Below, piece by piece: positions 1 to 64,000 of a DNA stretch of 64,000 nt. Source of the stretch: Bdellovibrionia bacterium (lineage in GTDB: Bacteria > Bdellovibrionota > Bdellovibrionia > Bdellovibrionales > JAGQZY01); contig JAUICP010000003.1 of assembly GCA_030427805.1 (NCBI GenBank), forward strand, positions 1-64,000. Direction: 5' to 3'. Under the pieces are notes generated by a model, which saw only the letters and a program-made list of their open reading frames with translations, was not told where the DNA came from and did no database searches. The position numbers and the translations under genes are program-made. Each line of letters begins with the position of its first letter. Position 1 is the first letter of the stretch.

Positions 1-100
1 ATAAAATCGATTACAGCCTCTCGGTGTCGTAATAATGGAGCAACCAGACCAAAAATCATAATTATGACACTAAGAAACCGTCTTATTTTGAGCCTATTCA

Positions 101-301
101 GTGTCATTAATTTCGGATCAATTCGATGAGATTCAGTTCTCGTCTTGGGGAAAAGATCTCAAAGCCTTCTCAATTGGCTCTCCCATATATTTACCTTTCT
201 ATGCAATATGGCCTAAAGCCAATAAAAAGAGTATGAGCATCAAGAAACTCATCGAATGCCTTCCTAAGAAGCAAAATCCCAAAACGAAACAGCGAAAATA
301 A
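101..301 (+). pseudogene. possible C-terminal remnant of a LysR-type regulator
   Basis: A short open frame from a GTG whose C-terminal half (PIYLPFYAIWPK, then KKLIECL) resembles the last strand and helix of LysR substrate-binding domains, usually of the form lYavyPxxxxxsxkvraFidfL. All upstream frames are broken by stops, so nothing corresponds to the rest of a regulator. No ribosome binding site is evident. It could be a decayed gene end or chance. The family resemblance is weak and is my inference. Confidence 0.25.
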
Positions 302-317
302 TTAGGAAATTCCTAAT
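301..317. promoter_or_regulatory. 17-bp perfect palindrome upstream of the 388 gene
   Basis: ATTAGGAA-A-TTCCTAAT has 8-bp arms with one central base, about 70 bp upstream of the next start codon. It may be an operator for a dimeric regulator or the end of the decayed upstream gene. No T-tract follows, so it is not a terminator. Confidence 0.35.
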
Positions 318-387
318 CATTCACTTCAAAACTGTCGAATTACTAAGTTCAAGGCTAAAGTTAAATCAACCATTTAGAGGAGTGTTG

Positions 388-744
388 ATGTCAGCTGCTA
401 AGAAGTTAAATCTTGAAGAATTCGATAACCCTGGACAAATAAAGAAATTCATCGACGAAGACATAAACCAAGTGGGCTGCATGCTCCACGCGTTTTACGA
501 GTCTCGCGGAAATGAATTTGTTGAGCTCGATCGCTTTCTGGCAAAAAACCACAAAAGCATGAACAACTACTTTCAGTATCTCGAAAGGGACTATCGCTTC
601 GACATGGATTCGGAGAACAAACTGGATTCTTTCGATCCTCGACAGTTTATTCACAAGCAAAAGGCTCACATCGACGAGCTCAAGAAGATTGGCTGCCCCC
701 AATCCCTTAAAATCATCGAATTCAAAAAATCATTCATACTTTAG
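388..744 (+). CDS. hypothetical protein, 118 aa
   Basis: I do not recognise this protein. It is soluble, charged and mostly helical by composition, with no signal peptide or membrane segment, one Cys in the first half and one near the end. The ATG at 388 is preceded five bases upstream by AGGAG, so it is preferred over the in-frame GTG (382) and TTG (385). A palindrome lies upstream and paired inverted repeats follow, suggesting a monocistronic unit convergent with the YkgJ-type gene. Confidence 0.7.
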   Translation: MSAAKKLNLEEFDNPGQIKKFIDEDINQVGCMLHAFYESRGNEFVELDRFLAKNHKSMNNYFQYLERDYRFDMDSENKLDSFDPRQFIHKQKAHIDELKKIGCPQSLKIIEFKKSFIL

Positions 745-756
745 GTAGAAGCTTCC

Positions 757-797
757 TTTTGGTAGCGCAATGGCGTTACCAAAAGAGAATTCTCTTT
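757..797. terminator. two abutting inverted repeats between convergent genes
   Basis: TTTTGGTAGCGC-AATG-GCGTTACCAAAA (757-784) forms a 12-bp stem with one G.T pair. It runs straight into the perfect palindrome AAAGAGAATTCTCTTT (782-797). They lie between the convergent 3' ends at 744 and 833, where a bidirectional terminator is expected. The first stem lacks a canonical trailing T-run, so a rho-independent role is inferred from position. Confidence 0.45.
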
Positions 798-832
798 CGC
801 CCTTGATAAATTTTCGCTAACAAAAGAACACT

Positions 833-1513
833 TTACCGGATGGTTTTTTCGGGCGATGGGCCTATTGAGGCCTGGCTTTCGATTTCGTCCAGAAGCAAGC
901 GGGCCATGGGCCCCGATTCTGTTGATGAAGTGGCGGCACTTGCGATGATCTCAGCTTCTGGGTCAATGTACATACGCGGATGCCTTGAGTCCTCTTTATT
1001 ACACAGGGCCGGCTCATCCAGAGAAAGGTGCTTGCGGCAATAGAGAGGACGCCAGTTGTAGACTTTGCACTGCCCGCCCTCGTCTAAAAAAACGCATTCG
1101 CGATCTTTTCCCTCAAGCTGGTACCAAGTTCGCGAATTGGCATCGACTTGTTTTAGAAGTCGATTCACATCGATTTGGATTCCAAGGTCTTCTATTACTT
1201 CTCTTAACAGCACGGCTTCATCTCGAGTGATTGTGACCACTTGCTTGCAACACTCATGGCATCCCGCTTTACAGCTGATTTTAGCACTGAGATCTTTTTG
1301 CTTTTCCATTTGCTGATCGAGACGCTGATCCATCGAAATTTGAAAGTACTCGGCCACCCGCTTGGGATTTCTTTCTTTGAGCGCTTTGTATTTTTTTATA
1401 TGATGATCGAGGCGCTTGAACACCAAATCTTTCTGGGTATCATCCAGGTGATCGCGCAAGAGAGCCTCTAAACTACGACTCAAACAAATTGAATTTCCAT
1501 CAAGATCAGACAT
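833..1513 (-). CDS. YkgJ-type cysteine-cluster protein
   Basis: A 226-residue cytosolic protein of the YkgJ/UPF0153 Cys-cluster family. The family is thought to bind zinc or an Fe-S cluster, and its biochemical role is unknown. The signature CKAGCHECC sits about a third of the way in, followed by CVFLDEGGQCKVYNWRPLYCR, the usual second Cys-containing block (Cys, then CxxYxxRPxxCR). The N-terminal helical part (about residues 1-70) is longer than in the shortest family members. The ATG follows AAGGAG at good spacing. It converges on the 388 gene. Family assignment is firm, function is not. Confidence 0.8.
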   Translation of the reverse strand: MSDLDGNSICLSRSLEALLRDHLDDTQKDLVFKRLDHHIKKYKALKERNPKRVAEYFQISMDQRLDQQMEKQKDLSAKISCKAGCHECCKQVVTITRDEAVLLREVIEDLGIQIDVNRLLKQVDANSRTWYQLEGKDRECVFLDEGGQCKVYNWRPLYCRKHLSLDEPALCNKEDSRHPRMYIDPEAEIIASAATSSTESGPMARLLLDEIESQASIGPSPEKTIR

Positions 1514-1613
1514 TACGAGCTCCTTGCTTGGCTCTATCCTATCAAATTCTCAGCAAAAAAAGGGACCCGACACAGTGTGAACAGACCAAAAAAAGACCAG
1601 CGTCGAGTCTATT

Positions 1614-1624
1614 GTGCCTGGCAC
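1614..1624. repeat. GTGCC-T-GGCAC inverted motif
   Basis: A perfect short palindrome in the non-coding 180 bp between the divergent YkgJ-type gene and the parvulin gene. With the nearby GGGACCCGACACAGTG (1562-1577) it resembles intergenic repeat elements I associate with deltaproteobacterial genomes. Only one copy is seen here, so its repeat nature is inference. Confidence 0.25.
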
Positions 1625-1694
1625 CTAAGCTTTTGACCCGACTGCAAAACTCTGATAGCCCTGAATCCTCAAAAATCACTATTGGAGGGACGTT

Positions 1695-1967
1695 ATGTCT
1701 TCAGTAAAAGCAAAGCATATCTTGGTAGAACAAGAGTATGAAGCACAGGATTTGATTAAAAAACTCGGCGAAGGTGAAACTTTCGAAACTCTTGCACAGA
1801 AGTTTTCAAAATGTCCTTCATCGCAAGAAGGTGGAGACTTGGGTGAATTCACTAAGGGCCAAATGGTTAAGCCATTTGAAGATGCTGCCTTCGCTCTTGG
1901 CGTTGGTGAAACTTCAGCCCCAGTAAAAACCCAATTTGGATATCATTTGATCCATCGCTATAACTAA
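1695..1967 (+). CDS. parvulin-type peptidyl-prolyl isomerase
   Basis: A 90-residue single-domain parvulin (rotamase) of the PpiC type that would isomerise X-Pro bonds. Family hallmarks are the opening KAKHILV, the middle SxxGGDLGEFTKGQM, and the closing PVKTQFGYHLIHRY. There is no signal peptide, so it is cytosolic like E. coli PpiC (about 93 residues). The start follows GGAGGGACGTT, a strong ribosome binding site. A rho-independent terminator begins 77 bp after the stop, so the gene is probably monocistronic. Confidence 0.9.
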   Translation: MSSVKAKHILVEQEYEAQDLIKKLGEGETFETLAQKFSKCPSSQEGGDLGEFTKGQMVKPFEDAAFALGVGETSAPVKTQFGYHLIHRYN

Positions 1968-2043
1968 TAAATTGAGGCATTGGCTTTCAGAATAAATCTG
2001 GTCCGCCAAGACTCGATTGAGTGAAAGCGAAGCCACAAATAAG

Positions 2044-2071
2044 AAAAGCCAGCTCAATGCTGGCTTTTTTT
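2044..2071 (+). terminator. rho-independent terminator after the parvulin gene
   Basis: AAAAGCCAGC-TCAAT-GCTGGCTTTT: a perfect 10-bp stem with a 5-base loop, followed by more T residues. The A-rich 5' arm means it could also work in the other direction, where it overlaps the stop codon of the small basic gene. Confidence 0.85.
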
Positions 2072-2183
2072 ATTTCGACCACTTTAGTCTTTCTTCCTTC
2101 GTACGCTCTTTCAAACGCTTCTTACGACGACGACGGCGACGATCGATTTCTTTTTTACGCTCAGACTTTTTGTGCTTAGCCAT
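2070..2183 (-). CDS. small highly basic protein, 37 aa
   Basis: A short gene encoding 37 residues, more than half Lys or Arg, with a run of six Arg in the middle and ending LKWSK. The ATG is preceded by AAGGAG at seven bases, an excellent ribosome binding site, and the frame is clean. This supports it as real despite its size. The composition suggests nucleic-acid or ribosome binding, like very small ribosomal proteins, but I cannot place it in a family. It ends inside the terminator of the convergent parvulin gene. Confidence 0.6.
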   Translation of the reverse strand: MAKHKKSERKKEIDRRRRRRKKRLKERTKEERLKWSK

Positions 2184-2357
2184 CAAATCTCCTTAATTAC
2201 ATTGAGGGGGTCAAAATAACCCAATTCTCAATTGGGATTCAAGCACTTTTCATCAAACTTGCAGAATCCTCTCAACAGCTTTTCAACTGACTGAAATTAC
2301 TGAATTTTCTGGCGCCCCACCCTTGAAATTGCTACCAAAGATCAAGGGAGAAAACTT

Positions 2358-3563
2358 ATGAAAACACTAACTCTAATTCTAATTGGATTATTTATCACTA
2401 CTCACGCTGATGCCAACTCCACCCACGAAAGTCGGATCGATGCTCTCGAAAAGAAAGTGCAGACCCTCACCGAGGCGGCCGGAGACAAACAAACAGCCCA
2501 GGATCTCGGAAAAGCCCAGGGAGCTCGTTACCTAGGGGCCAAACAAGGTAATGTAACTATTGGTGGCTATGGCGAGGTCGTCTGGCGTAAAGCCTCTGGC
2601 GATAGCGACCCCACTAAGGTTGGGCAAACGACCGACGTCTATCGATTCGTCCCCTACATTTCTTATGGATTTACCGAAAACCTCTCATTAAACTCTGAAA
2701 TCGAATTTGAACACTCCAACCAGGTCGTCATTGAACTTCTCTATCTCGACTATAATTTTTGGGAGAACTACGGCGTTCAAATTGGACACTTCTTTATTCC
2801 TGTCGGGCTCGTCAACACCAGCCATGAGCCGATCTTCTTTCCGATGGTCGATCGCCCACGAACCGAGCGCTTCCTCATTCCAAGCACATGGCACGAGAAT
2901 GGAATTAATTTTTATAACACCTGGGGCAATCTTAAGTACTCTTACGGTCTAATGACAGCCCCTAATGCTGCCAACTACTCGGCATCAAGCTGGATTCGCG
3001 GCGGACGACAAAAAGGTGGACAGGCCACAGCCAATGATCACGTCTATTATCTCAGCTTCGACTACAATATTGATGACTTTGGCTTTATCGGCGGAAGTAT
3101 TGTTTCTGGAAATTCTGCACAAGGTAACGAGGCTCTCGGTGACGCCAACCTGAGCATTTCCGAAATACACGGTCAGTTTCAAAAGTGGGGAGCCCGGCTT
3201 TCTTTTCTTTTTGCCCAGGGCAGCCTCAGTGATACCGATAAAATTTTCACAGCCACGGGACAGGGCCTTGGCGAGAATTCTGTCGGTTATTACGCTACTT
3301 TAGAATATGATGTTCTCCAGCTCCTCGACGTCAACGACGGGCAGAAGCTGAACCTATTTCTTCACTACAACTTTCTAAATCTTCATGATAGCGTCGACCC
3401 CAGTATTACCAAGAATGAAACTCTCGAAATGACGAGCTTTAACCTCGGTTTTAACTACTATCCAACCGAACAGGTCGTTGTTAAAGTCGAGCATGAGAAC
3501 TTAAAAGAAAAAAGTGGAGATACCATTGATTCTACAAAAGTTGGCCTTGGCTTTATTTTCTAA
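2358..3563 (+). CDS. porin-like outer-membrane beta-barrel protein
   Basis: A 401-residue exported protein. A signal peptide ends near residue 20 (THADA), followed by a short coiled-coil stretch (RIDALEKKVQTL) as seen in trimeric phosphate-selective-porin-like proteins. A glycine- and aromatic-rich barrel then starts at VTIGGYGEVVW and ends in a C-terminal F (LGFIF), the usual barrel-insertion signal. The substrate is unknown. The next gene (FMN-binding) overlaps its 3' end, and membrane proteins and ApbE follow. It is therefore probably the outer-membrane part of a redox or uptake module (inference). Start: ATG after AAGGGAGAAAACTT. Confidence 0.75.
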   Translation: MKTLTLILIGLFITTHADANSTHESRIDALEKKVQTLTEAAGDKQTAQDLGKAQGARYLGAKQGNVTIGGYGEVVWRKASGDSDPTKVGQTTDVYRFVPYISYGFTENLSLNSEIEFEHSNQVVIELLYLDYNFWENYGVQIGHFFIPVGLVNTSHEPIFFPMVDRPRTERFLIPSTWHENGINFYNTWGNLKYSYGLMTAPNAANYSASSWIRGGRQKGGQATANDHVYYLSFDYNIDDFGFIGGSIVSGNSAQGNEALGDANLSISEIHGQFQKWGARLSFLFAQGSLSDTDKIFTATGQGLGENSVGYYATLEYDVLQLLDVNDGQKLNLFLHYNFLNLHDSVDPSITKNETLEMTSFNLGFNYYPTEQVVVKVEHENLKEKSGDTIDSTKVGLGFIF

Positions 3564-4146
3564 AAACAACAAGGTCCGCCTCCTTATTAGTTTGTTAGCT
3601 ATTTGTTTCAGTCAATCAGCCTTGGGTGATTTTTCCTCTCCCGAGGCTTTGACTTGTGAATACTTCTCTTGTGAGTCCGTCGAAAAAGAAACGAAGGTCG
3701 TCTCGCCCGAGATACGAGACCACCTTAAAAAGACCTTGAATCTCAAGCAAGACGTGCGCCCTTTTTTACAAAGCTTTAAAGCCGTTAAAAATAAAAAAGT
3801 TATCGGCTACGGACTTATTGATAGCCACCGAGTCAGAACAAAAAACCAAGCTCTACTCTTTATCTTTTCTCCGTCGGGAGATATTCAATCCATAGAAATT
3901 CTCGCATTTTTTGAGCCCAAAGAGTATCAACCCAAAAAATCCTTTCTCAATTCAGTAAAAAACCTTGGCCAAAAAATGGGCGGGGAAATTTCTATGCAAA
4001 CCGGGGCGACACTGACTTCCTATGCCGTTGATCGGGCCCGCAAAAAAGCCTCGTTTTTATTTAATAAATTAATAAAGCCACCTTCAACAGAAGCAGAAAA
4101 CGAAGCTCTCAGCCTCCATCAAAAGACTTCGCCCGCAGGACTCTAA
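3526..4146 (+). CDS. FMN-binding domain protein (flavinylated, NqrC/RnfG-like domain)
   Basis: An exported protein of about 206 residues with a signal peptide (RLLISLLAICFSQSALG) and a C-terminal FMN-binding domain. The motif MQTGATLTS near residue 162 matches the S/TGAT flavinylation signature to which ApbE attaches FMN through a threonine phosphoester. An ApbE gene lies 0.9 kb downstream, supporting this. Known relatives carry electrons outside the cytoplasmic membrane. The start is uncertain: TTG 3526 has GTGGAG at six bases, GTG 3514 or TTG 3547 are alternatives, and all overlap the porin gene. The next gene starts two bases after the stop. Confidence 0.75.
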   Translation: MILQKLALALFSKNNKVRLLISLLAICFSQSALGDFSSPEALTCEYFSCESVEKETKVVSPEIRDHLKKTLNLKQDVRPFLQSFKAVKNKKVIGYGLIDSHRVRTKNQALLFIFSPSGDIQSIEILAFFEPKEYQPKKSFLNSVKNLGQKMGGEISMQTGATLTSYAVDRARKKASFLFNKLIKPPSTEAENEALSLHQKTSPAGL

Positions 4147-4147
4147 G

Positions 4148-4639
4148 GTGAAAGCCTATAAAAGCCATATACCCCACCACGATCAATTGATGAGTCAGTA
4201 CCTCATGGTGTTCAATGTCTTACTCTTGTTAATAACCCCGGGCCTCGTTCTGATGCAAAGCCCTTTGGGCCTATTGCCATTGGAGAGTCTGACCCATGTT
4301 ACCGGCAACGAATCTCTCTTTCTCGATCCGGGAGTTTTTTCTGAAGCCCTCACCCACTATCATATACAAATTTTTATTTTGCTCGTTGCGGGCTTGAACT
4401 TTGTCGGTTGTTTTCTCAGGCAGAAAACCCTTTCGCCATTGATCAGAAGGGTCCTTTTTGTCTATTTTTCCAGCTCGGCCCTTCACTGCTTCTTCGGACT
4501 TCTTCTGTATGCCTGGTCGATCTACTTTCTTTCGGTTTTAAAGAGCCTCACTTTTTTTTCAGTTATCATCTCGTGGCTCATTTTAAGCTATGGTGCCAGT
4601 CATCTCTTTTACAAAAAGGCTTTTCAAGTTGAAAAATAA
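4148..4639 (+). CDS. polytopic membrane protein of the flavin module (A)
   Basis: A 163-residue protein with about four transmembrane helices (residues 20-38, 70-90, 100-125, 130-155). I do not recognise its family. His residues lie in or near membrane segments (HYHIQIFIL and ALHCFFGLL), compatible with heme or quinone contact, but no clear b-heme pattern is seen. The GTG start lies two bases after the FMN-binding gene's stop, so they are co-translated. It probably passes electrons between the membrane and the flavinylated partner (inference). Confidence 0.65.
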   Translation: MKAYKSHIPHHDQLMSQYLMVFNVLLLLITPGLVLMQSPLGLLPLESLTHVTGNESLFLDPGVFSEALTHYHIQIFILLVAGLNFVGCFLRQKTLSPLIRRVLFVYFSSSALHCFFGLLLYAWSIYFLSVLKSLTFFSVIISWLILSYGASHLFYKKAFQVEK

Positions 4640-5060
4640 ATCGAGCTGGCTACTCTTTCCAATTATCACCTGTTTTTTTCTTCAAGGAGTTACATCTCTA
4701 TTTATAATCCTTAATAACTATTATGTTACCCAAAGACCCAGTCTACCGAGCTTTGAGTTCTGGATTAAGAGTCAAAGCCACCACCTCTTCGTCATTCCTA
4801 TATTTCTATTTATTGTTTTTCATTTCGGAATGGTCTACCCAAGAAGAATGGGGCAAAGTCTTCGACTCTTTGTCCTCGTATTGTTTCTGTCTTTGGCGAA
4901 TATTTTAATTGGTCTTTTACCCACTCTTTTTAGTGACATAAAAATGGGTTTTTACTCAGATCTTAAATTAATAAGTTCTGTCCTATTTCAGCTTTGTTAC
5001 TGGGGAGCACTTTTTTACCTCGTCATCCCGATCCCTAGGGAGAACAAAAAAACTGCTTAA
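4629..5060 (+). CDS. polytopic membrane protein of the flavin module (B)
   Basis: About 143 residues with three to four transmembrane helices. A striking His-rich second segment, QSHHLFVIPIFLFIVFHFGM, places three His in or beside the membrane. The TTG at 4629 overlaps the previous gene by 11 bases; ATG 4590 is an alternative with a longer overlap. It is similar in size and topology to the preceding gene, and the two may form a heterodimer. The 3' end overlaps the convergent ApbE gene by 26 bases. No family recognised. Confidence 0.6.
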   Translation: MKNKSSWLLFPIITCFFLQGVTSLFIILNNYYVTQRPSLPSFEFWIKSQSHHLFVIPIFLFIVFHFGMVYPRRMGQSLRLFVLVLFLSLANILIGLLPTLFSDIKMGFYSDLKLISSVLFQLCYWGALFYLVIPIPRENKKTA

Positions 5061-6078
5061 AATTCTTAGAGGTTTCTACGGCACCGGTCTGATCGATATG
5101 AAGCCAGGCTATATTTTTTAATGGAAACTCCCGCCTCACTTTTGGCGCTATAATACTCAAAGCCGTGGTCATTCCATCAATTCGCGCACTCGAACCAAGA
5201 CCCACCACAGTTATTGAACTCGTACCTTGCTGGGAGTGTCCCTCTTTTAAATCGAGGAGGTGATTATTTTTTGAAGTGCCTCTATAGATATTATAATTAC
5301 CACTTGTGGAGATGGTACTACCAGGGTGACAAGTCACATAGCTCTTCTGAAAGTCTCTTTGCCGACTTCCTTGGACAGATTTGGGCCAAAGAATATTAAA
5401 GTGACAGCGGTGAGAACAATAAATATCACCACTAATTTTCAAAAGAGCCTTCTCTCCGGAATCAATTATTTTCCGAGCTTGATCCAAAGCGTATCCTTTA
5501 CCGATTCCACCAAAATCCAGGAGTCGAGCATCTTCTTTTATATTGATCGAGCAGGCTTCACTCATTTGATGAGTTGCCGATCCCTTAAATCGAATCAGAT
5601 CTGCGGTATTTTTCTTTTTTCGAACGCCCCTATTAAAGGCGTAAAGATCTTCGGTCAGTGGTGCGACCTTGGCATTAAATACCCCATGACTCTCACGACA
5701 TACTTCCTCGGAAATTTTAAGGAGGTTCTTAAAATCAGAAGGTAGCACTGTATCACTATTTTTTCGAAGACCCATGAGATGGGAATCGGGTCTGTAGTTA
5801 GAATAGTAATTCTCTACTTTTTGAAAGGCTTTAAATAACATTGGAACTTTATCACGGCTTCGCTTCTCAATAAAAATTTGCGCCTTCGTTCCCATGACAA
5901 GTGACTCTCTAAAATCAAAGTCTTTATTCGCTTCTGGAGCCCCAGAATCAAGTAGCACAATAGCGGAATCATCTGGCTTTAGGTCGGGCTGACTTTGACA
6001 GGAAAGCATATTCAACAGGGCGATTGGGCCAAGTAGAAAAAGGATTCGGAAGATGAGCTTGCTCTTTTGTTTATTCAA
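5035..6078 (-). CDS. apbE: FAD:protein FMN transferase (ApbE lipoprotein)
   Basis: ApbE transfers FMN from FAD to Thr of target proteins outside the cytoplasm and needs Mg2+. The 347-residue product has a lipoprotein signal (LLNMLSC). Family motifs include MGTKAQIF, the block YSNYRPDSHLMGLRKN, DFGGIGKGYALD, LLKISGDIY, and the metal-site motif IDGMTTALS. It is oriented tail-to-tail with the FMN-binding and membrane genes, its evident substrate locus. The start is TTG with AGGA upstream; the next gene begins divergently only 14 bp away, so the promoters must overlap coding DNA. Confidence 0.9.
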   Translation of the reverse strand: MNKQKSKLIFRILFLLGPIALLNMLSCQSQPDLKPDDSAIVLLDSGAPEANKDFDFRESLVMGTKAQIFIEKRSRDKVPMLFKAFQKVENYYSNYRPDSHLMGLRKNSDTVLPSDFKNLLKISEEVCRESHGVFNAKVAPLTEDLYAFNRGVRKKKNTADLIRFKGSATHQMSEACSINIKEDARLLDFGGIGKGYALDQARKIIDSGEKALLKISGDIYCSHRCHFNILWPKSVQGSRQRDFQKSYVTCHPGSTISTSGNYNIYRGTSKNNHLLDLKEGHSQQGTSSITVVGLGSSARIDGMTTALSIIAPKVRREFPLKNIAWLHIDQTGAVETSKNFKQFFCSP

Positions 6079-6092
6079 TCTAAACTATTCCT

Positions 6093-6773
6093 ATGAGTAC
6101 AGAATTTATCTATGATTTTCAGTTCGAAGATGGTTCAAAGCGATCCTACACCCTCCAACTCTCAGATAAAACTGGATTTATACTTAGTAACATAGATGAA
6201 TCTCAGCTACCAGAGTGGACCCATTTATCCTACAAAAAATGCAAAGATTGTCCTCTGGATGAGTCAAAGCATCAGTTCTGCCCTGTTGCAAAGAATCTCT
6301 CGCCCTATCTTGAAGAATACAAAGATCAAAAGAGTTACGTAAAGGTCCATGTGCGCGTCACGTCTGAGGATCGGTTTTACGAGAAAAAAACAAGTCTCCA
6401 AGATGGACTCTATTCTTTTTTTGGAATTGTCTTTGCGACGAGTGGCTGCCCCAATATGGATTTTCTTCGCCCCATGGCTCGCTTCCACCTGCCTTTTTCT
6501 AATGTTGATGAAACCATTGTTCGTTCACTTGGTTTTTATCTCCTCAAACAATATTTCAATATGAAAGATGGTGGCGAGGCCGATTTTGAATTGAAACACT
6601 TTGAAGAGGCCTACCGCAAAGTCATTAGAGTGAATAAAGATTTTGTCGAAAGAATTCACTACATCGGCTCCGGTGATGCCGAAAGTAATTCAATTATTGC
6701 CCTCGATGGCTTTGCCCAACTTCTACACCTACAGCTCGAACAAGATCTCCCCGATATAAGAGAGCTTTTTTAG
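6093..6773 (+). CDS. conserved protein with CxxCPL...CPVA motif
   Basis: A 226-residue cytosolic protein. Its clearest feature is CKDCPLDESKHQFCPVAKNL (residues about 50-69): three Cys with spacing that could bind metal or an Fe-S cluster. The rest is mixed alpha/beta with a fourth Cys in ATSGCPNMDF. It resembles uncharacterised proteobacterial proteins with the same NCPL/CPVA pattern. I recall these as a domain of unknown function and cannot name a role. It is divergent from apbE with a 14-bp gap and has no strong ribosome binding site. Confidence 0.7.
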   Translation: MSTEFIYDFQFEDGSKRSYTLQLSDKTGFILSNIDESQLPEWTHLSYKKCKDCPLDESKHQFCPVAKNLSPYLEEYKDQKSYVKVHVRVTSEDRFYEKKTSLQDGLYSFFGIVFATSGCPNMDFLRPMARFHLPFSNVDETIVRSLGFYLLKQYFNMKDGGEADFELKHFEEAYRKVIRVNKDFVERIHYIGSGDAESNSIIALDGFAQLLHLQLEQDLPDIRELF

Positions 6774-6888
6774 GCGCCCCATCAGAACATTCTTTTGATC
6801 ACTAAAACCTGATCCAACATGGATCGTCGTAAAGAGGCATAGGCCTTGCAAATTCCCTTTCACAAACGTGGTGACTCAGGAATTTTCG

Positions 6889-8142
6889 ATGAAAATAAAT
6901 GCACTTTTTATGCTTACGATTGCCATCTTCTTTCAGGCTCATATGGCCAAGGCTGAGGCTTTCAAATGTGAAGACTATTTTACTCAGCTTCCGCAAATAG
7001 AAGTCCAAGTTCCCGAAAGTCGCCTCAGGGCCCAAGAAGTCCATCAAAACCAAGAACGTCCCACGACTCTCAAATCGCGAATCGTAAAGGCTTTTAAATC
7101 CTGGCTGCGAAAGCCCCTCGAATGGATTTCTGGCTATACCTACCTCTTGAAAAAATCCAATGAAGCAAGACTCATCAACCCCGGGAAGTCCCACCTCTAC
7201 TTCAGAGATTTTCTTTCGACCATGGATATCGATTACAACGTCCAAAGACTGCCCGGAGCAAAAATCGCCAAAACAGGTCCACTCGTCATGGTTTCAAATC
7301 ACCCTTTTGGCCTCGTCGAATCCCTTGCCCTTGTCGACTACATTATTCAGCAAAGAGATGATCTCAAAATCATTGTGAACCAGGCACTTCTCGACGTGGT
7401 CCCAGAAGAACTGCACAAACACTTCATTACGGTCAACATTAGTGATGGAGCTAGTAAAGAAGAAAAGCAAAAGGCCAACCTCAAGGCCATGCGTGAAGCC
7501 AATGGCCACCTTTCACAGGGAGGATCGTTACTTCTTTATCCCTATGGAAAAGCTTCTTTGCGGTCTAATAATCCCGTACACAACTACGCTATTGATAGTT
7601 TCTGGAAAGTCGGCTTTCTCTCTATGGTCGGTAAATCCGACGCCCAGATCGTAAATTTCTTTGTTCCAGGAGAGAACTCCGATGTCTTTTACAAGTATGG
7701 AGATCTTGGCAATGGCTTGGGGCGAATGGTTCTATTCTTACGCGAAATTATTTGGCGAAGTGGCCAAACACTTCATATTGTTCAAGGCACAAGTTATTCC
7801 AACAAAGACGTCAGAGAGTTTTTTGGACTGAATCAGAGTCGGAGTAATGAGGCAAAAGTGGCACTTATGGCCTACTTAAAGCTGCGTACCTATTTACTGG
7901 CAAAGGACAATCAAGCCGAAGGGTCTTTTGCAACGCCCGATTTAGGGAGTTACTTCACTCCTGGCATCTACAACCTGGGGCCAAGGGTCTTTGCCGGAGA
8001 CTTGCAACAACTCGTCGATGCGAACCTTGAAGATCTCCATAGCCCTGTTGAAATTCGAGAGTTTTTAGGGGAAGAAATTTATTACCTCTACGATCAATAC
8101 CAAAGATTCCATTCCGGTAGTTTAATGCCTGAAAATCTGTGA
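6889..8142 (+). CDS. exported PlsC-like lysophospholipid acyltransferase
   Basis: About 417 residues. The motif SNHPFGLVES near residue 137 matches block I of the hemolysin-like acyltransferase subfamily (NHPxGGxDGxxL), with Glu in place of Asp. A second block, LLYPYGKAS, matches the FPxGxxS motif. Members acylate lysolipids or amino-acyl lipids at the cytoplasmic membrane. The ATG at 6889 gives a convincing signal peptide (LFMLTIAIFFQAHMAKA), unlike the usual cytosolic enzymes; GTG 6868 would place it internally. A periplasmic acyltransferase is unusual, as the acyl donor would have to be a lipid. Confidence 0.7.
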   Translation: MKINALFMLTIAIFFQAHMAKAEAFKCEDYFTQLPQIEVQVPESRLRAQEVHQNQERPTTLKSRIVKAFKSWLRKPLEWISGYTYLLKKSNEARLINPGKSHLYFRDFLSTMDIDYNVQRLPGAKIAKTGPLVMVSNHPFGLVESLALVDYIIQQRDDLKIIVNQALLDVVPEELHKHFITVNISDGASKEEKQKANLKAMREANGHLSQGGSLLLYPYGKASLRSNNPVHNYAIDSFWKVGFLSMVGKSDAQIVNFFVPGENSDVFYKYGDLGNGLGRMVLFLREIIWRSGQTLHIVQGTSYSNKDVREFFGLNQSRSNEAKVALMAYLKLRTYLLAKDNQAEGSFATPDLGSYFTPGIYNLGPRVFAGDLQQLVDANLEDLHSPVEIREFLGEEIYYLYDQYQRFHSGSLMPENL

Positions 8143-8260
8143 AAATTCTAATCGAGGCTCTTTTAGTCACTTTTGTTTATAGGTTTTTCACGGATAAAGT
8201 GAATTTTTATTATCAAATTTTCTCCTAATGCCATGAATTCGCCCTTAGAGGACCAGTAAA

Positions 8261-8277
8261 TTGGCATTGAGAATGCA
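8261..8277 (+). promoter_or_regulatory. sigma-54-like promoter
   Basis: TTGGCATTGAGAATGCA keeps the invariant GG (-24) and GC (-12) dinucleotides at the strict 10-base spacing of RpoN promoters, with three mismatches to the wider consensus. It lies 97 bp upstream of the glycine-zipper lipoprotein start, in an otherwise empty 230-bp gap. Confidence 0.4.
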
Positions 8278-8373
8278 TAAGTTACAGACGGAATAGAAAC
8301 TAGGTGGTTTTTGTGACTGTATGTACTTCGAGCTCCGACCACCCTAATGATTTGTGAAAAAGGAAATAGTAAA

Positions 8374-8970
8374 ATGGGACGTCAAATTCTAGTTTCATTA
8401 CTCAGTTTAGTCTTAGTGCTCGGAGTCGCCTGCGGGAACAAGGATAGTGGTAATAACACCCCTACAACGGTTGTTGTGCAAGCAACGCCTACTCCTGTGC
8501 AAACGAGAACGATTAACTGTTCGGCTCTTAGAGTGAACCCCTATGATGGTTACTACTACGATCAACAGAACAATCGATATACTCGAAGTGGTGCCTACTT
8601 CTACGATCAAAACAATGTTCGAGCTGAGTGTACGGGTGGTAACGAACCGAACCTCGTAGTTTACGATAACGACTCATGCCGCAGCTATGGAGATTACAGA
8701 ATCTTCAGAGTTGGCGCCTATATCTACTGTGTCCGCAATAGCTACCTCATCCACACAGGTGCTTCTTATGTTTACAACCCTTACTACGGAACAAACATCT
8801 ACACCTACGGTTGGAACAACAATCGTTGTGATGACGAGTGTGTCTACACCCTCGGTGGACTTGGCCTTGGCGTTACAGCCGGAGCCGTGTTTGGACAGAG
8901 TCCTGAGTGGGCTTTGATCGGTGGAGTTGCCGGAGCGATCTTCGGTAATGCTATTGGCCGCAATCAATAG
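8374..8970 (+). CDS. glycine-zipper lipoprotein
   Basis: A 198-residue lipoprotein: signal LVSLLSLVLVLGVAC, then a Thr/Pro linker, then a Tyr/Asn-rich middle with repeated YYYDQQNNRY/YFYDQNN elements and eight further Cys. The C-terminus has a glycine-zipper segment (LGGLGLGVTAGAVFG, GGVAGAIFGNAIG), typical of proteins that insert in or span membranes. ATG 8374 is chosen over ATG 8347 because AAAAAGGA precedes it and the lipobox falls at the normal distance. It stands alone between a sigma-54-like promoter and a terminator, so it may be induced under special conditions. Confidence 0.7.
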   Translation: MGRQILVSLLSLVLVLGVACGNKDSGNNTPTTVVVQATPTPVQTRTINCSALRVNPYDGYYYDQQNNRYTRSGAYFYDQNNVRAECTGGNEPNLVVYDNDSCRSYGDYRIFRVGAYIYCVRNSYLIHTGASYVYNPYYGTNIYTYGWNNNRCDDECVYTLGGLGLGVTAGAVFGQSPEWALIGGVAGAIFGNAIGRNQ

Positions 8971-8996
8971 GGCGTAATTAGCTCAATCTTTAAGAC

Positions 8997-9030
8997 GCTT
9001 GGGACGTATTGGCCCCAAGCTTTCTATTTG
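8997..9030 (+). terminator. terminator after the glycine-zipper gene
   Basis: GCTTGGG-N10-CCCAAGC followed by TTTCTATTT. It has a 7-bp perfect stem and an imperfect T-tract, 26 bp after the stop codon. Confidence 0.6.
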
Positions 9031-9057
9031 CCTACAAGAAAAGAATATAAACTACTG

Positions 9058-9092
9058 AAAAGACTTGTATTATCAAGTCTTTTTCATTATCA
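9058..9092. promoter_or_regulatory. hairpin and AT-rich half-sites just upstream of feoA
   Basis: AAAAGACTTG-TATTAT-CAAGTCTTTT (9058-9083) is a perfect 10-bp hairpin followed by T residues and could act as a terminator or attenuator. GTATTATCA and TCATTATCA (9067-9075, 9084-9092) look like half-sites of a Fur-type operator (GATAATGAT elements). This would fit iron control of the feo genes. No canonical 19-bp Fur box is present, so regulation is inference. Confidence 0.4.
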
Positions 9093-9100
9093 GCTAGTTA

Positions 9101-9385
9101 ATGACAGAAAATCGAAGTGAGAGTAAGACTGGGAGTTCGAAAGGACGTCCCATGAGTCTTTGGAATATGAGCAAGGGTCAAAAGGCCCAAATCAGCCGAC
9201 TTGATATCGCCACAGGAGAGCACCTCCGCCGCGTACAAGAACTCGGATTTGAGCCCGGTGAAACGGTCACTTGCTTGAAAATTACTCCCTTTGGGAGTCC
9301 TCGGGTTTATCAGGTCGGTCCTTGTGTATTTTCACTCTCGAGGGACCTGGCCGAGAAAATTCACATTGCCAGTGGAGATTCTTAG
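9101..9385 (+). CDS. feoA: ferrous iron transport protein FeoA
   Basis: A 94-residue (or 76 from the internal ATG at 9152) SH3-like FeoA protein that assists FeoB in Fe2+ uptake. The core LWNMSKGQKAQISRL, then LGFEPGETVTCLKITPFGSP, then SLSRDLAEKIHI, is the family pattern. The hydrophilic 18-residue N-terminal extension may be untranslated, in which case the start is the second ATG. The stop overlaps the feoB start in TAGTG, indicating translational coupling. Confidence 0.9.
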   Translation: MTENRSESKTGSSKGRPMSLWNMSKGQKAQISRLDIATGEHLRRVQELGFEPGETVTCLKITPFGSPRVYQVGPCVFSLSRDLAEKIHIASGDS

Positions 9386-11199
9386 TGGCCTCAGCTCTGA
9401 TTGTCGGAAAGCCGAATGCGGGTAAAAGTCTTTTGTTTAATCGCCTTACGGGACTCAAACAAAAGGTCGCCAATTTTCCGGGAGTCACCGTCCAAATTAA
9501 AAAGGGTTCTTCAAAGGGAATCGACTATGTTGACTACCCAGGAATTTACTCTTTTGAAGCACTCACCAAGGACGAAGAAGTCGCCATTGAAAAGTTCAAA
9601 GAGATGGCCGAGTCTGATGAAGTAAAGGTCATTATGTGTGTTCTCGATGCGACTCGCCTCGAACGCTCTGTCAGCATGGGTGTCCAAGCCCAACAATTAG
9701 CCGCAGAAAAAAACAAAGCCTTTATCTTCGTCCTCAATATGATGGACGAGGTTCTTAAAGTCGGGCAATCCATTGACGTCGAGGGACTGGCCAAAAAATT
9801 GGGGTCTCCTGTTTTTCCAGTATCGGCCCGACTCAATACAGGTATTAACGAACTCCAAGAAGCACTTGCCAACTTTGAACAACTCGACCTCTATGTCCCG
9901 GCAAAGAACGAAAGCAGAACGGGCAAAGACCTTCTTTCATTTAGTCGAGAGGTGCGCAAAGAGTTTGGCCTCGAGCCAGATCTGTTTATTAAAAATCAAA
10001 ACCGCATTGATCGCTTCTTTCTATCCAGCTGGGCCGGAGGGATTCTCTTTGGGCTTATTATGCTCATTGTTTTTCAATCGATTTTTACCTGGGCAGAACC
10101 ACTGATGGATGGTACCGAGTCAATAATCCTTTGGCTCAATGAATTGGTCCTAAATTTTATTCCAAAGGGAGTCTTTGCCGATTTCGTTAGTGATGCTCTT
10201 TTTGGTGGAATTGGCGCTTTTTTGGTGTTTGTTCCTCAGATATTTATTCTTAGCTTTATCATCGGTTTACTCGAAGACAGTGGGTATCTTGCTCGAGCCG
10301 CAATCATTTGCCATCGTCCCCTCGGTTTTTTTGGGCTTTCAGGAAAGAGCTTTATCCCCTATCTCTCGGGGCATGCCTGTGCGATCCCGGCTATAATGGC
10401 CACGCGAACCATTGAATCACCCAAGAAACGCTTTCTTACCTTGTTAACAGTTCCGTTGACGGCCTGCTCGGCCAGACTACCCGTTTACGCACTTCTCATT
10501 ACCGCTTTTATTCCGACAAGTGCTTTTCTGGGCGGATTAATTGGGAGCCGTGGTCTAGCGCTTTTTGCCCTTTATTTCTTTGGAATTTTCACAGCATTGA
10601 TTGTTGCTTTTGTCGTCGATCGATTTTCGGGCAGAGAAAAAGACGAAGCCCCGTTTATCATGGAGCTACCTCCTTACAGGCTTCCCCATTTTAAACCGCT
10701 CTTTTTCAATGCTTTTAATTCGGCAAAGAGTTTCGTCGTAAAAGCGGGTGGAATGATTTTTTCGGTGACGGTCATCGTTTGGCTCCTTAGTTATTTTCCA
10801 AACGGTTCTGAAAATCTCAATGAATCCTATCTCGGAACCATTGGTCAAGCCATCGAACCGGTCTTTGCCCCCATGGGACTCGATTGGAAAGTCGGCGTGG
10901 CCATTCTTACATCCTTTCTCGCTCGTGAAGTTTTCGTTGGAACTTTGGGCACTTTCTTTGGGATTGAGGGTGCGGATGAAAACATCGGTGGCATGGCTGA
11001 ACGCTTGCAAAACGGCGGAATGGAACCGGCTGCGGGACTCGCTCTTCTGGTTTTTTATGCCATCGCCCTACAATGTGTTTCGACTTTGGCAGTGATCAAA
11101 GGAGAAACCGGGAGCTATAAAACACCGATTCTCGCCTTCTTGGGGTACTCGATCGCCGCCTATATTTTGGCCGTGCTGACCTACCAGGTCTTAGTATAA
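9385..11199 (+). CDS. feoB: ferrous iron transporter FeoB
   Basis: FeoB is the inner-membrane Fe2+ permease with a cytosolic G domain. GTG 9385 overlaps the feoA stop and puts the G1 motif GKPNAGKS at residue 8, giving 604 residues. Also seen: FPGVTV (G2), DYPGIYS (G3), NMMDE (G4) and SARLNTG (G5). The membrane part starts near residue 215 and holds the Gate core CAIPAIMATRTIESPKKRF...PLTACSARLPVYALL and the second Gate with FLAREVFVGTL. It is shorter than E. coli FeoB (773), mainly in the helical spacer and C-terminal tail. No FeoC follows. Confidence 0.93.
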   Translation: MASALIVGKPNAGKSLLFNRLTGLKQKVANFPGVTVQIKKGSSKGIDYVDYPGIYSFEALTKDEEVAIEKFKEMAESDEVKVIMCVLDATRLERSVSMGVQAQQLAAEKNKAFIFVLNMMDEVLKVGQSIDVEGLAKKLGSPVFPVSARLNTGINELQEALANFEQLDLYVPAKNESRTGKDLLSFSREVRKEFGLEPDLFIKNQNRIDRFFLSSWAGGILFGLIMLIVFQSIFTWAEPLMDGTESIILWLNELVLNFIPKGVFADFVSDALFGGIGAFLVFVPQIFILSFIIGLLEDSGYLARAAIICHRPLGFFGLSGKSFIPYLSGHACAIPAIMATRTIESPKKRFLTLLTVPLTACSARLPVYALLITAFIPTSAFLGGLIGSRGLALFALYFFGIFTALIVAFVVDRFSGREKDEAPFIMELPPYRLPHFKPLFFNAFNSAKSFVVKAGGMIFSVTVIVWLLSYFPNGSENLNESYLGTIGQAIEPVFAPMGLDWKVGVAILTSFLAREVFVGTLGTFFGIEGADENIGGMAERLQNGGMEPAAGLALLVFYAIALQCVSTLAVIKGETGSYKTPILAFLGYSIAAYILAVLTYQVLV

Positions 11200-11423
11200 A
11201 TTTCACGATGAATTCTAAAATGGGTCCTCGTCTTTGGGTGCCTCTCATCTTTTCACGGATTATTTCAGATTTGATGGGCTCAAATGCCTGTAAAATCCTT
11301 CTCAGGCTGATTTGAAAATTCAGTTTCACGCCCTTTGATGGCTTCATTTTTGCTCACTTTTTTAGCGGAAACTAAAGTGATTTTCAGGCTTTGTTGGATT
11401 TCCCGTTGATTGAGGTAGGCCCT

Positions 11424-12764
11424 ATGAGTTCAAATTTTTTAGAGGATAAAGACAAGACTCCCTTCTATGATTCCTGGGAGAGCTTAAACCAAGATAAAAG
11501 AAATGACTTCATCCGCGAGTCCCTTAAAACCTTTATCACCAACTGTCGAGACAATTCACCTTTCTATCAGGAACGCTTAGCCGACTACAACCCTAAGAAT
11601 CCAACAGATCTTACGAAACTTCCTACCATGGATTCGGATACCCTGCGCGATCTCGTTCCTCCGGTAAGCTTTAAACTTCTCAGTCGTGAAGTGAGAGACT
11701 ACAGTGTTTTTCAAAGTGGAGGAACCACGGGATTTCCGAAGACCACTCTTTTTAGTCACGACGAATTAGAAAACTTAAACCTCCCCAATGCACGCGGGTT
11801 TTACGCCATGGGACTCAGGGCTGAAGACCGGGTCGGAAATCTCTTTGCCGTAGGTGGCCTCTACATGACCTTCATTCACATCAATCGAATGCTTCAGCAA
11901 TACGGTTGTATGAACTTTCCTTTTTCTAATCAGACAGCTGTCGATTTCATCCATCAGGCCTTGCGCTTGTATGAAGTCAACTGTCTAACGGGAATTACGA
12001 GTGTTGTCCTAAACGCTCTTAGAGGATCTAAGAAGTTAGGTCTAGACGGCATTAATATTAAAAAAGTCTATTACGGCGGCGAACATATTTACCCAGCCGA
12101 CAAGGAAGAACTTAAAAACGATTTCGGCGTAGAGGTCATTGGGGCCCCTGGCTACGGAACCGTAGATACGTGGTATATCGGTTATCAATGTGAACACAGC
12201 CCCACCGGAGTCTTTCACAGTCACGACGATCAGTGTTTTATCGAAATTGTAAACGAAGAAACCGGAGAGTTGTGCAAAAAAGGTGAGATCGGAATGGTCT
12301 ATGCTACTCCCTTCGTAAGAACCTTGACTCCCGTCGTGCGCTACAAAGTCGGCGATCGAGCCCGTTGGATTGATGACTGTTCTTGCGGAAGGACGACACC
12401 GAGATTTGAACTTCTCGGACGAGGTGATGATATATTGCGAATTGGTTACGACTCAGTTGATTACAATTCAATTCAAAATATTGTGACTCCCTTTAAAGAA
12501 CTCTCCGGTAGCATTCAAATGGAAAAAAGACGACTCGACGGAAAAGACCAACTGATTATCCGCATTGAGAGCGATCATCCCGAAGCCGTTAACCCAGACG
12601 TCGTCAAAAAATTAGAAGAAACGATTCTAGCGTCGAGACCGACCATTACCGACCACTTGAAGAAACAAACTATACACCCCTTGAAGATTGAAATCTTAGC
12701 AAAGGGAAGTCTGCCCCGAAATCCGCGGACGGGAAAGCTCATGAGGGTTGTTGATGCCATTTAG
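11424..12764 (+). CDS. PaaK-like AMP-forming ligase
   Basis: A 446-residue adenylate-forming enzyme of the phenylacetate-CoA ligase / coenzyme F390 synthetase type. The P-loop-like FQSGGTTGFPKTT is near residue 98. The mid motif GAPGYGTVDTW follows, and PVVRYKVGDRARW precedes the CSCGR...LLGRGDD block. The conserved C-terminal Lys lies in RNPRTGKLMR. It should activate a carboxylic acid, possibly a fatty acid, as acyl-AMP. ATG 11424 has GAGGTAGG upstream. It heads a five-gene operon with overlapping ends. Confidence 0.85.
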   Translation: MSSNFLEDKDKTPFYDSWESLNQDKRNDFIRESLKTFITNCRDNSPFYQERLADYNPKNPTDLTKLPTMDSDTLRDLVPPVSFKLLSREVRDYSVFQSGGTTGFPKTTLFSHDELENLNLPNARGFYAMGLRAEDRVGNLFAVGGLYMTFIHINRMLQQYGCMNFPFSNQTAVDFIHQALRLYEVNCLTGITSVVLNALRGSKKLGLDGINIKKVYYGGEHIYPADKEELKNDFGVEVIGAPGYGTVDTWYIGYQCEHSPTGVFHSHDDQCFIEIVNEETGELCKKGEIGMVYATPFVRTLTPVVRYKVGDRARWIDDCSCGRTTPRFELLGRGDDILRIGYDSVDYNSIQNIVTPFKELSGSIQMEKRRLDGKDQLIIRIESDHPEAVNPDVVKKLEETILASRPTITDHLKKQTIHPLKIEILAKGSLPRNPRTGKLMRVVDAI

Positions 12765-14184
12765 TGGAGAATTTCGAAATACATTTCAAATGGAAGTTCC
12801 ATCGGAGTCGCGCTTTATTAACACGTCGGTTGAAACCATCATGAGTGTGGCACAAAACCTGGGGCATAGTCGCGACGAGAAAGCACTCGATCAACTGCGT
12901 GAAAAAGCCTACTCGGCTGTTTCTATGGTTCTTTCGCGGCCAGGCGGTGTCCACGAAAGAACCATTCCCATTAAAATCCAAAAATCAAATGATGGACTTT
13001 GTATTGAAATCACCAATCGCAACGAACCTTTGGTCTTCAGTAGTAATTTTTCGTCCCACCAGGGCATCCAATTTGAAAACCAAGGACGTGACGGCCAGGT
13101 TCTAAAAATTCCTTGTCCTCTAGAATCCTACGAACAGTGCCCAAGCAACCAAGTGCCAGTTAGTGACGAGGGCATTCACATCGGCCCCATGTCTGAAGAC
13201 GATGCCGGTCAACTCTCGCGCCTCTTCTATCAGACCTATGGTTACGACTATATCAATGAGTTTATTTACTATCCCGAGCGCATTCGAGAGATGATACGCA
13301 ATAAAGAACTTGAGAGTATTGTCGCTAAAAATGAAGACAATCAAATTCTTGCTCATGTGGGGCTACAAAGGTGGAATGACAATCCACGAGTTTACGAAGC
13401 TTCATTGGGGGTTGTTGACCCGAGAATTAAATCACGGGGTCTATTTAGTCAGGTTTTTTCTAAAACCATGGAGATGAGTCAGAAGATTCCAATGAGCTAC
13501 TGTCTCTTTGACTTCGTAACTAACCACAATTTTTCACAGAGAATTATTAAAGACTATGGTGTTAAAGAGCTTGCGATCTTCGTCGGCTGCCAGTCTAAAA
13601 AGAATCAAGCCAGTCTCGAACGACTGGGCCTCGGGGCCGACCCCGATAATATGAATCGCTATACCCTGCTCGTTGGTGTTATTCCAAAAGAGGAGTATCC
13701 CTTTGGAAAAAACATTATGTTACCTTCGAACATTGGGGAAACCCTTGGCTTTTTACTCGAAGAATTGGGAATTGAATGGCACCCTACACCTCGCTTTTAC
13801 CCACTACCCAGCGTTGGTCGTTTTTCAAAACAAATCCATCCACGACAACAGGCCATTGTTTACCGAATTGATCAACCCAGCTTTGATATTCTAAAGACCA
13901 TTCGAAGGGAGTATCAGCACGCCCTTTCCGACGGCTTTCAATATGTCGCCGTTGAGGTTCCTCTCGATCAAGCCGGAATCGCCCAATGTTATGACTTTCT
14001 TGCCGAACAGGGATTTTTCTTTGCCGGATTCGTACCCTATGAATACGGCAGTCGCCTCGCTCTTAGACTTCAAGCGATTGCACCAACTCGTGTCGGTTTT
14101 GAGCAAATTCAAGTCTCAACAGAGATCGGGCAAAAACTTTTAGAAATTATTAAAAAGAACTACGAAAGAAACAGGAGACTCTAG
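12754..14184 (+). CDS. RsbW-like ATPase-fold domain fused to GNAT acyltransferase domain
   Basis: About 476 residues. Residues 1-100 (INTSVETIMSVAQNLG, AYSAVSMVLSR, IEITNRNEPLVF) resemble the anti-sigma/serine-kinase HATPase fold. The N-box Glu-Asn pair needed for ATP-Mg is absent, so this domain looks non-catalytic. From about residue 140 a GNAT domain follows (IGPMSEDDAGQLSRLFYQTYG, VDPRIKSRGLFSQVF as the acetyl-CoA loop). A degenerate GNAT-like third part ends the protein. It overlaps the ligase stop by 11 bases. It may transfer an acyl group or serve as an acyl-carrier recognition factor (inference). Confidence 0.65.
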   Translation: MPFSGEFRNTFQMEVPSESRFINTSVETIMSVAQNLGHSRDEKALDQLREKAYSAVSMVLSRPGGVHERTIPIKIQKSNDGLCIEITNRNEPLVFSSNFSSHQGIQFENQGRDGQVLKIPCPLESYEQCPSNQVPVSDEGIHIGPMSEDDAGQLSRLFYQTYGYDYINEFIYYPERIREMIRNKELESIVAKNEDNQILAHVGLQRWNDNPRVYEASLGVVDPRIKSRGLFSQVFSKTMEMSQKIPMSYCLFDFVTNHNFSQRIIKDYGVKELAIFVGCQSKKNQASLERLGLGADPDNMNRYTLLVGVIPKEEYPFGKNIMLPSNIGETLGFLLEELGIEWHPTPRFYPLPSVGRFSKQIHPRQQAIVYRIDQPSFDILKTIRREYQHALSDGFQYVAVEVPLDQAGIAQCYDFLAEQGFFFAGFVPYEYGSRLALRLQAIAPTRVGFEQIQVSTEIGQKLLEIIKKNYERNRRL

Positions 14185-15305
14185 TGGAAATGACTTTTGC
14201 AAATCAGTTGGCCGAAAGCTCTGATCCATTTAACTGGACTCCTGAAAAGAGTCAGCTTTTTCTCGATGCCTGTCGCGAAGTCGCGACCTTTCACTACAAC
14301 AATAATCCTGTCATGAAGAATTTCTACGACAATCGAGGTTTTAAACCCAGTGACTTAAAATCATTGGATCAGCTCAATACTTTACCAAGTATCGGTGTTA
14401 CGGCGATGAAGTACCACCTCGTATTGAGTCGCGACGAAAAACATCAAAGTCTTAAACTGACTTCTTCTGGAACTCGCGGACAAAAGACTCAAGTTTGGTT
14501 CGATCAAGAGAGTTTAGATCGAGTGCAAAGCTTTCTTTGGCAGGTCTGGGAGTCTGAAAACGCTGTCAGTAAAGAAGACACAAATTATTTAATGTTTATT
14601 TATAATCCTGAACAAGCCAAAGACTTGGGTATTGCCTTTAGTGTAAAAAACCAAACCCAGTTCGCGCCCCCTAAAAAGGTGGTTTATGCTATCGAAAAAA
14701 ATGCCCAGGGTGAATGGGAATTTAACAAGGCGCGAGTCCTAGAACAAATTAAGGAATTTATCGCTGAGGGACTCCCCCTTCGAATGAGCGGAATACCAAG
14801 TTTTCTTTTTGAATTTCTGGAGTTCCTGGACGAGGATCTCACGCTCCCCCCGTCTTCATTTATTTTTACTGGTGGCGGATGGAAGGCTGCTGAAAACAAA
14901 AAAGTCAGTAAAGAATTTTTTCGAGAACTGGTCTTTAAAAAGCTCGGAATCCCTGCCGATCGAGTGCGCGACGGTTATGGGATGGCTGAACACAGTTCTC
15001 CCTATATGGAATGTAAGGCCCATCGGTTTCACATTCCCCATTTCAATCGCATTATAATTCGGGACCCTAAAACGATGGAAGCTCTCGGTCCCGAAGAGGC
15101 GGGGCTCATCGAACTCATTTCGCCCTTTAATACTATGATGCCCAACCTTTCTATCGTTTCCACTGACATTGGAAAAATCGATAGTGATGCTTGCCCCTGT
15201 GGATACAACTCTCCAACTTTTAGTCTTCTTGGGCGAGGAGGCCTCAGTAAACACAAGGGTTGTGCCATCACAGCAAACGATCTTGTGAAAAGGAAGCACC
15301 AATGA
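14184..15305 (+). CDS. LuxE-family acyl-protein synthetase
   Basis: A 373-residue LuxE-type enzyme that would activate a fatty acid as acyl-AMP and hand it to a Cys for a reductase. Motifs: LTSSGTRGQKTQVWF near residue 93, FTGGGWKAAENKK, and VRDGYGMAEHSSPYMECK, the typical LuxE signature with a conserved Cys. GTG 14184 overlaps the previous stop (TAGTG) and CAGGAG lies six bases upstream; ATG 14190 is possible. The stop overlaps the next start in ATGA. No luxAB is nearby, so light production is not implied. Confidence 0.85.
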   Translation: MEMTFANQLAESSDPFNWTPEKSQLFLDACREVATFHYNNNPVMKNFYDNRGFKPSDLKSLDQLNTLPSIGVTAMKYHLVLSRDEKHQSLKLTSSGTRGQKTQVWFDQESLDRVQSFLWQVWESENAVSKEDTNYLMFIYNPEQAKDLGIAFSVKNQTQFAPPKKVVYAIEKNAQGEWEFNKARVLEQIKEFIAEGLPLRMSGIPSFLFEFLEFLDEDLTLPPSSFIFTGGGWKAAENKKVSKEFFRELVFKKLGIPADRVRDGYGMAEHSSPYMECKAHRFHIPHFNRIIIRDPKTMEALGPEEAGLIELISPFNTMMPNLSIVSTDIGKIDSDACPCGYNSPTFSLLGRGGLSKHKGCAITANDLVKRKHQ

Positions 15306-17923
15306 TGTACTTGTTTGGTGAGTTTATAGACTCTGATAAAATTGATGTTGAATTGGCTGAACAAATTCTTGAACAGGCCTATGAAAGACAAAGTACTTTT
15401 GCCACCTATCCCATCGAAAAAAGCTTTTCAGTTCTTGCCAAGGTGAAGGAACTTTGGAGCGATGAAAACTCTCCCTATCGCAAAGAGGCCCTTGATAAGC
15501 TTCCAGAAATTACTGGGTTTTCGCGACCGATGATCGAAGAAGCACTGAAACACGTTCAGTTTATGTTAGACCCAGAAACCCTGCGAAAGAAGCTAGAAAC
15601 AGAACTCGTGGGCTATCCCCGTTTAGGTGAGTTGAAAGATCAACCCGGCAAACGCGAGTATTTCTGGAGCCCCCTAGGTGTTTGTCTCCACGTGATCTCG
15701 GGCAATGTCTTTTTGGCGGGCCTCGGATCATTTATTGAGGGTGTTCTGACCTCGAACATGAGTCTCCTAAAAATGTCTTCCCAAGAAACCTTTTTCTTAC
15801 CACTGTTTCTTAAATCATTAAAAGAAGTGGATGAGGAGGGTGTCTTGAGTGCTTCGGTGGCGGCCTTTAATTACTCATCCTCACAAAAAGAAGTCCTTGA
15901 TACATTGAAAAATCAGGTCGACGGATTGGTCGTTTGGGGCGGCGATGAAGCCATCTCAGCCTATCGCAATGGAACTCCAGCTCGAACGCGAATGATCGAG
16001 TTTGGCCCAAAGCTCAGTCTGGCCTATATATCAAAAAACACTTTGAAAACCCCTGTTGAGCTGGCCCAAAAGATTGCCGATGATCTCTCCATTTGGGACC
16101 AACAGGCCTGTACGGCCCCACAAATGATTTACTGTGAATCTCCTGAACTGGCAAAAAACCTTATTGACGCCTTAACCGTCGAACTTGATCACCTGCAAAA
16201 AACGCGGCCCTTGGGTGAAGTCGATAGTCAAAGCGCTGTAGAAATTCAAAAACTTCGTAGCATTGCCGAACTCGAAATGGCCATGGGAATCGGTTACTAC
16301 AAAGCCCCTCTCAATGATCTTCATTATACACTCTGGGGCACGCAAAAAACTGAAATCGAAAGCTCTCCTCTTTACCGGACTTTACGAATTGTTATGTCTG
16401 CGGACCTAGAAACTTTTAAGAAAGAGGCCTCCCAGTTTCGCGGCCACCTCCAGACCCTTGGGCTCGAATGTCATCCCGAAGAGTACGAATCCTATAGGTC
16501 GCAATTTTTGGGAACGGGAATTGTTCGCATCATGCCTCTTGGACAAATGGCAGGTGGAGCCATAGATGATCCCCACGATGGACAGTACGACCTACGGCAG
16601 TTGATGAACCTGTCTTTTTGTTACCGACCCGTTCATCAAGTCAATTACCAATCCAGTCACTTCGCAGATCGAGCGGATTTGCAGAAGGCCATTGAAGTCA
16701 AACTACAAAGACTGGGCGAGAATGCTAAGAAGTCCGAATACTACGGAAAAATTCTTGCAACCCGCGACTTGAAGTCTCTTGAGGATCTCGAAAAATTTCC
16801 GATTCTGACCCGTGATCTTCTCGACGAAAATCACTTTCCCCAGAGCGATAATTTAACGACAAAAAATTGGACCGGTGGCTATGTCACTCGAAGCGGAGGC
16901 TCAACAGGGCAACCGAAATTTTCGATTTACGACGGCGAAGACTGGCAGAGAATGATGGATCACGGCGAATTAGTCCTTCGATCGGCTGGCCTTGAAGAAT
17001 CCGATCGCTTGGCAAACTTTATGTTGGCCGGCGACCTCTACGGCGGCTTTGTTTCTTTTGACGAAATCAATAAGATGATCGGTTTGACTTCTTTTTCTTT
17101 TGCCGGAAGCCGCGACGCTCAACTATTTAGTCAAATTCAACAGCAATTTGCTATCAATGTGGTCATGGGGGTTCCCACATCAGTTCTTCCTCTTCTAAGA
17201 GAAGCAAAAGGACTCAACCCAGACTTGCAGTTAGAAAAACTCATTTACGCCGGCTCTCCGCTCAGTAAGAGCGATCGAACTTGGCTCGAAGAAGAATTGG
17301 GCACAAAAAGAATTGCTAGTGTTATCGGCGCCAATGATGGTGGACAAATCGCTTTTCAATGCGAAAAGCAACAAGGTCGAATGCATCACCTCGTCGACGA
17401 TTTCAACTATGTCGAAATTGTCGATGAAAAGGGACAAAAACTTGAAGATGGCCTCGCCGGACGTATTTTGATTACAAGTCTTGAGAAATTTGCCTTTCCA
17501 CTCATTCGATACGATATCGGTGATCTCGGTAAAATACATACGGATCTTTGCTCTTGTGGCCGAAAATCTCGAGTCCTAGAGTATCTCGGTCGATCCGATC
17601 AAAGTTTAGCCATCGGTATGCTCAATATCGATTGCCGACACTTGGATCCCATTTTTTCTGATTTTGGCGTCACGGAATATCAAATCAGGGCGATCAGTGA
17701 AGAAGGTCAAGAGGGAATCAAATTGGCCCTGGAGTCAAACACTTGGACAGAGTCCAATAAAGGACAACTCCAAGATCAACTCTTTAAAAATGTTAAAAAT
17801 TTGCAAAAGCGAATGGATGAAGGCTACCTCAAGTTCTTTGAAATCGATTTTCTTCGAAGCGGAGAAATCCCGAGAGACCTTAGAACCGGAAAAACCAAAA
17901 GGATTATTGATGAGCGAATTTAG
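15302..17923 (+). CDS. LuxC-like acyl reductase fused to PaaK-like ligase
   Basis: An 873-residue two-part enzyme. Residues about 20-450 are LuxC-like: SPLGVCLHVISGNVFLAG, then DLSIWDQQACTAPQ with Cys 270 as the expected catalytic thiol, then GTGIVRIMPLGQMA. Residues about 455-873 are a second adenylating enzyme (TRSGGSTGQPK near 531, LIRYDIGDLGK, CSCGRKSRVLEYLGRSDQ, ending RDLRTGKTKR). LuxC proteins normally have about 480 residues and stand alone. The fusion suggests channelling from acid to acyl-enzyme to fatty aldehyde. ATG 15302 overlaps the luxE-like stop and has AAGGAAG upstream. Confidence 0.82.
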   Translation: MMYLFGEFIDSDKIDVELAEQILEQAYERQSTFATYPIEKSFSVLAKVKELWSDENSPYRKEALDKLPEITGFSRPMIEEALKHVQFMLDPETLRKKLETELVGYPRLGELKDQPGKREYFWSPLGVCLHVISGNVFLAGLGSFIEGVLTSNMSLLKMSSQETFFLPLFLKSLKEVDEEGVLSASVAAFNYSSSQKEVLDTLKNQVDGLVVWGGDEAISAYRNGTPARTRMIEFGPKLSLAYISKNTLKTPVELAQKIADDLSIWDQQACTAPQMIYCESPELAKNLIDALTVELDHLQKTRPLGEVDSQSAVEIQKLRSIAELEMAMGIGYYKAPLNDLHYTLWGTQKTEIESSPLYRTLRIVMSADLETFKKEASQFRGHLQTLGLECHPEEYESYRSQFLGTGIVRIMPLGQMAGGAIDDPHDGQYDLRQLMNLSFCYRPVHQVNYQSSHFADRADLQKAIEVKLQRLGENAKKSEYYGKILATRDLKSLEDLEKFPILTRDLLDENHFPQSDNLTTKNWTGGYVTRSGGSTGQPKFSIYDGEDWQRMMDHGELVLRSAGLEESDRLANFMLAGDLYGGFVSFDEINKMIGLTSFSFAGSRDAQLFSQIQQQFAINVVMGVPTSVLPLLREAKGLNPDLQLEKLIYAGSPLSKSDRTWLEEELGTKRIASVIGANDGGQIAFQCEKQQGRMHHLVDDFNYVEIVDEKGQKLEDGLAGRILITSLEKFAFPLIRYDIGDLGKIHTDLCSCGRKSRVLEYLGRSDQSLAIGMLNIDCRHLDPIFSDFGVTEYQIRAISEEGQEGIKLALESNTWTESNKGQLQDQLFKNVKNLQKRMDEGYLKFFEIDFLRSGEIPRDLRTGKTKRIIDERI

Positions 17924-19142
17924 TGGAACCTACACCATTAGAGAAGCGCAAAAAGAGGACACTTTTGCGATTCAAAAGGTTTATCAACTCGCAGACGAGT
18001 CGCTCTTCGACACGGCCTTCTTTTCGAATTATCAAAGGATTCAAAACTCCTTCAATGCCCCCGATCAACTTTGGATGGTTCTCGAACACGGTGGCCAGAT
18101 CGTGGGTTTCGCATGGTGCTTTGTTGACCGCTCGCAAAGAATCGCAAAAATATCGCGACTCCTCGTCTCTTTTGAGGATCGCAAAGAAAAACGTGAAAAA
18201 ACTCGAGCCTTTTTAAAACTACTCATTGATTATATTGGCGCCCTCAGCTGTGGTATTGACATTCTGTGGGCCAACTCTAGACCCCTCGATCAAGATCAAA
18301 ATCTTCCAGCCGAATTGGGATTTAAAGTCCTTGGAATCTTTCCAAACGGAAAAGAGGAAGATCACACACTGGTCACGGCTCTTATCGCTTATTTTTATGA
18401 TAAAACCCTTGAGAAAGACCGAATTAAAGACAATCCCATCCATCCGAGCCTCAAAAATCTCTACAATATCGCCAGAGACGAATGTGAACTCCCTGAAGTT
18501 ACGATCTCTCCCCTTGATAATCCTCCCGAGATCAGTCTTGATTCTCCAAAGCGCCTAGAACTCATAAAGGCAAAAAGCTTTGTCGAACACCGGTTTGACC
18601 GATTGAAGAAGAGAAACTTTCTATCGACAACGTTCTACCCGTTTCACAGACCTAATACCTTGATTACTAATCCCGAACAAAGCATCGAACTCTTTGTCCG
18701 AGTCTTTCCGGCGCAAAAGATGGCGACAGTCGTTGCCGAAAGAATTGAACTCGATGTCGACCCGATTAAAGTCTATCAACAGGTCTGTCGAATTTTAAAA
18801 GATGAGTCTTATAACTACATCGAAGTCATCAATGATGCTGGTGATGTTTGGGGCTGTGAGTACCTCATGAAGGCGGGGTTTGTTCCTTGCTGCTACTTTC
18901 CCAGTCTCAAAAAACATAACAACAGGAGACGGGATTACGTTGTTCTAGCTAGGTCCTATGAACATTTTGTCTATCCAAAATTAGAGCTGGATCCGATCTA
19001 TATCAACTACCTGGTTCAATACCACCAGCTCGCCAGCGAGCTTCATCAGATTCTCTCGCCGGTGCAATCTAAGCATGGTATGAAAATTAAAAAACCCGTG
19101 GAAAGAACCTCTGTTCACACCGATTCATTTGGAAGTCTATAG
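17910..19142 (+). CDS. GNAT-family acyltransferase with tandem GNAT-like halves
   Basis: A 410-residue protein beginning at ATG 17910 (AAAAGGA six bases before), overlapping the preceding stop by 14 bases. The N-terminal half (YTIREAQKEDTFAIQKVY, LWMVLEHGGQIVGFAWCFVD, KISRLLVSFEDRK) is a GNAT fold; the usual Q/RxxGxG/A acetyl-CoA loop is poorly kept. The C-terminal half resembles the third part of the RsbW-GNAT gene in the same operon (FVRVFPAQKMATVVAERIE; LMKAGFVPCCYFPS). It closes the operon. The substrate is unknown; an amine or alcohol acceptor of the acyl product is possible. Confidence 0.65.
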   Translation: MSEFSGTYTIREAQKEDTFAIQKVYQLADESLFDTAFFSNYQRIQNSFNAPDQLWMVLEHGGQIVGFAWCFVDRSQRIAKISRLLVSFEDRKEKREKTRAFLKLLIDYIGALSCGIDILWANSRPLDQDQNLPAELGFKVLGIFPNGKEEDHTLVTALIAYFYDKTLEKDRIKDNPIHPSLKNLYNIARDECELPEVTISPLDNPPEISLDSPKRLELIKAKSFVEHRFDRLKKRNFLSTTFYPFHRPNTLITNPEQSIELFVRVFPAQKMATVVAERIELDVDPIKVYQQVCRILKDESYNYIEVINDAGDVWGCEYLMKAGFVPCCYFPSLKKHNNRRRDYVVLARSYEHFVYPKLELDPIYINYLVQYHQLASELHQILSPVQSKHGMKIKKPVERTSVHTDSFGSL

Positions 19143-20010
19143 GTTGAAAAATTCGACCTGATAGGCCTCCCATACTCTGTGCTCGCGGTATGGGGCTCAT
19201 CTTCCAAGGATTCTTACTGGGATCATTTGCCTTAAAACTATCAATGAGCTCCAGGAAATAACCATTGAAATTAATATGAGGACCATCCACAAAATTGAGA
19301 CTTCGCAAATTAAAGGGGGATTGATCCCCTTCATTAAGAGTCAAGAAGTGCTCTCTCTCCGCTTCAGGGCTTAAAGTGAAAATCTCTTGGCCAGGAACAA
19401 TAGCTTTGTGGGATTGAAACCCCTCGAACTCTTCGGGATTGAAATCGATATCTATCAATAGCGGGTAATTGCGATCCTGTTTAATGATCTCCAATGAATT
19501 CGGCATGACCGCTGAACCACTGGTCAAATAGAGTCTGGCGTCCTTCTTTCGATCCCATGTTCTCTGCACAAATTGAATCCAACGACTCAATGGCACAGGT
19601 CTTTGTTCGGGAATGATTGGGTCGAGTGCCCAAAGGTTTCCTTGCTCATCAGGTACTACGAAAGATACATGAAATCGCCATTCGGGGTTGGCAGCACCGG
19701 GTCTTCGCAAATCTCCAACGATGAAAATGTGCTGCATTTGAGAAAAGTCCAGGCCCAGCGACGAGGCTACGAGGGCTCCCGTCATCGACCTTCCAAAACA
19801 GAAGCCAATTAATCCTTCGGGGTCATATTTCGAAATTCGATCCGTGCGCGCCACGGGGTGAGAAATCTGCAAACCGTAGAGCTTTTGAATCTCTGATTGC
19901 GAAACGAAAGGTTTTTGACCTCTCAGTAAGAGCTCGCGGAAATCCTCCATCTGCGCCCAACTTGACGGCAGACATGAAAAAAATATGAAAAGGAAAATGA
20001 CTAATTTCAT
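19087..20010 (-). CDS. exported papain-like Cys-His-Asp protein (glutaminase-like)
   Basis: A 307-residue protein with a signal peptide (MKLVIFLFIFFSCLPSSWA). It shows the ordered residues of a transglutaminase-like or protein-glutaminase active site: GLIGFCFGRSM (Cys), WRFHVSFVV (His) and LWALDPIIP (Asp). Such enzymes deamidate or cleave amide side chains in the periplasm or outside the cell. The substrate is unknown. Its 3' end overlaps the GNAT gene tail-to-tail by 56 bases. It is downstream of the long helical-repeat gene on the same strand with a 61-bp gap. Confidence 0.6.
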   Translation of the reverse strand: MKLVIFLFIFFSCLPSSWAQMEDFRELLLRGQKPFVSQSEIQKLYGLQISHPVARTDRISKYDPEGLIGFCFGRSMTGALVASSLGLDFSQMQHIFIVGDLRRPGAANPEWRFHVSFVVPDEQGNLWALDPIIPEQRPVPLSRWIQFVQRTWDRKKDARLYLTSGSAVMPNSLEIIKQDRNYPLLIDIDFNPEEFEGFQSHKAIVPGQEIFTLSPEAEREHFLTLNEGDQSPFNLRSLNFVDGPHINFNGYFLELIDSFKANDPSKNPWKMSPIPRAQSMGGLSGRIFQPIDFQMNRCEQRFFPRVF

Positions 20011-20071
20011 AGTCTATTGAGATAAGCAGGATTCATGCACAAGGATCTGGTTTTTAGGTCCAACAGGGGGC

Positions 20072-23000
20072 TTAAGAGGCTTGGGAGAGTGACTGAGAAA
20101 GGCGTTCAAAGAGCCTTTTTTCGATACCCTGAAGAACTCCGGGACTCACCTGCCCTAAGAGTTTCTCCATCTCAGAAATGTCCCCGGCCGCACGGGCAAT
20201 GAGTGCTCCGAGGAGAGATAGGGATTCTTTGTGCTTATTCTGTCCCGTCTTGGCCAATGACTGCCAAAGCTGTCTCGCATTCCAAAGATCTCCCTTCAGA
20301 AGGCGAGTAAAAATCAACTGAATTGACTGAAAATCCTTATCGCTCTGGGTACGGCTCAGGTCATCGGCTAGGGCCCGAGTCTGTTGATTGGCCATTAACT
20401 TATAGAAAGCATCCATATCCAAACGCTCAGGAGCAACAAACTCGCTACTTAAACTTTGATCTTTGCACTGCAAATACTGACAAACAAAAAGAGAGTCGCC
20501 ACTATTGATATCTGCCAGGTATCTATTGGCTTCCTTTTGCTTAGAGCACTCCTCATCCTCAACTTCCTTCTCCTTGACCAACTCGAGGGATTTCGCATCA
20601 ATCTGCGCGACAAAGTCTTTAAATTGGGGATGGTCTATGGCCGGCTCTTTGAGTTGATTGAGTTGCTTGCTCGTAAATTCTGTCAAAAGTCCGGTCGAAC
20701 ACAAGGCCTTTTCCTTCACCCGAGGCGACCAGTGCCTGGTGAGTTTATAAAGGCTTTTTCGTGAGCCTTCAAATTTTTGCAGAAGCTTTGTGACACGGGC
20801 GACCCGCTCTTGAAGTTTTCCCGCTGGGTCCTTTGCCGTACTTGCAGGAAGTCTATCCAGTTGAGGTGTTTTAATTTCTTTAAATTTGCCAAAAGCAATA
20901 ATATTAAGGACTCGATGCCACGACGTTAAAAGAAGGGCTTGATCCTTCAGCTTCCTAAATTGCCCTTTAAAGTACCGAGACGTACTGTCTGTCTTATGAG
21001 GATCGTCATGGAGGAGAATGTGGTCTCTGACTAAAAGGGCGACCGAAGAATCCGGTTTCTTTACCTTCTCCATTATTTTCTTAAGCCAAGCTAAAGATTC
21101 CTCGCGGTTTTTAAGCCATAGGAATGATCTAGAGACATACTCCATTTGATCGGTCGTCAATGGATAACCCGCCTGGACATAGCTGGTCAAGTAACTCCTA
21201 AATTCACTTTCACGATTAAGAAGTGGGGCTAAAACTATAAGACGGAATCCCAATGTCTTGCGTAGATTCTGATCAACCAACGGATATAACTTTTTAAGGG
21301 ACTCAAAAAGGCCAACCCATTTTTTTGATTTCTCATAGATTTGAGACTCTTTCCGATATATCGCTGTCAAAAGACCTTTTTGCTCAAAACTGAGATCCAG
21401 AGTTTGGGGGTTCATTGATTTTTCAAAGTCTTTTAACTTTTCGAAAAACAAATCATTTTCTTTCTCGGAGTAACTAATCATGAGGTTGTGCCAGGCTCTA
21501 AACTGCACGTCTTTATTAAATTGATAAGAGATGGCCTTCTCATACCATTCTCTGTAACCGGTCTCTCCGGGTTTCGGTTGCGATCCACCTGAAAAACCCT
21601 CCTGAAAAGCTGATTCCTGAAGAATCTCCTGTAAATTGGCCACAAACTTGTCCAATTCCCGAGAAGAGTCAAAGCGCTTGGCCATTTTTAAGACTTCGTC
21701 CGTGAGGGAGTGGGCCAACTCATATTCTTTCTTAGCATACTTTCTCTTATTCTCTTCGAAGTACAAAAAAGCAAAACGAGAACTAAAGCCCTTCTCTTTG
21801 AGTAAACTTGGCATTTCTCTTTTTATGAAATCATGTTGACCCAGGTGATTTGCCGCTTCAAAAAGATATCGAGAGATGTTCAATTTTTGCTCTTTAAGAA
21901 TTTTATTGCGGTAGACCCATTGGGACTCTATGAATATTTTCTGCCATTCATTGAGATTGGCCTTTTTCTTCAAACTCTCTTGGTCAGCCCGCTCAATAAT
22001 AATGTTCATGGCACTCAAGCCCGCGTCGATATGATTCTTAAAGTTCTCATCTTCGCTGGACTTCTTGTACCAAAGAACGGCCTCCCATAATTCTCCTCTT
22101 CTCTGCATTCGCTGAGCACCGAAGTAGTAAAACTGACCTCGTTTTAGATCAAAGAAGATCTTTTGCCAGAAACCATAAAGCTGATCTGTGGCCTTAAAAA
22201 TCTGTGGGTCATCGGTTTTTCGAGCCTCTTTATGGATAGTGAGAATTAGTTTCTCGATTTCTGAGAGTAACTTTTCTTTGTTTTTTGAAGAAACGACCTT
22301 GATGACTGGCTGAATATATTTCTCTAATTGACCAGATATTTGCAGTCTTTGACCATTTGCCAAAAGGGAGCGACTCAACTGACTAAGCCAGGACCATGAC
22401 TTTGAATCATTGACATGTTGATTAAGTAACCACTGATATCCCGCCACCGCTTGCGAGAATCGCCCCAACTTTGAGTAGAACTCAATAAGCTCTTCAACGG
22501 CGGTGATCCAAGTTTCTCCAGAGAATGAAAATATTTTTAGTTCCTTTAGGGCCTCATCAAACGATGTTAACTCTGCGAGCATAATCATCATGTCTTTTCG
22601 TGCTTCATCCCGCAAACTACCGGCGGGCAAAGTCTCACCCTTTTCTTCGATGCCTCGGTAGTAGCGAGTTAATCGTTGAAAATGTCTCAGCGCTTTAAAC
22701 TTCTGCTTGAGATTATAAAAACACCAGCCCGATTTATAGGTACCGTAGGCTGCTTTCTGCGGCTTCCCTACAGAAACTAACTTTCTAAAGTAGCCAAGTG
22801 CCGTTGAAAAACGCTTCTTTTCAAAATAGTAATCACCGAGTATTTGGTAGGCGTCTTCTAGATATTCACCACTCGGAAATAATACAGGCAATTTTTTGAG
22901 TCGGGCAATAGCCTCACTATCTTGCTCCGCCTCCCAAAGAATAATTGCCGATAAGAATAAGGCTTCTTCAGGAAGCTTTGGTTTTTCCCCTTTAACGGAA

Positions 23001-23959
23001 ACCTGAAACCAAGGAGAAAGCCACTCGTCAGCATAGAGAAGGGCCTCTTTACTGAGTCCCAAGAACTTTTCTGGATCCTCAATTCGATACAGACTTGCCA
23101 AATGCCAATAGGTCTCAGCAACCAAATAAGAAATTTCGGGGGTCGAGTTCTTAATTCCAGCTTTCCCGACCCTCTTGAGAAGTTCTTTGGCCCGAAAGAC
23201 ATTGGTTTGAAAATCCTTTTTGGGTTTTTCTTCAATAAAACGAAGAAAGTAACCGTGTAAAAGAAATCGATCTCGCATTTTATTATTGGTTTGAAGATTA
23301 TGATCCCCAAGATTCTCGAGGATCGGAATCCCTTTGCTGTAGTTTCCGGATTGGAGTAATTCATAGCTTTCGATCAATTGGTGTTCAAAACTACCCGCCT
23401 TGAGATTTTTCCGCACGGCACCGAGCCTCTCGACCTTTTTAGCTTTAATAAAAGTCCAGGCCAGCTCGATTTGCGCCATCTGAAAAAATGGAGATCCTTT
23501 TGGTACTGCCATAAAAAGAACTTCTGATCGCGCGAGGTCATTTTCTTCGTAAAAAATCCGAGCCATAGTAATGTAAGCTAAATCGCGCCAAAGACTGAAG
23601 TTACCATAGGTACCTATGCTGACGTGATTTGATGATATTCGTTCTATTTTTTGCGGTATCTCAAATTTATTTTGTACAAATAACTTCTCAAGAATTTCTT
23701 TAGCTTGTTTGACCTGCCCTTTTCGGTAAGCCTTGAAGGCTTTAACCGACTGTTGAACAACATAATCAGGATTACTGGGCTGATATTGACCAAGACTCCA
23801 TAGGTTTTGACTGTCATTAATTTCTTGGGCGAGTTGGGCTCTCGTTAAAGGAGAGGTCGAAGCAAAAGCAGAAACGCTAAGGTGCATAGAAACCAGAAGA
23901 GCGGCGAGTTTCCCTGCCGCTCCAAGAGCTTTTCTAATGTGAAATATGCAATCACCCAT
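20072..23959 (-). CDS. giant exported TPR/helical-repeat protein, 1295 aa
   Basis: A signal peptide (LAALLVSMHLSVSAFA) leads into an almost all-helical protein with many TPR-like units, for example AYQILGDYYFEKKRFSTALGYFRKL followed by AAYGTYKSGWCFYNLKQKFKALRHFQRL. Long TPR proteins of this kind occur with the gliding-type motor genes of myxobacteria and Bdellovibrio as periplasmic scaffolds (established association; assignment here is inference). It starts nine bases after the GYF_2-PilZ gene's stop, in the same operon, divergent from the FHA/TolQR operon. A Cys pair near the C-terminus (FVCQYLQCKD) may form a disulfide. Confidence 0.75.
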   Translation of the reverse strand: MGDCIFHIRKALGAAGKLAALLVSMHLSVSAFASTSPLTRAQLAQEINDSQNLWSLGQYQPSNPDYVVQQSVKAFKAYRKGQVKQAKEILEKLFVQNKFEIPQKIERISSNHVSIGTYGNFSLWRDLAYITMARIFYEENDLARSEVLFMAVPKGSPFFQMAQIELAWTFIKAKKVERLGAVRKNLKAGSFEHQLIESYELLQSGNYSKGIPILENLGDHNLQTNNKMRDRFLLHGYFLRFIEEKPKKDFQTNVFRAKELLKRVGKAGIKNSTPEISYLVAETYWHLASLYRIEDPEKFLGLSKEALLYADEWLSPWFQVSVKGEKPKLPEEALFLSAIILWEAEQDSEAIARLKKLPVLFPSGEYLEDAYQILGDYYFEKKRFSTALGYFRKLVSVGKPQKAAYGTYKSGWCFYNLKQKFKALRHFQRLTRYYRGIEEKGETLPAGSLRDEARKDMMIMLAELTSFDEALKELKIFSFSGETWITAVEELIEFYSKLGRFSQAVAGYQWLLNQHVNDSKSWSWLSQLSRSLLANGQRLQISGQLEKYIQPVIKVVSSKNKEKLLSEIEKLILTIHKEARKTDDPQIFKATDQLYGFWQKIFFDLKRGQFYYFGAQRMQRRGELWEAVLWYKKSSEDENFKNHIDAGLSAMNIIIERADQESLKKKANLNEWQKIFIESQWVYRNKILKEQKLNISRYLFEAANHLGQHDFIKREMPSLLKEKGFSSRFAFLYFEENKRKYAKKEYELAHSLTDEVLKMAKRFDSSRELDKFVANLQEILQESAFQEGFSGGSQPKPGETGYREWYEKAISYQFNKDVQFRAWHNLMISYSEKENDLFFEKLKDFEKSMNPQTLDLSFEQKGLLTAIYRKESQIYEKSKKWVGLFESLKKLYPLVDQNLRKTLGFRLIVLAPLLNRESEFRSYLTSYVQAGYPLTTDQMEYVSRSFLWLKNREESLAWLKKIMEKVKKPDSSVALLVRDHILLHDDPHKTDSTSRYFKGQFRKLKDQALLLTSWHRVLNIIAFGKFKEIKTPQLDRLPASTAKDPAGKLQERVARVTKLLQKFEGSRKSLYKLTRHWSPRVKEKALCSTGLLTEFTSKQLNQLKEPAIDHPQFKDFVAQIDAKSLELVKEKEVEDEECSKQKEANRYLADINSGDSLFVCQYLQCKDQSLSSEFVAPERLDMDAFYKLMANQQTRALADDLSRTQSDKDFQSIQLIFTRLLKGDLWNARQLWQSLAKTGQNKHKESLSLLGALIARAAGDISEMEKLLGQVSPGVLQGIEKRLFERLSQSLSQAS

Positions 23960-23968
23960 TAATCTGCC

Positions 23969-24634
23969 CTAGGAAACTTCCTTTTCCTTTTCTTTACCCT
24001 CGCCCATCTCGCGTAAGGTGTTAATCACGTAGCCGGCCAACTGACGTCTCAGCTTTGGACTCAGACGGTAGAAAAAAAGGCCCAACCCCACTCCACCCGA
24101 CTCCTGAGGAACTTTCAGTATAATCACCGCACTACTTGAAACCGTACCAATAGATCCCGGTAGGTTTCTAAAGGTGGCCGTCACCTCCATACCAAGGTCG
24201 AATTGATCCGCGTCATTGATAATGACAAAGGAACCTCGTTCGCTAATATCCTTAGTCTTGCCGACACTCACGACAAAGTTATTATGCATTATAACTCGCG
24301 CCTTTAGGGGTGCACGCGGATACCGTCTATACAAGTTAGCCTGATCGAGACCACCGCTATCTCGCAATAACTTCAGCGAAGGTAATGAGACCCCTTTTTT
24401 ATTACTAAACTTCTTTGGAGGCGGAAAGGTCGGAGGCTTTTTGAATTGCTTAGAGAAGTCTCTAAACTCGAAGACCCGACGCCACTTTCGTTCACTCAGG
24501 TCGGGGGTCCAGATGACATCATCCCAACTGAGCTTTTCCTGTATCAACATGGCCATCACTTCCTCTGTCGACAGAGGTCCTAGTGGTTCCTTATTTTTTT
24601 CGTCGGCAATGTACCATTCTTTTGCGTCGGCCAA
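23969..24634 (-). CDS. GYF_2-PilZ domain protein
   Basis: A 221-residue cytosolic protein. Residues 5-55 form a GYF_2 domain (WYIADEKNKEPLGPLSTEEV, then WTPDLSERKWRRVFEF). Residues about 100-210 are a PilZ domain with the c-di-GMP-binding pattern RRYPRAPLKARV followed by TKDISERGSFV, close to RxxxR...(D/N)xSxxG. It probably links c-di-GMP level to the motor locus beside it, with the GYF domain docking on proline-rich peptides. First gene of the operon with the giant TPR protein; its start faces the divergent operon across 160 bp. Confidence 0.85.
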   Translation of the reverse strand: MADAKEWYIADEKNKEPLGPLSTEEVMAMLIQEKLSWDDVIWTPDLSERKWRRVFEFRDFSKQFKKPPTFPPPKKFSNKKGVSLPSLKLLRDSGGLDQANLYRRYPRAPLKARVIMHNNFVVSVGKTKDISERGSFVIINDADQFDLGMEVTATFRNLPGSIGTVSSSAVIILKVPQESGGVGLGLFFYRLSPKLRRQLAGYVINTLREMGEGKEKEKEVS

Positions 24635-24794
24635 AGTCTCCTCCAGTGTTTTCTATCGGGATAATTAAAGACAAATTCGAGGTCCAGATTGGCAAAATTA
24701 ATTGCAACACCTAGGTCGTGATCGGCTAAGGGGGAGCGCCAGCGAGGCCGATAAACATTAGTAATATTTTTTTTAAAAAAAAGGATGGGTTTCG
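24635..24794. promoter_or_regulatory. divergent promoter region of the motor locus
   Basis: A 160-bp gap between divergent starts must hold both promoters. It contains the near-palindromic TTGGCAAAATTAATTGCAA (24689-24707) and a poly-T/poly-A block (24769-24782) just before the plus-strand start. No promoter could be assigned with confidence. Confidence 0.35.
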
Positions 24795-26408
24795 ATGAAA
24801 GTTTTTTGCTCAATACTATCGATCGTTTTGTTTGCGAGTTTTTCCATAGCAGAAACCAAACTGAGTGAAAATAAACAGCCAGAACAGAAGGTCAACTCAC
24901 AGGCATACGGCCTTTATCGAGATAGCCAAACCGGTCGTTTCTTTTCTAATGGAAACACCAACTTCTCTTTAAAGCCAAAGGGAAGTTCGACCTACTTAGA
25001 ACGAATTGAAGTGAGCGTTGATAACGGCCCTTTCAAACCCTATGAAAACAATTTGAAGTTCGACGAAGAAGGCCCACATAAGATTCGCTTTCGCGCTGTC
25101 GACCCGGTCTTCAATTGGTCACCAATCCAAAACTTTTCTGTCATCGTCGATAAAACCCCACCGACAACCCGATTTTCTTGGAAGGGACCTAAATTTGAAA
25201 ACGACGGACAAACCTATATTAATCCTACATCAGAACTTTTCGTAACTGCCGATGACAAACTTTCGGGTGTGTCTCACCATCTCTATCGAAGACCCGGAGA
25301 TACCCCTGTAAAATTTAAACTTAAGAAGGCATTTAAAACTCCCGGGACTCACGAGTATGAATTTTCAAGCACGGACAACGTCGGCAATCTCTCTGCTTGG
25401 AAGACTCTTAAATTTGTCGTTGATTCCGAAGCCCCCACTTCGGAAGCCCGCGTTGAAGGGACTTTCTATAAAAAAGCTGAAAAATCCTATATTAATTATG
25501 GTTCAAAAGTGGTTCTCTCCTCAAAAGACAATGCTTCTGGAATTGAAACCATCGAATATTCAATCAATGAAGGCCCTGCTCTGAAGTATTCAGATGCCTT
25601 TACTGTTGGAGAGTCTGTCGCTTCAATCAAGTACAGAGCTAAAGATCGCGTCGGAAATACTGAGGACTGGAAGACGATTAAGCTCTTCCAAGATGCCGAT
25701 GCGCCGAAGGTAAAAATCACCTACAGCGGAACCTACGAAACGATCGCCGGAACCATTTATGCTAAGCCCGGTTTTAAAATCTCAGCTCAGCTCTTTGACA
25801 ATCAGAGTGGTATTAGCAAACAGTTTGTCTCAAAGGTTGATAGTAGTTACCAATCAACTGATTCTAGAGAGTTCAATTTCGATCAAGAAGGAAAGTATCG
25901 TTTCGAATACAAAGTGACTGATAACGTTGGCAATTCAAACGAAATTAATCCTATAAGCTTAATTATTGATGGAAAAGCTCCTGAGAGCAAGGTGACGAGT
26001 GCTGAGAAAATAGTAGAGCGTGATAATGTCTTCCTATCTGCAATTCCCAATCAATTGGTGATTAGTAGCATGGATAAAGAATCAGGCGTTGATTATATCG
26101 AAGCCAGCTATGACGGAAAGAAGTTCTTTAAAGTTCTAGGCCCAATCGATCTAGCCACCTGGAAAAGTAAACAGAACACCGTTTACTACCGCGCCGTTGA
26201 TAAAATAGGAAATCGCGAAGAGGTTAAAACAATGACGGTGAAGCTTCTCACTCAGGGGCCCGTTGTTGACCTATTTGTTGAAGGCGATGGGTCGACTCCA
26301 AATGTTCCGCTTTCACAGTTTTCTGACAAGAAAAAGGCGAATCGCGTTCCTGCCTCAAAGGCAAAGCCTGTGACGAATAAAAAGCCCGTAAGAAAGAAAA
26401 AGAAGTAA
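24795..26408 (+). CDS. exported OmpL47-type Ig-like repeat protein
   Basis: 537 residues with a signal peptide (SIVLFASFSIAET). About five units of roughly 85 residues follow, each with the pattern YINxxSxVxLSxxDxxSGIxxIEYSxNxG...YRAxDxVGNxExxK, the beta-sandwich type also called OmpL47 repeats. The C-terminus is a strongly basic tail (KAKPVTNKKPVRKKKK). Such domains bind other envelope proteins or polysaccharide. It is the first gene of the FHA/TolQR operon and likely contributes a periplasmic or surface-exposed part of that machine. Confidence 0.75.
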   Translation: MKVFCSILSIVLFASFSIAETKLSENKQPEQKVNSQAYGLYRDSQTGRFFSNGNTNFSLKPKGSSTYLERIEVSVDNGPFKPYENNLKFDEEGPHKIRFRAVDPVFNWSPIQNFSVIVDKTPPTTRFSWKGPKFENDGQTYINPTSELFVTADDKLSGVSHHLYRRPGDTPVKFKLKKAFKTPGTHEYEFSSTDNVGNLSAWKTLKFVVDSEAPTSEARVEGTFYKKAEKSYINYGSKVVLSSKDNASGIETIEYSINEGPALKYSDAFTVGESVASIKYRAKDRVGNTEDWKTIKLFQDADAPKVKITYSGTYETIAGTIYAKPGFKISAQLFDNQSGISKQFVSKVDSSYQSTDSREFNFDQEGKYRFEYKVTDNVGNSNEINPISLIIDGKAPESKVTSAEKIVERDNVFLSAIPNQLVISSMDKESGVDYIEASYDGKKFFKVLGPIDLATWKSKQNTVYYRAVDKIGNREEVKTMTVKLLTQGPVVDLFVEGDGSTPNVPLSQFSDKKKANRVPASKAKPVTNKKPVRKKKK

Positions 26409-26430
26409 AGAGAACGAAACAAGAGACTCA

Positions 26431-26700
26431 ATGAAGTTAGTTACCATTATACTTAGCATATTACTTTTCTCTACTTTGTCGCTTGCGCAGACGAAGAAGA
26501 AGAAAATTATCTATAAAAAGTATACGGAGCTCAATTTCTCGGGTGACACAGCCCAAGGTCAAGCGAGAACCCCTGAACTATTTTATATTTTTCAGAGAAA
26601 ACGTTCTGAAGGGCATAAGGTATTGAGGGGACCTGCAAACTTTCAATACCATGTTCCTTGGACCCAGAAAGATTTACTGGAGGGCCTCCCCCTTGAGTAA
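26431..26700 (+). CDS. small exported protein of the motor operon, 89 aa
   Basis: A signal peptide (VTIILSILLFSTLSLAQ) is followed by a basic patch (TKKKKIIYKKY) and a short region ELNFSGDTAQGQARTPELFYIFQRK. This resembles a stretch I associate with small periplasmic proteins encoded near TolQR-type motors in deltaproteobacteria; the assignment is weak. It lies 22 bp after the Ig-like gene and overlaps the FHA gene's likely TTG start by eight bases. Confidence 0.6.
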   Translation: MKLVTIILSILLFSTLSLAQTKKKKIIYKKYTELNFSGDTAQGQARTPELFYIFQRKRSEGHKVLRGPANFQYHVPWTQKDLLEGLPLE

Positions 26701-28432
26701 GAAAGTTGCCCTCTACCTAGAACATCCAAAAGGACAAGGACGAGAACTCTTAACCCTCGTCGAGAGTTCTCTATATATTGGACGGTCCAAAGAAGTCGAT
26801 ATTGTACTCGACGATATGAGATGCAATGGAATCCACGCCCTCATTGAGCGCGATGAAGAAAAAAAGCAAACACGCCTCATTGATTTAGGCAGCCACTTTG
26901 GTACCTATAGAAATCGTCGTAAGGTAAACGAAATCAGTCTGAAACCTGGTGACCGATTTCAAATTGGCTCCAAAGTGATCTGCTACGATTTTGTGAAACG
27001 GCAAAGAAATCTCACCGATAACTTTCTCAATGACGAAAACGTTCGCAAGTCCAATGAACCTGTAAAGGTTTTTGAGCCCGATCAAAGAGAGAAAAACCTT
27101 CTACAGGTCACTCACTTTTGGGGAGACACTCCATTTGAGATGAGGACTTTTAAACCCGGTACTGACATCAGTGTCGGAGCGCAGAAGGCCGCTACTTTCA
27201 ATATTTCCCTGCCCGGTGAACGACATATCAAAAAGCCTTGGAAGCTCAGTGAACTGACAAAAGGTGAACTTTTGTTGCACATTCCCCTTGAGGCCTCAGG
27301 TCTCATCTGGAAAAAGGACCAGGTCGAATCCATAGACACCCTCAGACATCGAGGCGACACAGGGAAAGAATTTGGTAGTGATTTAGATGTTATTATCGAA
27401 CCCGGAGATCAGGCCTATATTCAATTGGGCGAAATGGGACTCAAATACGAATTTGTGGCAACTCCAGATAAAGTTGCACTATTTAGTCTCTCGAGCCTCG
27501 ATAAAAGACTCCTCAAAGTGGGCGGCGCCCTACTCGTCTTTTGGTTACTATTTGCAGGTCTGATACAATTAATTCCAGACGATAAAAAAGAAAAGACTTT
27601 AGAAGATATACCGGAGCACATCCGTAAAGTCGTTTACAATGCTGGAATTGAAAAAGCACTTAAGAAGCAGAAATCTGCCATTGGACAAATTGCCCAACCC
27701 CTAGAAGGCGGTCGAGCCCGAGCCGAAGAGGGTGCCTCTAAAGCTCGTAAGTCACCCAAGAAAGTAGTGGCCAAGAAAAAAACCGTAAAACGCGTGGTCC
27801 CCACCAAGAAAGTGGCGCAAAAACCAAAACAGGTTAAAGTCGACATTGTTTCGGCATTTAAGCCAACATCTAAAAAAACTAAAACATCTCCGGATGCCCT
27901 CAAAGCAACAACCTCCCAATCTGGAAACACGGTTTCAGCCTTATCGACCAAGGGGTTTGCTCGGGGGACTTCAGGTCTCGGATCTGGTGGCGGTGGACAA
28001 AGTGTCGGCATTGGAGCCCTCAAAGGTCAATCCACCGGTGGTGGAATGGGAGCAGGAAATTTTGGTCTCGCCCCGAGTAAGGGTAAAACGATCGAGTTAC
28101 CAGAAGAAGAAGAGGTCGTGATCCTAGGCGGACTCGACCCTGACGTCATAGCAGCGATTATCAAAAGATACCTAGCTCAGATTCAATACTGCTACGAACA
28201 GCAGCTTGTTATTAACCCCAAATTACAGGGGAAGGTTCTGGCCAGTTTCGTTATAAAAGGAAACGGTCTCATCGGAAAAGCAGAAATTATGCAATCCAGT
28301 CTCGGCAGTCCCGAGGCGGAACGTTGTATTACAGAAAAAATTATGAAATGGAAATTTCCAAAGCCTCGCGGTGGTGGCTCCGTCGGGGTGAAATATCCAT
28401 TTCTATTTATGTCAAATACTGGCAACAAATAA
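26693..28432 (+). CDS. FHA-TM-AgmX/PglI C-terminal protein (TonB-like)
   Basis: 579 residues from TTG 26693 (GGAGGG upstream). Residues 20-95 form an FHA phosphothreonine-binding domain (YIGRSKEVDIVL, IHALIE, LIDLGSHFGTYRNRR). One transmembrane helix lies near 272-292. A Lys/Ala-rich then Gly/Ser-rich periplasmic linker runs from 325 to 470. The last about 105 residues are the AgmX/PglI C-terminal domain (GLDPDVIAAIIKRYLAQIQYCYEQ...GKVLASFVI...MKWKFPKPRGGG), known from myxobacterial gliding proteins and structurally TonB-like. It couples cytosolic phospho-signals to an outer-envelope partner, driven by the TolQR-type genes that follow. Confidence 0.87.
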   Translation: MSKKVALYLEHPKGQGRELLTLVESSLYIGRSKEVDIVLDDMRCNGIHALIERDEEKKQTRLIDLGSHFGTYRNRRKVNEISLKPGDRFQIGSKVICYDFVKRQRNLTDNFLNDENVRKSNEPVKVFEPDQREKNLLQVTHFWGDTPFEMRTFKPGTDISVGAQKAATFNISLPGERHIKKPWKLSELTKGELLLHIPLEASGLIWKKDQVESIDTLRHRGDTGKEFGSDLDVIIEPGDQAYIQLGEMGLKYEFVATPDKVALFSLSSLDKRLLKVGGALLVFWLLFAGLIQLIPDDKKEKTLEDIPEHIRKVVYNAGIEKALKKQKSAIGQIAQPLEGGRARAEEGASKARKSPKKVVAKKKTVKRVVPTKKVAQKPKQVKVDIVSAFKPTSKKTKTSPDALKATTSQSGNTVSALSTKGFARGTSGLGSGGGGQSVGIGALKGQSTGGGMGAGNFGLAPSKGKTIELPEEEEVVILGGLDPDVIAAIIKRYLAQIQYCYEQQLVINPKLQGKVLASFVIKGNGLIGKAEIMQSSLGSPEAERCITEKIMKWKFPKPRGGGSVGVKYPFLFMSNTGNK

Positions 28433-28444
28433 AAGGAGTTCATT

Positions 28445-29134
28445 GTGGAAACTTTAATTAACATGTGGGACGGCGGAGGATACTTTATGTATCCCATTGC
28501 AGCTCTTCTCATAGGATCATCTATTGTCATAGTGGAGAGAATGTATTCCATTCTTTTCGTCTATAATTTTAATGGCGCACAGCTAATGTCTAAAGTGCAA
28601 CGATTTATTTTGGACAACAATATCGACGAGGCCATCAAAATTTGTAACACAAAGAAAAATTCGGCACTTCACAAAGTTTTCAAATCGGCCCTGATGAATG
28701 CAGATCGCCCTTTTGAAGAGGTTCAAGACCATGTAGAGGTTTCAACTCTTTCTGTTGTACCTAAATTACAACGGCGAATGCCTTACCTCTTTACAATTGC
28801 CAACGTCGCTACACTCGTCGGCCTTCTCGGAACTATTTTTGGTCTGATTCAGACCTTCGAAGCAGTTGCTGAAATCGAAGGAGCCGCAAAGCAACAGGCT
28901 CTCTCATCGGGGATTTCATTGGCAATGGGAACCACAGCATTTGGTCTCGTTGTTGCCATCCCCTGCATGCTTTCTTACGGTTATCTATTTAACCGGATTA
29001 ACTCGATGGTCGATGAAATCGAACATTATTCGAGTGAGCTCTTACTTCTACTCAGAACGGGTAAAGACTATTTTGATCACTTCGAAGCAAGTGATGAAAT
29101 CACAACTGACCAGACGCCACAAAAAGCTGGTTAA
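28445..29134 (+). CDS. MotA/TolQ/ExbB-family proton channel subunit
   Basis: 229 residues from GTG after AAAGGAG. Three transmembrane segments: about 15-40 (MYPIAALLIGSSIVIVERMYS), 115-140 (ANVATLVGLLGTIFGLIQTF) and 160-185 (LAMGTTAFGLVVAIPCMLSY), separated by a cytosolic loop. This is the TolQ/ExbB/AglR layout. With the two TolR/ExbD proteins downstream it should form a proton-driven motor that moves the FHA-AgmX protein. Confidence 0.92.
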   Translation: METLINMWDGGGYFMYPIAALLIGSSIVIVERMYSILFVYNFNGAQLMSKVQRFILDNNIDEAIKICNTKKNSALHKVFKSALMNADRPFEEVQDHVEVSTLSVVPKLQRRMPYLFTIANVATLVGLLGTIFGLIQTFEAVAEIEGAAKQQALSSGISLAMGTTAFGLVVAIPCMLSYGYLFNRINSMVDEIEHYSSELLLLLRTGKDYFDHFEASDEITTDQTPQKAG

Positions 29135-29151
29135 TAAAGAGGTAAAGTTTT

Positions 29152-29757
29152 ATGTTACGCAAGAATAAGAGAAAAAAGAGATTTGAACTCCCCAACGGTG
29201 AAGTCAATGTTATTTCGCTGATGGATATTCTTACCACAATGCTCTTCTTTCTTCTCGTTCTTGCTAGCTTCGCCAACCTCAGTGTTGTTAAGTCCAAATC
29301 CCTTGTGCAGGGAGAGCCCGATGAAGAGCCTAAACCCACGTTCGCTTTAGAAATAAAGGTTCTCGATGATAAAAGGGCTGAACTCTTCTTAGGACCCATA
29401 GATAAAATCGACGTTTACGGTCGAAAAAACTTTGAAGCTTACTTACGAAAGCGATTTAAAGGAAACCCGAAAATAGGCTATACACGAACTCTGGCTTCAG
29501 CCAACCCAGAGAGACTTCGAAGCTGGATTCAGAAAATTTTAATGAAAATCAAAGTCGGATTCCCATTTGAAAACAAAGTCGTTATTTCATTTTCTGATAA
29601 CATCGACTACCAAAACATGATTAATACTATCACTATGGCTCGTAGCATTTCGGAAGAAGAAGAGGCCATCGAAGTTCTTTCGCAAAATGGCCGCATGGAA
29701 AACTCTAGAGTTCTTTTTCCACAGGTCATTGTTGCCGAAGTTCAGGGAGGTAGCTAG
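29152..29757 (+). CDS. ExbD/TolR-family protein (first copy)
   Basis: 201 residues: a basic cytosolic start, then one transmembrane helix carrying the proton-binding Asp (VISLMDILTTMLFFLLVLASF), then a periplasmic domain. The Asp in the helix is the essential residue of TolR/ExbD/MotB-type motors. Its stop overlaps the second copy's GTG in TAGTG. Two distinct TolR-type subunits per TolQ match the AglRQS arrangement of myxobacteria. Confidence 0.9.
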   Translation: MLRKNKRKKRFELPNGEVNVISLMDILTTMLFFLLVLASFANLSVVKSKSLVQGEPDEEPKPTFALEIKVLDDKRAELFLGPIDKIDVYGRKNFEAYLRKRFKGNPKIGYTRTLASANPERLRSWIQKILMKIKVGFPFENKVVISFSDNIDYQNMINTITMARSISEEEEAIEVLSQNGRMENSRVLFPQVIVAEVQGGS

Positions 29758-30272
29758 TGGCTCTCAGACGTCGTAAACGCAATAAAAAAGTCAATCTACC
29801 GGAACTCAATGTTAATATTACTGCACTTCTGGATGTACTCACGGTCCTCCTCTTTTTCTTGGTAAAGAGTTTTACGACATCTTCAATTTCAATCGTACCA
29901 CCAGAGAACCTGCGACTCCCCGCCTCGATCGTTAAAGAGGACGTGGAAGAATCAATGAATGTTATTCTCGCCCAAGACAAGTTAATTGTTGGCGATCAAA
30001 GCCTTCTCAATTTGAAAAATAGAAACTTCGACCCCAAAGACATTGGCGGTGACGAACGTACGATTTTAAAGTTGAAAGAGTTTCTAGATAAAGAGTACGA
30101 AAAGAAAACCCGTATTTTTAGGAATGCGGGCGATCTCGAACTTCTCCCTCCCGGAAAAATTACCATCATCTCAGATAAGAGGTTGAAATTCTCTGCGGTA
30201 AAGAAACTCCTTTTTACCGCCGCTCAATCGGGGTATACCGATTACCAATTCGTTGTTGAAAAAACGAACTAA
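29757..30272 (+). CDS. ExbD/TolR-family protein (second copy)
   Basis: 171 residues from GTG 29757. A basic N-terminus (RRRKRNKK) precedes the helix ITALLDVLTVLLFFLVKSF with the conserved Asp. The periplasmic domain includes NVILAQDKLIVGDQSLL and a TolR-like end (TIISDKRLKFSAVKKLLFTA). It differs from the first copy mainly in the periplasmic part. Last gene of the operon; a short hairpin (30270-30291) without a T-run follows before the convergent barrel gene. Confidence 0.9.
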   Translation: MALRRRKRNKKVNLPELNVNITALLDVLTVLLFFLVKSFTTSSISIVPPENLRLPASIVKEDVEESMNVILAQDKLIVGDQSLLNLKNRNFDPKDIGGDERTILKLKEFLDKEYEKKTRIFRNAGDLELLPPGKITIISDKRLKFSAVKKLLFTAAQSGYTDYQFVVEKTN

Positions 30273-30293
30273 GACTCTCGTAAGAGTTTAGAC

Positions 30294-31256
30294 TCAAAGA
30301 AATCGAACGCCCATAAGAGCACTAATGCCGACATTACTGAATTTAACGCCATAGGGACCGCCGCCTATTTCACTCCCCATGAAGTACTGAAATTCTATAA
30401 AATAGGGGGTGCCATCTAAGCCAGCTTTTCTCTCGACCACTAATCCAAGGCGCAACTGAAAGTCTTTAATATTTTTTAATACGTCTGGACTCGCTTCAGC
30501 CTCAAAGGTAATTCCACCGATATCTGCTTTAAATTTGTCGCTCAAGGGTTCCGCGTAGGAATACCCCAACTTTAATCCAAGGCTCAATTTATCGGAAAGT
30601 GAAATGGGATAGATAAGGTCTCCAGAAAGAATTAAGTATTCAACATTAGATCCACCTTTAAAATCCTCTTCATCCACTTCGTAACCCTGTTGGCTATAGG
30701 ACAAAAGAATATCAAAACCAATTTTTTTAAAAGAGAAACCATAACCTAAACCGACATTTAATCCTTGAGTATATTTGGTGCTTTTTGCCAGTTCTGAGTC
30801 GCCACCGAGTTTGGTAAGATTAACACCGATCAGGGCAATAGCTCCCTTTTTAGTCGAACTCCGAGTTTCTACCTTTTTAACAATCTGCTGCTGCCTTCTC
30901 TTTTTCTTCTTTTTCTTTTTCAGACGTTTAATAATTTTCTCGGACTTTACGCGCACGAGTTTGTGAGAAAGATTAACTTTACCCTTGAGAACCTTCGCTT
31001 CGGCCAGCTCCCCTCGCACTTGAGTGACCTCGATAACTCCACGGACTTTATTATTGGAACTCACGGTGAACATGATTTCACCTTTGCGCAAAAGCCACTG
31101 ATTAGCGCGAATAACAACAACTCCCTGGGGGTATACTTCGTACACGTCCGCAGGCTTGACACGTTCTTTGACGACGACCGTCTCGCCTTGGATCCCTTGA
31201 GCCTGGAGCTGCAAAGTAAAAAAAGAAAAGATGACTAAAACTAAGAGGTATCTCAC
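30294..31256 (-). CDS. outer-membrane barrel with periplasmic N-terminal domain
   Basis: 320 residues with a signal peptide (VLVIFSFFTLQLQAQ). Residues 20-105 form a small beta-rich domain (VYEVYPQGVVVIRANQWLL, GEIMFTV). Next comes an exceptional basic linker with nine consecutive Lys/Arg after LKK, then a C-terminal eight-strand-type barrel from about 140 ending in L. It converges on the TolQR operon and is a plausible outer-membrane partner of that motor. No specific family recognised. Confidence 0.65.
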   Translation of the reverse strand: MRYLLVLVIFSFFTLQLQAQGIQGETVVVKERVKPADVYEVYPQGVVVIRANQWLLRKGEIMFTVSSNNKVRGVIEVTQVRGELAEAKVLKGKVNLSHKLVRVKSEKIIKRLKKKKKKKRRQQQIVKKVETRSSTKKGAIALIGVNLTKLGGDSELAKSTKYTQGLNVGLGYGFSFKKIGFDILLSYSQQGYEVDEEDFKGGSNVEYLILSGDLIYPISLSDKLSLGLKLGYSYAEPLSDKFKADIGGITFEAEASPDVLKNIKDFQLRLGLVVERKAGLDGTPYFIEFQYFMGSEIGGGPYGVKFSNVGISALMGVRFL

Positions 31257-31296
31257 TGCCTTTAGGATACCTACTCACTGGCTAATTTGCATTGAG

Positions 31297-31325
31297 AAAA
31301 TAGCCCCCTCTCTAGAGGCTATTTT
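31297..31325 (-). terminator. terminator of the arsS operon
   Basis: On the minus strand AAAATAGCC-N11-GGCTATTTT has a perfect 9-bp stem ending in TTTT, 19 bp after the AhpD-like stop codon. Confidence 0.8.
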
Positions 31326-31343
31326 CAGTGGTAACGCGGCGGA

Positions 31344-31679
31344 TTATATCGCGCCATTCTTTTTTAGGTGTTTTTGCATTTGAGTCGCGTGAACGAGATC
31401 AATCCCCGCTGATAGTGCTGCAGAAACATGGATGGCCTCAGTCATTTGTTCCGGATCGGCCCCATTTTGTAAACACGACTCTGTATAGGCTTCGATGCAA
31501 TAGGGGCATTGTTTCGAGTGGGCCAAAGCCAAAGCAATTAAAGATTTCTCTCTTTTTGTAAGAGCACCATCTTCACCCGTGGCCGCATTGTAATAACTAA
31601 AAAATTTTTCAGCTAAGGGACCAGCAAATTCACCAATCTTAGCAAAGTTCTTCAAATCTTGTTCTTCAAAATAAGCCAT
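31344..31679 (-). CDS. AhpD-like / carboxymuconolactone decarboxylase-family protein
   Basis: 111 residues from the ATG with GGGAGGA upstream. The helical CMD domain has the redox motif SKQCPYCIEAYTE (CxxC plus downstream acidic residue) and HVSAALSAGIDLVHA. Such proteins are recurrent neighbours of ArsS in arsenosugar loci, where they are annotated as peroxidase-like partners (established association). It follows arsS by 20 bp in the same operon. Confidence 0.87.
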   Translation of the reverse strand: MAYFEEQDLKNFAKIGEFAGPLAEKFFSYYNAATGEDGALTKREKSLIALALAHSKQCPYCIEAYTESCLQNGADPEQMTEAIHVSAALSAGIDLVHATQMQKHLKKNGAI

Positions 31680-31699
31680 AACGTCCTCCCCGTCTTTTG

Positions 31700-32674
31700 T
31701 TATGCAGTGGCTCCACCACAACTACTGCCCGCACCGGCTGTACAACCCAGACAATGCTGAGCAAATACAATATTTCGGTTCATTAGTTTTTCATAATTAA
31801 AATCATCAATCGATCGAATCTCAGACTGAACGGGCATCTCGAGCATCTGGTTAAAATCGCAATCGAAAATACCACCATCATAGGCCACACTCACCATGGT
31901 CCGGCACATAACTCCTTCGGCAGCAGCGGGGTTAAAAGCAGACCAAAGTTTTTCGAGATACTCCTCGTACTGCTCTTTTCGTATGAGATCTTGTTTGAAG
32001 CGATGTATTGGCATATTCGTTATCACAAATAGGCCGTTAAAGTCGATATCGAAATTGGATTTCAGCTCTCTCTTATATTCATTTTCTAGACTCAATTGAT
32101 CCGCTGGCAAATAGGGGCCGACAGGGTTGTATACCAAATTGAGCGGTAAATCAGGTTGCCGTCCAAAACCCAAGCTATTGAGTCGCTGCAAGCTTTCTAT
32201 ACTCTTTTTGAAGACGCCGGAGCCCCGTTGACGGTCGGTCAAATACTCTCGGTAATAGGGCAATGACGAAACGATCTGCACTTGGTTCTCTTTGAAAAAC
32301 TCAGGCAAATACTCCATGGACTCTTTTGTTATGGGGTGAGGCTCCAGGGTGACCGTCAAATTGTGACGGACCATGACCTGCTTTCCGAGCTCTCTCGCTC
32401 CTGACACAAGCTTCTTAAACTGCGGATGAAGCTCAGGAGCACCACCAGTAATATCCAGAGTTTCAATCTGAGAATACTCTCGAAGAATATGGAGCACTTT
32501 ATCAATATGCTCGTCCGACATCATCTCCCGACGTTTCGGTGAAGAGTCAACGTGACAATGCCTACAGGCCTGATTACAGAGCTTTGTTATATTAACCTGA
32601 AAGGTGCTGATATTAAGTGGCGCTAAATCGAGATGGGATTCTTTTAACTTCTGAGTAAAACTGAAATTTTTCAT
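31700..32674 (-). CDS. arsS: arsenosugar biosynthesis radical SAM enzyme ArsS
   Basis: 324 residues. The radical-SAM cluster motif is NITKLCNQACRHCHVDSSP (CxxxCxxC), followed by LDITGGAPELHP (the GGE-like SAM-binding stretch, here GGA). ArsS adds the 5'-deoxyadenosyl group of SAM to methylated arsenic. The C-terminal HCLGCTAGAGSSCGG is the family signature; some relatives have selenocysteine there, whereas this one uses Cys. ATG 32674 is chosen over the upstream 26-residue extension because it matches the family's start region. Its partners lie divergently. ArsM is not in the window. Confidence 0.9.
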   Translation of the reverse strand: MKNFSFTQKLKESHLDLAPLNISTFQVNITKLCNQACRHCHVDSSPKRREMMSDEHIDKVLHILREYSQIETLDITGGAPELHPQFKKLVSGARELGKQVMVRHNLTVTLEPHPITKESMEYLPEFFKENQVQIVSSLPYYREYLTDRQRGSGVFKKSIESLQRLNSLGFGRQPDLPLNLVYNPVGPYLPADQLSLENEYKRELKSNFDIDFNGLFVITNMPIHRFKQDLIRKEQYEEYLEKLWSAFNPAAAEGVMCRTMVSVAYDGGIFDCDFNQMLEMPVQSEIRSIDDFNYEKLMNRNIVFAQHCLGCTAGAGSSCGGATA

Positions 32675-32757
32675 AGACGACAGATTGGCAAAGCTCAAAC
32701 TAAGACACAAGTAAAAACCTCCATTGACCAGGTGCCCGCAAAATGCTCTCATGGGCT

Positions 32758-33468
32758 ATGGAAAAGGCTCCTAAACTATCTATTGTCATTCCAATCGGCC
32801 CCTCTGAAGAGGATCTCCTGCATTTGAATTCTTGGATTCAAAAGTCGGAGCCCCATTGGGAGTGGATTATTTCGGCAGTGGATGGGGCTAAAAACCAAGA
32901 CTTCATTGAGAATCAGCTCGATGCTCGTTTCAAGAAAATCTTTACCCAATCGGGGCGAGCCAAACAGCTCAACGAGGGCGCTAAACGGGCCCGGGGAGAT
33001 TTTATCTGGTTTCTCCATTGCGATTCTGAATGGAATGATTCGGCCATCAAAAGCATTAAAAAATGCCTCAATAGAAACGAAGACTGCATTTACTTTTTTA
33101 GACTCCAATTCAAAGGCAAACGACCCTTGTGGATGTTCCTCAATGAATGGGGGGTTCGAATTCGCTCTGAATATTTGCGGATTCCCTTTGGTGATCAGGG
33201 GTTTTTGATGCCGCAAAAACTGTTTTGGTCCCTGGGCGGCTATGATGAAAATGCCGAATATGGAGAGGACCATCTGTTTATCTGGCAGGCCCACAAAATG
33301 GGAATTCCAGTCCGCCCCACTTTTAAGAAACTGCGTACAAGTGCGCGAAAGTACCAAGATCTCGGCTGGTCCCAAGTCACTAAAAGGCATCTTTCACTGA
33401 CTTGGCAACAGGCCAAACCCGAAATTCATGACTATTTAGCCACAAAGATTTACAAGCTCCCCTTCTAA
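32758..33468 (+). CDS. arsenosugar-type glycosyltransferase, family 2
   Basis: 236 residues of a GT-A, family-2 glycosyltransferase (LSIVIPIGPSEEDL at the start; FLHCDSEW as the metal-binding acidic site; GDQGFLMPQKLFWSLGGYDE) matching the glycosyltransferases found in arsenosugar clusters. It should move a sugar onto the arsenic-ribose intermediate or an accessory acceptor. The ATG at 32758 lies 84 bp from the divergent arsS start, so promoters are shared in that gap. The next gene is 14 bp downstream. Confidence 0.85.
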   Translation: MEKAPKLSIVIPIGPSEEDLLHLNSWIQKSEPHWEWIISAVDGAKNQDFIENQLDARFKKIFTQSGRAKQLNEGAKRARGDFIWFLHCDSEWNDSAIKSIKKCLNRNEDCIYFFRLQFKGKRPLWMFLNEWGVRIRSEYLRIPFGDQGFLMPQKLFWSLGGYDENAEYGEDHLFIWQAHKMGIPVRPTFKKLRTSARKYQDLGWSQVTKRHLSLTWQQAKPEIHDYLATKIYKLPF

Positions 33469-33482
33469 TTGGAAATTCACCA

Positions 33483-34172
33483 ATGACCTATCCCTTTGAT
33501 CAAAAACTTGCCATTGCCGTCTTTGTCAAAACCCCAGGAATGAGCCCGGCAAAAACCCGTCTCGGAAAAAGTATCGGACAAGAGAACGCCGAAGAGTTTT
33601 ACCTGCATTGTTTAAATATTCTCGATCAACGCTTGATCGACTTTAAAACTCAATTTTCTAGCACCATCGAAGTCTATTGGTCCGTCGCTGAAGAAGAGGG
33701 CTTAGATGCCCCCATTTGGCAAAATCACTTGCGAATTTTTCAAGGCGCGGGAACCCTCGGACAGAAACTTTTTAGCACACAAGAGCAGCTTTTTTTGCGA
33801 CACAAGAAAATCGCTTTTATTGGCGCCGACCTGCCGCAAATCCCTCTCGATCCACTTTTAGAATTTGCGCAAAATTCTTCAAAAAACACGATTCAGTACG
33901 GCCCAAGTCAAGATGGGGGCTTTTATCTCTATATGTCGGATCGTTCATTTTCAAAAAACGTTTGGGAAAACGTTGAGTACAGTAGTGAGCAAACACTTAA
34001 GCAGTTACGAGAACAGATGATTCAAGAAGATCCCTCAATCGAGGAGCAAAACCTTCTGCCCATATTCCAAGATGTTGACGAAATCTCTGATCTAAAAAAA
34101 CTTAAAACGAACTCTAAAATTGACTCTCCCGATTACAAAAGTCTCCGAATTTTTCTCGATCAGATCGTTTAG
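33483..34172 (+). CDS. DUF2064-type glycosyltransferase of the arsenosugar cluster
   Basis: 229 residues in the DUF2064 / arsenosugar-associated nucleotidyl- or glycosyltransferase family. Diagnostic blocks are FVKTPGMSPAKTRLG near the start, IGADLPQIPLD (acidic metal site) and GPSQDGGFYLY. It probably supplies or transfers the sugar with the upstream family-2 enzyme. The last quarter ends in a short helix with no further domain. Confidence 0.88.
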   Translation: MTYPFDQKLAIAVFVKTPGMSPAKTRLGKSIGQENAEEFYLHCLNILDQRLIDFKTQFSSTIEVYWSVAEEEGLDAPIWQNHLRIFQGAGTLGQKLFSTQEQLFLRHKKIAFIGADLPQIPLDPLLEFAQNSSKNTIQYGPSQDGGFYLYMSDRSFSKNVWENVEYSSEQTLKQLREQMIQEDPSIEEQNLLPIFQDVDEISDLKKLKTNSKIDSPDYKSLRIFLDQIV

Positions 34173-34580
34173 ATTCCCATGAATTGGTTTCATTTCGGCA
34201 CCAAAATAATGGATTCTATTGACCTTTCTTGCGGCATTAACGGCTGATTTTGTCACAACCAGCAAGTGCCTCTTATTGTTAAACTTGTCTATTGACTGAT
34301 CATTCGCATTCTAAAGAAATTACACCATGGCACACTCACTGCACAGTCAAGAAACAGCTAGCAGATCTTCCCTCCCGTGGATGAGAACTAGCGGCCCTTG
34401 TCGCGCTCCCCTTCCCCCCCTGGGTCTTTGCGAGGCAGGGGTTTTTTTTGCTCTGATTAGCTTATTTTCAAAATTTACTCCTCCCCGACCAAACCCTCCC
34501 ATTTTATGAATCCGTAAATTCTCTTCGCTAGTGATGACAGAGCCAACTGACTTTGTAAGACTCTTATGTAGGAGTGATCA
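34173..34580 (+). other. 408-bp intergenic region with a possible structured transcript
   Basis: No convincing gene. A 60-codon frame (34327-34509) has no ribosome binding site and unusual composition. AGCTAG...CTAGC (pairing GCTAG with CTAGC around 34357-34394) and the GC-rich C-tract lead into a hairpin with a T8 tail. This gives the look of a short non-coding RNA ending at 34449, or a leader of the downstream permease. Both are inference. Confidence 0.3.
34417..34449 (+). terminator. rho-independent terminator in the gap before the permease
   Basis: CCCCTG-N13-CAGGGG followed by T8. The 6-bp GC stem and strong T-tract are a classic terminator, but it is 245 bp beyond the last coding stop, which suggests a separate transcript. 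Confidence 0.65.
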
Positions 34581-35861
34581 ATGTCAGATAAGAAAATCAC
34601 CTTTAAAGAAGCCCTGATTCAACTCAAAGAAAAAAGATTCGTCGTTGCATTACTGATGGGCTTTGCCGCTGGTCTTCCACTGATGCTAACACTTCGAACC
34701 ATGCAAGCTTGGATGAAAGATGCAGGCCTGGATTTGACGACCATTGGACTCGTCGCTCTTATTCAACTTCCTTACACAATCAAATTTTTATGGTCCCCTA
34801 TACTTGACCGATACACGTTACCTTTTCTTGGACGAAGAAGAGGGTGGCTGGCCCTGTCTCAAATGTTGTTGTTTTTATTTATCATTCTTCTGGCGTTTTT
34901 GGATCCGAGAGATAATCTAGGTCTCCTAGTCGCTATTGCCGTTATTGTTTCCTATGTCGGTGCCACTCAAGACATATTGATTGATGCTTACCGAAGAGAA
35001 ACTCTAGCCGAAGAAGAGCTTGGTATGGGTTCGACCGTTTATATTTACGGCTACAGAGTAGCAATGTATGTGACCACTGCAGGCGCAATGATTATTGCAG
35101 GATACCTTTCCTGGAAGGCCGCCTATATTGCGATGGGTGCAGCTGTAGTCGTTGGTCTTCTGACGACATTGTGGGCCGATGAACCTGAGGATGTTCCTGG
35201 CGCTCCAAGAACTTTGAAAGAAGCAGTTATTCTTCCCTTTCTAGAGTTTTTCAAAAGGAAAGGCGCACTCCTAATTCTCCTTTTTATAATACTATATAAA
35301 CTAGGAGATACCATGGCAGGAAATATGGTGACGCCATTTTATCTCGATATCGGCTTCTCATTAAAGGAAATCGCACTAATCACTAAAACCATAGGACTTT
35401 TTTCGACTTTGATAGGGGCCTTCATTGGAGGACTCATTATTTATAAATTAGGAATTAAAATATCTTTGTATGTTTTCGGTGTATTTCAAGCAATTTCTAC
35501 AGCCGGATTTGCGCTATTGAATGAGATAGGAAGTTATCAATGGATGCTAGCTGCAACCGTAACGTTTGAAGACCTCTCTGCAGGAATGGGAACTGCCGCC
35601 TTTATGGCATTGATGGCTTCGCTATCAGATAAGCGATTTACGGCCACTCAATATGCTTTGCTCACATCACTAATGAAAATACCTCAGGTTTTTGTTGCTG
35701 CACCCACGGGGCTCATGGCCGAAAAAATGGGATGGACCCCCTTCTTCCTTTTCTGTGCCGTTATAGCAATTCCGGGTCTTTTGATTTTACACAAAGTAAT
35801 TCATCTGACTAAAACCGAAATTAAAGTCGACGATGGGCAAACGAAACCAGTTGAAGCCTAA
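34581..35861 (+). CDS. AmpG-like MFS permease
   Basis: 426 residues with about 12 transmembrane helices. The N-terminal GFAAGLPLMLTLRTMQAWM, then TTIGLVALIQLPYTIKFLWSPILDR and FLGRRRGWLALSQ, match the AmpG muropeptide (anhydro-MurNAc-peptide) permease. AmpG recycles peptidoglycan fragments; here it may alternatively move sugar-linked compounds next to the arsenosugar genes. The start ATG follows TAGGAG. The 3' end faces the OMP gene with a seven-base gap. Confidence 0.85.
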   Translation: MSDKKITFKEALIQLKEKRFVVALLMGFAAGLPLMLTLRTMQAWMKDAGLDLTTIGLVALIQLPYTIKFLWSPILDRYTLPFLGRRRGWLALSQMLLFLFIILLAFLDPRDNLGLLVAIAVIVSYVGATQDILIDAYRRETLAEEELGMGSTVYIYGYRVAMYVTTAGAMIIAGYLSWKAAYIAMGAAVVVGLLTTLWADEPEDVPGAPRTLKEAVILPFLEFFKRKGALLILLFIILYKLGDTMAGNMVTPFYLDIGFSLKEIALITKTIGLFSTLIGAFIGGLIIYKLGIKISLYVFGVFQAISTAGFALLNEIGSYQWMLAATVTFEDLSAGMGTAAFMALMASLSDKRFTATQYALLTSLMKIPQVFVAAPTGLMAEKMGWTPFFLFCAVIAIPGLLILHKVIHLTKTEIKVDDGQTKPVEA

Positions 35862-35868
35862 TTAGTAC

Positions 35869-36531
35869 CTAGAGGCGGAAGTGAATGCCGCAGACAAGGC
35901 CGAACTCCGCTAGAGTAGCCGGGGCCGCTGAGACATCAAAGATTGTTGTACCGGCAATGAGTTCAGGTCTGAGAACAAAGCGCGGCAGCCAATGATAATC
36001 AACACCGACGTGAATACCAAAAAAAATTCCACTGGAACCAATCTTAGAAACAACGTCTCTTTCACGGCCAATGGCCCCATTGGCGATCCCTGTGCCGAAA
36101 CCAACAAATGGGGACCACCTTTGCAAGGTCACTGAACTTTCGAGTTCTTTTCGCGGTATTATTGGAACAGGATTAAGATAGTAGTAGCGAAGGGAACCGC
36201 CGGTAAAACCAACACCCGTCGAAAAAGGACCAAAGCGAAACCCTCTTCGATGGCCAATGGCCACCGTCCACTGATCGTGAATAACGGTCTCAACACTTAT
36301 TCCAAAATAACCAGGAGATTCTGCTCTGGAGATATCAAAGGTTTGGGTGTCACCGACCCGAACATTTTTTTCGATACCACTGGCACCAAATCCACCGAGA
36401 ACTCCGTAAACGAGATCCGATGGATCAAAGCGCCAGGCTTGGGCCGTCGAGGTCATCAGAAACGTCAGGAATAACACCAAGAAACTTTGGAAGTTTTGAT
36501 TCAAGTTGGGTCTAAGCTGCAAAATCCTCAT
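35869..36531 (-). CDS. outer-membrane beta-barrel protein (FliF/FliG-like locus)
   Basis: 220 residues with a signal peptide (LVLFLTFLMTSTAQA), then alternating Gly/aromatic strands (YFGISVETVIHDQWTVAIGHRRGFRFG) and a terminal HFRL, consistent with an 8-10-strand barrel. The start overlaps the 3' end of the FliF/FliG-like gene by 20 bases, so the two are co-translated and probably function together. No named family recognised. Confidence 0.7.
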   Translation of the reverse strand: MRILQLRPNLNQNFQSFLVLFLTFLMTSTAQAWRFDPSDLVYGVLGGFGASGIEKNVRVGDTQTFDISRAESPGYFGISVETVIHDQWTVAIGHRRGFRFGPFSTGVGFTGGSLRYYYLNPVPIIPRKELESSVTLQRWSPFVGFGTGIANGAIGRERDVVSKIGSSGIFFGIHVGVDYHWLPRFVLRPELIAGTTIFDVSAAPATLAEFGLVCGIHFRL

Positions 36532-38317
36532 CCGATGTATACCCTATTGATTGGATCGCTTCATCAAGGGCTATCTCCCCCTTCTGAACCATTTTTACCA
36601 ATTTGTCGTGTAAAGAGCTTATGTAAGCCTCTTTCTCACTGTCGGGCATGCGATCGGGTCTTGCTAAATCATCGGCCAAGATCTTTTTTGTTCTTGGCGA
36701 AACAAGCTCGAGCATAAAGTCAGCCATGTCGGGAACGATGCGCGCGTAAGCCATCAACTCCTCGTTATTAGCTTTCTTTAAAATCATTTCGAGCGGGCCC
36801 GGAGACCACTGCTCTAAGAAAGCAATATGAGGGTTTGTCATTTTAAACTGCTCAATGACGGGCCCCTCGACCTTTGGCAAGACTCTAATTGCCTCAACTA
36901 GATCCATTGTATCGATCAGTTTAGATAAGGTCAAAGAGAGTGAAACTTTGGACTCGTCCACTTCCTCACCAAAGTAGGGAGCAATTTTCTCTTCCATTTC
37001 AGAAAGACTATCTTTACTGATATCCGAGAGTTTTGCCGCAGCATTAAGCAACTCGACCTTTTTACTGCGCTCGAGGTTAGCGAAGTATCCCCGCCTCATC
37101 CCCTCTGGCATGTAAAGAGATACGATCGTTTGTATATCGACATCGTTTCCAAGTAGAACTTTATTAACGGTTCCAAGTGGTGCTTTACCAACAAAACTAA
37201 AAGGTCTGTGAAGAGACTCGGTACCGAGGTTCAAAGAGGCCACGAGATCCCAATAGGTTTTATTCACAAGCTGGTACTTCTTTTCATTGGGAAGATCGTG
37301 CATTTTTGCAAAGGTATCACCCATTTTCTGCTTGAACTCCTGTGGAATGGGCAAACTCCCCAAAACACTTCCAGAAATTTCTGCAAAACAAGCAATTTGC
37401 ATCAAACCGTCTTCACCTTGCTCGCACCACTCGTTAATGACGTTTCTCACTTCGCCAAGCATTTTTGGCGCGAGTTCACGTATTTGACCCGATAGCTGAT
37501 CGATTTTACCTAGGAGCGTAGGATCGGAGTCCATATCGAGGCCCGCGGCGGCAATCACTCCACCAGCGCCTGGCTCTGCACCTTCTCCAGCACCGGCTCC
37601 GCCACCTTCGAGTTTATTATTGATCGAAATGGGTGGCCCGGCTTCGCCCTTTTTAGCTCCGCTACCAGAAAGAATCTTAAACAAAAGTACACCCAGCAAG
37701 ATACTTAAAGCCATGACCATGTGGCCGGCTAAATCCTGGAGCTCTTTTAATTGGTCTACCAAGGTTTTTTGTGGAACTTCCTTTGGTGGAGGAAGGGGCG
37801 CAGGAGCTTCAATGGGATTTTTAATAAATTGAACTTGGGCCTTACCGATGGAACCGAATTCACTTTTAACGCGTGAACTGAGCCACTGATCGACCGTCTT
37901 CTTTGTCTCTTCACCCATGTTGTCTTTAAGGCCCACTTGAATATTGACCGATCGAATCGTGTATTTTTCAAGGGGATCGACTGCTCCCTGGGGCGTAATC
38001 GCATAGCGATCAAACAATTCATCAGCGTTGAGGTAACCCAAGTCTAAATCGGTAAACGGCCTTTGATTGGTCGTTTGTGCCCGCTGCTTTTCGTTGGAAG
38101 AATTAATTTCGATTCGGGCTCCGACGCGAAAGTGATTGCGATCAACGATTGTGGAAAGCTCTAGGCTATAGCGTTGAACGATCATCGACTCTAAGCGCGT
38201 TTTTGCACTGAGGACATCCGCTTTGCGCAAGGGACCACTTTGTCCGAAAGCGCCCATAGGCAGTGCCATGAGAAGTGCAAAAATAATTCGAATGTTTAAA
38301 ACGCGAAGTAAGCTAAT
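36512..38317 (-). CDS. FliF-like periplasmic domain-TM-FliG-like fusion protein
   Basis: About 601 residues. An N-terminal hydrophobic segment (IIFALLMALPMGAFG) leads to a periplasmic part resembling the second ring-building domain of FliF (YTIRSVNIQVGLKDNM). A transmembrane helix near residue 205-225 (MVMALSILLGVLLFKIL) and a Gly-rich linker follow. A helical cytosolic part then resembles FliG middle and C-terminal domains (PFSFVGKAPLGTVNKVLL; LKKANNEELMAYARIV; SPRTKKILADDL). Charged torque-helix residues of FliG look poorly kept. The frame has no ATG/GTG/TTG before the signal; ATT 38317, with AGGGA upstream, is the likely start. ATG 38269 would cut into the signal. Confidence 0.65.
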   Translation of the reverse strand: MSLLRVLNIRIIFALLMALPMGAFGQSGPLRKADVLSAKTRLESMIVQRYSLELSTIVDRNHFRVGARIEINSSNEKQRAQTTNQRPFTDLDLGYLNADELFDRYAITPQGAVDPLEKYTIRSVNIQVGLKDNMGEETKKTVDQWLSSRVKSEFGSIGKAQVQFIKNPIEAPAPLPPPKEVPQKTLVDQLKELQDLAGHMVMALSILLGVLLFKILSGSGAKKGEAGPPISINNKLEGGGAGAGEGAEPGAGGVIAAAGLDMDSDPTLLGKIDQLSGQIRELAPKMLGEVRNVINEWCEQGEDGLMQIACFAEISGSVLGSLPIPQEFKQKMGDTFAKMHDLPNEKKYQLVNKTYWDLVASLNLGTESLHRPFSFVGKAPLGTVNKVLLGNDVDIQTIVSLYMPEGMRRGYFANLERSKKVELLNAAAKLSDISKDSLSEMEEKIAPYFGEEVDESKVSLSLTLSKLIDTMDLVEAIRVLPKVEGPVIEQFKMTNPHIAFLEQWSPGPLEMILKKANNEELMAYARIVPDMADFMLELVSPRTKKILADDLARPDRMPDSEKEAYISSLHDKLVKMVQKGEIALDEAIQSIGYTSDEDFAA

Positions 38318-38320
38318 CTC

Positions 38321-39016
38321 TTAATTCCCTGTTGCCGGTTGAGCTGGTTTTGCGCCCTGCTGAGGTGCCGTGTTTCCACTGGCTGGAACTCGAGGAGGAA
38401 GCCTCGTCGGAAGCTTTAAGGTCTGTCGCACCTTAGCCGCCATATCGATAGCTGTCTTCATTTCTGGGTTCGCAGCAATGGCACTCTCATACCACTTTAA
38501 ACTCTCTTCAAATTTACCCTGGCCGTAGTAAATGGCCGCTTTCATGCTCAAAGCACGATCAAACTCTGGAAAGACCGCAAGAATTTTATCGATTTCAATC
38601 AAAGCTCGTTCAAGCTGCTGGCTCCGAGCAAATTGCTGAGTCAGAAATAATTTGTTCAAAATATCCTGAGCCGTTTTTAATTCTTCTTTTGAGCTCTTTT
38701 TTGATCTCAATTTAATATTTAATTGAGTGTCGAGCTGGCCGCTTCCGTTAACTGGAATATAGAGATCACGATCAACAAAACCATCCTTCTTAATAAGTAC
38801 GTTCACGAGACCCCCAGGAGAATTTTGCCCTTTGAGAATCTCTTCGAGCTCTACTCCTGTTTTTGTCACAGGTGTCGGCCCCAATGGACTCTCCTCACCC
38901 GTTGTTTGATCGACTATAAAAACCTCAGCCTTATCGGGTTCCGTCAAAACTTTGAAGGACGTCGCACAAGCTGAGAGTAGAATCAATCCTAAAAAACATA
39001 CTATTAAACGTTTCAT
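38321..39016 (-). CDS. PEGA-TPR lipoprotein
   Basis: 231 residues with a lipobox (LILLSAC). Residues 20-105 include a PEGA-type domain (KVLTEPDKAEVFIVD, GLVNVLIKKDGFVDRDLYI). Residues 110-200 hold two to three TPR units (LERALIEIDKILAVFPEFDRALSM, AAIYYGQGKFEESLKWYESAIAANP). A Pro/Ala/Gln-rich tail ends the protein. PEGA lipoproteins often bind peptidoglycan or surface-layer partners. The next gene begins, apparently at ATT, three bases after its stop, so the three genes form one transcript. Confidence 0.8.
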   Translation of the reverse strand: MKRLIVCFLGLILLSACATSFKVLTEPDKAEVFIVDQTTGEESPLGPTPVTKTGVELEEILKGQNSPGGLVNVLIKKDGFVDRDLYIPVNGSGQLDTQLNIKLRSKKSSKEELKTAQDILNKLFLTQQFARSQQLERALIEIDKILAVFPEFDRALSMKAAIYYGQGKFEESLKWYESAIAANPEMKTAIDMAAKVRQTLKLPTRLPPRVPASGNTAPQQGAKPAQPATGN

Positions 39017-39195
39017 AGCAACCTTTTCCGTTCACTATACTCTTCGTAACGATGAGTCTGATCCTTTACAGCTCTTAGGCTTGATCTTGACCAAGGTCTC
39101 AGAGAATTCGTCACTTTTTTGACAACTTACCAAAAGTCTAGCTGGACGAAAGGTGTAGTTTTCGAAAGAATTGTCACATTTAAGAACACATGTAT

Positions 39196-42100
39196 TTACT
39201 GAACTTCGATGACGATCATTGAACTCACGAAATTAATGAATCCGGCTCCTGGGTTGACCCGAGTCATGAAGCGATCACCAGAGGTTAGTGTAAGCGCTCC
39301 GGAGGTCTGTACAGCGGTGCTATCGTTATTAAATAGAATGGGTGAGCCAGCCACTTCGCTCAAACCTGCCGCGCCAGAGTCATCGCTGTGATGAAGAAGA
39401 GAAACCGTGACATCAGAAGAGGCGTCGTCGGTAACAACGGCTCTAAAATAGGTCGTTGGATTCGAATACTGACTCAGATCGATTAAAGCTCGCTCCTCGG
39501 TATAGTCTTCAGAAGAACTCACGCTAGACCGGTAGGAATTGAGACGATGAATGATCTGTGCTTTTGATAGGTTTTCTAATCGCACCCAAATCCCCGCCTT
39601 GTAGAGTCTGACACTCCCTCCGCTACAGTCAATCTCACAGCGTAAGACGGGCTCAAATAGATCGCCGTTATTAGCAAGGGTAAATTGATCCACACCCTCG
39701 TCAAAAGGCACTGAGGCTAAATCAATTGTATTGTTGTAAAAACGAGTTTCGGTTCGCTCTACTAGCTGACCCGAGTTTGAGTTTTGTAGAGCGACGATAC
39801 CACTCGATGTTCCCTGAGTTGCAACTAAGGCTTCAAACTGCCACGCATTGAAATCAACAATTTTAGAGAGCTTGGTCGTGTCTTTAAGAAACCTTCCTCC
39901 ATTGGGAACTTCTTCAAAACTTTCTGACGATGTCGAATAAACACCAATACTAGCATCTTGATTATTAGGCGACTCATCGGAACTACTCAAAGGAAAGTAA
40001 AGTCTTGTCTTGGTCGCATCGGTCTGATTAACGTAGGCCTTCGCTCCGTAAACATTGAGATCTCCGTCATTCGTCGTTTGTTCGACCTGTATTCTATAAA
40101 TTTCATATCCCGCGGTTGGCGTAAAAGTCGTGCGATAGCGCGTGGGAGTACCTACTCCCGACGGAATAAGAAGGCTTCCAACGACGACATCTGACTCGTT
40201 GACCAAGTGAACATTTCGAGCGGCCCCATCTGAATTAGTCGCTATAACTTCAAATTCATAGCTCGTCACACCGTCGTAGGCATCTGTATCAATACTTGTT
40301 TGCGAGCGTTCAAAACTGATGGCTCCCAAAGAGCTTGATGACATTTTCACGTCCGTTAACTCAATGGGAACTTGCAAATCAATATAGCCCGAACGAACAA
40401 TCGAGTCCTCATTCGAATATTGTGACCGACTTCCATCGGCAAAAATGGCTTCAACAACATAAAAATAATTTCCATTGGCCTCAATTGCTGAGTCCGTATA
40501 GGAATTCGTACCTACGTTGGCGATAATCCCATAAGGGCCGCCGGTAACATTACTTCGTCTGACATTATAGGTTACAGCTCCAGCTAAAGTATCCCAGCTG
40601 AGGTCAATTCCTCCTGTGGAGTTACTCGCTGCAAGGTTTGTCGGACCACCATTAAGATCCACAGCCTGTTCCGTCGAGTACGCCGAGGGAACGCCCGAAT
40701 AACTGAGCGAGCGAATGACATAGAAATAACGATTTCCAGCCACGACACTCGTATCGTCATAGGAAGTATCTGTTGGTCCTGGGCTAGCAACGAGTGAATA
40801 AGGTCCACCCTGTGTTGTCGACCTCAAAATTTCATAACCTTGAATACTCGGAGTTTGAATCCAACTGAGGTTCACCTCTGAATTAGTTGTAGCTGAAGCA
40901 TAAAATCCTACTGGTACTAGTGGACTTGTACTTAAATTCACACCGTCACTAGCTACCGACATTGACATCTCAGCGCCACTGGCATTGAAACCCTGATACT
41001 TGTAGTAATAGGTATAGTTAGGATCGACGGTATTATCTTGATAGGTGTTGACCCCAACTCCAGATGCGATCTCATCAAAGACAAATCCATCCAACGAGCG
41101 GTAAACTGAATAGTTAACAGCCCCAGGAATGGCAACCCAATCGACCTGAACCGTCGAGGCATCAAAATATTGTGCGTCGGGTTTTGTCGGCTCTAACTGG
41201 GGAACAATTATAACTTCATTAGAGTAAGGAGATTCAGTCGAGCCAATCAAAGCTTTTACCGAGAAAAAGTAGGTCGTGTCCGTTGTATTCCCGATGACGA
41301 CAATCCCGTGACTTCCGCTAGAGCTTCTGACTGGAGCTCCATAGGCACCCGAACTTGTCGCCCTATAAATATTGTAGGATGTCGCAGAGGGAACGGATGC
41401 CCAGGACAGTATAATTTCCGTACCCGTATTATTGTTTTCAGCCACGAGATCCGTTGGCGTCGACGGATTTCTCCCCGGAGTGTGCCCTGTACTACTTGGC
41501 GACTCTAAACTCTGCACACCGTAGTCCACGACAAATTTATAAAAGTATATACTACCGTTGACGACCGTCATGTCGACATAATTGGTCGATGGGTAATCCG
41601 TAGCGATTGGAGTAAAGTTTATCCCATCTGTAGATCGATATAGATCATAATCGACAGCTCCCGCAAGAGGTGTCCAATTAATCTCAATCTGTCCGTCACC
41701 AACAATTCCCGATGGAGCCGAAGGTTGAGAAAAAGTGGAAGCCGAGGTTGGCGTTGACGTATAATCCGTGAGAGCTACTGTTGCAATAACTCTAACAAAG
41801 TATTCCGTTTGCGGTAGGAGTCCCGTAATATTGAAAGTATTGACTCCGGTTGAACCTTTTAGAACATAAGGACCACCGACGTTTGTAGCGACCTCAACTT
41901 TGTAAAGGGTCGCACCGCTCACATGGGGCCAATCGGCACGCATATTTGAAGTACTATTAACCGTCAGACTCACGTTCGAAGGAATCGTCGTATCCGTCAA
42001 CATCCCAGACTTACCAACTGACATTTGCCCTCGGGTTAAGTCAGCAAATCGAGCTTGAACTTTGTAGTAATACCCAACTCCACTCGCCGCAGTTGTATCG

Positions 42101-45100
42101 GCATAGGTTGTTAACCCTGTTGTATCGATCTCAGTATAAGGCCCATTGATATCTGTAGACCTCCAAATGGCATAATCTTGAACAAGAGCGACATTCCCCC
42201 AGCTCAAATTAATTTGGGTGGCAGCACCAGTGGCCGTAAATCCGGTAATTGGGGCTTCGCGAATATCGACCACATTCGAGTCGGCCGACTCAAAACTTCC
42301 CCACACGGTTGTGATTTTAAAATAGTTACGATCCTCTAAAACAGGGGCCGCGAGAATGAAATTATTGGTGACGTAAGACACTAAAGTGTAAGGCCCGCCA
42401 GGACTTGTCGCTTGATAGAGATTAAATCCATTGTAATAATCAGGGGCCGTCCAATTGAGTTCGATACGACCATCGGATTCTATTCTACGGATGCTTAGAT
42501 TCGTCGGAGCCACAGGGTCGGCTGCAGCAGTACCACTCCTAATCGCTGTAGGGTAGCCGACAAAAATCTTATCCGTATCAACGTCTATAACGAATGCTTG
42601 AACGTAATAAAAGGCTCCCGACCCATTTGCAGTTGGGTCGCTATAGGAATTCGTTGTCAATCCACCGGCTAATAGAGTGAATGGCCCGTCATGGTTATCT
42701 GATTTATAGAGATCAAACTTTAACGTGTAACCATTGAGATCCGCATGGACTGCCGGATTCGACCAAGAAAGTAAAATTTCGCCATTACCTGGATAAATAT
42801 TAAGGTTTGGCGCTTGGGTCGAATAGAAGCCGACGGTATTAGAGCCAGACGACTCGTTAATTCCCCAAATGGATCGAACACGAAAATATTCAAGATCGTC
42901 ATTTCCATAGCCACAGCGATTGGTCGATGTCGATCCCACTGTTGCTAAGGGGTTATTTGCAGACTTCGTATTTCCGCGCATAAGACGAAAATTATTGTAA
43001 TACTCAGGCGCAGTCCAAGAGAGCTGAATTCCTCGAGCACCAGCACAGGCTTCCATGGAACTATTTACAGTCATAACCAGGTTAGTGGGAGTCCCAGATG
43101 TTACACGAGGCGTAACTGAGGCAATATTGGATTGAATACTTTGGCCTGCTGGGTTTTTAGCAACCACATAGTAATAATAATTCTGACCATTAACTAATCC
43201 CGTATCAAAATAGGTACTATTAGTTTGATCAACTCCTATATCAGTAAAAGGTCCTCCGTACTCAGTCGAACGAAAAACTTTATAGGACATGTTTTGTGGA
43301 AAACCACTCCACGATAGATTGACCGAAGAACTATCTGGATAAGCTACCAGACTCGCCGCCTGAACCGGTGCCGGTGAAGAAATCGTTGTATTGACGGTCG
43401 AAGAGTATTGACTTCGGCCTGTATCATTACTTGCAAAAACTCGATAGAAATAGGTATCACCATCACTCACCGAGTAGTCGCGAAAATTATTGGAAATTAG
43501 ATCCGAAGCGACCACCGAGAATGGGCCCGTTGGGCTTCCTGACCGCTCCACTGAATATCGGGGCAATGGATTCGACGTAGTATCGGGGAACCAATTAAAT
43601 GTAACCGAACCATCTAAGTTAGAAATTATTTGCGGATTACTTGGACTGAGATCAAAGTGAGTAAAGTTGGTTAGAAAGGTACAGGCCGATTTCGTCCCTA
43701 CTTCGTTGACTGAATCTCCGTAAAGAGCGCTAACAGCGTTATCGGATATCTGAACTTCAATCCCAACACCTTCAAAGAGTGCTGGCGAACCACTTGAAAG
43801 TTCGTTCGTACAACCAGAATCATCGTAAATTCCAACACTAACTTTGTTCATAAAATCAGAACTGGCGCTAAAACTTCCCGATATCCGCGTAAGTGGACTA
43901 TAGGAGGGCGAAGCCGGACTCGCACTAAGATAAAGTGGAGCTCCTGGAACTAAATTATTATGAGTATAATTTGTCAAAAAGGTACAACTACTCTGGTTAC
44001 CAGCATCATCATAGGCTTTTGCGTAGAGAGTGGTTTGAGCATTTTGTGCCACATTTATCTGAATTCCCGTCGTGTTGTACTCGGTAGGGGTACCCTCTCC
44101 CAATTTGCTCACACAGGAGAAGCTATCAAAGAATGCCACTCGAGATGGTGGAAGTTGACTGGCAGGATTGTTGAGTACATCCCCTTGAATCATGGGAGTG
44201 GTTGAAGAATTGTTTGGCGAAACTGGAATCGTAGCCGCAAAACTGGGATTATTAGGGACGACTGTATTGTGAATAAATTGAGTGATGAAAGTACAAGCCG
44301 AGTCATTCCCATAAACGTCGGTTCCGATCGCGTAGATATCAATAGTTGAATTGATCGGCACCATAATTCCAATTCCCGTTGAAATATATTGCCCTCGAGT
44401 TCCACTCCCGAGGGCGTTGGTGCACAAATTACTATCGTAGAGAGTTACGTTAGCGAGGGAATTATCCGCAGTTCCGACAATGAATGGGTTATTTGAAGCA
44501 TTCGTTGGCGAAACTGGAAAAGTTGTAAAGAAACCAGGTGCGACAGCGGCTGTGTTAGAATGACTGTAGCTCGCAAGAAAGTTACAACTAGATACATTGC
44601 CTTCGATATCTGAAACAGTGACGTACACAGCCGTATCAGCATTGGCATCAGCTGTAATCATGACTCCAGCGCCCTCAAAATCGGCTATGGGTCCATCTCC
44701 AATAGCCATGGCACAGTTTTCATCTTTAAAAAAGTTAACGTGAACTGTTCGTGGAGCTCCCGTTCCACGAATTAATGGCGTCGTACTCGCATTCGTCGGT
44801 GAAGCCGGTATGGTTTCGAGGAATAAAGGAGCATTTGGTGCGATCGTATTATGGGTGTAATCAAGCATAGCAATACAAGCTGATCCGTTGCCAGCACCAT
44901 CAAATGCCTTTGCGAATATGGAAGTGACTGAGTTTGCTGGAATGCTCGCAGCAATACCCGCACCTTCAAAATCTGATTTTGTTCCCGTTCCGATTTGGTT
45001 GAGACAAAGATTCGAGTCAAAAAAGTAAACATTTTCAGTGTCAGCAGAGCTATTTCCAGAAATTCTCGGCAAAGTAGTAATACGAGTTGGACTCGGCGGA

Positions 45101-46098
45101 TTTGCATTCACAAAAACGGGATCAGATGGTGGAATATTATCGTGAACGTAGTTTGTTAGTAAGGCACATACAGATGGGTTGCCAAATTCATCAATAGCTT
45201 GCGCATAAATCGTCGTCGTCGAATTCGCAGAAACATTTATTTGCAGACCCGCATTTTCAAAATCAACGGGGTCTCCATCGACAAGGAGACTCGTACAACC
45301 AGAGTCGGTATATAGGCCGACATAGGTACTTCCGACCGTGGCACTTCCGCGTATGATTGGATCGAGAGCAAAATTATTAGGAGACGTTTCACTCATCGCG
45401 ATAAAGACCGGAGCTGCAGAGACTTGGTTGGAATGTCGGAATTCCGTCATAAGAGTACAATCTGAATAATTGCCAAAGGCATCCTTAGTTCTGGCGTGAA
45501 TGGGAGTCGTGGCATTTTCGGCCAATTGAACTTGAATCCCTTGACCGGCAAAGGTCTGAGCCGTACCAGAGGCAAGCAGGTTGGTACAGGTATCGTCGTC
45601 GTAAAACTCGATATCACCAGACTCTGGAAAGGTTCTACCGAAAATTCCGGGGGCACTGGTTTCTCTCGATGGCGACTCTGGCGAAATACTACTAAATCGC
45701 GGATTATCGGGTTTGAGTTCAGGGTATGAATACTCGCGCAAGAAAACACAATCTCGACTCTGCAAAGTGCTGACTGAGAGCAAAATAGACTCACTACTCA
45801 CTGGAATCTCAATGGTAGTTCCATTTTCTTTAAAATCTCGAATTAAACTAGAGCCGAGAACACTTCCTGTACAGGTATTATCTGAAAAGAACTGGATCTC
45901 ATCAATATCGACGATGGCAGCCGATTGAATCTGCCCGGTAATCAACAAAGAAACTGTCGTATCGTCATAGTCCGTCACACTGATTGCCGAAATCAATACG
46001 GGGCTCTGAACTGACTTTTCAGCCAACTCCCCTTCTCTACAAGAGACTTGCATGAGAAGTAGTGCAATAAGAAGTATAAATCCACTTCTAATTTTCAA
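39196..46098 (-). CDS. giant lipoprotein with Cys-rich Ig-like and FN3 repeats, 2300 aa
   Basis: The lipobox LLMQVSC is followed by about eight repeats of 80-100 residues, each with a Cys pair and the pattern FFDxxC...GxG...FExAGI...IYAKAxDxxGNxSxCxFLTNYTH. Next come about twelve FN3-like domains (xLSW...YNxYRSTxxGGPY...YFYKV). The C-terminal 300 residues contain lectin-like beta-sandwich segments. This is the architecture of a surface adhesin or a structural filament. The start is TTG with GGAG upstream. It is the third of three giant lipoprotein genes in tandem on the minus strand. Disulfides within repeats are likely. Confidence 0.8.
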   Translation of the reverse strand: MKIRSGFILLIALLLMQVSCREGELAEKSVQSPVLISAISVTDYDDTTVSLLITGQIQSAAIVDIDEIQFFSDNTCTGSVLGSSLIRDFKENGTTIEIPVSSESILLSVSTLQSRDCVFLREYSYPELKPDNPRFSSISPESPSRETSAPGIFGRTFPESGDIEFYDDDTCTNLLASGTAQTFAGQGIQVQLAENATTPIHARTKDAFGNYSDCTLMTEFRHSNQVSAAPVFIAMSETSPNNFALDPIIRGSATVGSTYVGLYTDSGCTSLLVDGDPVDFENAGLQINVSANSTTTIYAQAIDEFGNPSVCALLTNYVHDNIPPSDPVFVNANPPSPTRITTLPRISGNSSADTENVYFFDSNLCLNQIGTGTKSDFEGAGIAASIPANSVTSIFAKAFDGAGNGSACIAMLDYTHNTIAPNAPLFLETIPASPTNASTTPLIRGTGAPRTVHVNFFKDENCAMAIGDGPIADFEGAGVMITADANADTAVYVTVSDIEGNVSSCNFLASYSHSNTAAVAPGFFTTFPVSPTNASNNPFIVGTADNSLANVTLYDSNLCTNALGSGTRGQYISTGIGIMVPINSTIDIYAIGTDVYGNDSACTFITQFIHNTVVPNNPSFAATIPVSPNNSSTTPMIQGDVLNNPASQLPPSRVAFFDSFSCVSKLGEGTPTEYNTTGIQINVAQNAQTTLYAKAYDDAGNQSSCTFLTNYTHNNLVPGAPLYLSASPASPSYSPLTRISGSFSASSDFMNKVSVGIYDDSGCTNELSSGSPALFEGVGIEVQISDNAVSALYGDSVNEVGTKSACTFLTNFTHFDLSPSNPQIISNLDGSVTFNWFPDTTSNPLPRYSVERSGSPTGPFSVVASDLISNNFRDYSVSDGDTYFYRVFASNDTGRSQYSSTVNTTISSPAPVQAASLVAYPDSSSVNLSWSGFPQNMSYKVFRSTEYGGPFTDIGVDQTNSTYFDTGLVNGQNYYYYVVAKNPAGQSIQSNIASVTPRVTSGTPTNLVMTVNSSMEACAGARGIQLSWTAPEYYNNFRLMRGNTKSANNPLATVGSTSTNRCGYGNDDLEYFRVRSIWGINESSGSNTVGFYSTQAPNLNIYPGNGEILLSWSNPAVHADLNGYTLKFDLYKSDNHDGPFTLLAGGLTTNSYSDPTANGSGAFYYVQAFVIDVDTDKIFVGYPTAIRSGTAAADPVAPTNLSIRRIESDGRIELNWTAPDYYNGFNLYQATSPGGPYTLVSYVTNNFILAAPVLEDRNYFKITTVWGSFESADSNVVDIREAPITGFTATGAATQINLSWGNVALVQDYAIWRSTDINGPYTEIDTTGLTTYADTTAASGVGYYYKVQARFADLTRGQMSVGKSGMLTDTTIPSNVSLTVNSTSNMRADWPHVSGATLYKVEVATNVGGPYVLKGSTGVNTFNITGLLPQTEYFVRVIATVALTDYTSTPTSASTFSQPSAPSGIVGDGQIEINWTPLAGAVDYDLYRSTDGINFTPIATDYPSTNYVDMTVVNGSIYFYKFVVDYGVQSLESPSSTGHTPGRNPSTPTDLVAENNNTGTEIILSWASVPSATSYNIYRATSSGAYGAPVRSSSGSHGIVVIGNTTDTTYFFSVKALIGSTESPYSNEVIIVPQLEPTKPDAQYFDASTVQVDWVAIPGAVNYSVYRSLDGFVFDEIASGVGVNTYQDNTVDPNYTYYYKYQGFNASGAEMSMSVASDGVNLSTSPLVPVGFYASATTNSEVNLSWIQTPSIQGYEILRSTTQGGPYSLVASPGPTDTSYDDTSVVAGNRYFYVIRSLSYSGVPSAYSTEQAVDLNGGPTNLAASNSTGGIDLSWDTLAGAVTYNVRRSNVTGGPYGIIANVGTNSYTDSAIEANGNYFYVVEAIFADGSRSQYSNEDSIVRSGYIDLQVPIELTDVKMSSSSLGAISFERSQTSIDTDAYDGVTSYEFEVIATNSDGAARNVHLVNESDVVVGSLLIPSGVGTPTRYRTTFTPTAGYEIYRIQVEQTTNDGDLNVYGAKAYVNQTDATKTRLYFPLSSSDESPNNQDASIGVYSTSSESFEEVPNGGRFLKDTTKLSKIVDFNAWQFEALVATQGTSSGIVALQNSNSGQLVERTETRFYNNTIDLASVPFDEGVDQFTLANNGDLFEPVLRCEIDCSGGSVRLYKAGIWVRLENLSKAQIIHRLNSYRSSVSSSEDYTEERALIDLSQYSNPTTYFRAVVTDDASSDVTVSLLHHSDDSGAAGLSEVAGSPILFNNDSTAVQTSGALTLTSGDRFMTRVNPGAGFINFVSSMIVIEVQ

Positions 46099-46162
46099 TC
46101 CCGTACTCCATCCATTCGTTATAGCAGCTCATTCTTAAGCGACTGTTCTGCAAATTCCCCAG

Positions 46163-49100
46163 TTAATTGCCTAAAAAGATCTTTAACTGGTCATTCGTTC
46201 CATCAACAACTGATAGGTCAACAGCCCCATCATTATTTAAATCTTCAATTTGCACATCCGAAGTATTCACTCCCGTGCTCACTTGGTAGGTCACCGAAAA
46301 ATCACCGACCAGAGAACCCAGCAAAACCGTGGCAAACTGATTCAGGCCGTTTCCAACGATTAAATCTTCTCGACCATCATTATTGAAATCTCCCTTTGAA
46401 ATTCCAGTGGGCGTATCTCCAGCAAAGAAACTGACCGCCGGTGCAAAGGATCCATCACCGTTCCCAAGAATGACGCTAATACTAGCAGCGTTACTATTAC
46501 TGACAGCGATATCTACAGCTGTATCTGCATTCATGTGCCCCGCAATAATACTATTGGGTCCCGACTGAACTGTATAATTGGTTCCACTTTGAAAAGTACC
46601 ATTACCATTTGAAAGGTAGATCCCTATGTTATTATCTGACTGCTGACTGATACCCACATCCACAGAATTATCGCCGTTAAAGTCAGCGGCGATGATATCT
46701 GAAGGTTGTGCACCCGTCCCAGTGTCGGATCGGCCACCAAAGGTTCCATCCCCAAGCCCTGGATAAAAAGAAAATGTATTTGCCCCACCATTGGTGACAA
46801 CCACGTCGATGAGTCCATCATTATTAAAATCATTGGTCGTCATGGCCGTTGGCTGAGAACCAGTCGCATAGACCACAGGTGTATTAAAACCCCCTCCGGC
46901 CAAGGCGATGAATACGCGCATGGCATTGGTTCCGAGCTCAATCACACAGATATCGAGCCATCCATCGCTATTAAGATCAACAGCCTGAGCATCGACCGGG
47001 TTACTCCCCGTAGCTAATGTTGTGTAAGGAATATAAAAGCCGAGATTATTGCCTAAAAACAGACTAACCGAACCGGCGGCGTTGTTCACAACACCTTTGT
47101 CATTAATTCCATCGTTATTAAAATCACCATAAAAGCTACTCGCCGCCCCGGTACCGGTATCGGTCACGAAACCGAGCTTACCACCGGTTTGACTCGGAAT
47201 AACGTGAACTTTATTTTCACCATTCGAAACAGCAAATAGATCTGAATAGGCATCGCCATTAAAATCACCGGAGCTCACATTAATGGGGCCAATCAAAGTG
47301 CTCAGGGCTCCTTGGTCAGTAAATGTTCCGTTATTCAGACCATAGAGTGCAGATACAGTTCCGTCTCCAATATTGGTCACAAATGCATCGGCCCAGGTAT
47401 CACCATTGAGATCGGTAACATGAAGGGAGGTTGGACTATTACCCACGCTTGTAAAAATTCCCAGATTAAAAGTACCATCTTGATTATTTAAGTAAACGGC
47501 AAGGTTGTTATCGACATTACTCACAACAGCAACATCGACGTAGTTATCTGAATTGAAATCTCCGACGTCGAGTCCTGCCGGTGCAACTCCAGTACTATAT
47601 TTAACTTGAGCGGCAAAGCCACCAACACCATCGTTGAGATAAATACTGAACGAATCTTCACCGGCGTTGAGCGCTACAATATCATCACCGTTAACTCCAT
47701 CAAAGTCACCCACGGCAACACGACTTGGAGAAACGCCTGCATTGAGAATAATCGGTGCATTAAAGGTACCGTCATTATTACCGGTTCTTACCGCGACAAT
47801 ACTCGTCCCTGCAGAAGGCATAACAAAATCAAGGATCATATCACCATTAAAGTCACCAAGCTTTACGTCAACCGGAAGGTTTTCAAGACCATCTAAGGCC
47901 GTATTCACAGGAGAATCGAATGTTCCGTCACCATTACCCGCTATAAAGGAGTACTCAGACGACCCACTACAAGAAAGAAGAAGATCGAGAAAGGTGTCGT
48001 TATTAAAGTCAGCTCCCGCCATACCCGTCGGACCGTTACAAAGTCCAAGAATTTTAGTTTGGGCTTGAAACAACCCATTACCCTTGCCGCGAAGGACACT
48101 AATAGTGGAGTCACCAGTATTAAGTACCAAGGCATCTTGATAGGTATCGCCATTAACATCGGCAACGACGACGTCATCGGGACTACTACTCACATTGAAT
48201 TTTAAATCAAAATTCCCTGTATTGTTGTTATTAAAAAGAGTTTGAAATTTAGCAATCGTATTACCACTGGCGGCCACATCCGGAAGATTTCCTGTTAATG
48301 GCTTAACTCCAACATTGGCGCGAGCGGATTGATAGAGGTTTTTAACATTCATGGTCGCTAAACCATTGGCATCGGTTTGCTGCAACATTGCATCGAGGAG
48401 CAACACATCACCCGCAGTCTTTTGAAAAAGAACCGAGTAATTGGGAACGGCATTGCCATAGCGATCGGCTACCTTAATAATGAGCGGATCGTCGAGCATA
48501 TTGCCGACAGTTTGGTTTTGATCGTTACCACTATTCATCGGGAACTCAAAATGATCGGGAACGTCCGGAAGAACTTGTACTGAAATTGTTTTTGAAATCC
48601 CCTGACTGTCTTCAACCTGAATTTCATCAGTCACTCCAGATGTGGTACCCGCCGTATAGGTATTGGTACCAGCATCAAAGCTTCCACCTGAATTATTATT
48701 AGTGAACGTCACTGTGTAGTCGTTGGTCCCACCAGAAATTGCAAAACCCTGGTCATTGGCAACAACCACTTGAGGGTTATTGGGAACGACCTGGAGATTT
48801 CTCTTTTGCCAAACAAAGCTGACCGAGGCTTCATTGCCGGCCTGGTCCCTTTGCGTGACCGTAATGTCATAATCGGCATCAGCAAATTTTGCCTGACTGA
48901 TTGAAAACTCAGAGTTCGCACAAACGGTTTCTCCTGTGGCATCGCCACTGAGAATTATAGTGGACCCCGTCTCACAGCTTCCTTGAACGTCAACTGCAGC
49001 CTCACCCGATAGGTAGGGATTAACGAGTGGATTACTGAGAGCCGGTTTAGAAACACTTGTCTTTCTCGTCCACAGTAAGTTCACGGCATCCGACTCTCTA

Positions 49101-49447
49101 CCATCGGTGACTTGAGTGACAAAGAGGTTATAAAGCCCATCGGCAGTCAGCGGTACATCAAAGGCGTAGGTCGAATTTTCGCACGGAACTTTAGCTGACA
49201 CACCAGTCCCCGAGAGTCTGACGCTATAACCCGTAATACAAAATCCTTCGATTTCGATATTCGTACTATTTGAAAAATAAGGTGAAGTGCTTGGCACCGA
49301 GATACTTGGACTCGCAAGATCGGGAGCCAATAAAGAAGGAGCATCCGGCCCTGGCTGGACATTGACTCCATCTTTACAAGATATCAGCGCAAAAACTGAC
49401 AGCAAAAGAAGATATTTTAATGTTTTCGACCCACAAAAACTTTTCAC
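46163..49447 (-). CDS. giant FG-GAP/VCBS-repeat lipoprotein, 1094 aa
   Basis: The lipobox SVFALISC is followed by two or three Ig-like domains (residues 40-400, with Cys pairs). About a dozen FG-GAP/VCBS repeats then run to the end. Each has the form VxVGDFNGDxxxDxVVxNxGxNxVSxYLGNGDGTF, with the DxNxDxxxD calcium-loop residues of an integrin-like beta-propeller. Predicted surface-exposed and Ca2+-stabilised. GTG start, 64 bp upstream of the 2300-residue gene. Probable role in attachment to surfaces or prey (inference). Confidence 0.83.
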   Translation of the reverse strand: MKSFCGSKTLKYLLLLSVFALISCKDGVNVQPGPDAPSLLAPDLASPSISVPSTSPYFSNSTNIEIEGFCITGYSVRLSGTGVSAKVPCENSTYAFDVPLTADGLYNLFVTQVTDGRESDAVNLLWTRKTSVSKPALSNPLVNPYLSGEAAVDVQGSCETGSTIILSGDATGETVCANSEFSISQAKFADADYDITVTQRDQAGNEASVSFVWQKRNLQVVPNNPQVVVANDQGFAISGGTNDYTVTFTNNNSGGSFDAGTNTYTAGTTSGVTDEIQVEDSQGISKTISVQVLPDVPDHFEFPMNSGNDQNQTVGNMLDDPLIIKVADRYGNAVPNYSVLFQKTAGDVLLLDAMLQQTDANGLATMNVKNLYQSARANVGVKPLTGNLPDVAASGNTIAKFQTLFNNNNTGNFDLKFNVSSSPDDVVVADVNGDTYQDALVLNTGDSTISVLRGKGNGLFQAQTKILGLCNGPTGMAGADFNNDTFLDLLLSCSGSSEYSFIAGNGDGTFDSPVNTALDGLENLPVDVKLGDFNGDMILDFVMPSAGTSIVAVRTGNNDGTFNAPIILNAGVSPSRVAVGDFDGVNGDDIVALNAGEDSFSIYLNDGVGGFAAQVKYSTGVAPAGLDVGDFNSDNYVDVAVVSNVDNNLAVYLNNQDGTFNLGIFTSVGNSPTSLHVTDLNGDTWADAFVTNIGDGTVSALYGLNNGTFTDQGALSTLIGPINVSSGDFNGDAYSDLFAVSNGENKVHVIPSQTGGKLGFVTDTGTGAASSFYGDFNNDGINDKGVVNNAAGSVSLFLGNNLGFYIPYTTLATGSNPVDAQAVDLNSDGWLDICVIELGTNAMRVFIALAGGGFNTPVVYATGSQPTAMTTNDFNNDGLIDVVVTNGGANTFSFYPGLGDGTFGGRSDTGTGAQPSDIIAADFNGDNSVDVGISQQSDNNIGIYLSNGNGTFQSGTNYTVQSGPNSIIAGHMNADTAVDIAVSNSNAASISVILGNGDGSFAPAVSFFAGDTPTGISKGDFNNDGREDLIVGNGLNQFATVLLGSLVGDFSVTYQVSTGVNTSDVQIEDLNNDGAVDLSVVDGTNDQLKIFLGN

Positions 49448-49589
49448 AAACGTACCTTAAATCCTAATTTTTCTAAATTTGAAGCAGAACTTTAGTCTCG
49501 CCTCTTTACTCTATTAACTGCGAAAAGCCCTTTACTAAAAAGAGCTCTCCGCGATGATTATTCTTTATTGAGTTCAACTCCCAATTTCA

Positions 49590-52500
49590 TTAATCCTTTT
49601 TCGGAACCCTGATTAACCGGTTCGCTTCAAAATCGGTGACGTAAAGAAATTCATTATCGCCATAAATGTGGCCCCTCAGCCCATTAAATTGTCCTAGGTA
49701 AAATCCAATCCCAACTCGTCCGCCAGTACACCAGCCCGGAGTAGACAGAGTCGCACCAGCACAACCCGTTTCACCACCTGTAGGCGGATAGGTCGCTGAA
49801 ACAGCCCCCTTCCAACCTTCTAGAGTACCCGAAGTTTTATTAATCTTACCGATTCCGAAGGTGTCACCGTCGCGACTGCACGGATAAATACTCATAAAAT
49901 AGATATCCGTGCTATCTGCCCAAACACTGATAGGGTAATCGCAGTATTGCCCACCACTTGCGATATCTGCAGGATCCGTCATCCAAACATTGGTATATTG
50001 ATCAAGTCGAGAACGGGTCGCTCCAGCATAGGATCCGTCGAGATTAATTCGATCGATTCGGGTGTTTCTTGTATGAGCCACATAGAGGTGCACTCCATCA
50101 GAAAAAATCCCAGCTTGACTATAGGACCAGAGCTCAAAGTTAAATCCACCACCACGATCGTTTCTATAGTTAGCGCGCGAAGCGGTACCGCCCATACACC
50201 AACCACTTTGTGAAACGTTGTAGTTTCCGTTAGAACCCCAAGTACAACCCGAAGATGGATTCGAGCCAATTCGGCCAATCCAGCCCTCGTAAGATCCGGT
50301 TACAGCATTGTATTTAGCAATTCGATGGTTTTCAGCATCAACAACATAAAGGCTTCCGCCCGTGTATGTAATACCATTAGGTCTTCTCATACCACCATTG
50401 GCCTGCCCGTATTCACTCATACCACCGAGACACCACCCCGGAGTAAAAGTATCTACAGGAGCACCATTACAACCCGGGTCCCCACCCGTCGGAGATCGAT
50501 TAATTCGACCGATCCAACCACCGTAGGCACCAGTTACTACATCAAATCTCTGAATTCGATGAAGTCCATAATCGGTCACATAAACCCAAGTTCCATCGGT
50601 TGTTAGACCATGGGGCTGATACATAATTCCGTCGGTGAGATCATCAATCATATTGATGTCATTCCAAGTCCAATTCGGATAGAAGTTTGCACCTGTACAC
50701 CAACCAGGACTCGGTCCCATTCCGTTGGCCGAAGTACATCCGGCAACTCCACCCGTCGGCTTTGAAGTCACTCCACCGACCCAACCGACAAGTTCTCCGG
50801 TCTTTTTACTGATTTTTTTAATTCGCGAAGAGGTTCTTTCGGCAACGAAAATATAATCTGCCGTTGTCGTCACACCAATTGGGTTATAGGACGAATCATC
50901 ATCAAAACCGTGATATTCTGCAGCCAATGCTCGATCCGAACTCCACTCTTTTGGACTGATACTCTCTAGACCTAACGAGCCCTCGTAAGCACCCGTCGTT
51001 GAATTAAACTTTCGAATCGATGGTATTTGTCGACTCACGACAAGTATAGAACCGGTCCCGTCATATACGACACCGTGGGCATTAATAAATGAATCTTCAT
51101 CGAGACCCGGCTTGTGAGTACCACCAAGACACCAACCCGGAGTATTGTCATTAGGTGAAAGGCTGTTACAGCCCGATCCACCAGCATCACTCATACCCGC
51201 GTTGTTAGCAACTTTACCCATCCAACCTTCGATCAGGCCGGTCTGGCTAATTTTTAAAATTCGCTCATCATCGGCCACATAAAAGTTTGTCCCATCACTT
51301 GCCATTTGCTGAGGACTCGTCCATGTATAATTTAGGTTACTAAGAAGTCCAAGGTTTGCTCCCGAATCTTTGTCATATTGTATGACCACGCCTCCATATG
51401 CAGCCTCAACTAAATAGAGAGAACTACCTTCCACATGAAGTGAAAACCCATATCTAATACCACCAGCGACTCCACCATAATTTCTCGGATCCACGACGCG
51501 AGACTCTCCCCCCGTACACCATCCAGGGGTCAACTGACCTGCAGCCGTAATACTACATCCAGCCGCTCCGCCTGTCGGAGTCGTTCTTATAAGACCAACC
51601 CAACCAATATAAGCGCCTGTCGCTTTATCAAATTTCTTAATGGCCCCATCTACAGCAACATAAACGTAGGAGTCATCTACAGCGATGCCCCGTGGATTAT
51701 AGAGACGACCATCACCACTCGTACTCGTCGATGGCTGTCTCGCACTACCACCAATACACCACCCGGGCATCTCCGTATCATTAGCAGCCGTCGTACAAGT
51801 TCCTGGCCCACCAGTCCCAGGTCCAGTTGGAGGTGTCGAGCTCGGCGTCCCGATGAAGCCATCAAAGGCTCCCGTATCAGCATTGTAGCGACCGACCGTG
51901 TCCCCTGAAATATTGGTCACAAAAACATAGTTCTCATCAACAGCAATTTCTTGCGGGTCATAGAGTCCACCTAGATGTGGGTTACCCCCTACGGTGCGCC
52001 CCCCTTTACACCACCCGGGAAGTACCTGATAATTATTAGTCGAAATACAAAGGGCACTACTTGGGTTGGCGAGGTTACTTCCGGTTGAACCAATCCCGTT
52101 TTCTTTTCGAAGGCGCCCCATCCACCCTATATATTCATTGAGTTCATAGTCGTATTTAAGGATTTTATCGCCGTCCAAGTCCAATACATATAAGTATTTC
52201 TTATCGGGACTCATAGCAATTCGTCCCCCTGTGTAGATACCGTCATAACGAGCTGCCACTGGCTTAATTCCCGTTCTAAATGGTAGTAACTGGCCAAACT
52301 CATCGTTCTGGGTAGAAGCCGTTCCAAGAAATCCCCAGTCACTAGTCACAGACCAGGCCTGCGTATCGCTGGCAAGATTCCCATCATTATCTATAACTGT
52401 TAAATTTAGACTGGATTCAGGATACTGACCTTTAAAATAAAAGGTCTTTGCACTCTGGCCAGGGTTAAACAAGAAGCTTGTAATCTGATTCGAACATTCA

Positions 52501-55430
52501 TTATCAGAGTAATACTTACCCGCATCCCCAGCTCCAGATAAAAGAGCCGTAATTGGTAGAACTGCGGCCGCTACTTGAGCCTGACCATCAAGTAATTCGA
52601 GATCAAATGGCCCTGCACAGAAACTGGTTTCAGATTCAGGGGAACCACCAGGAGCCGTAATTCTAAAGGCTGAAGGCGTAATCGTTAACTGAACCGTTTG
52701 CGAATCATTCATCTCACCAGCAGGATCAGATAAATGAATATCTAAAACCTCAGCACTGAGACCCTTGAAGTATACGGTCGTTGAAGCATTTCCATTTGGA
52801 ACAGTGATTAGGTTATTAGAACCACCACCTGCACAGGATGGAGAGGTATAAAAGAGTCCAGTGGTTGAAACACCATTAACTCCATTAATTGTAAGTCCCG
52901 TGTCTGCCGCTGCGACCACATCGTTTCCAAGAGTATCTCGCAGAGTCACCGTAAAGACCGATGAACAGTCACCGGCAATAACGTTGCTTGGCCCCGTGAA
53001 ATTGATATCAGACGCAAGAACTTTTACCTCTTGTGGAAGAGAAACGGTCGAAATATCTCCACCAGGATCGGCCGCATTCATAAGGAGGACTTCACCCTTT
53101 GGATCCTTCAGATAAAAAAGTGTGTCTATATTAGGTGGACCACTGATTGTCAGAGCCAAATTCGCAGGATCAAGCTCATTCACACAGGTAGAATCTGAGT
53201 AGATTTTGGCATCAGATCCAGAAATACCCGTAATCGTAACGTTGGTCGCACTAAAAACCTGTCCATCGGTACCATCATCGGCAAGGGGTCTAATGCGAAT
53301 GGCTGTCGAACACTTACCAGCTGTCACAGTCATTGGAGACGTATCCGGATTTTCGGCTGTTAATCGCATTTTATTTGGCGTAACGAGCAAATTATAGTTA
53401 GACGGAGTGAGTACCGCTGAAGCATCGGCTCCAACAATATTTAAGTTCTCCACTTTACTCGATTTGAGATAGAGCGTTCGCGTATCTGTACCGGGCGTAA
53501 AAGTGATATTTGAACCCAAAGGCGAGCCACCACAAGTCGAACTTGAGTAAAAAGCTCCGCCACCAAGACCCGAGAGCTGAACCGTCGTATTTTGCACGGC
53601 CTTAGATGGGTTACCACCAAAATCCTGAAGCTGAAGAGTAATGGCAGTACTACAATCTCCAGAAAGAACTTCTGCAGGACCCGTCATTGCAATGACCTTA
53701 GGAATACCCGCCGTAATATTAAAGTTATTAGAATAAGCCGGAGAAAGGGCTCCAGAGCTGGCAACTAAGCGATATCCATTTGCAGTAATATCGATCCCTA
53801 AATCATTAAAAGTAGAAACACCAGCAGTAGCAGTTCTAGAAGTCGTACCACTCAGTGTTGCGCCACCAACATTATTAGCAATCGAAAGAGCGATCACAGA
53901 ACTGGCTGCTGACCCCGTAGAAATTGTGTTTCCTTGGGCATCTTGAACCGCTACTTTGAGTTCATTCATACTCAGGGCACCGGCTGGTGAACTCGTAGGC
54001 TGAACGATAAAGGCGAGTTTTTGCGCCGTTCCCGGAATAAATGGAGCGGCCACCTGAACATTTTCAAGACCCGCAGGAGATGTAATTGACAAGACTCGAG
54101 CCGGATTAGAATCGGCAATGGTCGTCGAGATACTTCCTGAAGTTTCACCATTCGCATCCGTTGGAACCAGCGGTTGGGAGAAAAAATCACCCACGTAGTT
54201 CGATCCAAAAATCGGCTTAGTTCCAGAAACCGGGTTACCGTACTCATCACGAAGAGTGATATTTACTTGGTAAGAATCAGTTCCGTTAGCTGTTTGTCCC
54301 TCAAAAGGAGGAATAATAGCCGGATCAATGGCAATTGTTGACTGATTGGGAGAGACACTTCCGGGAACGATGTTGAAGGTTGCAGACTCTTCTTCCATGG
54401 CCGGAGTACCAAAGTCAGTCGAAGAAGTGTCGTTTTTCTTAGCCGTTAAAATCTTAATTCCAGCTTCTTGCAAGTTGATGTCACTGAAGTAGGCTTCACC
54501 ACCAACAGCGGCGACCGTAGCGATACCGCGAACAGTACCCACCGTTGGCGAGTTATCTGAAACAACGAGGGTAATCAGAGCCGTCGAATCGGGACCACCA
54601 GAAACAATGTTTCCATTTTCATCAATGATGCGAACGACAGGTTGTTGAAGTAAAACTTCACCAGCAGCACCATTACCGGGCTGTACATCAAATACGAGCT
54701 CTTTTGCTTTACCGAGAGCGGTAAAGGTAATTGATTTAGGGTTGTTATCCTCTTGTCCATCAACCACAATGGCAAACCGACAGGTATAGGTTGTATTTGG
54801 AGCCAGGTTTTGAATCACAACCGAAGTGAGGGTCATGTTTCTTACGTTAGCCATAACCTGATAACTATCGTCATCAGCCGTTTTACAGTAAACGTTACCT
54901 TGAAGCGCTTCACCCTGACTGGGGTCAGCGTATGTCAAACGAACAGAAGAACTTGAAATAACTTCTGCATTCTCAATCCCAGAGTACGGAATCCCTACGA
55001 CGTCGTTTGTGTTAGAATCTTCGCCACCAAGGCCATCGGTAGCACGGACACGAAACTTATAATAAAAACCTTCGGAAAGACCAGCCACTGTTGCTTCTGA
55101 TTGATCTTTAGCGACAGACTTAATCAAACGTGGAGCACCAGCGAGTGTCGTGTCGTAAATGTTGTAAGCGACCACTCGCGAATCCGCAGTCAGTGACCAC
55201 TTCAGCTTCACCTTATTACCATCAACCGTTTGCACAATGTCGAGACCTTCAAAGTTATTGAAAGTCTTATCCCCGTCTAGAGACCCTTCTTCTAAAGGGA
55301 TTTCCTCGGGAAGACAGGATGCTAAAAACATCATGGCTGAAAGTAGAATGAGAATTCGTTTAATAGAATGAAAACTAAATTGAAAAAAAGTTTTCTGCGA
55401 AAGACTCTTTGTAAAAAGAAAGTCGTTCAT
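49590..55430 (-). CDS. giant FN3/Ig-like/NHL-propeller lipoprotein, 1946 aa
   Basis: A lipobox near residue 39 (AMMFLASC) is followed by two FN3-like domains (55-240). Several invasin-type and other Ig-like domains (240-1080) have the pattern SGDCSTxxxxLxDxxGN. From about 1080 to the end NHL-repeat blades (YDPQEIAVDENYVFVTNISGD) form a propeller. At least eight blades carry a Cys-rich insertion of the form PTGGxxGC...TPGWCxGG. GGAGA lies eight bases before the ATG. It is first in the giant-lipoprotein cluster and preceded by the palindrome-rich region at 55460-55608. Confidence 0.83.
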   Translation of the reverse strand: MNDFLFTKSLSQKTFFQFSFHSIKRILILLSAMMFLASCLPEEIPLEEGSLDGDKTFNNFEGLDIVQTVDGNKVKLKWSLTADSRVVAYNIYDTTLAGAPRLIKSVAKDQSEATVAGLSEGFYYKFRVRATDGLGGEDSNTNDVVGIPYSGIENAEVISSSSVRLTYADPSQGEALQGNVYCKTADDDSYQVMANVRNMTLTSVVIQNLAPNTTYTCRFAIVVDGQEDNNPKSITFTALGKAKELVFDVQPGNGAAGEVLLQQPVVRIIDENGNIVSGGPDSTALITLVVSDNSPTVGTVRGIATVAAVGGEAYFSDINLQEAGIKILTAKKNDTSSTDFGTPAMEEESATFNIVPGSVSPNQSTIAIDPAIIPPFEGQTANGTDSYQVNITLRDEYGNPVSGTKPIFGSNYVGDFFSQPLVPTDANGETSGSISTTIADSNPARVLSITSPAGLENVQVAAPFIPGTAQKLAFIVQPTSSPAGALSMNELKVAVQDAQGNTISTGSAASSVIALSIANNVGGATLSGTTSRTATAGVSTFNDLGIDITANGYRLVASSGALSPAYSNNFNITAGIPKVIAMTGPAEVLSGDCSTAITLQLQDFGGNPSKAVQNTTVQLSGLGGGAFYSSSTCGGSPLGSNITFTPGTDTRTLYLKSSKVENLNIVGADASAVLTPSNYNLLVTPNKMRLTAENPDTSPMTVTAGKCSTAIRIRPLADDGTDGQVFSATNVTITGISGSDAKIYSDSTCVNELDPANLALTISGPPNIDTLFYLKDPKGEVLLMNAADPGGDISTVSLPQEVKVLASDINFTGPSNVIAGDCSSVFTVTLRDTLGNDVVAAADTGLTINGVNGVSTTGLFYTSPSCAGGGSNNLITVPNGNASTTVYFKGLSAEVLDIHLSDPAGEMNDSQTVQLTITPSAFRITAPGGSPESETSFCAGPFDLELLDGQAQVAAAVLPITALLSGAGDAGKYYSDNECSNQITSFLFNPGQSAKTFYFKGQYPESSLNLTVIDNDGNLASDTQAWSVTSDWGFLGTASTQNDEFGQLLPFRTGIKPVAARYDGIYTGGRIAMSPDKKYLYVLDLDGDKILKYDYELNEYIGWMGRLRKENGIGSTGSNLANPSSALCISTNNYQVLPGWCKGGRTVGGNPHLGGLYDPQEIAVDENYVFVTNISGDTVGRYNADTGAFDGFIGTPSSTPPTGPGTGGPGTCTTAANDTEMPGWCIGGSARQPSTSTSGDGRLYNPRGIAVDDSYVYVAVDGAIKKFDKATGAYIGWVGLIRTTPTGGAAGCSITAAGQLTPGWCTGGESRVVDPRNYGGVAGGIRYGFSLHVEGSSLYLVEAAYGGVVIQYDKDSGANLGLLSNLNYTWTSPQQMASDGTNFYVADDERILKISQTGLIEGWMGKVANNAGMSDAGGSGCNSLSPNDNTPGWCLGGTHKPGLDEDSFINAHGVVYDGTGSILVVSRQIPSIRKFNSTTGAYEGSLGLESISPKEWSSDRALAAEYHGFDDDSSYNPIGVTTTADYIFVAERTSSRIKKISKKTGELVGWVGGVTSKPTGGVAGCTSANGMGPSPGWCTGANFYPNWTWNDINMIDDLTDGIMYQPHGLTTDGTWVYVTDYGLHRIQRFDVVTGAYGGWIGRINRSPTGGDPGCNGAPVDTFTPGWCLGGMSEYGQANGGMRRPNGITYTGGSLYVVDAENHRIAKYNAVTGSYEGWIGRIGSNPSSGCTWGSNGNYNVSQSGWCMGGTASRANYRNDRGGGFNFELWSYSQAGIFSDGVHLYVAHTRNTRIDRINLDGSYAGATRSRLDQYTNVWMTDPADIASGGQYCDYPISVWADSTDIYFMSIYPCSRDGDTFGIGKINKTSGTLEGWKGAVSATYPPTGGETGCAGATLSTPGWCTGGRVGIGFYLGQFNGLRGHIYGDNEFLYVTDFEANRLIRVPKKD

Positions 55431-55769
55431 AATATTCGTCTCCGTTAACGTTCAACTTAGACTCATTTCCTGAGTCAGTAATTCAGAGTGTTATTACTCT
55501 GGGAAACTGGCCTAATTTCCATTAATTATATCGTCTTAAACGTCTAATAACTTAACTAAGATCCAGTTTTGATACGCTCGATAGTGAGACTTTGTAGAGA
55601 TCTCTACATTCGGATTTTACATGTCAGAAAAGCCTAACAACTTCCGTTTCAATTTGAGATTTTTTTGTATTTTCTTTGGGTGAAGGGAGCCTTCAAATTG
55701 AAAAATTATGTTCCACGAAAAGGGCCTAGGTTGAATCTCAGAGACTCTCTATTTGTTCTCGATAAAAAC
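55431..55769. promoter_or_regulatory. palindrome-rich region before the NHL giant lipoprotein
   Basis: About 340 bp without a gene. It contains GACTCA-N5-TGAGTC (55460-55476), CAGAGT-N6-ACTCTG (55484-55501) and the 16-bp perfect palindrome TGTAGAGATCTCTACA (55593-55608). They lie upstream of the minus-strand giant gene and downstream of the barrel gene. Terminators for the barrel gene or operators for the giant gene are both possible. Confidence 0.45.
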
Positions 55770-56855
55770 TTAGAAACTAATAGAGCCGAAAACGCTAATC
55801 GCGTCGATATAGATTTCTTCAAAGCCGACCTTAAAGCGATGGTTGGAATAGGAAAACCCCAACTGCGCCTGTCTTAGGTTATCAAGATTCATGCTCCAGT
55901 CTAAGACCAGGCGGAATGAACTCTCAGCCAATGGATCAGAAAACTCGATGGGAGAATAGTGAAATTCTCCGGAGTAGCTATTTTGTCCATTTCTGTAGTA
56001 GGTCGTTCTAATTCCAAGATCGGCACTGTAAAGGCCCGAAAATCCAAAAGGACTGCCGTAGGAGACAAAATTAATGGTACTCGCTCCTAAAAATAGCTTG
56101 GTTCTATACTTGGGATTTTTGATCAATTTCACCGGATAGGTGATACCAATCCTCCCCTCCATAAACTGGGGGTTTTGCTCGATCGGCGACGAATCGTAGG
56201 TAAAAACCGTAGCCGTAAAATCACCGAGAAGACCAAAGGTGTTCCCCTTATCGGGACTGACATAGCGAACACCAAGCAACAGCGACTGGGCTACGAAGGT
56301 TCCAAAACTCGTTTGTTCGTAGACGAGAAAACTGTGACCCAAGGTAAAAAGAACTGAATCAAAGGGTGAAACCAATTTAAACTCTCTGGCTTCGGGCGCA
56401 AATAAATAGAGAATTTCCCGTTCTTCGGCACCCTGCTCATTTCGCGCGCGAATTTCTACAGCATTGAGTCTTGATCTCAGGTAAGCGTACAATACAAAGC
56501 TGCCATCGGCTTGCTTTCGCATGGGAAGTTTATCGCCAATAAAAAGCTGCCAGCCAGGGCGATTAAATTCCACTTCCAATTTTACGAGGGGGCGAAATGA
56601 ATCATTCTGTGGGATGAGAAAGACCGGAATTCTCTCTTTGCTAATTTTTAAATCGGAGATGATGTTTTTTCCAGAACGATCGCGCAGAATATGGGCCAGC
56701 CAAAGAGCTCTTTGCGCCCGCATGAGTTGCTTTTCTTCTTTACTGATCTCTTTAGGTTCTTCTTTTTTTTCATCTTGAGCCATTGCTTGATGGGCCCCAA
56801 TAAACATCGGGCAAAATAGGCAAATCAAAAGCAATCTCGATAGTTTAGAGAACAT
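55770..56855 (-). CDS. outer-membrane barrel with Ig-like periplasmic domain
   Basis: 361 residues with a signal peptide (LLLICLFCPMFIGAHQAMA). A charged helical region (EEKQLMRAQRALWLAHI) and a beta-rich periplasmic domain (FRPLVKLEVEFNRPGWQLFIGDKLPM) follow. A C-terminal barrel from about 160 (FTLGHSFLVYEQ...ISVFGSISF) ends in F. No known family. It follows the LysM lipoprotein by 39 bp in the same orientation and is probably the outer-membrane end of that assembly. Confidence 0.7.
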   Translation of the reverse strand: MFSKLSRLLLICLFCPMFIGAHQAMAQDEKKEEPKEISKEEKQLMRAQRALWLAHILRDRSGKNIISDLKISKERIPVFLIPQNDSFRPLVKLEVEFNRPGWQLFIGDKLPMRKQADGSFVLYAYLRSRLNAVEIRARNEQGAEEREILYLFAPEAREFKLVSPFDSVLFTLGHSFLVYEQTSFGTFVAQSLLLGVRYVSPDKGNTFGLLGDFTATVFTYDSSPIEQNPQFMEGRIGITYPVKLIKNPKYRTKLFLGASTINFVSYGSPFGFSGLYSADLGIRTTYYRNGQNSYSGEFHYSPIEFSDPLAESSFRLVLDWSMNLDNLRQAQLGFSYSNHRFKVGFEEIYIDAISVFGSISF

Positions 56856-56894
56856 ACCTTAAGGTTCTCAAATTCACCGAAATTAGACAACAGA

Positions 56895-57818
56895 TTACTT
56901 ATTCTTTTTTTCAGACTGACTATTAGAAGGCTTTCTCAACTGAGGCTTTACCGGACTAGCCTTTTTATCCTCGTAGTAGAGCGTAAAGCCATAGTAGATC
57001 TTCTTCGGATTGCGAATCAACTGTGGATTATTCTTCCAAATGTCCTTCCAGCGATCAGCAGTACCGTAAAGCTTCTTAGAAATCGACTTAAGAGTATCAT
57101 TCTTACGAATGAGATAGGGCTTACCCTCTTTGCGAATATAGACATATTTCACATTGTTAATCGTCAGCTCGGTACCAACTTTCATCTTGCGCGGATGACC
57201 GATCTTCTTCTTATTGACCTTGAAAATGTCCTTCCAGCGCAGGTAATTGCCGTACTTGTCGAAGGCTATTTTCATAAGGGTATCACCCAATTTAACTATA
57301 TAATTGATCGTTTTTCCGCCTTTGAGTGGAGGCAATGTACTCGAAAGTGAACGACTCTTTTTGCCTTTAAAGTTCAAAGGGCCATTTTTCTTGCGGTTAT
57401 TTGCCTGTACGAGGGGACCTCGATCTTCTTTTACGATAAGCTGACTCTCGTCAATCTCAACGTACTCTTCACCCGAATCATCTTCTGGAATTCTACGATC
57501 TTCTTCTGCACTATTAATGTTGTTGTAGCTAAAGTCTTTGGAGCGACGACCACTTTTCGTGAGGTTCTCGGCAGCCTCAGAGGAACCCCCCATAAGCTCA
57601 GGGTCTTTCATTACAATGGCGCCCTCTTCTGTGATCTTCTCAATATCTTGGGCGATTTGTACGGGTAAAGGAATCGCATTCCCCTTTTGCGCGGCTTTCT
57701 GATAAAAACCAGGATCTCTTGGCATCTCGTCACTATCAAAACCAAGCCACGAGGCACAGCCCAGGAGACCAAAAAGCATAAATAAGATTGAAACCGAATA
57801 AACTAATAGCCGCTTCAT
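56895..57818 (-). CDS. lipoprotein with two LysM domains
   Basis: 307 residues with a lipobox (LFGLLGC). Disordered acidic/basic middle, then LysM 1 (YIVKLGDTLMKIAFDKYGNYLRWKDIF) and LysM 2 (YLIRKNDTLKSISKKLYGTADRWKDIW), ending in a Lys/Pro/Ser tail. LysM domains bind peptidoglycan. As an outer-membrane lipoprotein it would link the wall to the barrel encoded next. Both LysM units carry the WKDI extension, typical of longer LysM repeats. Confidence 0.9.
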   Translation of the reverse strand: MKRLLVYSVSILFMLFGLLGCASWLGFDSDEMPRDPGFYQKAAQKGNAIPLPVQIAQDIEKITEEGAIVMKDPELMGGSSEAAENLTKSGRRSKDFSYNNINSAEEDRRIPEDDSGEEYVEIDESQLIVKEDRGPLVQANNRKKNGPLNFKGKKSRSLSSTLPPLKGGKTINYIVKLGDTLMKIAFDKYGNYLRWKDIFKVNKKKIGHPRKMKVGTELTINNVKYVYIRKEGKPYLIRKNDTLKSISKKLYGTADRWKDIWKNNPQLIRNPKKIYYGFTLYYEDKKASPVKPQLRKPSNSQSEKKNK

Positions 57819-57855
57819 GGACTTTTATTCGGAGACTAGCTGTAGGTAGTTGATA

Positions 57856-57881
57856 CCAAGGTCCTTGGAACTAGACCTTGG
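57856..57881. promoter_or_regulatory. CCAAGGTC...GACCTTGG inverted repeat
   Basis: Perfect 8-bp arms with a 10-base loop, in the 140 bp between the coiled-coil gene and the LysM gene. A second small hairpin, CCCTG-GTGT-CAGGG, lies at 57936-57949. Neither has a T-tract on the minus strand. They could be an operator or a weak terminator after the coiled-coil gene. Confidence 0.4.
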
Positions 57882-57960
57882 TTGTATGGATTTCTCAAAT
57901 CAATTCGTTGTTAAACGTGTCTGGTAAATTGGATCCCCTGGTGTCAGGGAATCAGATAAA

Positions 57961-60900
57961 TTAAGATTCCGTGGGCGGTAGTGGAGGCACTGGTACGAAC
58001 TCACTCGACTTCAAGAAGTTCATTACCTTTTTAGCCTGCTTTTCAGCCTCAGCCTGTGAATGCTCAAGAAGCTCTTTAATTTCATCACGCTGCTTAATAA
58101 GGGCTTCAAACTGCTCTTCAAGCTGAGCTCTTTGCGCACCAAATGCTTGTGCTTTACCCATGGCAATTTCAATCTTTGAGATTTCTTTCTCAGTCATCTT
58201 CAAATACGCGCGCATGGGATTCATCGCAGTCGATGTTTTAATCTCTTGAGCGAGGCGAACCACGTGCTTCTGCAAACCCTCTTTTTGCGAATCAACCCAA
58301 CGAGAGTAATGGTTAAGCTGCTCCTCGCGCTCTTCCATTTCTTCTTTAAGTTGATCATTCTCTTGTTTCAAGAGTTTGACCTCTTCGATCATCGTGGCGT
58401 CGGCCTCGATTTTCTCCTCAAGGCGTCGCTTCTCTTCGATGAGACTCGAAAATCGACTCTGGCCCTCAGTCATTGAAACCTTGGTCACATCAAGTTCTTG
58501 AGTGGCTCGTTCGAGTTGGTGAGTCAGAGTTTTCTTATCCTCTATGAGTTGCTCAAGCTCTGCTTGAAGTTTTTCATCACGCTCCTCAACGACACGGTAA
58601 TTCTCTTGGAATTCCATGCGAGACTGGCGCTCTTCTTCAACCTGAGCTTCACGTTTTTCAAGGAGCTTAATGTACTCCATCTCTTTAGTTTCATAATTAG
58701 CAATTCGATCTTGGCGCTCTTGTGCGATCGTCGCAATCTTATCTTGCTCGCGTTTAACAGCTTCGATCGTTTTGTTTTTGCTCTCAATTTCGAGAGTATA
58801 TTCTTTCTCTTTTTTCGCGAGCTCCGACTTTAACCAATTAATTTTATCTTCAAGCTGTTTCTTTGTGGTGTCGAAATGGGTGGATTTTTGCTCAAATCGA
58901 TCTTTCAAAGTTGCAATAGAGCTATCTTTTTGTGCGATTTGCTCTTTAAGAACTCGAATCTCTTCTTTGAGTGAATCCGTCTTTTCTTCAAAGTTTTTAA
59001 CTTCTTGTCTGGCCTCATCATAGGATTGCTGAAGATCCATTAACTTTTGCTTGAGATCTTCATTCTGCGCCATCCATCGCTTGCGCTCGACAATCCCCTC
59101 TTCAACCAGCTTCTGCTTCTTTTCAATTTCTTCTTCTTTAGAAGCAATCTCTTGCTTGAGGTCTCCAATTTTAGATTCAAAAAGATCCTTAGTGTCAGAC
59201 CATTCTTGTTCGCGCTCGGTGAATTCCGTCTCTTGAAGCTTACGACTCAAGTTTTCTTCGCGTTGAGCTTGAAGCTCTCTACGAAATTTTTCTATTCGAT
59301 CGCGCTCCGTGGTGAGTTCAATCTCGAGAGTCTTGACCTCATCGCGAAGACTTTCTTTATCATCCTCTAGAGACATAATCTTGCTCTCGAGACGATCGTT
59401 AGTGCTGACCGATTCACTAATCTCTGAATTAAGAGCATCCTCTTTAGAAGAGTATTCATCAATTTGATGAACTAATTCTTCAATTTGTAACTCTAAGTTG
59501 CGCTTCTCTTCGGTAAATGAAACCGACTGACTCTCAACTTCTTGAAGCTTTGATTTAAGATTATTGATCTCAAAATTGCGCTTCATCACTTGTTGCCTGA
59601 AATCTGCTTCATTCTTTTTCATATCAGCTTTGAGCTGATTCTTTTCTTTTTCTACGATCAAAAGCTCGTCGATTTTTCTTTGCTTTTCAAAGACATCGGT
59701 GCGGAAATTCTCTAGAGACTCCTGCGCAGCTTCAAGATTCTTCTCTAAAATAATCTTTTCTCGCTCGAGATGTTCCTTTTCTGATCGCATGACATCATAG
59801 CGACTGGCTATCTCTTTGTTTTCCGCATTAATTGTTTCAAAACGGGCTTCGTAATTTTGAATTTTCTCTTCAAACCGAACTTCAGTATCCGCAAGCTTTT
59901 CTTCAAGCTCCACTTTAACTCTATTAACGGTTTCGAGTTCAACACTCAACTCGTTCACCTTTGCTGTTTTTTCAGCAATGGCTATTTTACTCACTTCAGC
60001 CTTTTCTTTAGCTTGCTCTAAATAGGCTTGCAATGCTTCCATTTGCCCTTTAAATCGCTCGAGATCCTTTTGCATTTCGGCATTGAAACGCTGGTGGCTT
60101 GCGACTTCGTCGTTGAGGGTCTCTATTTTTTCATCGCGAACAGCGATCTTCTTTTCGAAATCACTTTTGGAGAGATTTATGATGCGATTCTGCTCCACGA
60201 GCTCTTGATATCGAGTCGTTAGCTCATCATATTGAGCCCTCGCATCTTCGACAATTTTTTCTTTACGCGCGATAATACTTTCAAAATCCGCTGATGTGGC
60301 TTTTAAGCCATCGTATTCATTCTTTAACTCAGAATAAGCTGATTCTTTTTCGTTTTTAAGTTCAGAAAAGGCGTTCTCCTTAGAAGCGACTTGGCTCCTT
60401 AAAGACTTGATAGTCTCTTCACCCTTTTCGATCTCCGTCTTGAGACGATCTAGATCTTCGTTGGCAGTAATCAACTTATGATGAATGCGCTCATTCTGAC
60501 TTTTCAGTTGGGTAATACTCTCGCGAAACTGCTCCTTTTCGGCATCCATAATCTCAATCTTCTTATTGAGATTGAGGGTTGTTTCGTTAAGAGTCTTTAT
60601 TTCGGAATCTTTCGATTGGATGGTTTTTAATAGACGATCCAATTCATTCTTTAACTGCTCTTGCTGATGGGAACTCTCGATTTGTGCCTTTTCAACACGA
60701 ATCTTTTCTGTCTCGACAGCTTTTGTTTTTTCTTCGATTGTTTTAAGGAGATCTCTCTCTGACTCTGCTTGGACCTCGATTTGATCTTTATACTGAGTGA
60801 TGATCGACTTAAGCTCTTTTACTTTATTATCAGAGCTAGACAGATCATCTCTGACCTTCTTTAACTCAAGAACGAGTTGATTCTCTCGAACCTCTTGATC

Positions 60901-62013
60901 CTGAAGACGCTGCAACAATCCGTCATGCTCTTTCTTTGAAACCTTAAGTCTATTAATCTCACGATTGGACTCGTCTAACTGAAGCTCTTTGTTTTGAATT
61001 CGAGTCGTTAACTTCTTGATTTCGATTTCGTACTGCTCAAGACGCTTGTCTGCCGCCTGTTTCTGTTCCTCAAAAAACGAGACCTTTTTGCGAAGCCTAT
61101 CTATAGCTTCACCACGCTCACCCATTTTTAGAGCAAAATGATCCTCTTCTTTTTGAAACTCCTCAGCTCTTCGCTGAAGATTCTCATTTTCGTGATGAAG
61201 ATCTTCAATTTGACGAGTCATCTCATCTTTTGACTTCAACAGACCTTGACGGCTTTCTTGTAGCTCACTGACTCGCTTGCGCAAAGTAAGAAGCTCATCA
61301 TTATTCTTTGAAAAATCATTCATTAATTCTGAGATCTGCAGGTGAAGCTGATCTCTTTCGAGAGTAATCTTTTGCGCCTTTTCTATGGCTGCTTTTTCTT
61401 TAAGATCTACTTTATCTTTATAACGTCTCTTGAAAGACTCTAACTTTTCCGAAAATGATTGATTTAAGTTTGAAAACCTCTGCTTAACTTGGCTCAACTG
61501 TAAGAGTGCTGATTCTAATTCATCTTCTTTAACTTTTAGGTCTTCATTAAGTTTTTTTACGACCTTTTCTTGCTGACGCTTCTTCTCGTCAGTCATCTTG
61601 TATTTTTTCTCTAAATCACTCTTCACTTGAATAAGCTGATTGAGACGACTTTTAAAAGTCATTTCAGAGCGATTGATCTTATCTTCTTTTTCTTTAATCG
61701 ACTTATTGAGTTGATTGAGTTGTCTTTGCGTGCGAGCAAGTTCTGATTGAAATTTAATTTTATCGGCTTCAGCTTTTTCAAGCTTCTTAACGCTCTTTTC
61801 GTGACTCTCAATAAACCCATTGAGATCGTCGTAGAGGGTTTCATAGTTCCAGTCAATCTGCCCTACGACCTGCTTCATTTTTTCTGTATCATTGGACTCA
61901 AACTTATTACTTCCGCCAGTAGTCGGAGTCGTGTTCGCTTCATGGGCTTGCTGGGCCATCTGGGCATCCCGGATTGGTGTCACAGTGGCTTTCGCTTTCT
62001 TTTCGTTTTCCAT
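57961..62013 (-). CDS. 1350-residue cytosolic coiled-coil protein
   Basis: After a low-complexity N-terminus (about 50 residues), nearly the whole protein is heptad-patterned Glu/Lys/Leu coiled coil, ending in a Pro-rich tail (PVPPLPPTES). It has no ATPase motifs, so it is not SMC. Long coiled coils of this size serve as scaffolds of motility or polarity machines. The Pro-rich tail is a candidate ligand for a GYF domain. It begins 14 bp after the GYF_2-TM gene in the same operon, with GAGG inside that gene's end as ribosome binding site. Confidence 0.82.
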   Translation of the reverse strand: MENEKKAKATVTPIRDAQMAQQAHEANTTPTTGGSNKFESNDTEKMKQVVGQIDWNYETLYDDLNGFIESHEKSVKKLEKAEADKIKFQSELARTQRQLNQLNKSIKEKEDKINRSEMTFKSRLNQLIQVKSDLEKKYKMTDEKKRQQEKVVKKLNEDLKVKEDELESALLQLSQVKQRFSNLNQSFSEKLESFKRRYKDKVDLKEKAAIEKAQKITLERDQLHLQISELMNDFSKNNDELLTLRKRVSELQESRQGLLKSKDEMTRQIEDLHHENENLQRRAEEFQKEEDHFALKMGERGEAIDRLRKKVSFFEEQKQAADKRLEQYEIEIKKLTTRIQNKELQLDESNREINRLKVSKKEHDGLLQRLQDQEVRENQLVLELKKVRDDLSSSDNKVKELKSIITQYKDQIEVQAESERDLLKTIEEKTKAVETEKIRVEKAQIESSHQQEQLKNELDRLLKTIQSKDSEIKTLNETTLNLNKKIEIMDAEKEQFRESITQLKSQNERIHHKLITANEDLDRLKTEIEKGEETIKSLRSQVASKENAFSELKNEKESAYSELKNEYDGLKATSADFESIIARKEKIVEDARAQYDELTTRYQELVEQNRIINLSKSDFEKKIAVRDEKIETLNDEVASHQRFNAEMQKDLERFKGQMEALQAYLEQAKEKAEVSKIAIAEKTAKVNELSVELETVNRVKVELEEKLADTEVRFEEKIQNYEARFETINAENKEIASRYDVMRSEKEHLEREKIILEKNLEAAQESLENFRTDVFEKQRKIDELLIVEKEKNQLKADMKKNEADFRQQVMKRNFEINNLKSKLQEVESQSVSFTEEKRNLELQIEELVHQIDEYSSKEDALNSEISESVSTNDRLESKIMSLEDDKESLRDEVKTLEIELTTERDRIEKFRRELQAQREENLSRKLQETEFTEREQEWSDTKDLFESKIGDLKQEIASKEEEIEKKQKLVEEGIVERKRWMAQNEDLKQKLMDLQQSYDEARQEVKNFEEKTDSLKEEIRVLKEQIAQKDSSIATLKDRFEQKSTHFDTTKKQLEDKINWLKSELAKKEKEYTLEIESKNKTIEAVKREQDKIATIAQERQDRIANYETKEMEYIKLLEKREAQVEEERQSRMEFQENYRVVEERDEKLQAELEQLIEDKKTLTHQLERATQELDVTKVSMTEGQSRFSSLIEEKRRLEEKIEADATMIEEVKLLKQENDQLKEEMEEREEQLNHYSRWVDSQKEGLQKHVVRLAQEIKTSTAMNPMRAYLKMTEKEISKIEIAMGKAQAFGAQRAQLEEQFEALIKQRDEIKELLEHSQAEAEKQAKKVMNFLKSSEFVPVPPLPPTES

Positions 62014-62027
62014 AACCTAAATTTTCC

Positions 62028-63506
62028 TCAATCTTTGAGTTTCAGTCCCACTTTAGAGGGTAATCCTTTACTTTTATTATAATTCGCATTCATCAGATCG
62101 TGCTGCGACTTAACAAATAGCAGACTTAAGTTAATTTGCTGGGAAAGCTCAGAGGTCATCTCAGCAATTTTCTCGGCATTGGCTTCTTTGGAGATAACTC
62201 GGTCCTGGAGCATGTGCAGCTCAAAGAGCTGACCCGTCACACGATTTAAGCGCTCGTAGAGAGGAAGATAGTATATTTGCTTTCTAAACTCTCTTGATTT
62301 CATTTGTTCAAAAAGTTCGATGAGTTTGTTTTGGCGTTCGAGCCAATTGCTCGAAAACAGTCCCCAAGACTTTCGGTCTTCATTAGTAGATTCTTTTACG
62401 AAACTATCGATACTCGTCTTATATTGAGTTCTTAGCGAGTCAACGACATCGGCGATCTCGTTGAGCTCAAGGCGAGCATTCTGTCTGGTTTGTTCATGAA
62501 AGCTTCGCAACTCAGCTTTGTAAGACTCATGATTTTCAACTCCGAAAAGATAGCGATGCTCATAGAGATCCTGATCTCCTTTTGCACATGACGTACAAGT
62601 CACTTTAACATCGTAAAAACCTGCAGGGATAAACTGCCCTGTGACTTCGCGAATCGGCTGAGTTTGGAATATTTTTGAACTCAAGCTCAACTCGATCACT
62701 TTTTGAAAACGATGGGCACCGAGTAGAGTCGTTGGATCGCCACTAATTTGAATACGAACCTGAGAACCCACTGGCAAGTTAGTTGCCGCCATTAATACTG
62801 GATCGCGAAGACTCGAATCCTTTTCGATGAGGGTGAAACTCGCTTTTTGTGTTGTTTCTGGGAGTTGACTTACTGAGTATAGCTTTTGCTTTACATCCGA
62901 GGGGAGCTCATCAACAAAGCTTTTCTCCGGGCCACTGGTAACAAGTAAAGTCACTCCAATAACGAGGGTCATGATAAAAAGAATCATGGACGCTCTTCTG
63001 TAGAGCCATTCACGGCGGGACATACCAACCGAACTCACCATTCGATCAATCTTAGCCATGTAAGGCGCAGGAATTTTTCCTTTAATCTTCTCGATAATAG
63101 GGCTCTGCACGACTTCGTCGATGATGGTCTCAACACCTGTTTGAACTTGATTCGTAAAACTCAAATCATTTTGATTTTGTTCAAATTGAATTCGATCGAT
63201 TGTTCCGACTCGAGCCGCTCGAGAGAAATCATTGTCGTTCATATTCTTGATCACTTCCGAACCACAGGCCCGGAAACATTCAATTTCTTTAATTTTAGTC
63301 CACTGGGAGAAGCCCGGTCGCCAAATAAAGTGATCGATGGAAATCCACTTTTTAAGAAGATAGCGACTCACCTGTTTTGAGCTTAAAGGGCCGAAATGTC
63401 GCTCATCGCGAAAAATAAACCAATCACTCAACTGGTGACCGTCTTCGATCACTTGTTGATTTACAGGCGAAACAATATGTTGGGTTTCGGAACTTAGTCT
63501 ATCCAC
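62028..63506 (-). CDS. GYF_2-TM-periplasmic protein
   Basis: 492 residues. A GYF_2 domain at about 25-80 (DWFIFRDERHFGPLSSKQV, then FIWRPGFSQWTKI) lies in the cytosol. A transmembrane helix follows at 170-190 (MILFIMTLVIGVTLLVTSG). The periplasmic part has an Ig-like region (LPVGSQVRIQISGD, with CTSC) and a long helical segment. The GYF domain probably docks on Pro-rich partners such as the coiled-coil protein encoded next. GTG 63506 is the assumed start but the GGAG lies only one or two bases upstream, so it is uncertain. It heads the operon. Confidence 0.78.
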   Translation of the reverse strand: MDRLSSETQHIVSPVNQQVIEDGHQLSDWFIFRDERHFGPLSSKQVSRYLLKKWISIDHFIWRPGFSQWTKIKEIECFRACGSEVIKNMNDNDFSRAARVGTIDRIQFEQNQNDLSFTNQVQTGVETIIDEVVQSPIIEKIKGKIPAPYMAKIDRMVSSVGMSRREWLYRRASMILFIMTLVIGVTLLVTSGPEKSFVDELPSDVKQKLYSVSQLPETTQKASFTLIEKDSSLRDPVLMAATNLPVGSQVRIQISGDPTTLLGAHRFQKVIELSLSSKIFQTQPIREVTGQFIPAGFYDVKVTCTSCAKGDQDLYEHRYLFGVENHESYKAELRSFHEQTRQNARLELNEIADVVDSLRTQYKTSIDSFVKESTNEDRKSWGLFSSNWLERQNKLIELFEQMKSREFRKQIYYLPLYERLNRVTGQLFELHMLQDRVISKEANAEKIAEMTSELSQQINLSLLFVKSQHDLMNANYNKSKGLPSKVGLKLKD

Positions 63507-63644
63507 TCCACTATTTTAGATCGGGAGGTCTAAAGTGGCTATGGCCCTCGACCTATTCAGATCCAAGGTACTTATTTATTTTTAGCGCCATTTTTTTGAC
63601 ACAAAATCGAGAAGAAACAGCACAGGATCAAAGGCTGTTTGAGT
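63507..63644. other. non-coding approach to the repeat arrays
   Basis: I see no gene here. It must contain the promoter of the minus-strand GYF_2-TM gene. It shades into degenerate copies of the 50-bp repeat. Confidence 0.5.
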
Positions 63645-63873
63645 CGCTGAGCTTGGCGAAGAAGTTACCTATGGCTCAGGATTAAAGGCTGTTTTGCTGG
63701 CTGGGCATGATGATTTTAGTTATGGCTTAGAGTCGCGGTTTTTTTGCTGGTTGGGCGTGATGATTCTAGCTATGGCTTAGAGTGCCAGTTTTTTTGCTGG
63801 TTGGGCATGATGATTCTAGCTATGGCTTAGAGTGCCAGTTTTTTTGCTGGTTGGGCATGATGATTCTAGTCCA
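63645..63873. repeat. 50-bp tandem repeat array (about four units)
   Basis: Units of the form TGCTGG-TTGGGCATGATGATTCTAG-CTATGGCTTAGAGTGCCAG-TTTTTT start at 63695, 63745, 63795 and 63845, exactly 50 bp apart. The two interior units (63745 and 63795) are nearly identical and the earlier copies are degenerate. The array contains frequent stops and no spacers, so it is neither coding nor CRISPR. Confidence 0.85.
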
Positions 63874-64000
63874 AGCTCATGGGCGACGTTCCTACCGATT
63901 CTAATCGACGGAGGCGTCGAAGCTCATGGGCGACGTTCCTACCGATTCTAATCGACAGAGGCGTCGAAGCTCATGGGCGACGTTCCTACCGATTCTAATC
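63874..64000. repeat. 47-bp tandem repeat array, continuing past the window
   Basis: AGCTCATGGGCGACGTTCC... repeats with starts at 63874, 63921 and 63968, exactly 47 bp apart, truncated by the window end. Each unit contains the palindrome CGATT-CT-AATCG and the pair CGACG...CGTCG. Units differ by single bases (GACGG/GACAG). Contiguous copies without spacers exclude CRISPR. Confidence 0.85.

Follow-up and report, generated by a model that had tools for sequence, protein, structure and literature searches.

A membrane-anchored FliG-like fusion protein with a dedicated MotAB stator suggests a flagellum-independent rotary machine in the envelope of Bdellovibrionota

MotAB and FliG are treated as hallmarks of flagella. 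A gene that joins a FliG-like torque region to a membrane-anchored, ring-motif domain among lipoproteins and outer-membrane proteins raises the question of what such a chain does outside a flagellum. The window, i.e., the whole 64,000-nucleotide stretch of DNA analysed here, corresponds to contig C3:1-64000 of the host genome, and the gene lies on its minus strand at 36512..38317, encoding a signal peptide, a periplasmic domain, one transmembrane helix, a linker, and a helical FliG-like region. The earlier note had called this open reading frame as a gene, and it is a real one: the same gene layout recurs in relatives from 26 of the 119 genomes of the order. Long matches (E<1e-60) occur in 39 of the 369 genomes of the phylum, and the family is spread across Bdellovibrionota. 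The members of the family alignment (A1, 25 rows) are only about 20-44% identical to the window protein; a single-sequence scan of the genome contigs with the fusion returned a 99% identical MAG contig as its sole match.

Counted from the first ATG at 38269, the fusion possesses 585 residues, and from the ATT at 38317 it possesses 601. No in-frame ATG, GTG, or TTG exists upstream of the ATG at 38269, and the ATT is the sole plausible in-frame start there, located 3 nt after the stop codon of the preceding lipoprotein gene. The 601-residue form adds a signal peptide, as in the relatives, and the gene seems to start at this rare ATT codon. The packing is equally tight at the other end, where the fusion overlaps the barrel gene by 20 nt. 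One member of the family stands alone: at L099:9211-10905, a 564-residue fusion gene matched in three pieces has no lipoprotein, barrel, or MotAB neighbours and is possibly decaying or repurposed.

The region resembling the middle and C domains of FliG comprises residues 356-570 (36560..37204, minus strand), delimited by profile and alignment. Single-sequence searches of Pfam, NCBIfam, and the PDB with the window protein were near-blank, with FliG_C reached at E=0.03, under the Pfam cut-off, and only the family profile resolves the identity. Searched against all PDB sequences, the A1 profile gave 13 matches, all of them FliG (best E=3.2e-12, over profile positions 367-580), which bears out the FliG-like middle and C domains proposed earlier. 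Among the 25 A1 members, Pfam matches were obtained for FliG_C in 18, FliG_M in 13, and the related MgtE_N in 12. Simultaneously, the profile of a sister family (A2) matches the flagellar FliGs across the phylum at approximately 1e-17 to 1e-22. The relative in genome G031, which we take to be Bdellovibrio bacteriovorus HD100, belongs to this sister family and lies above the Pfam cut-offs for FliG_C, FliG_M, and FliG_N. Foldseek with its predicted structure retrieved FliG chains at E-values down to 4e-8, including FliG_C of the MotAB-FliG structure 8ucs at a target TM of 0.77. Judged by sequence comparison, the FliG assignment is solid. MgtE_N and Tubby-like similarities were considered as the true identity of the fusion and rejected as weaker than FliG. 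The cytosolic N domain of MgtE shares the FliG-type helical repeat fold, but the fusion carries no channel domain, and FliG chains outscore MgtE in both sequence and fold. Compared with flagellar FliG, a separate soluble protein encoded in the flagellar operon beside FliF, the present protein is a membrane-anchored fusion; the real FliF and FliG of the host genome are located elsewhere (L120).

The charges of the torque helix, K264, R281, D288, D289, and R297 in E. coli FliG numbering, are partly retained. Upon alignment to T. maritima FliG, an acidic residue occupies the D288 position in 25/25 members and the D289 position in 23/25, corresponding to D533 and D534 of the window protein. K264 is lost, 12/25 members have a basic residue at R281, and R297 is not alignable. 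The poor conservation of these charges, remarked upon earlier, thus holds only in part.

The periplasmic domain (residues 13-148 of the 585-residue form, 37826..38233, minus strand) adopts an alpha-beta-beta-alpha-beta topology in the AlphaFold2 model, as in ring-building motifs. In this model (pLDDT 75.6, pTM 0.47), two helices (13-38 and 116-141) and three strands (47-57, 103-114, and 142-148) precede the transmembrane helix at residues 170-201 (37667..37762, minus strand), also indicated by hydropathy, and the cytosolic region after it is all-helical. Foldseek against the PDB placed FliG chains at the top and FliF RBM3/S-ring chains next, the latter with a probability of 0.9-1.0 and a target TM of approximately 0.5 at weak E-values of 0.2-1; a static secretion-system ring, PrgH/PrgK of 5tcp, was also weakly matched. 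The model of the HD100 relative agrees, with RBM3 at E=0.03-0.2 and probability 1.00. Alignment of the N domain by hhalign with a shallow profile of four FliF sequences was negative, and PF01514 (FliF/YscJ, the RBM1/2 region) matches only true FliF, with zero matches in the two genomes, G060 and G035, that are discussed below. A ring-building part with one transmembrane helix, as the earlier note had it, is thus supported by the predicted fold but not by profile comparison, and the FliF claim is made at the fold level only, given these weak E-values and the negative hhalign result. In such a reading, the fusion would be a FliF cut down to RBM3 and its second transmembrane helix and joined to FliG, lacking RBM1 and RBM2, the part of FliF that surrounds the export gate.

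Around the fusion, a cluster of approximately 28 kb extends along the minus strand (35869-63506), with motAB at its far edge. Downstream of the fusion lies a small outer-membrane beta-barrel-like protein of 220 residues (35869..36531; OMP_b-brl E=0.004, below the cut-off; family c2, 33 loci), and upstream lies a PEGA-like TPR lipoprotein of 231 residues with the lipobox LSAC (38321..39016; family c0, 37 loci), which is kept beside the fusion. The lipoprotein-fusion-barrel order is conserved across genomes. Next to these are three very large proteins: an exported protein of 2300 residues with fibronectin type III repeats and a lipoprotein-like N terminus (39196..46098; c5, 15 loci), a lipoprotein of 1094 residues with FG-GAP repeats and the lipobox LISC (46163..49447; c7), and a lipoprotein of 1946 residues with fn3, Big/invasin-like, and NHL repeats and the lipobox LASC (49590..55430), found at the same position in L124 and L126. 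They are followed by an exported protein of 361 residues with no Pfam match, barrel-like by eye only (55770..56855; c14), a LysM lipoprotein of 307 residues with the lipobox LLGC (56895..57818; c10), a coiled-coil protein of 1350 residues with neither a transmembrane helix nor a signal peptide, whose C terminus is conserved in four other clusters (57961..62013), and a GYF_2-domain protein of 492 residues with one transmembrane helix (62028..63506; c9), all on the minus strand. The c5 and c7 families are missing from many Bdellovibrio-type loci, which contain instead a HAMP-SpoIIE phosphatase and a FecR-like and/or vWA-like protein, the last two labels assigned by eye (L041, L042, L045, L096, L098, and L137); these neighbours hint at regulation and a surface-binding partner. 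In the fusion cluster, no FliM/FliN-like partner and no export gate, rod, hook, or filament gene was found. Lipoproteins, proteins of the outer membrane, and giant surface proteins accompany the fusion instead. The locus is non-flagellar, as first supposed. The notion of an undescribed envelope system is likewise supported, but its three-gene extent was drawn too small, the cluster comprising some 28 kb plus motAB.

The stator genes lie just past the window. MotB_plug and MotA/ExbB domain matches at C3:64815-65850 led to MotA at C3:64518-65345 (plus strand), which starts 518 bp beyond the window end and is divergent from the GYF gene, and to MotB at C3:65656-66363 (plus strand). Between motA and motB, a 30-bp tandem repeat is present in 5.6 copies at 98% (L117:10365-10532, equal to C3:65365-65532). 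The earlier statement that no other flagellar gene is present may hold in the window, where part of the open reading frames was scanned, but fails immediately outside it (C3:64518-66363). Within the stretches analysed, MotA or MotB is near the fusion in 30/48 loci, with a median MotA gap of 782 bp; by our own estimate, approximately three MotAB pairs per 3.5-Mb genome place a random gene less than 10 kb from one in about 2% of cases. In four further loci (the host's own and those of G060, G035, and G085), MotAB is situated about 25-30 kb from the fusion in matching gene order, and in G062 and G111 it is found on a second contig together with the other genes of the cluster. Fusion loci with no MotAB in the analysed stretch (e.g., L035, L033, L082, and L086) are explained in part by contig ends.

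These neighbours are stators of the PomA type. The neighbour MotA matches PomA over its full length (E=6e-37), with the channel residues P151 and T186 kept in 35/35 and the PomA R88 position in 30/35, and the neighbour MotB possesses the Asp motif in 29/29 together with plug and OmpA domains. The PomA charges E96, E97, and E99 matter for torque; at these positions the neighbour MotA carries mostly K/N or hydrophobic residues, and the stator-rotor interface is therefore altered. In a tree of 57 MotAs, those belonging to the flagella of these genomes group together in a single clade (100/100), away from the rotor MotAs, with two stand-alone pairs and a third-rotor MotA on long branches with no firm placement. 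The mirror-tree correlation between the fusion and its MotA is r=0.67 (21 genomes) and 0.72 (11 genomes), with 0/2000 permutations, whereas that between the fusion and the flagellar MotA of the same genomes is r=-0.02. The neighbour MotAB is a dedicated PomA-type stator that is co-inherited with the fusion.

A MotAB-driven FliG-like chain could nevertheless serve the flagellum, as a modified FliG/FliF that feeds an extra MotAB into the single polar flagellum or as its alternative rotor module. FliG domains are kept in the fusion, and most carriers are flagellated, FlhA being present in 37/39 genomes with a long family-1 match. Against such a role, G060 (99% complete) and G035 (97%) hold neither FlhA nor FliF, yet both possess the fusion and MotAB on one contig, approximately 25 kb apart and in the order of the window cluster, and the MotB_plug gene on the fusion contig of G060 is the only one in that genome. 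The absence of co-variation with flagellar MotA, and partners other than rod, hook, and export genes, also argue against a flagellar accessory.

The HD100 genome bears on both sides of this reading. It contains three motAB pairs, at 0.128, 2.919, and 3.171 Mb, and the second adjoins the sister-family fusion gene (2913420-2915153 on the chromosome), a PEGA-TPR lipoprotein, an outer-membrane barrel-like protein, and a SpoIIE-type phosphatase. From position, order, and strand, we infer that this pair is Bd3021/Bd3020, the locus tags given for motAB2 (PMC11323537). The title of Morehouse et al. 2011, cited in the same paper, states that all three B. bacteriovorus motAB pairs contribute to flagellar motility; as far as a title goes, this favours three pairs serving one flagellum and argues against strict dedication of MotAB2. 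On the other hand, the FliL protein Bd1076 bound MotB3 and not MotB2 (PMC11323537). Taken together, an accessory flagellar role is unlikely, although it fares best among the alternatives. Bd0149/Bd0150, known as biofilm and Tn-seq genes (PMC11323537, PMC6561027), were also considered as the HD100 rotor and rejected, the region at about 130-140 kb having a stand-alone motAB alone and no fusion.

The fusion system is thus probably a flagellum-independent, ion-driven rotary machine of the envelope. Its motor core, the fusion together with MotAB, is well supported by genomics, and the steps beyond it are proposed as follows. The fusion would be the rotor subunit, with its periplasmic domain assembling into a ring comparable to the RBM3 (S-ring) layer in FliF, its single transmembrane helix spanning the inner membrane, and its cytosolic part forming a FliG-like torque ring. 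The MotAB of the cluster, anchored to peptidoglycan via the OmpA domain of MotB, would turn this ring through the FliG_C-like domains, while the GYF/transmembrane protein and the coiled-coil protein may position or gate the rotor from the cytosol. Rotation could then travel outward via the two lipoproteins with PEGA-TPR and LysM domains and via the outer-membrane barrels, reaching the giant fn3/Ig/FG-GAP surface lipoproteins, which would be moved or tensioned in gliding, adhesion, or prey contact. This surface output is suggested by guilt by association with the neighbouring genes.

Less likely still is a static trans-envelope scaffold, in which torque has been lost, the role of MotAB is that of an ion-gated regulator or a peptidoglycan clamp, and the ring organises how the giant lipoproteins are assembled or secreted. 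The altered charges on the MotA interface, the loss of the K264 equivalent, and the lack of any switch protein among those found would suit it, and ring-building motifs are also present in the static rings of secretion systems, of which 5tcp PrgH/PrgK was the weak match. However, the stator features are complete, from the MotB Asp and the channel Pro/Thr to the plug and OmpA domains, the FliG acidic pair is conserved, and the fusion is co-inherited with MotA. The static or differently driven ring suggested by the earlier note is not supported, given these PomA-type MotAB genes, which belong to the same cluster, are co-inherited, and are kept in flagellum-less genomes.

At 26651-30272 (plus strand), approximately 6 kb from the rotor genes, the window also contains a GltG-like FHA/TonB protein (E=1e-56 with NCBIfam GltG, under that model's cut-off) and, behind it, one protein of the TolQ/ExbB type and two of the ExbD type; together they make up a compact gliding-motor module resembling GltG-AglRQS. 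Its AglRQS-like genes were rejected as the stator of the rotor, since MotAB lies just past the window end and the module is not a conserved neighbour of the fusion in other loci. A TolQR/ExbBD- or Agl-Glt-like energy transducer, with MotAB travelling along or pulling on a complex in the envelope and the fusion serving as an adaptor rather than a rotor ring, might be read from this module and from the GYF and long coiled-coil proteins, which bring to mind GltJ and AglZ, but it is very improbable, the neighbour stators being MotAB of the PomA type, plug and OmpA domains included, and not of ExbBD or AglRQS type; to our knowledge, no FliG-like partner exists in Agl or Tol systems. Between this module and the rotor cluster, an arsenosugar biosynthesis set is located at 31344-34172, in which radical SAM ArsS (TIGR04167) and an associated peroxidase-like protein (TIGR04169) pass their cut-offs and two divergent glycosyltransferases (TIGR04283 and TIGR04282) stay below theirs.

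The host genome contains two more MotAB clusters, L081:6194-11581 and L118:6420-10809. Both include a PEGA-like lipoprotein, a very divergent fusion-like protein with a transmembrane helix (659 and 560 residues, respectively), and a small exported protein, and a close relative of the 560-residue protein adjoins MotB in L132; these clusters are possible second and third rotor subfamilies. A broader picture, in which flagellum-independent rotary machines driving surface adhesins are widespread in Bdellovibrionota, with no fewer than three divergent subfamilies of rotor, each having its own MotAB, and the one adjacent to HD100 motAB2 works in a gliding or prey-contact motor, is tentative and rather doubtful as a whole.

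Compared with known machines, the flagellar motor shares the FliG middle and C domains, PomA-type MotAB complete with the plug and OmpA domains, and, at the level of the predicted fold, the membrane-anchored ring-motif domain, but here the rotor is a single polypeptide lacking RBM1/RBM2, and its partners are lipoproteins and barrels of the envelope together with giant surface proteins. Engineered FliF-FliG fusions, such as those of a Vibrio S-ring study (PMC11481574; PDB 8z4d and 8z4g), indicate that a single ring-and-torque chain is compatible with ring assembly; they derive from flagellar proteins, whereas the present fusion is natural, shortened, divergent, and outside flagella. In the Myxococcus Agl-Glt system, an ion-driven motor is linked across the envelope to adhesion proteins at the surface, and GYF and vWA proteins also occur near some rotor loci, but the Agl motor is TolQR-like with no FliG ring, in contrast to the MotAB proper and FliG-like rotor described here. 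Bacteroidota GldLM with type IX secretion is a non-flagellar rotary machine moving giant surface adhesins, but it is not MotAB-homologous (PMC13104615) and has no FliG-like ring. A 2025 stator survey equates the MotAB-type group with flagellar function (PMC12505986), and in the open-licence full-text literature no natural FliF-FliG fusion or non-flagellar FliG/MotAB rotor was found, an earlier subscription or preprint account being possible.

The components of the core are related to those of the flagellum; hence, the newness lies in the machine and not in the motor chemistry. If the reading is correct, a stator and rotor ring retained in the absence of an export apparatus would mean that the motor core of the flagellum has been put to a second use, much as its export core has been in injectisomes, with consequences for views of how the flagellum came together during evolution. 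A 2026 review describes the machinery behind Bdellovibrio gliding as unidentified (PMC13104615), and the rotor could supply the motor still sought for gliding on surfaces or for attachment in predatory bacteria, a question that the relative beside motAB2 in HD100 opens to direct test in the model strain.
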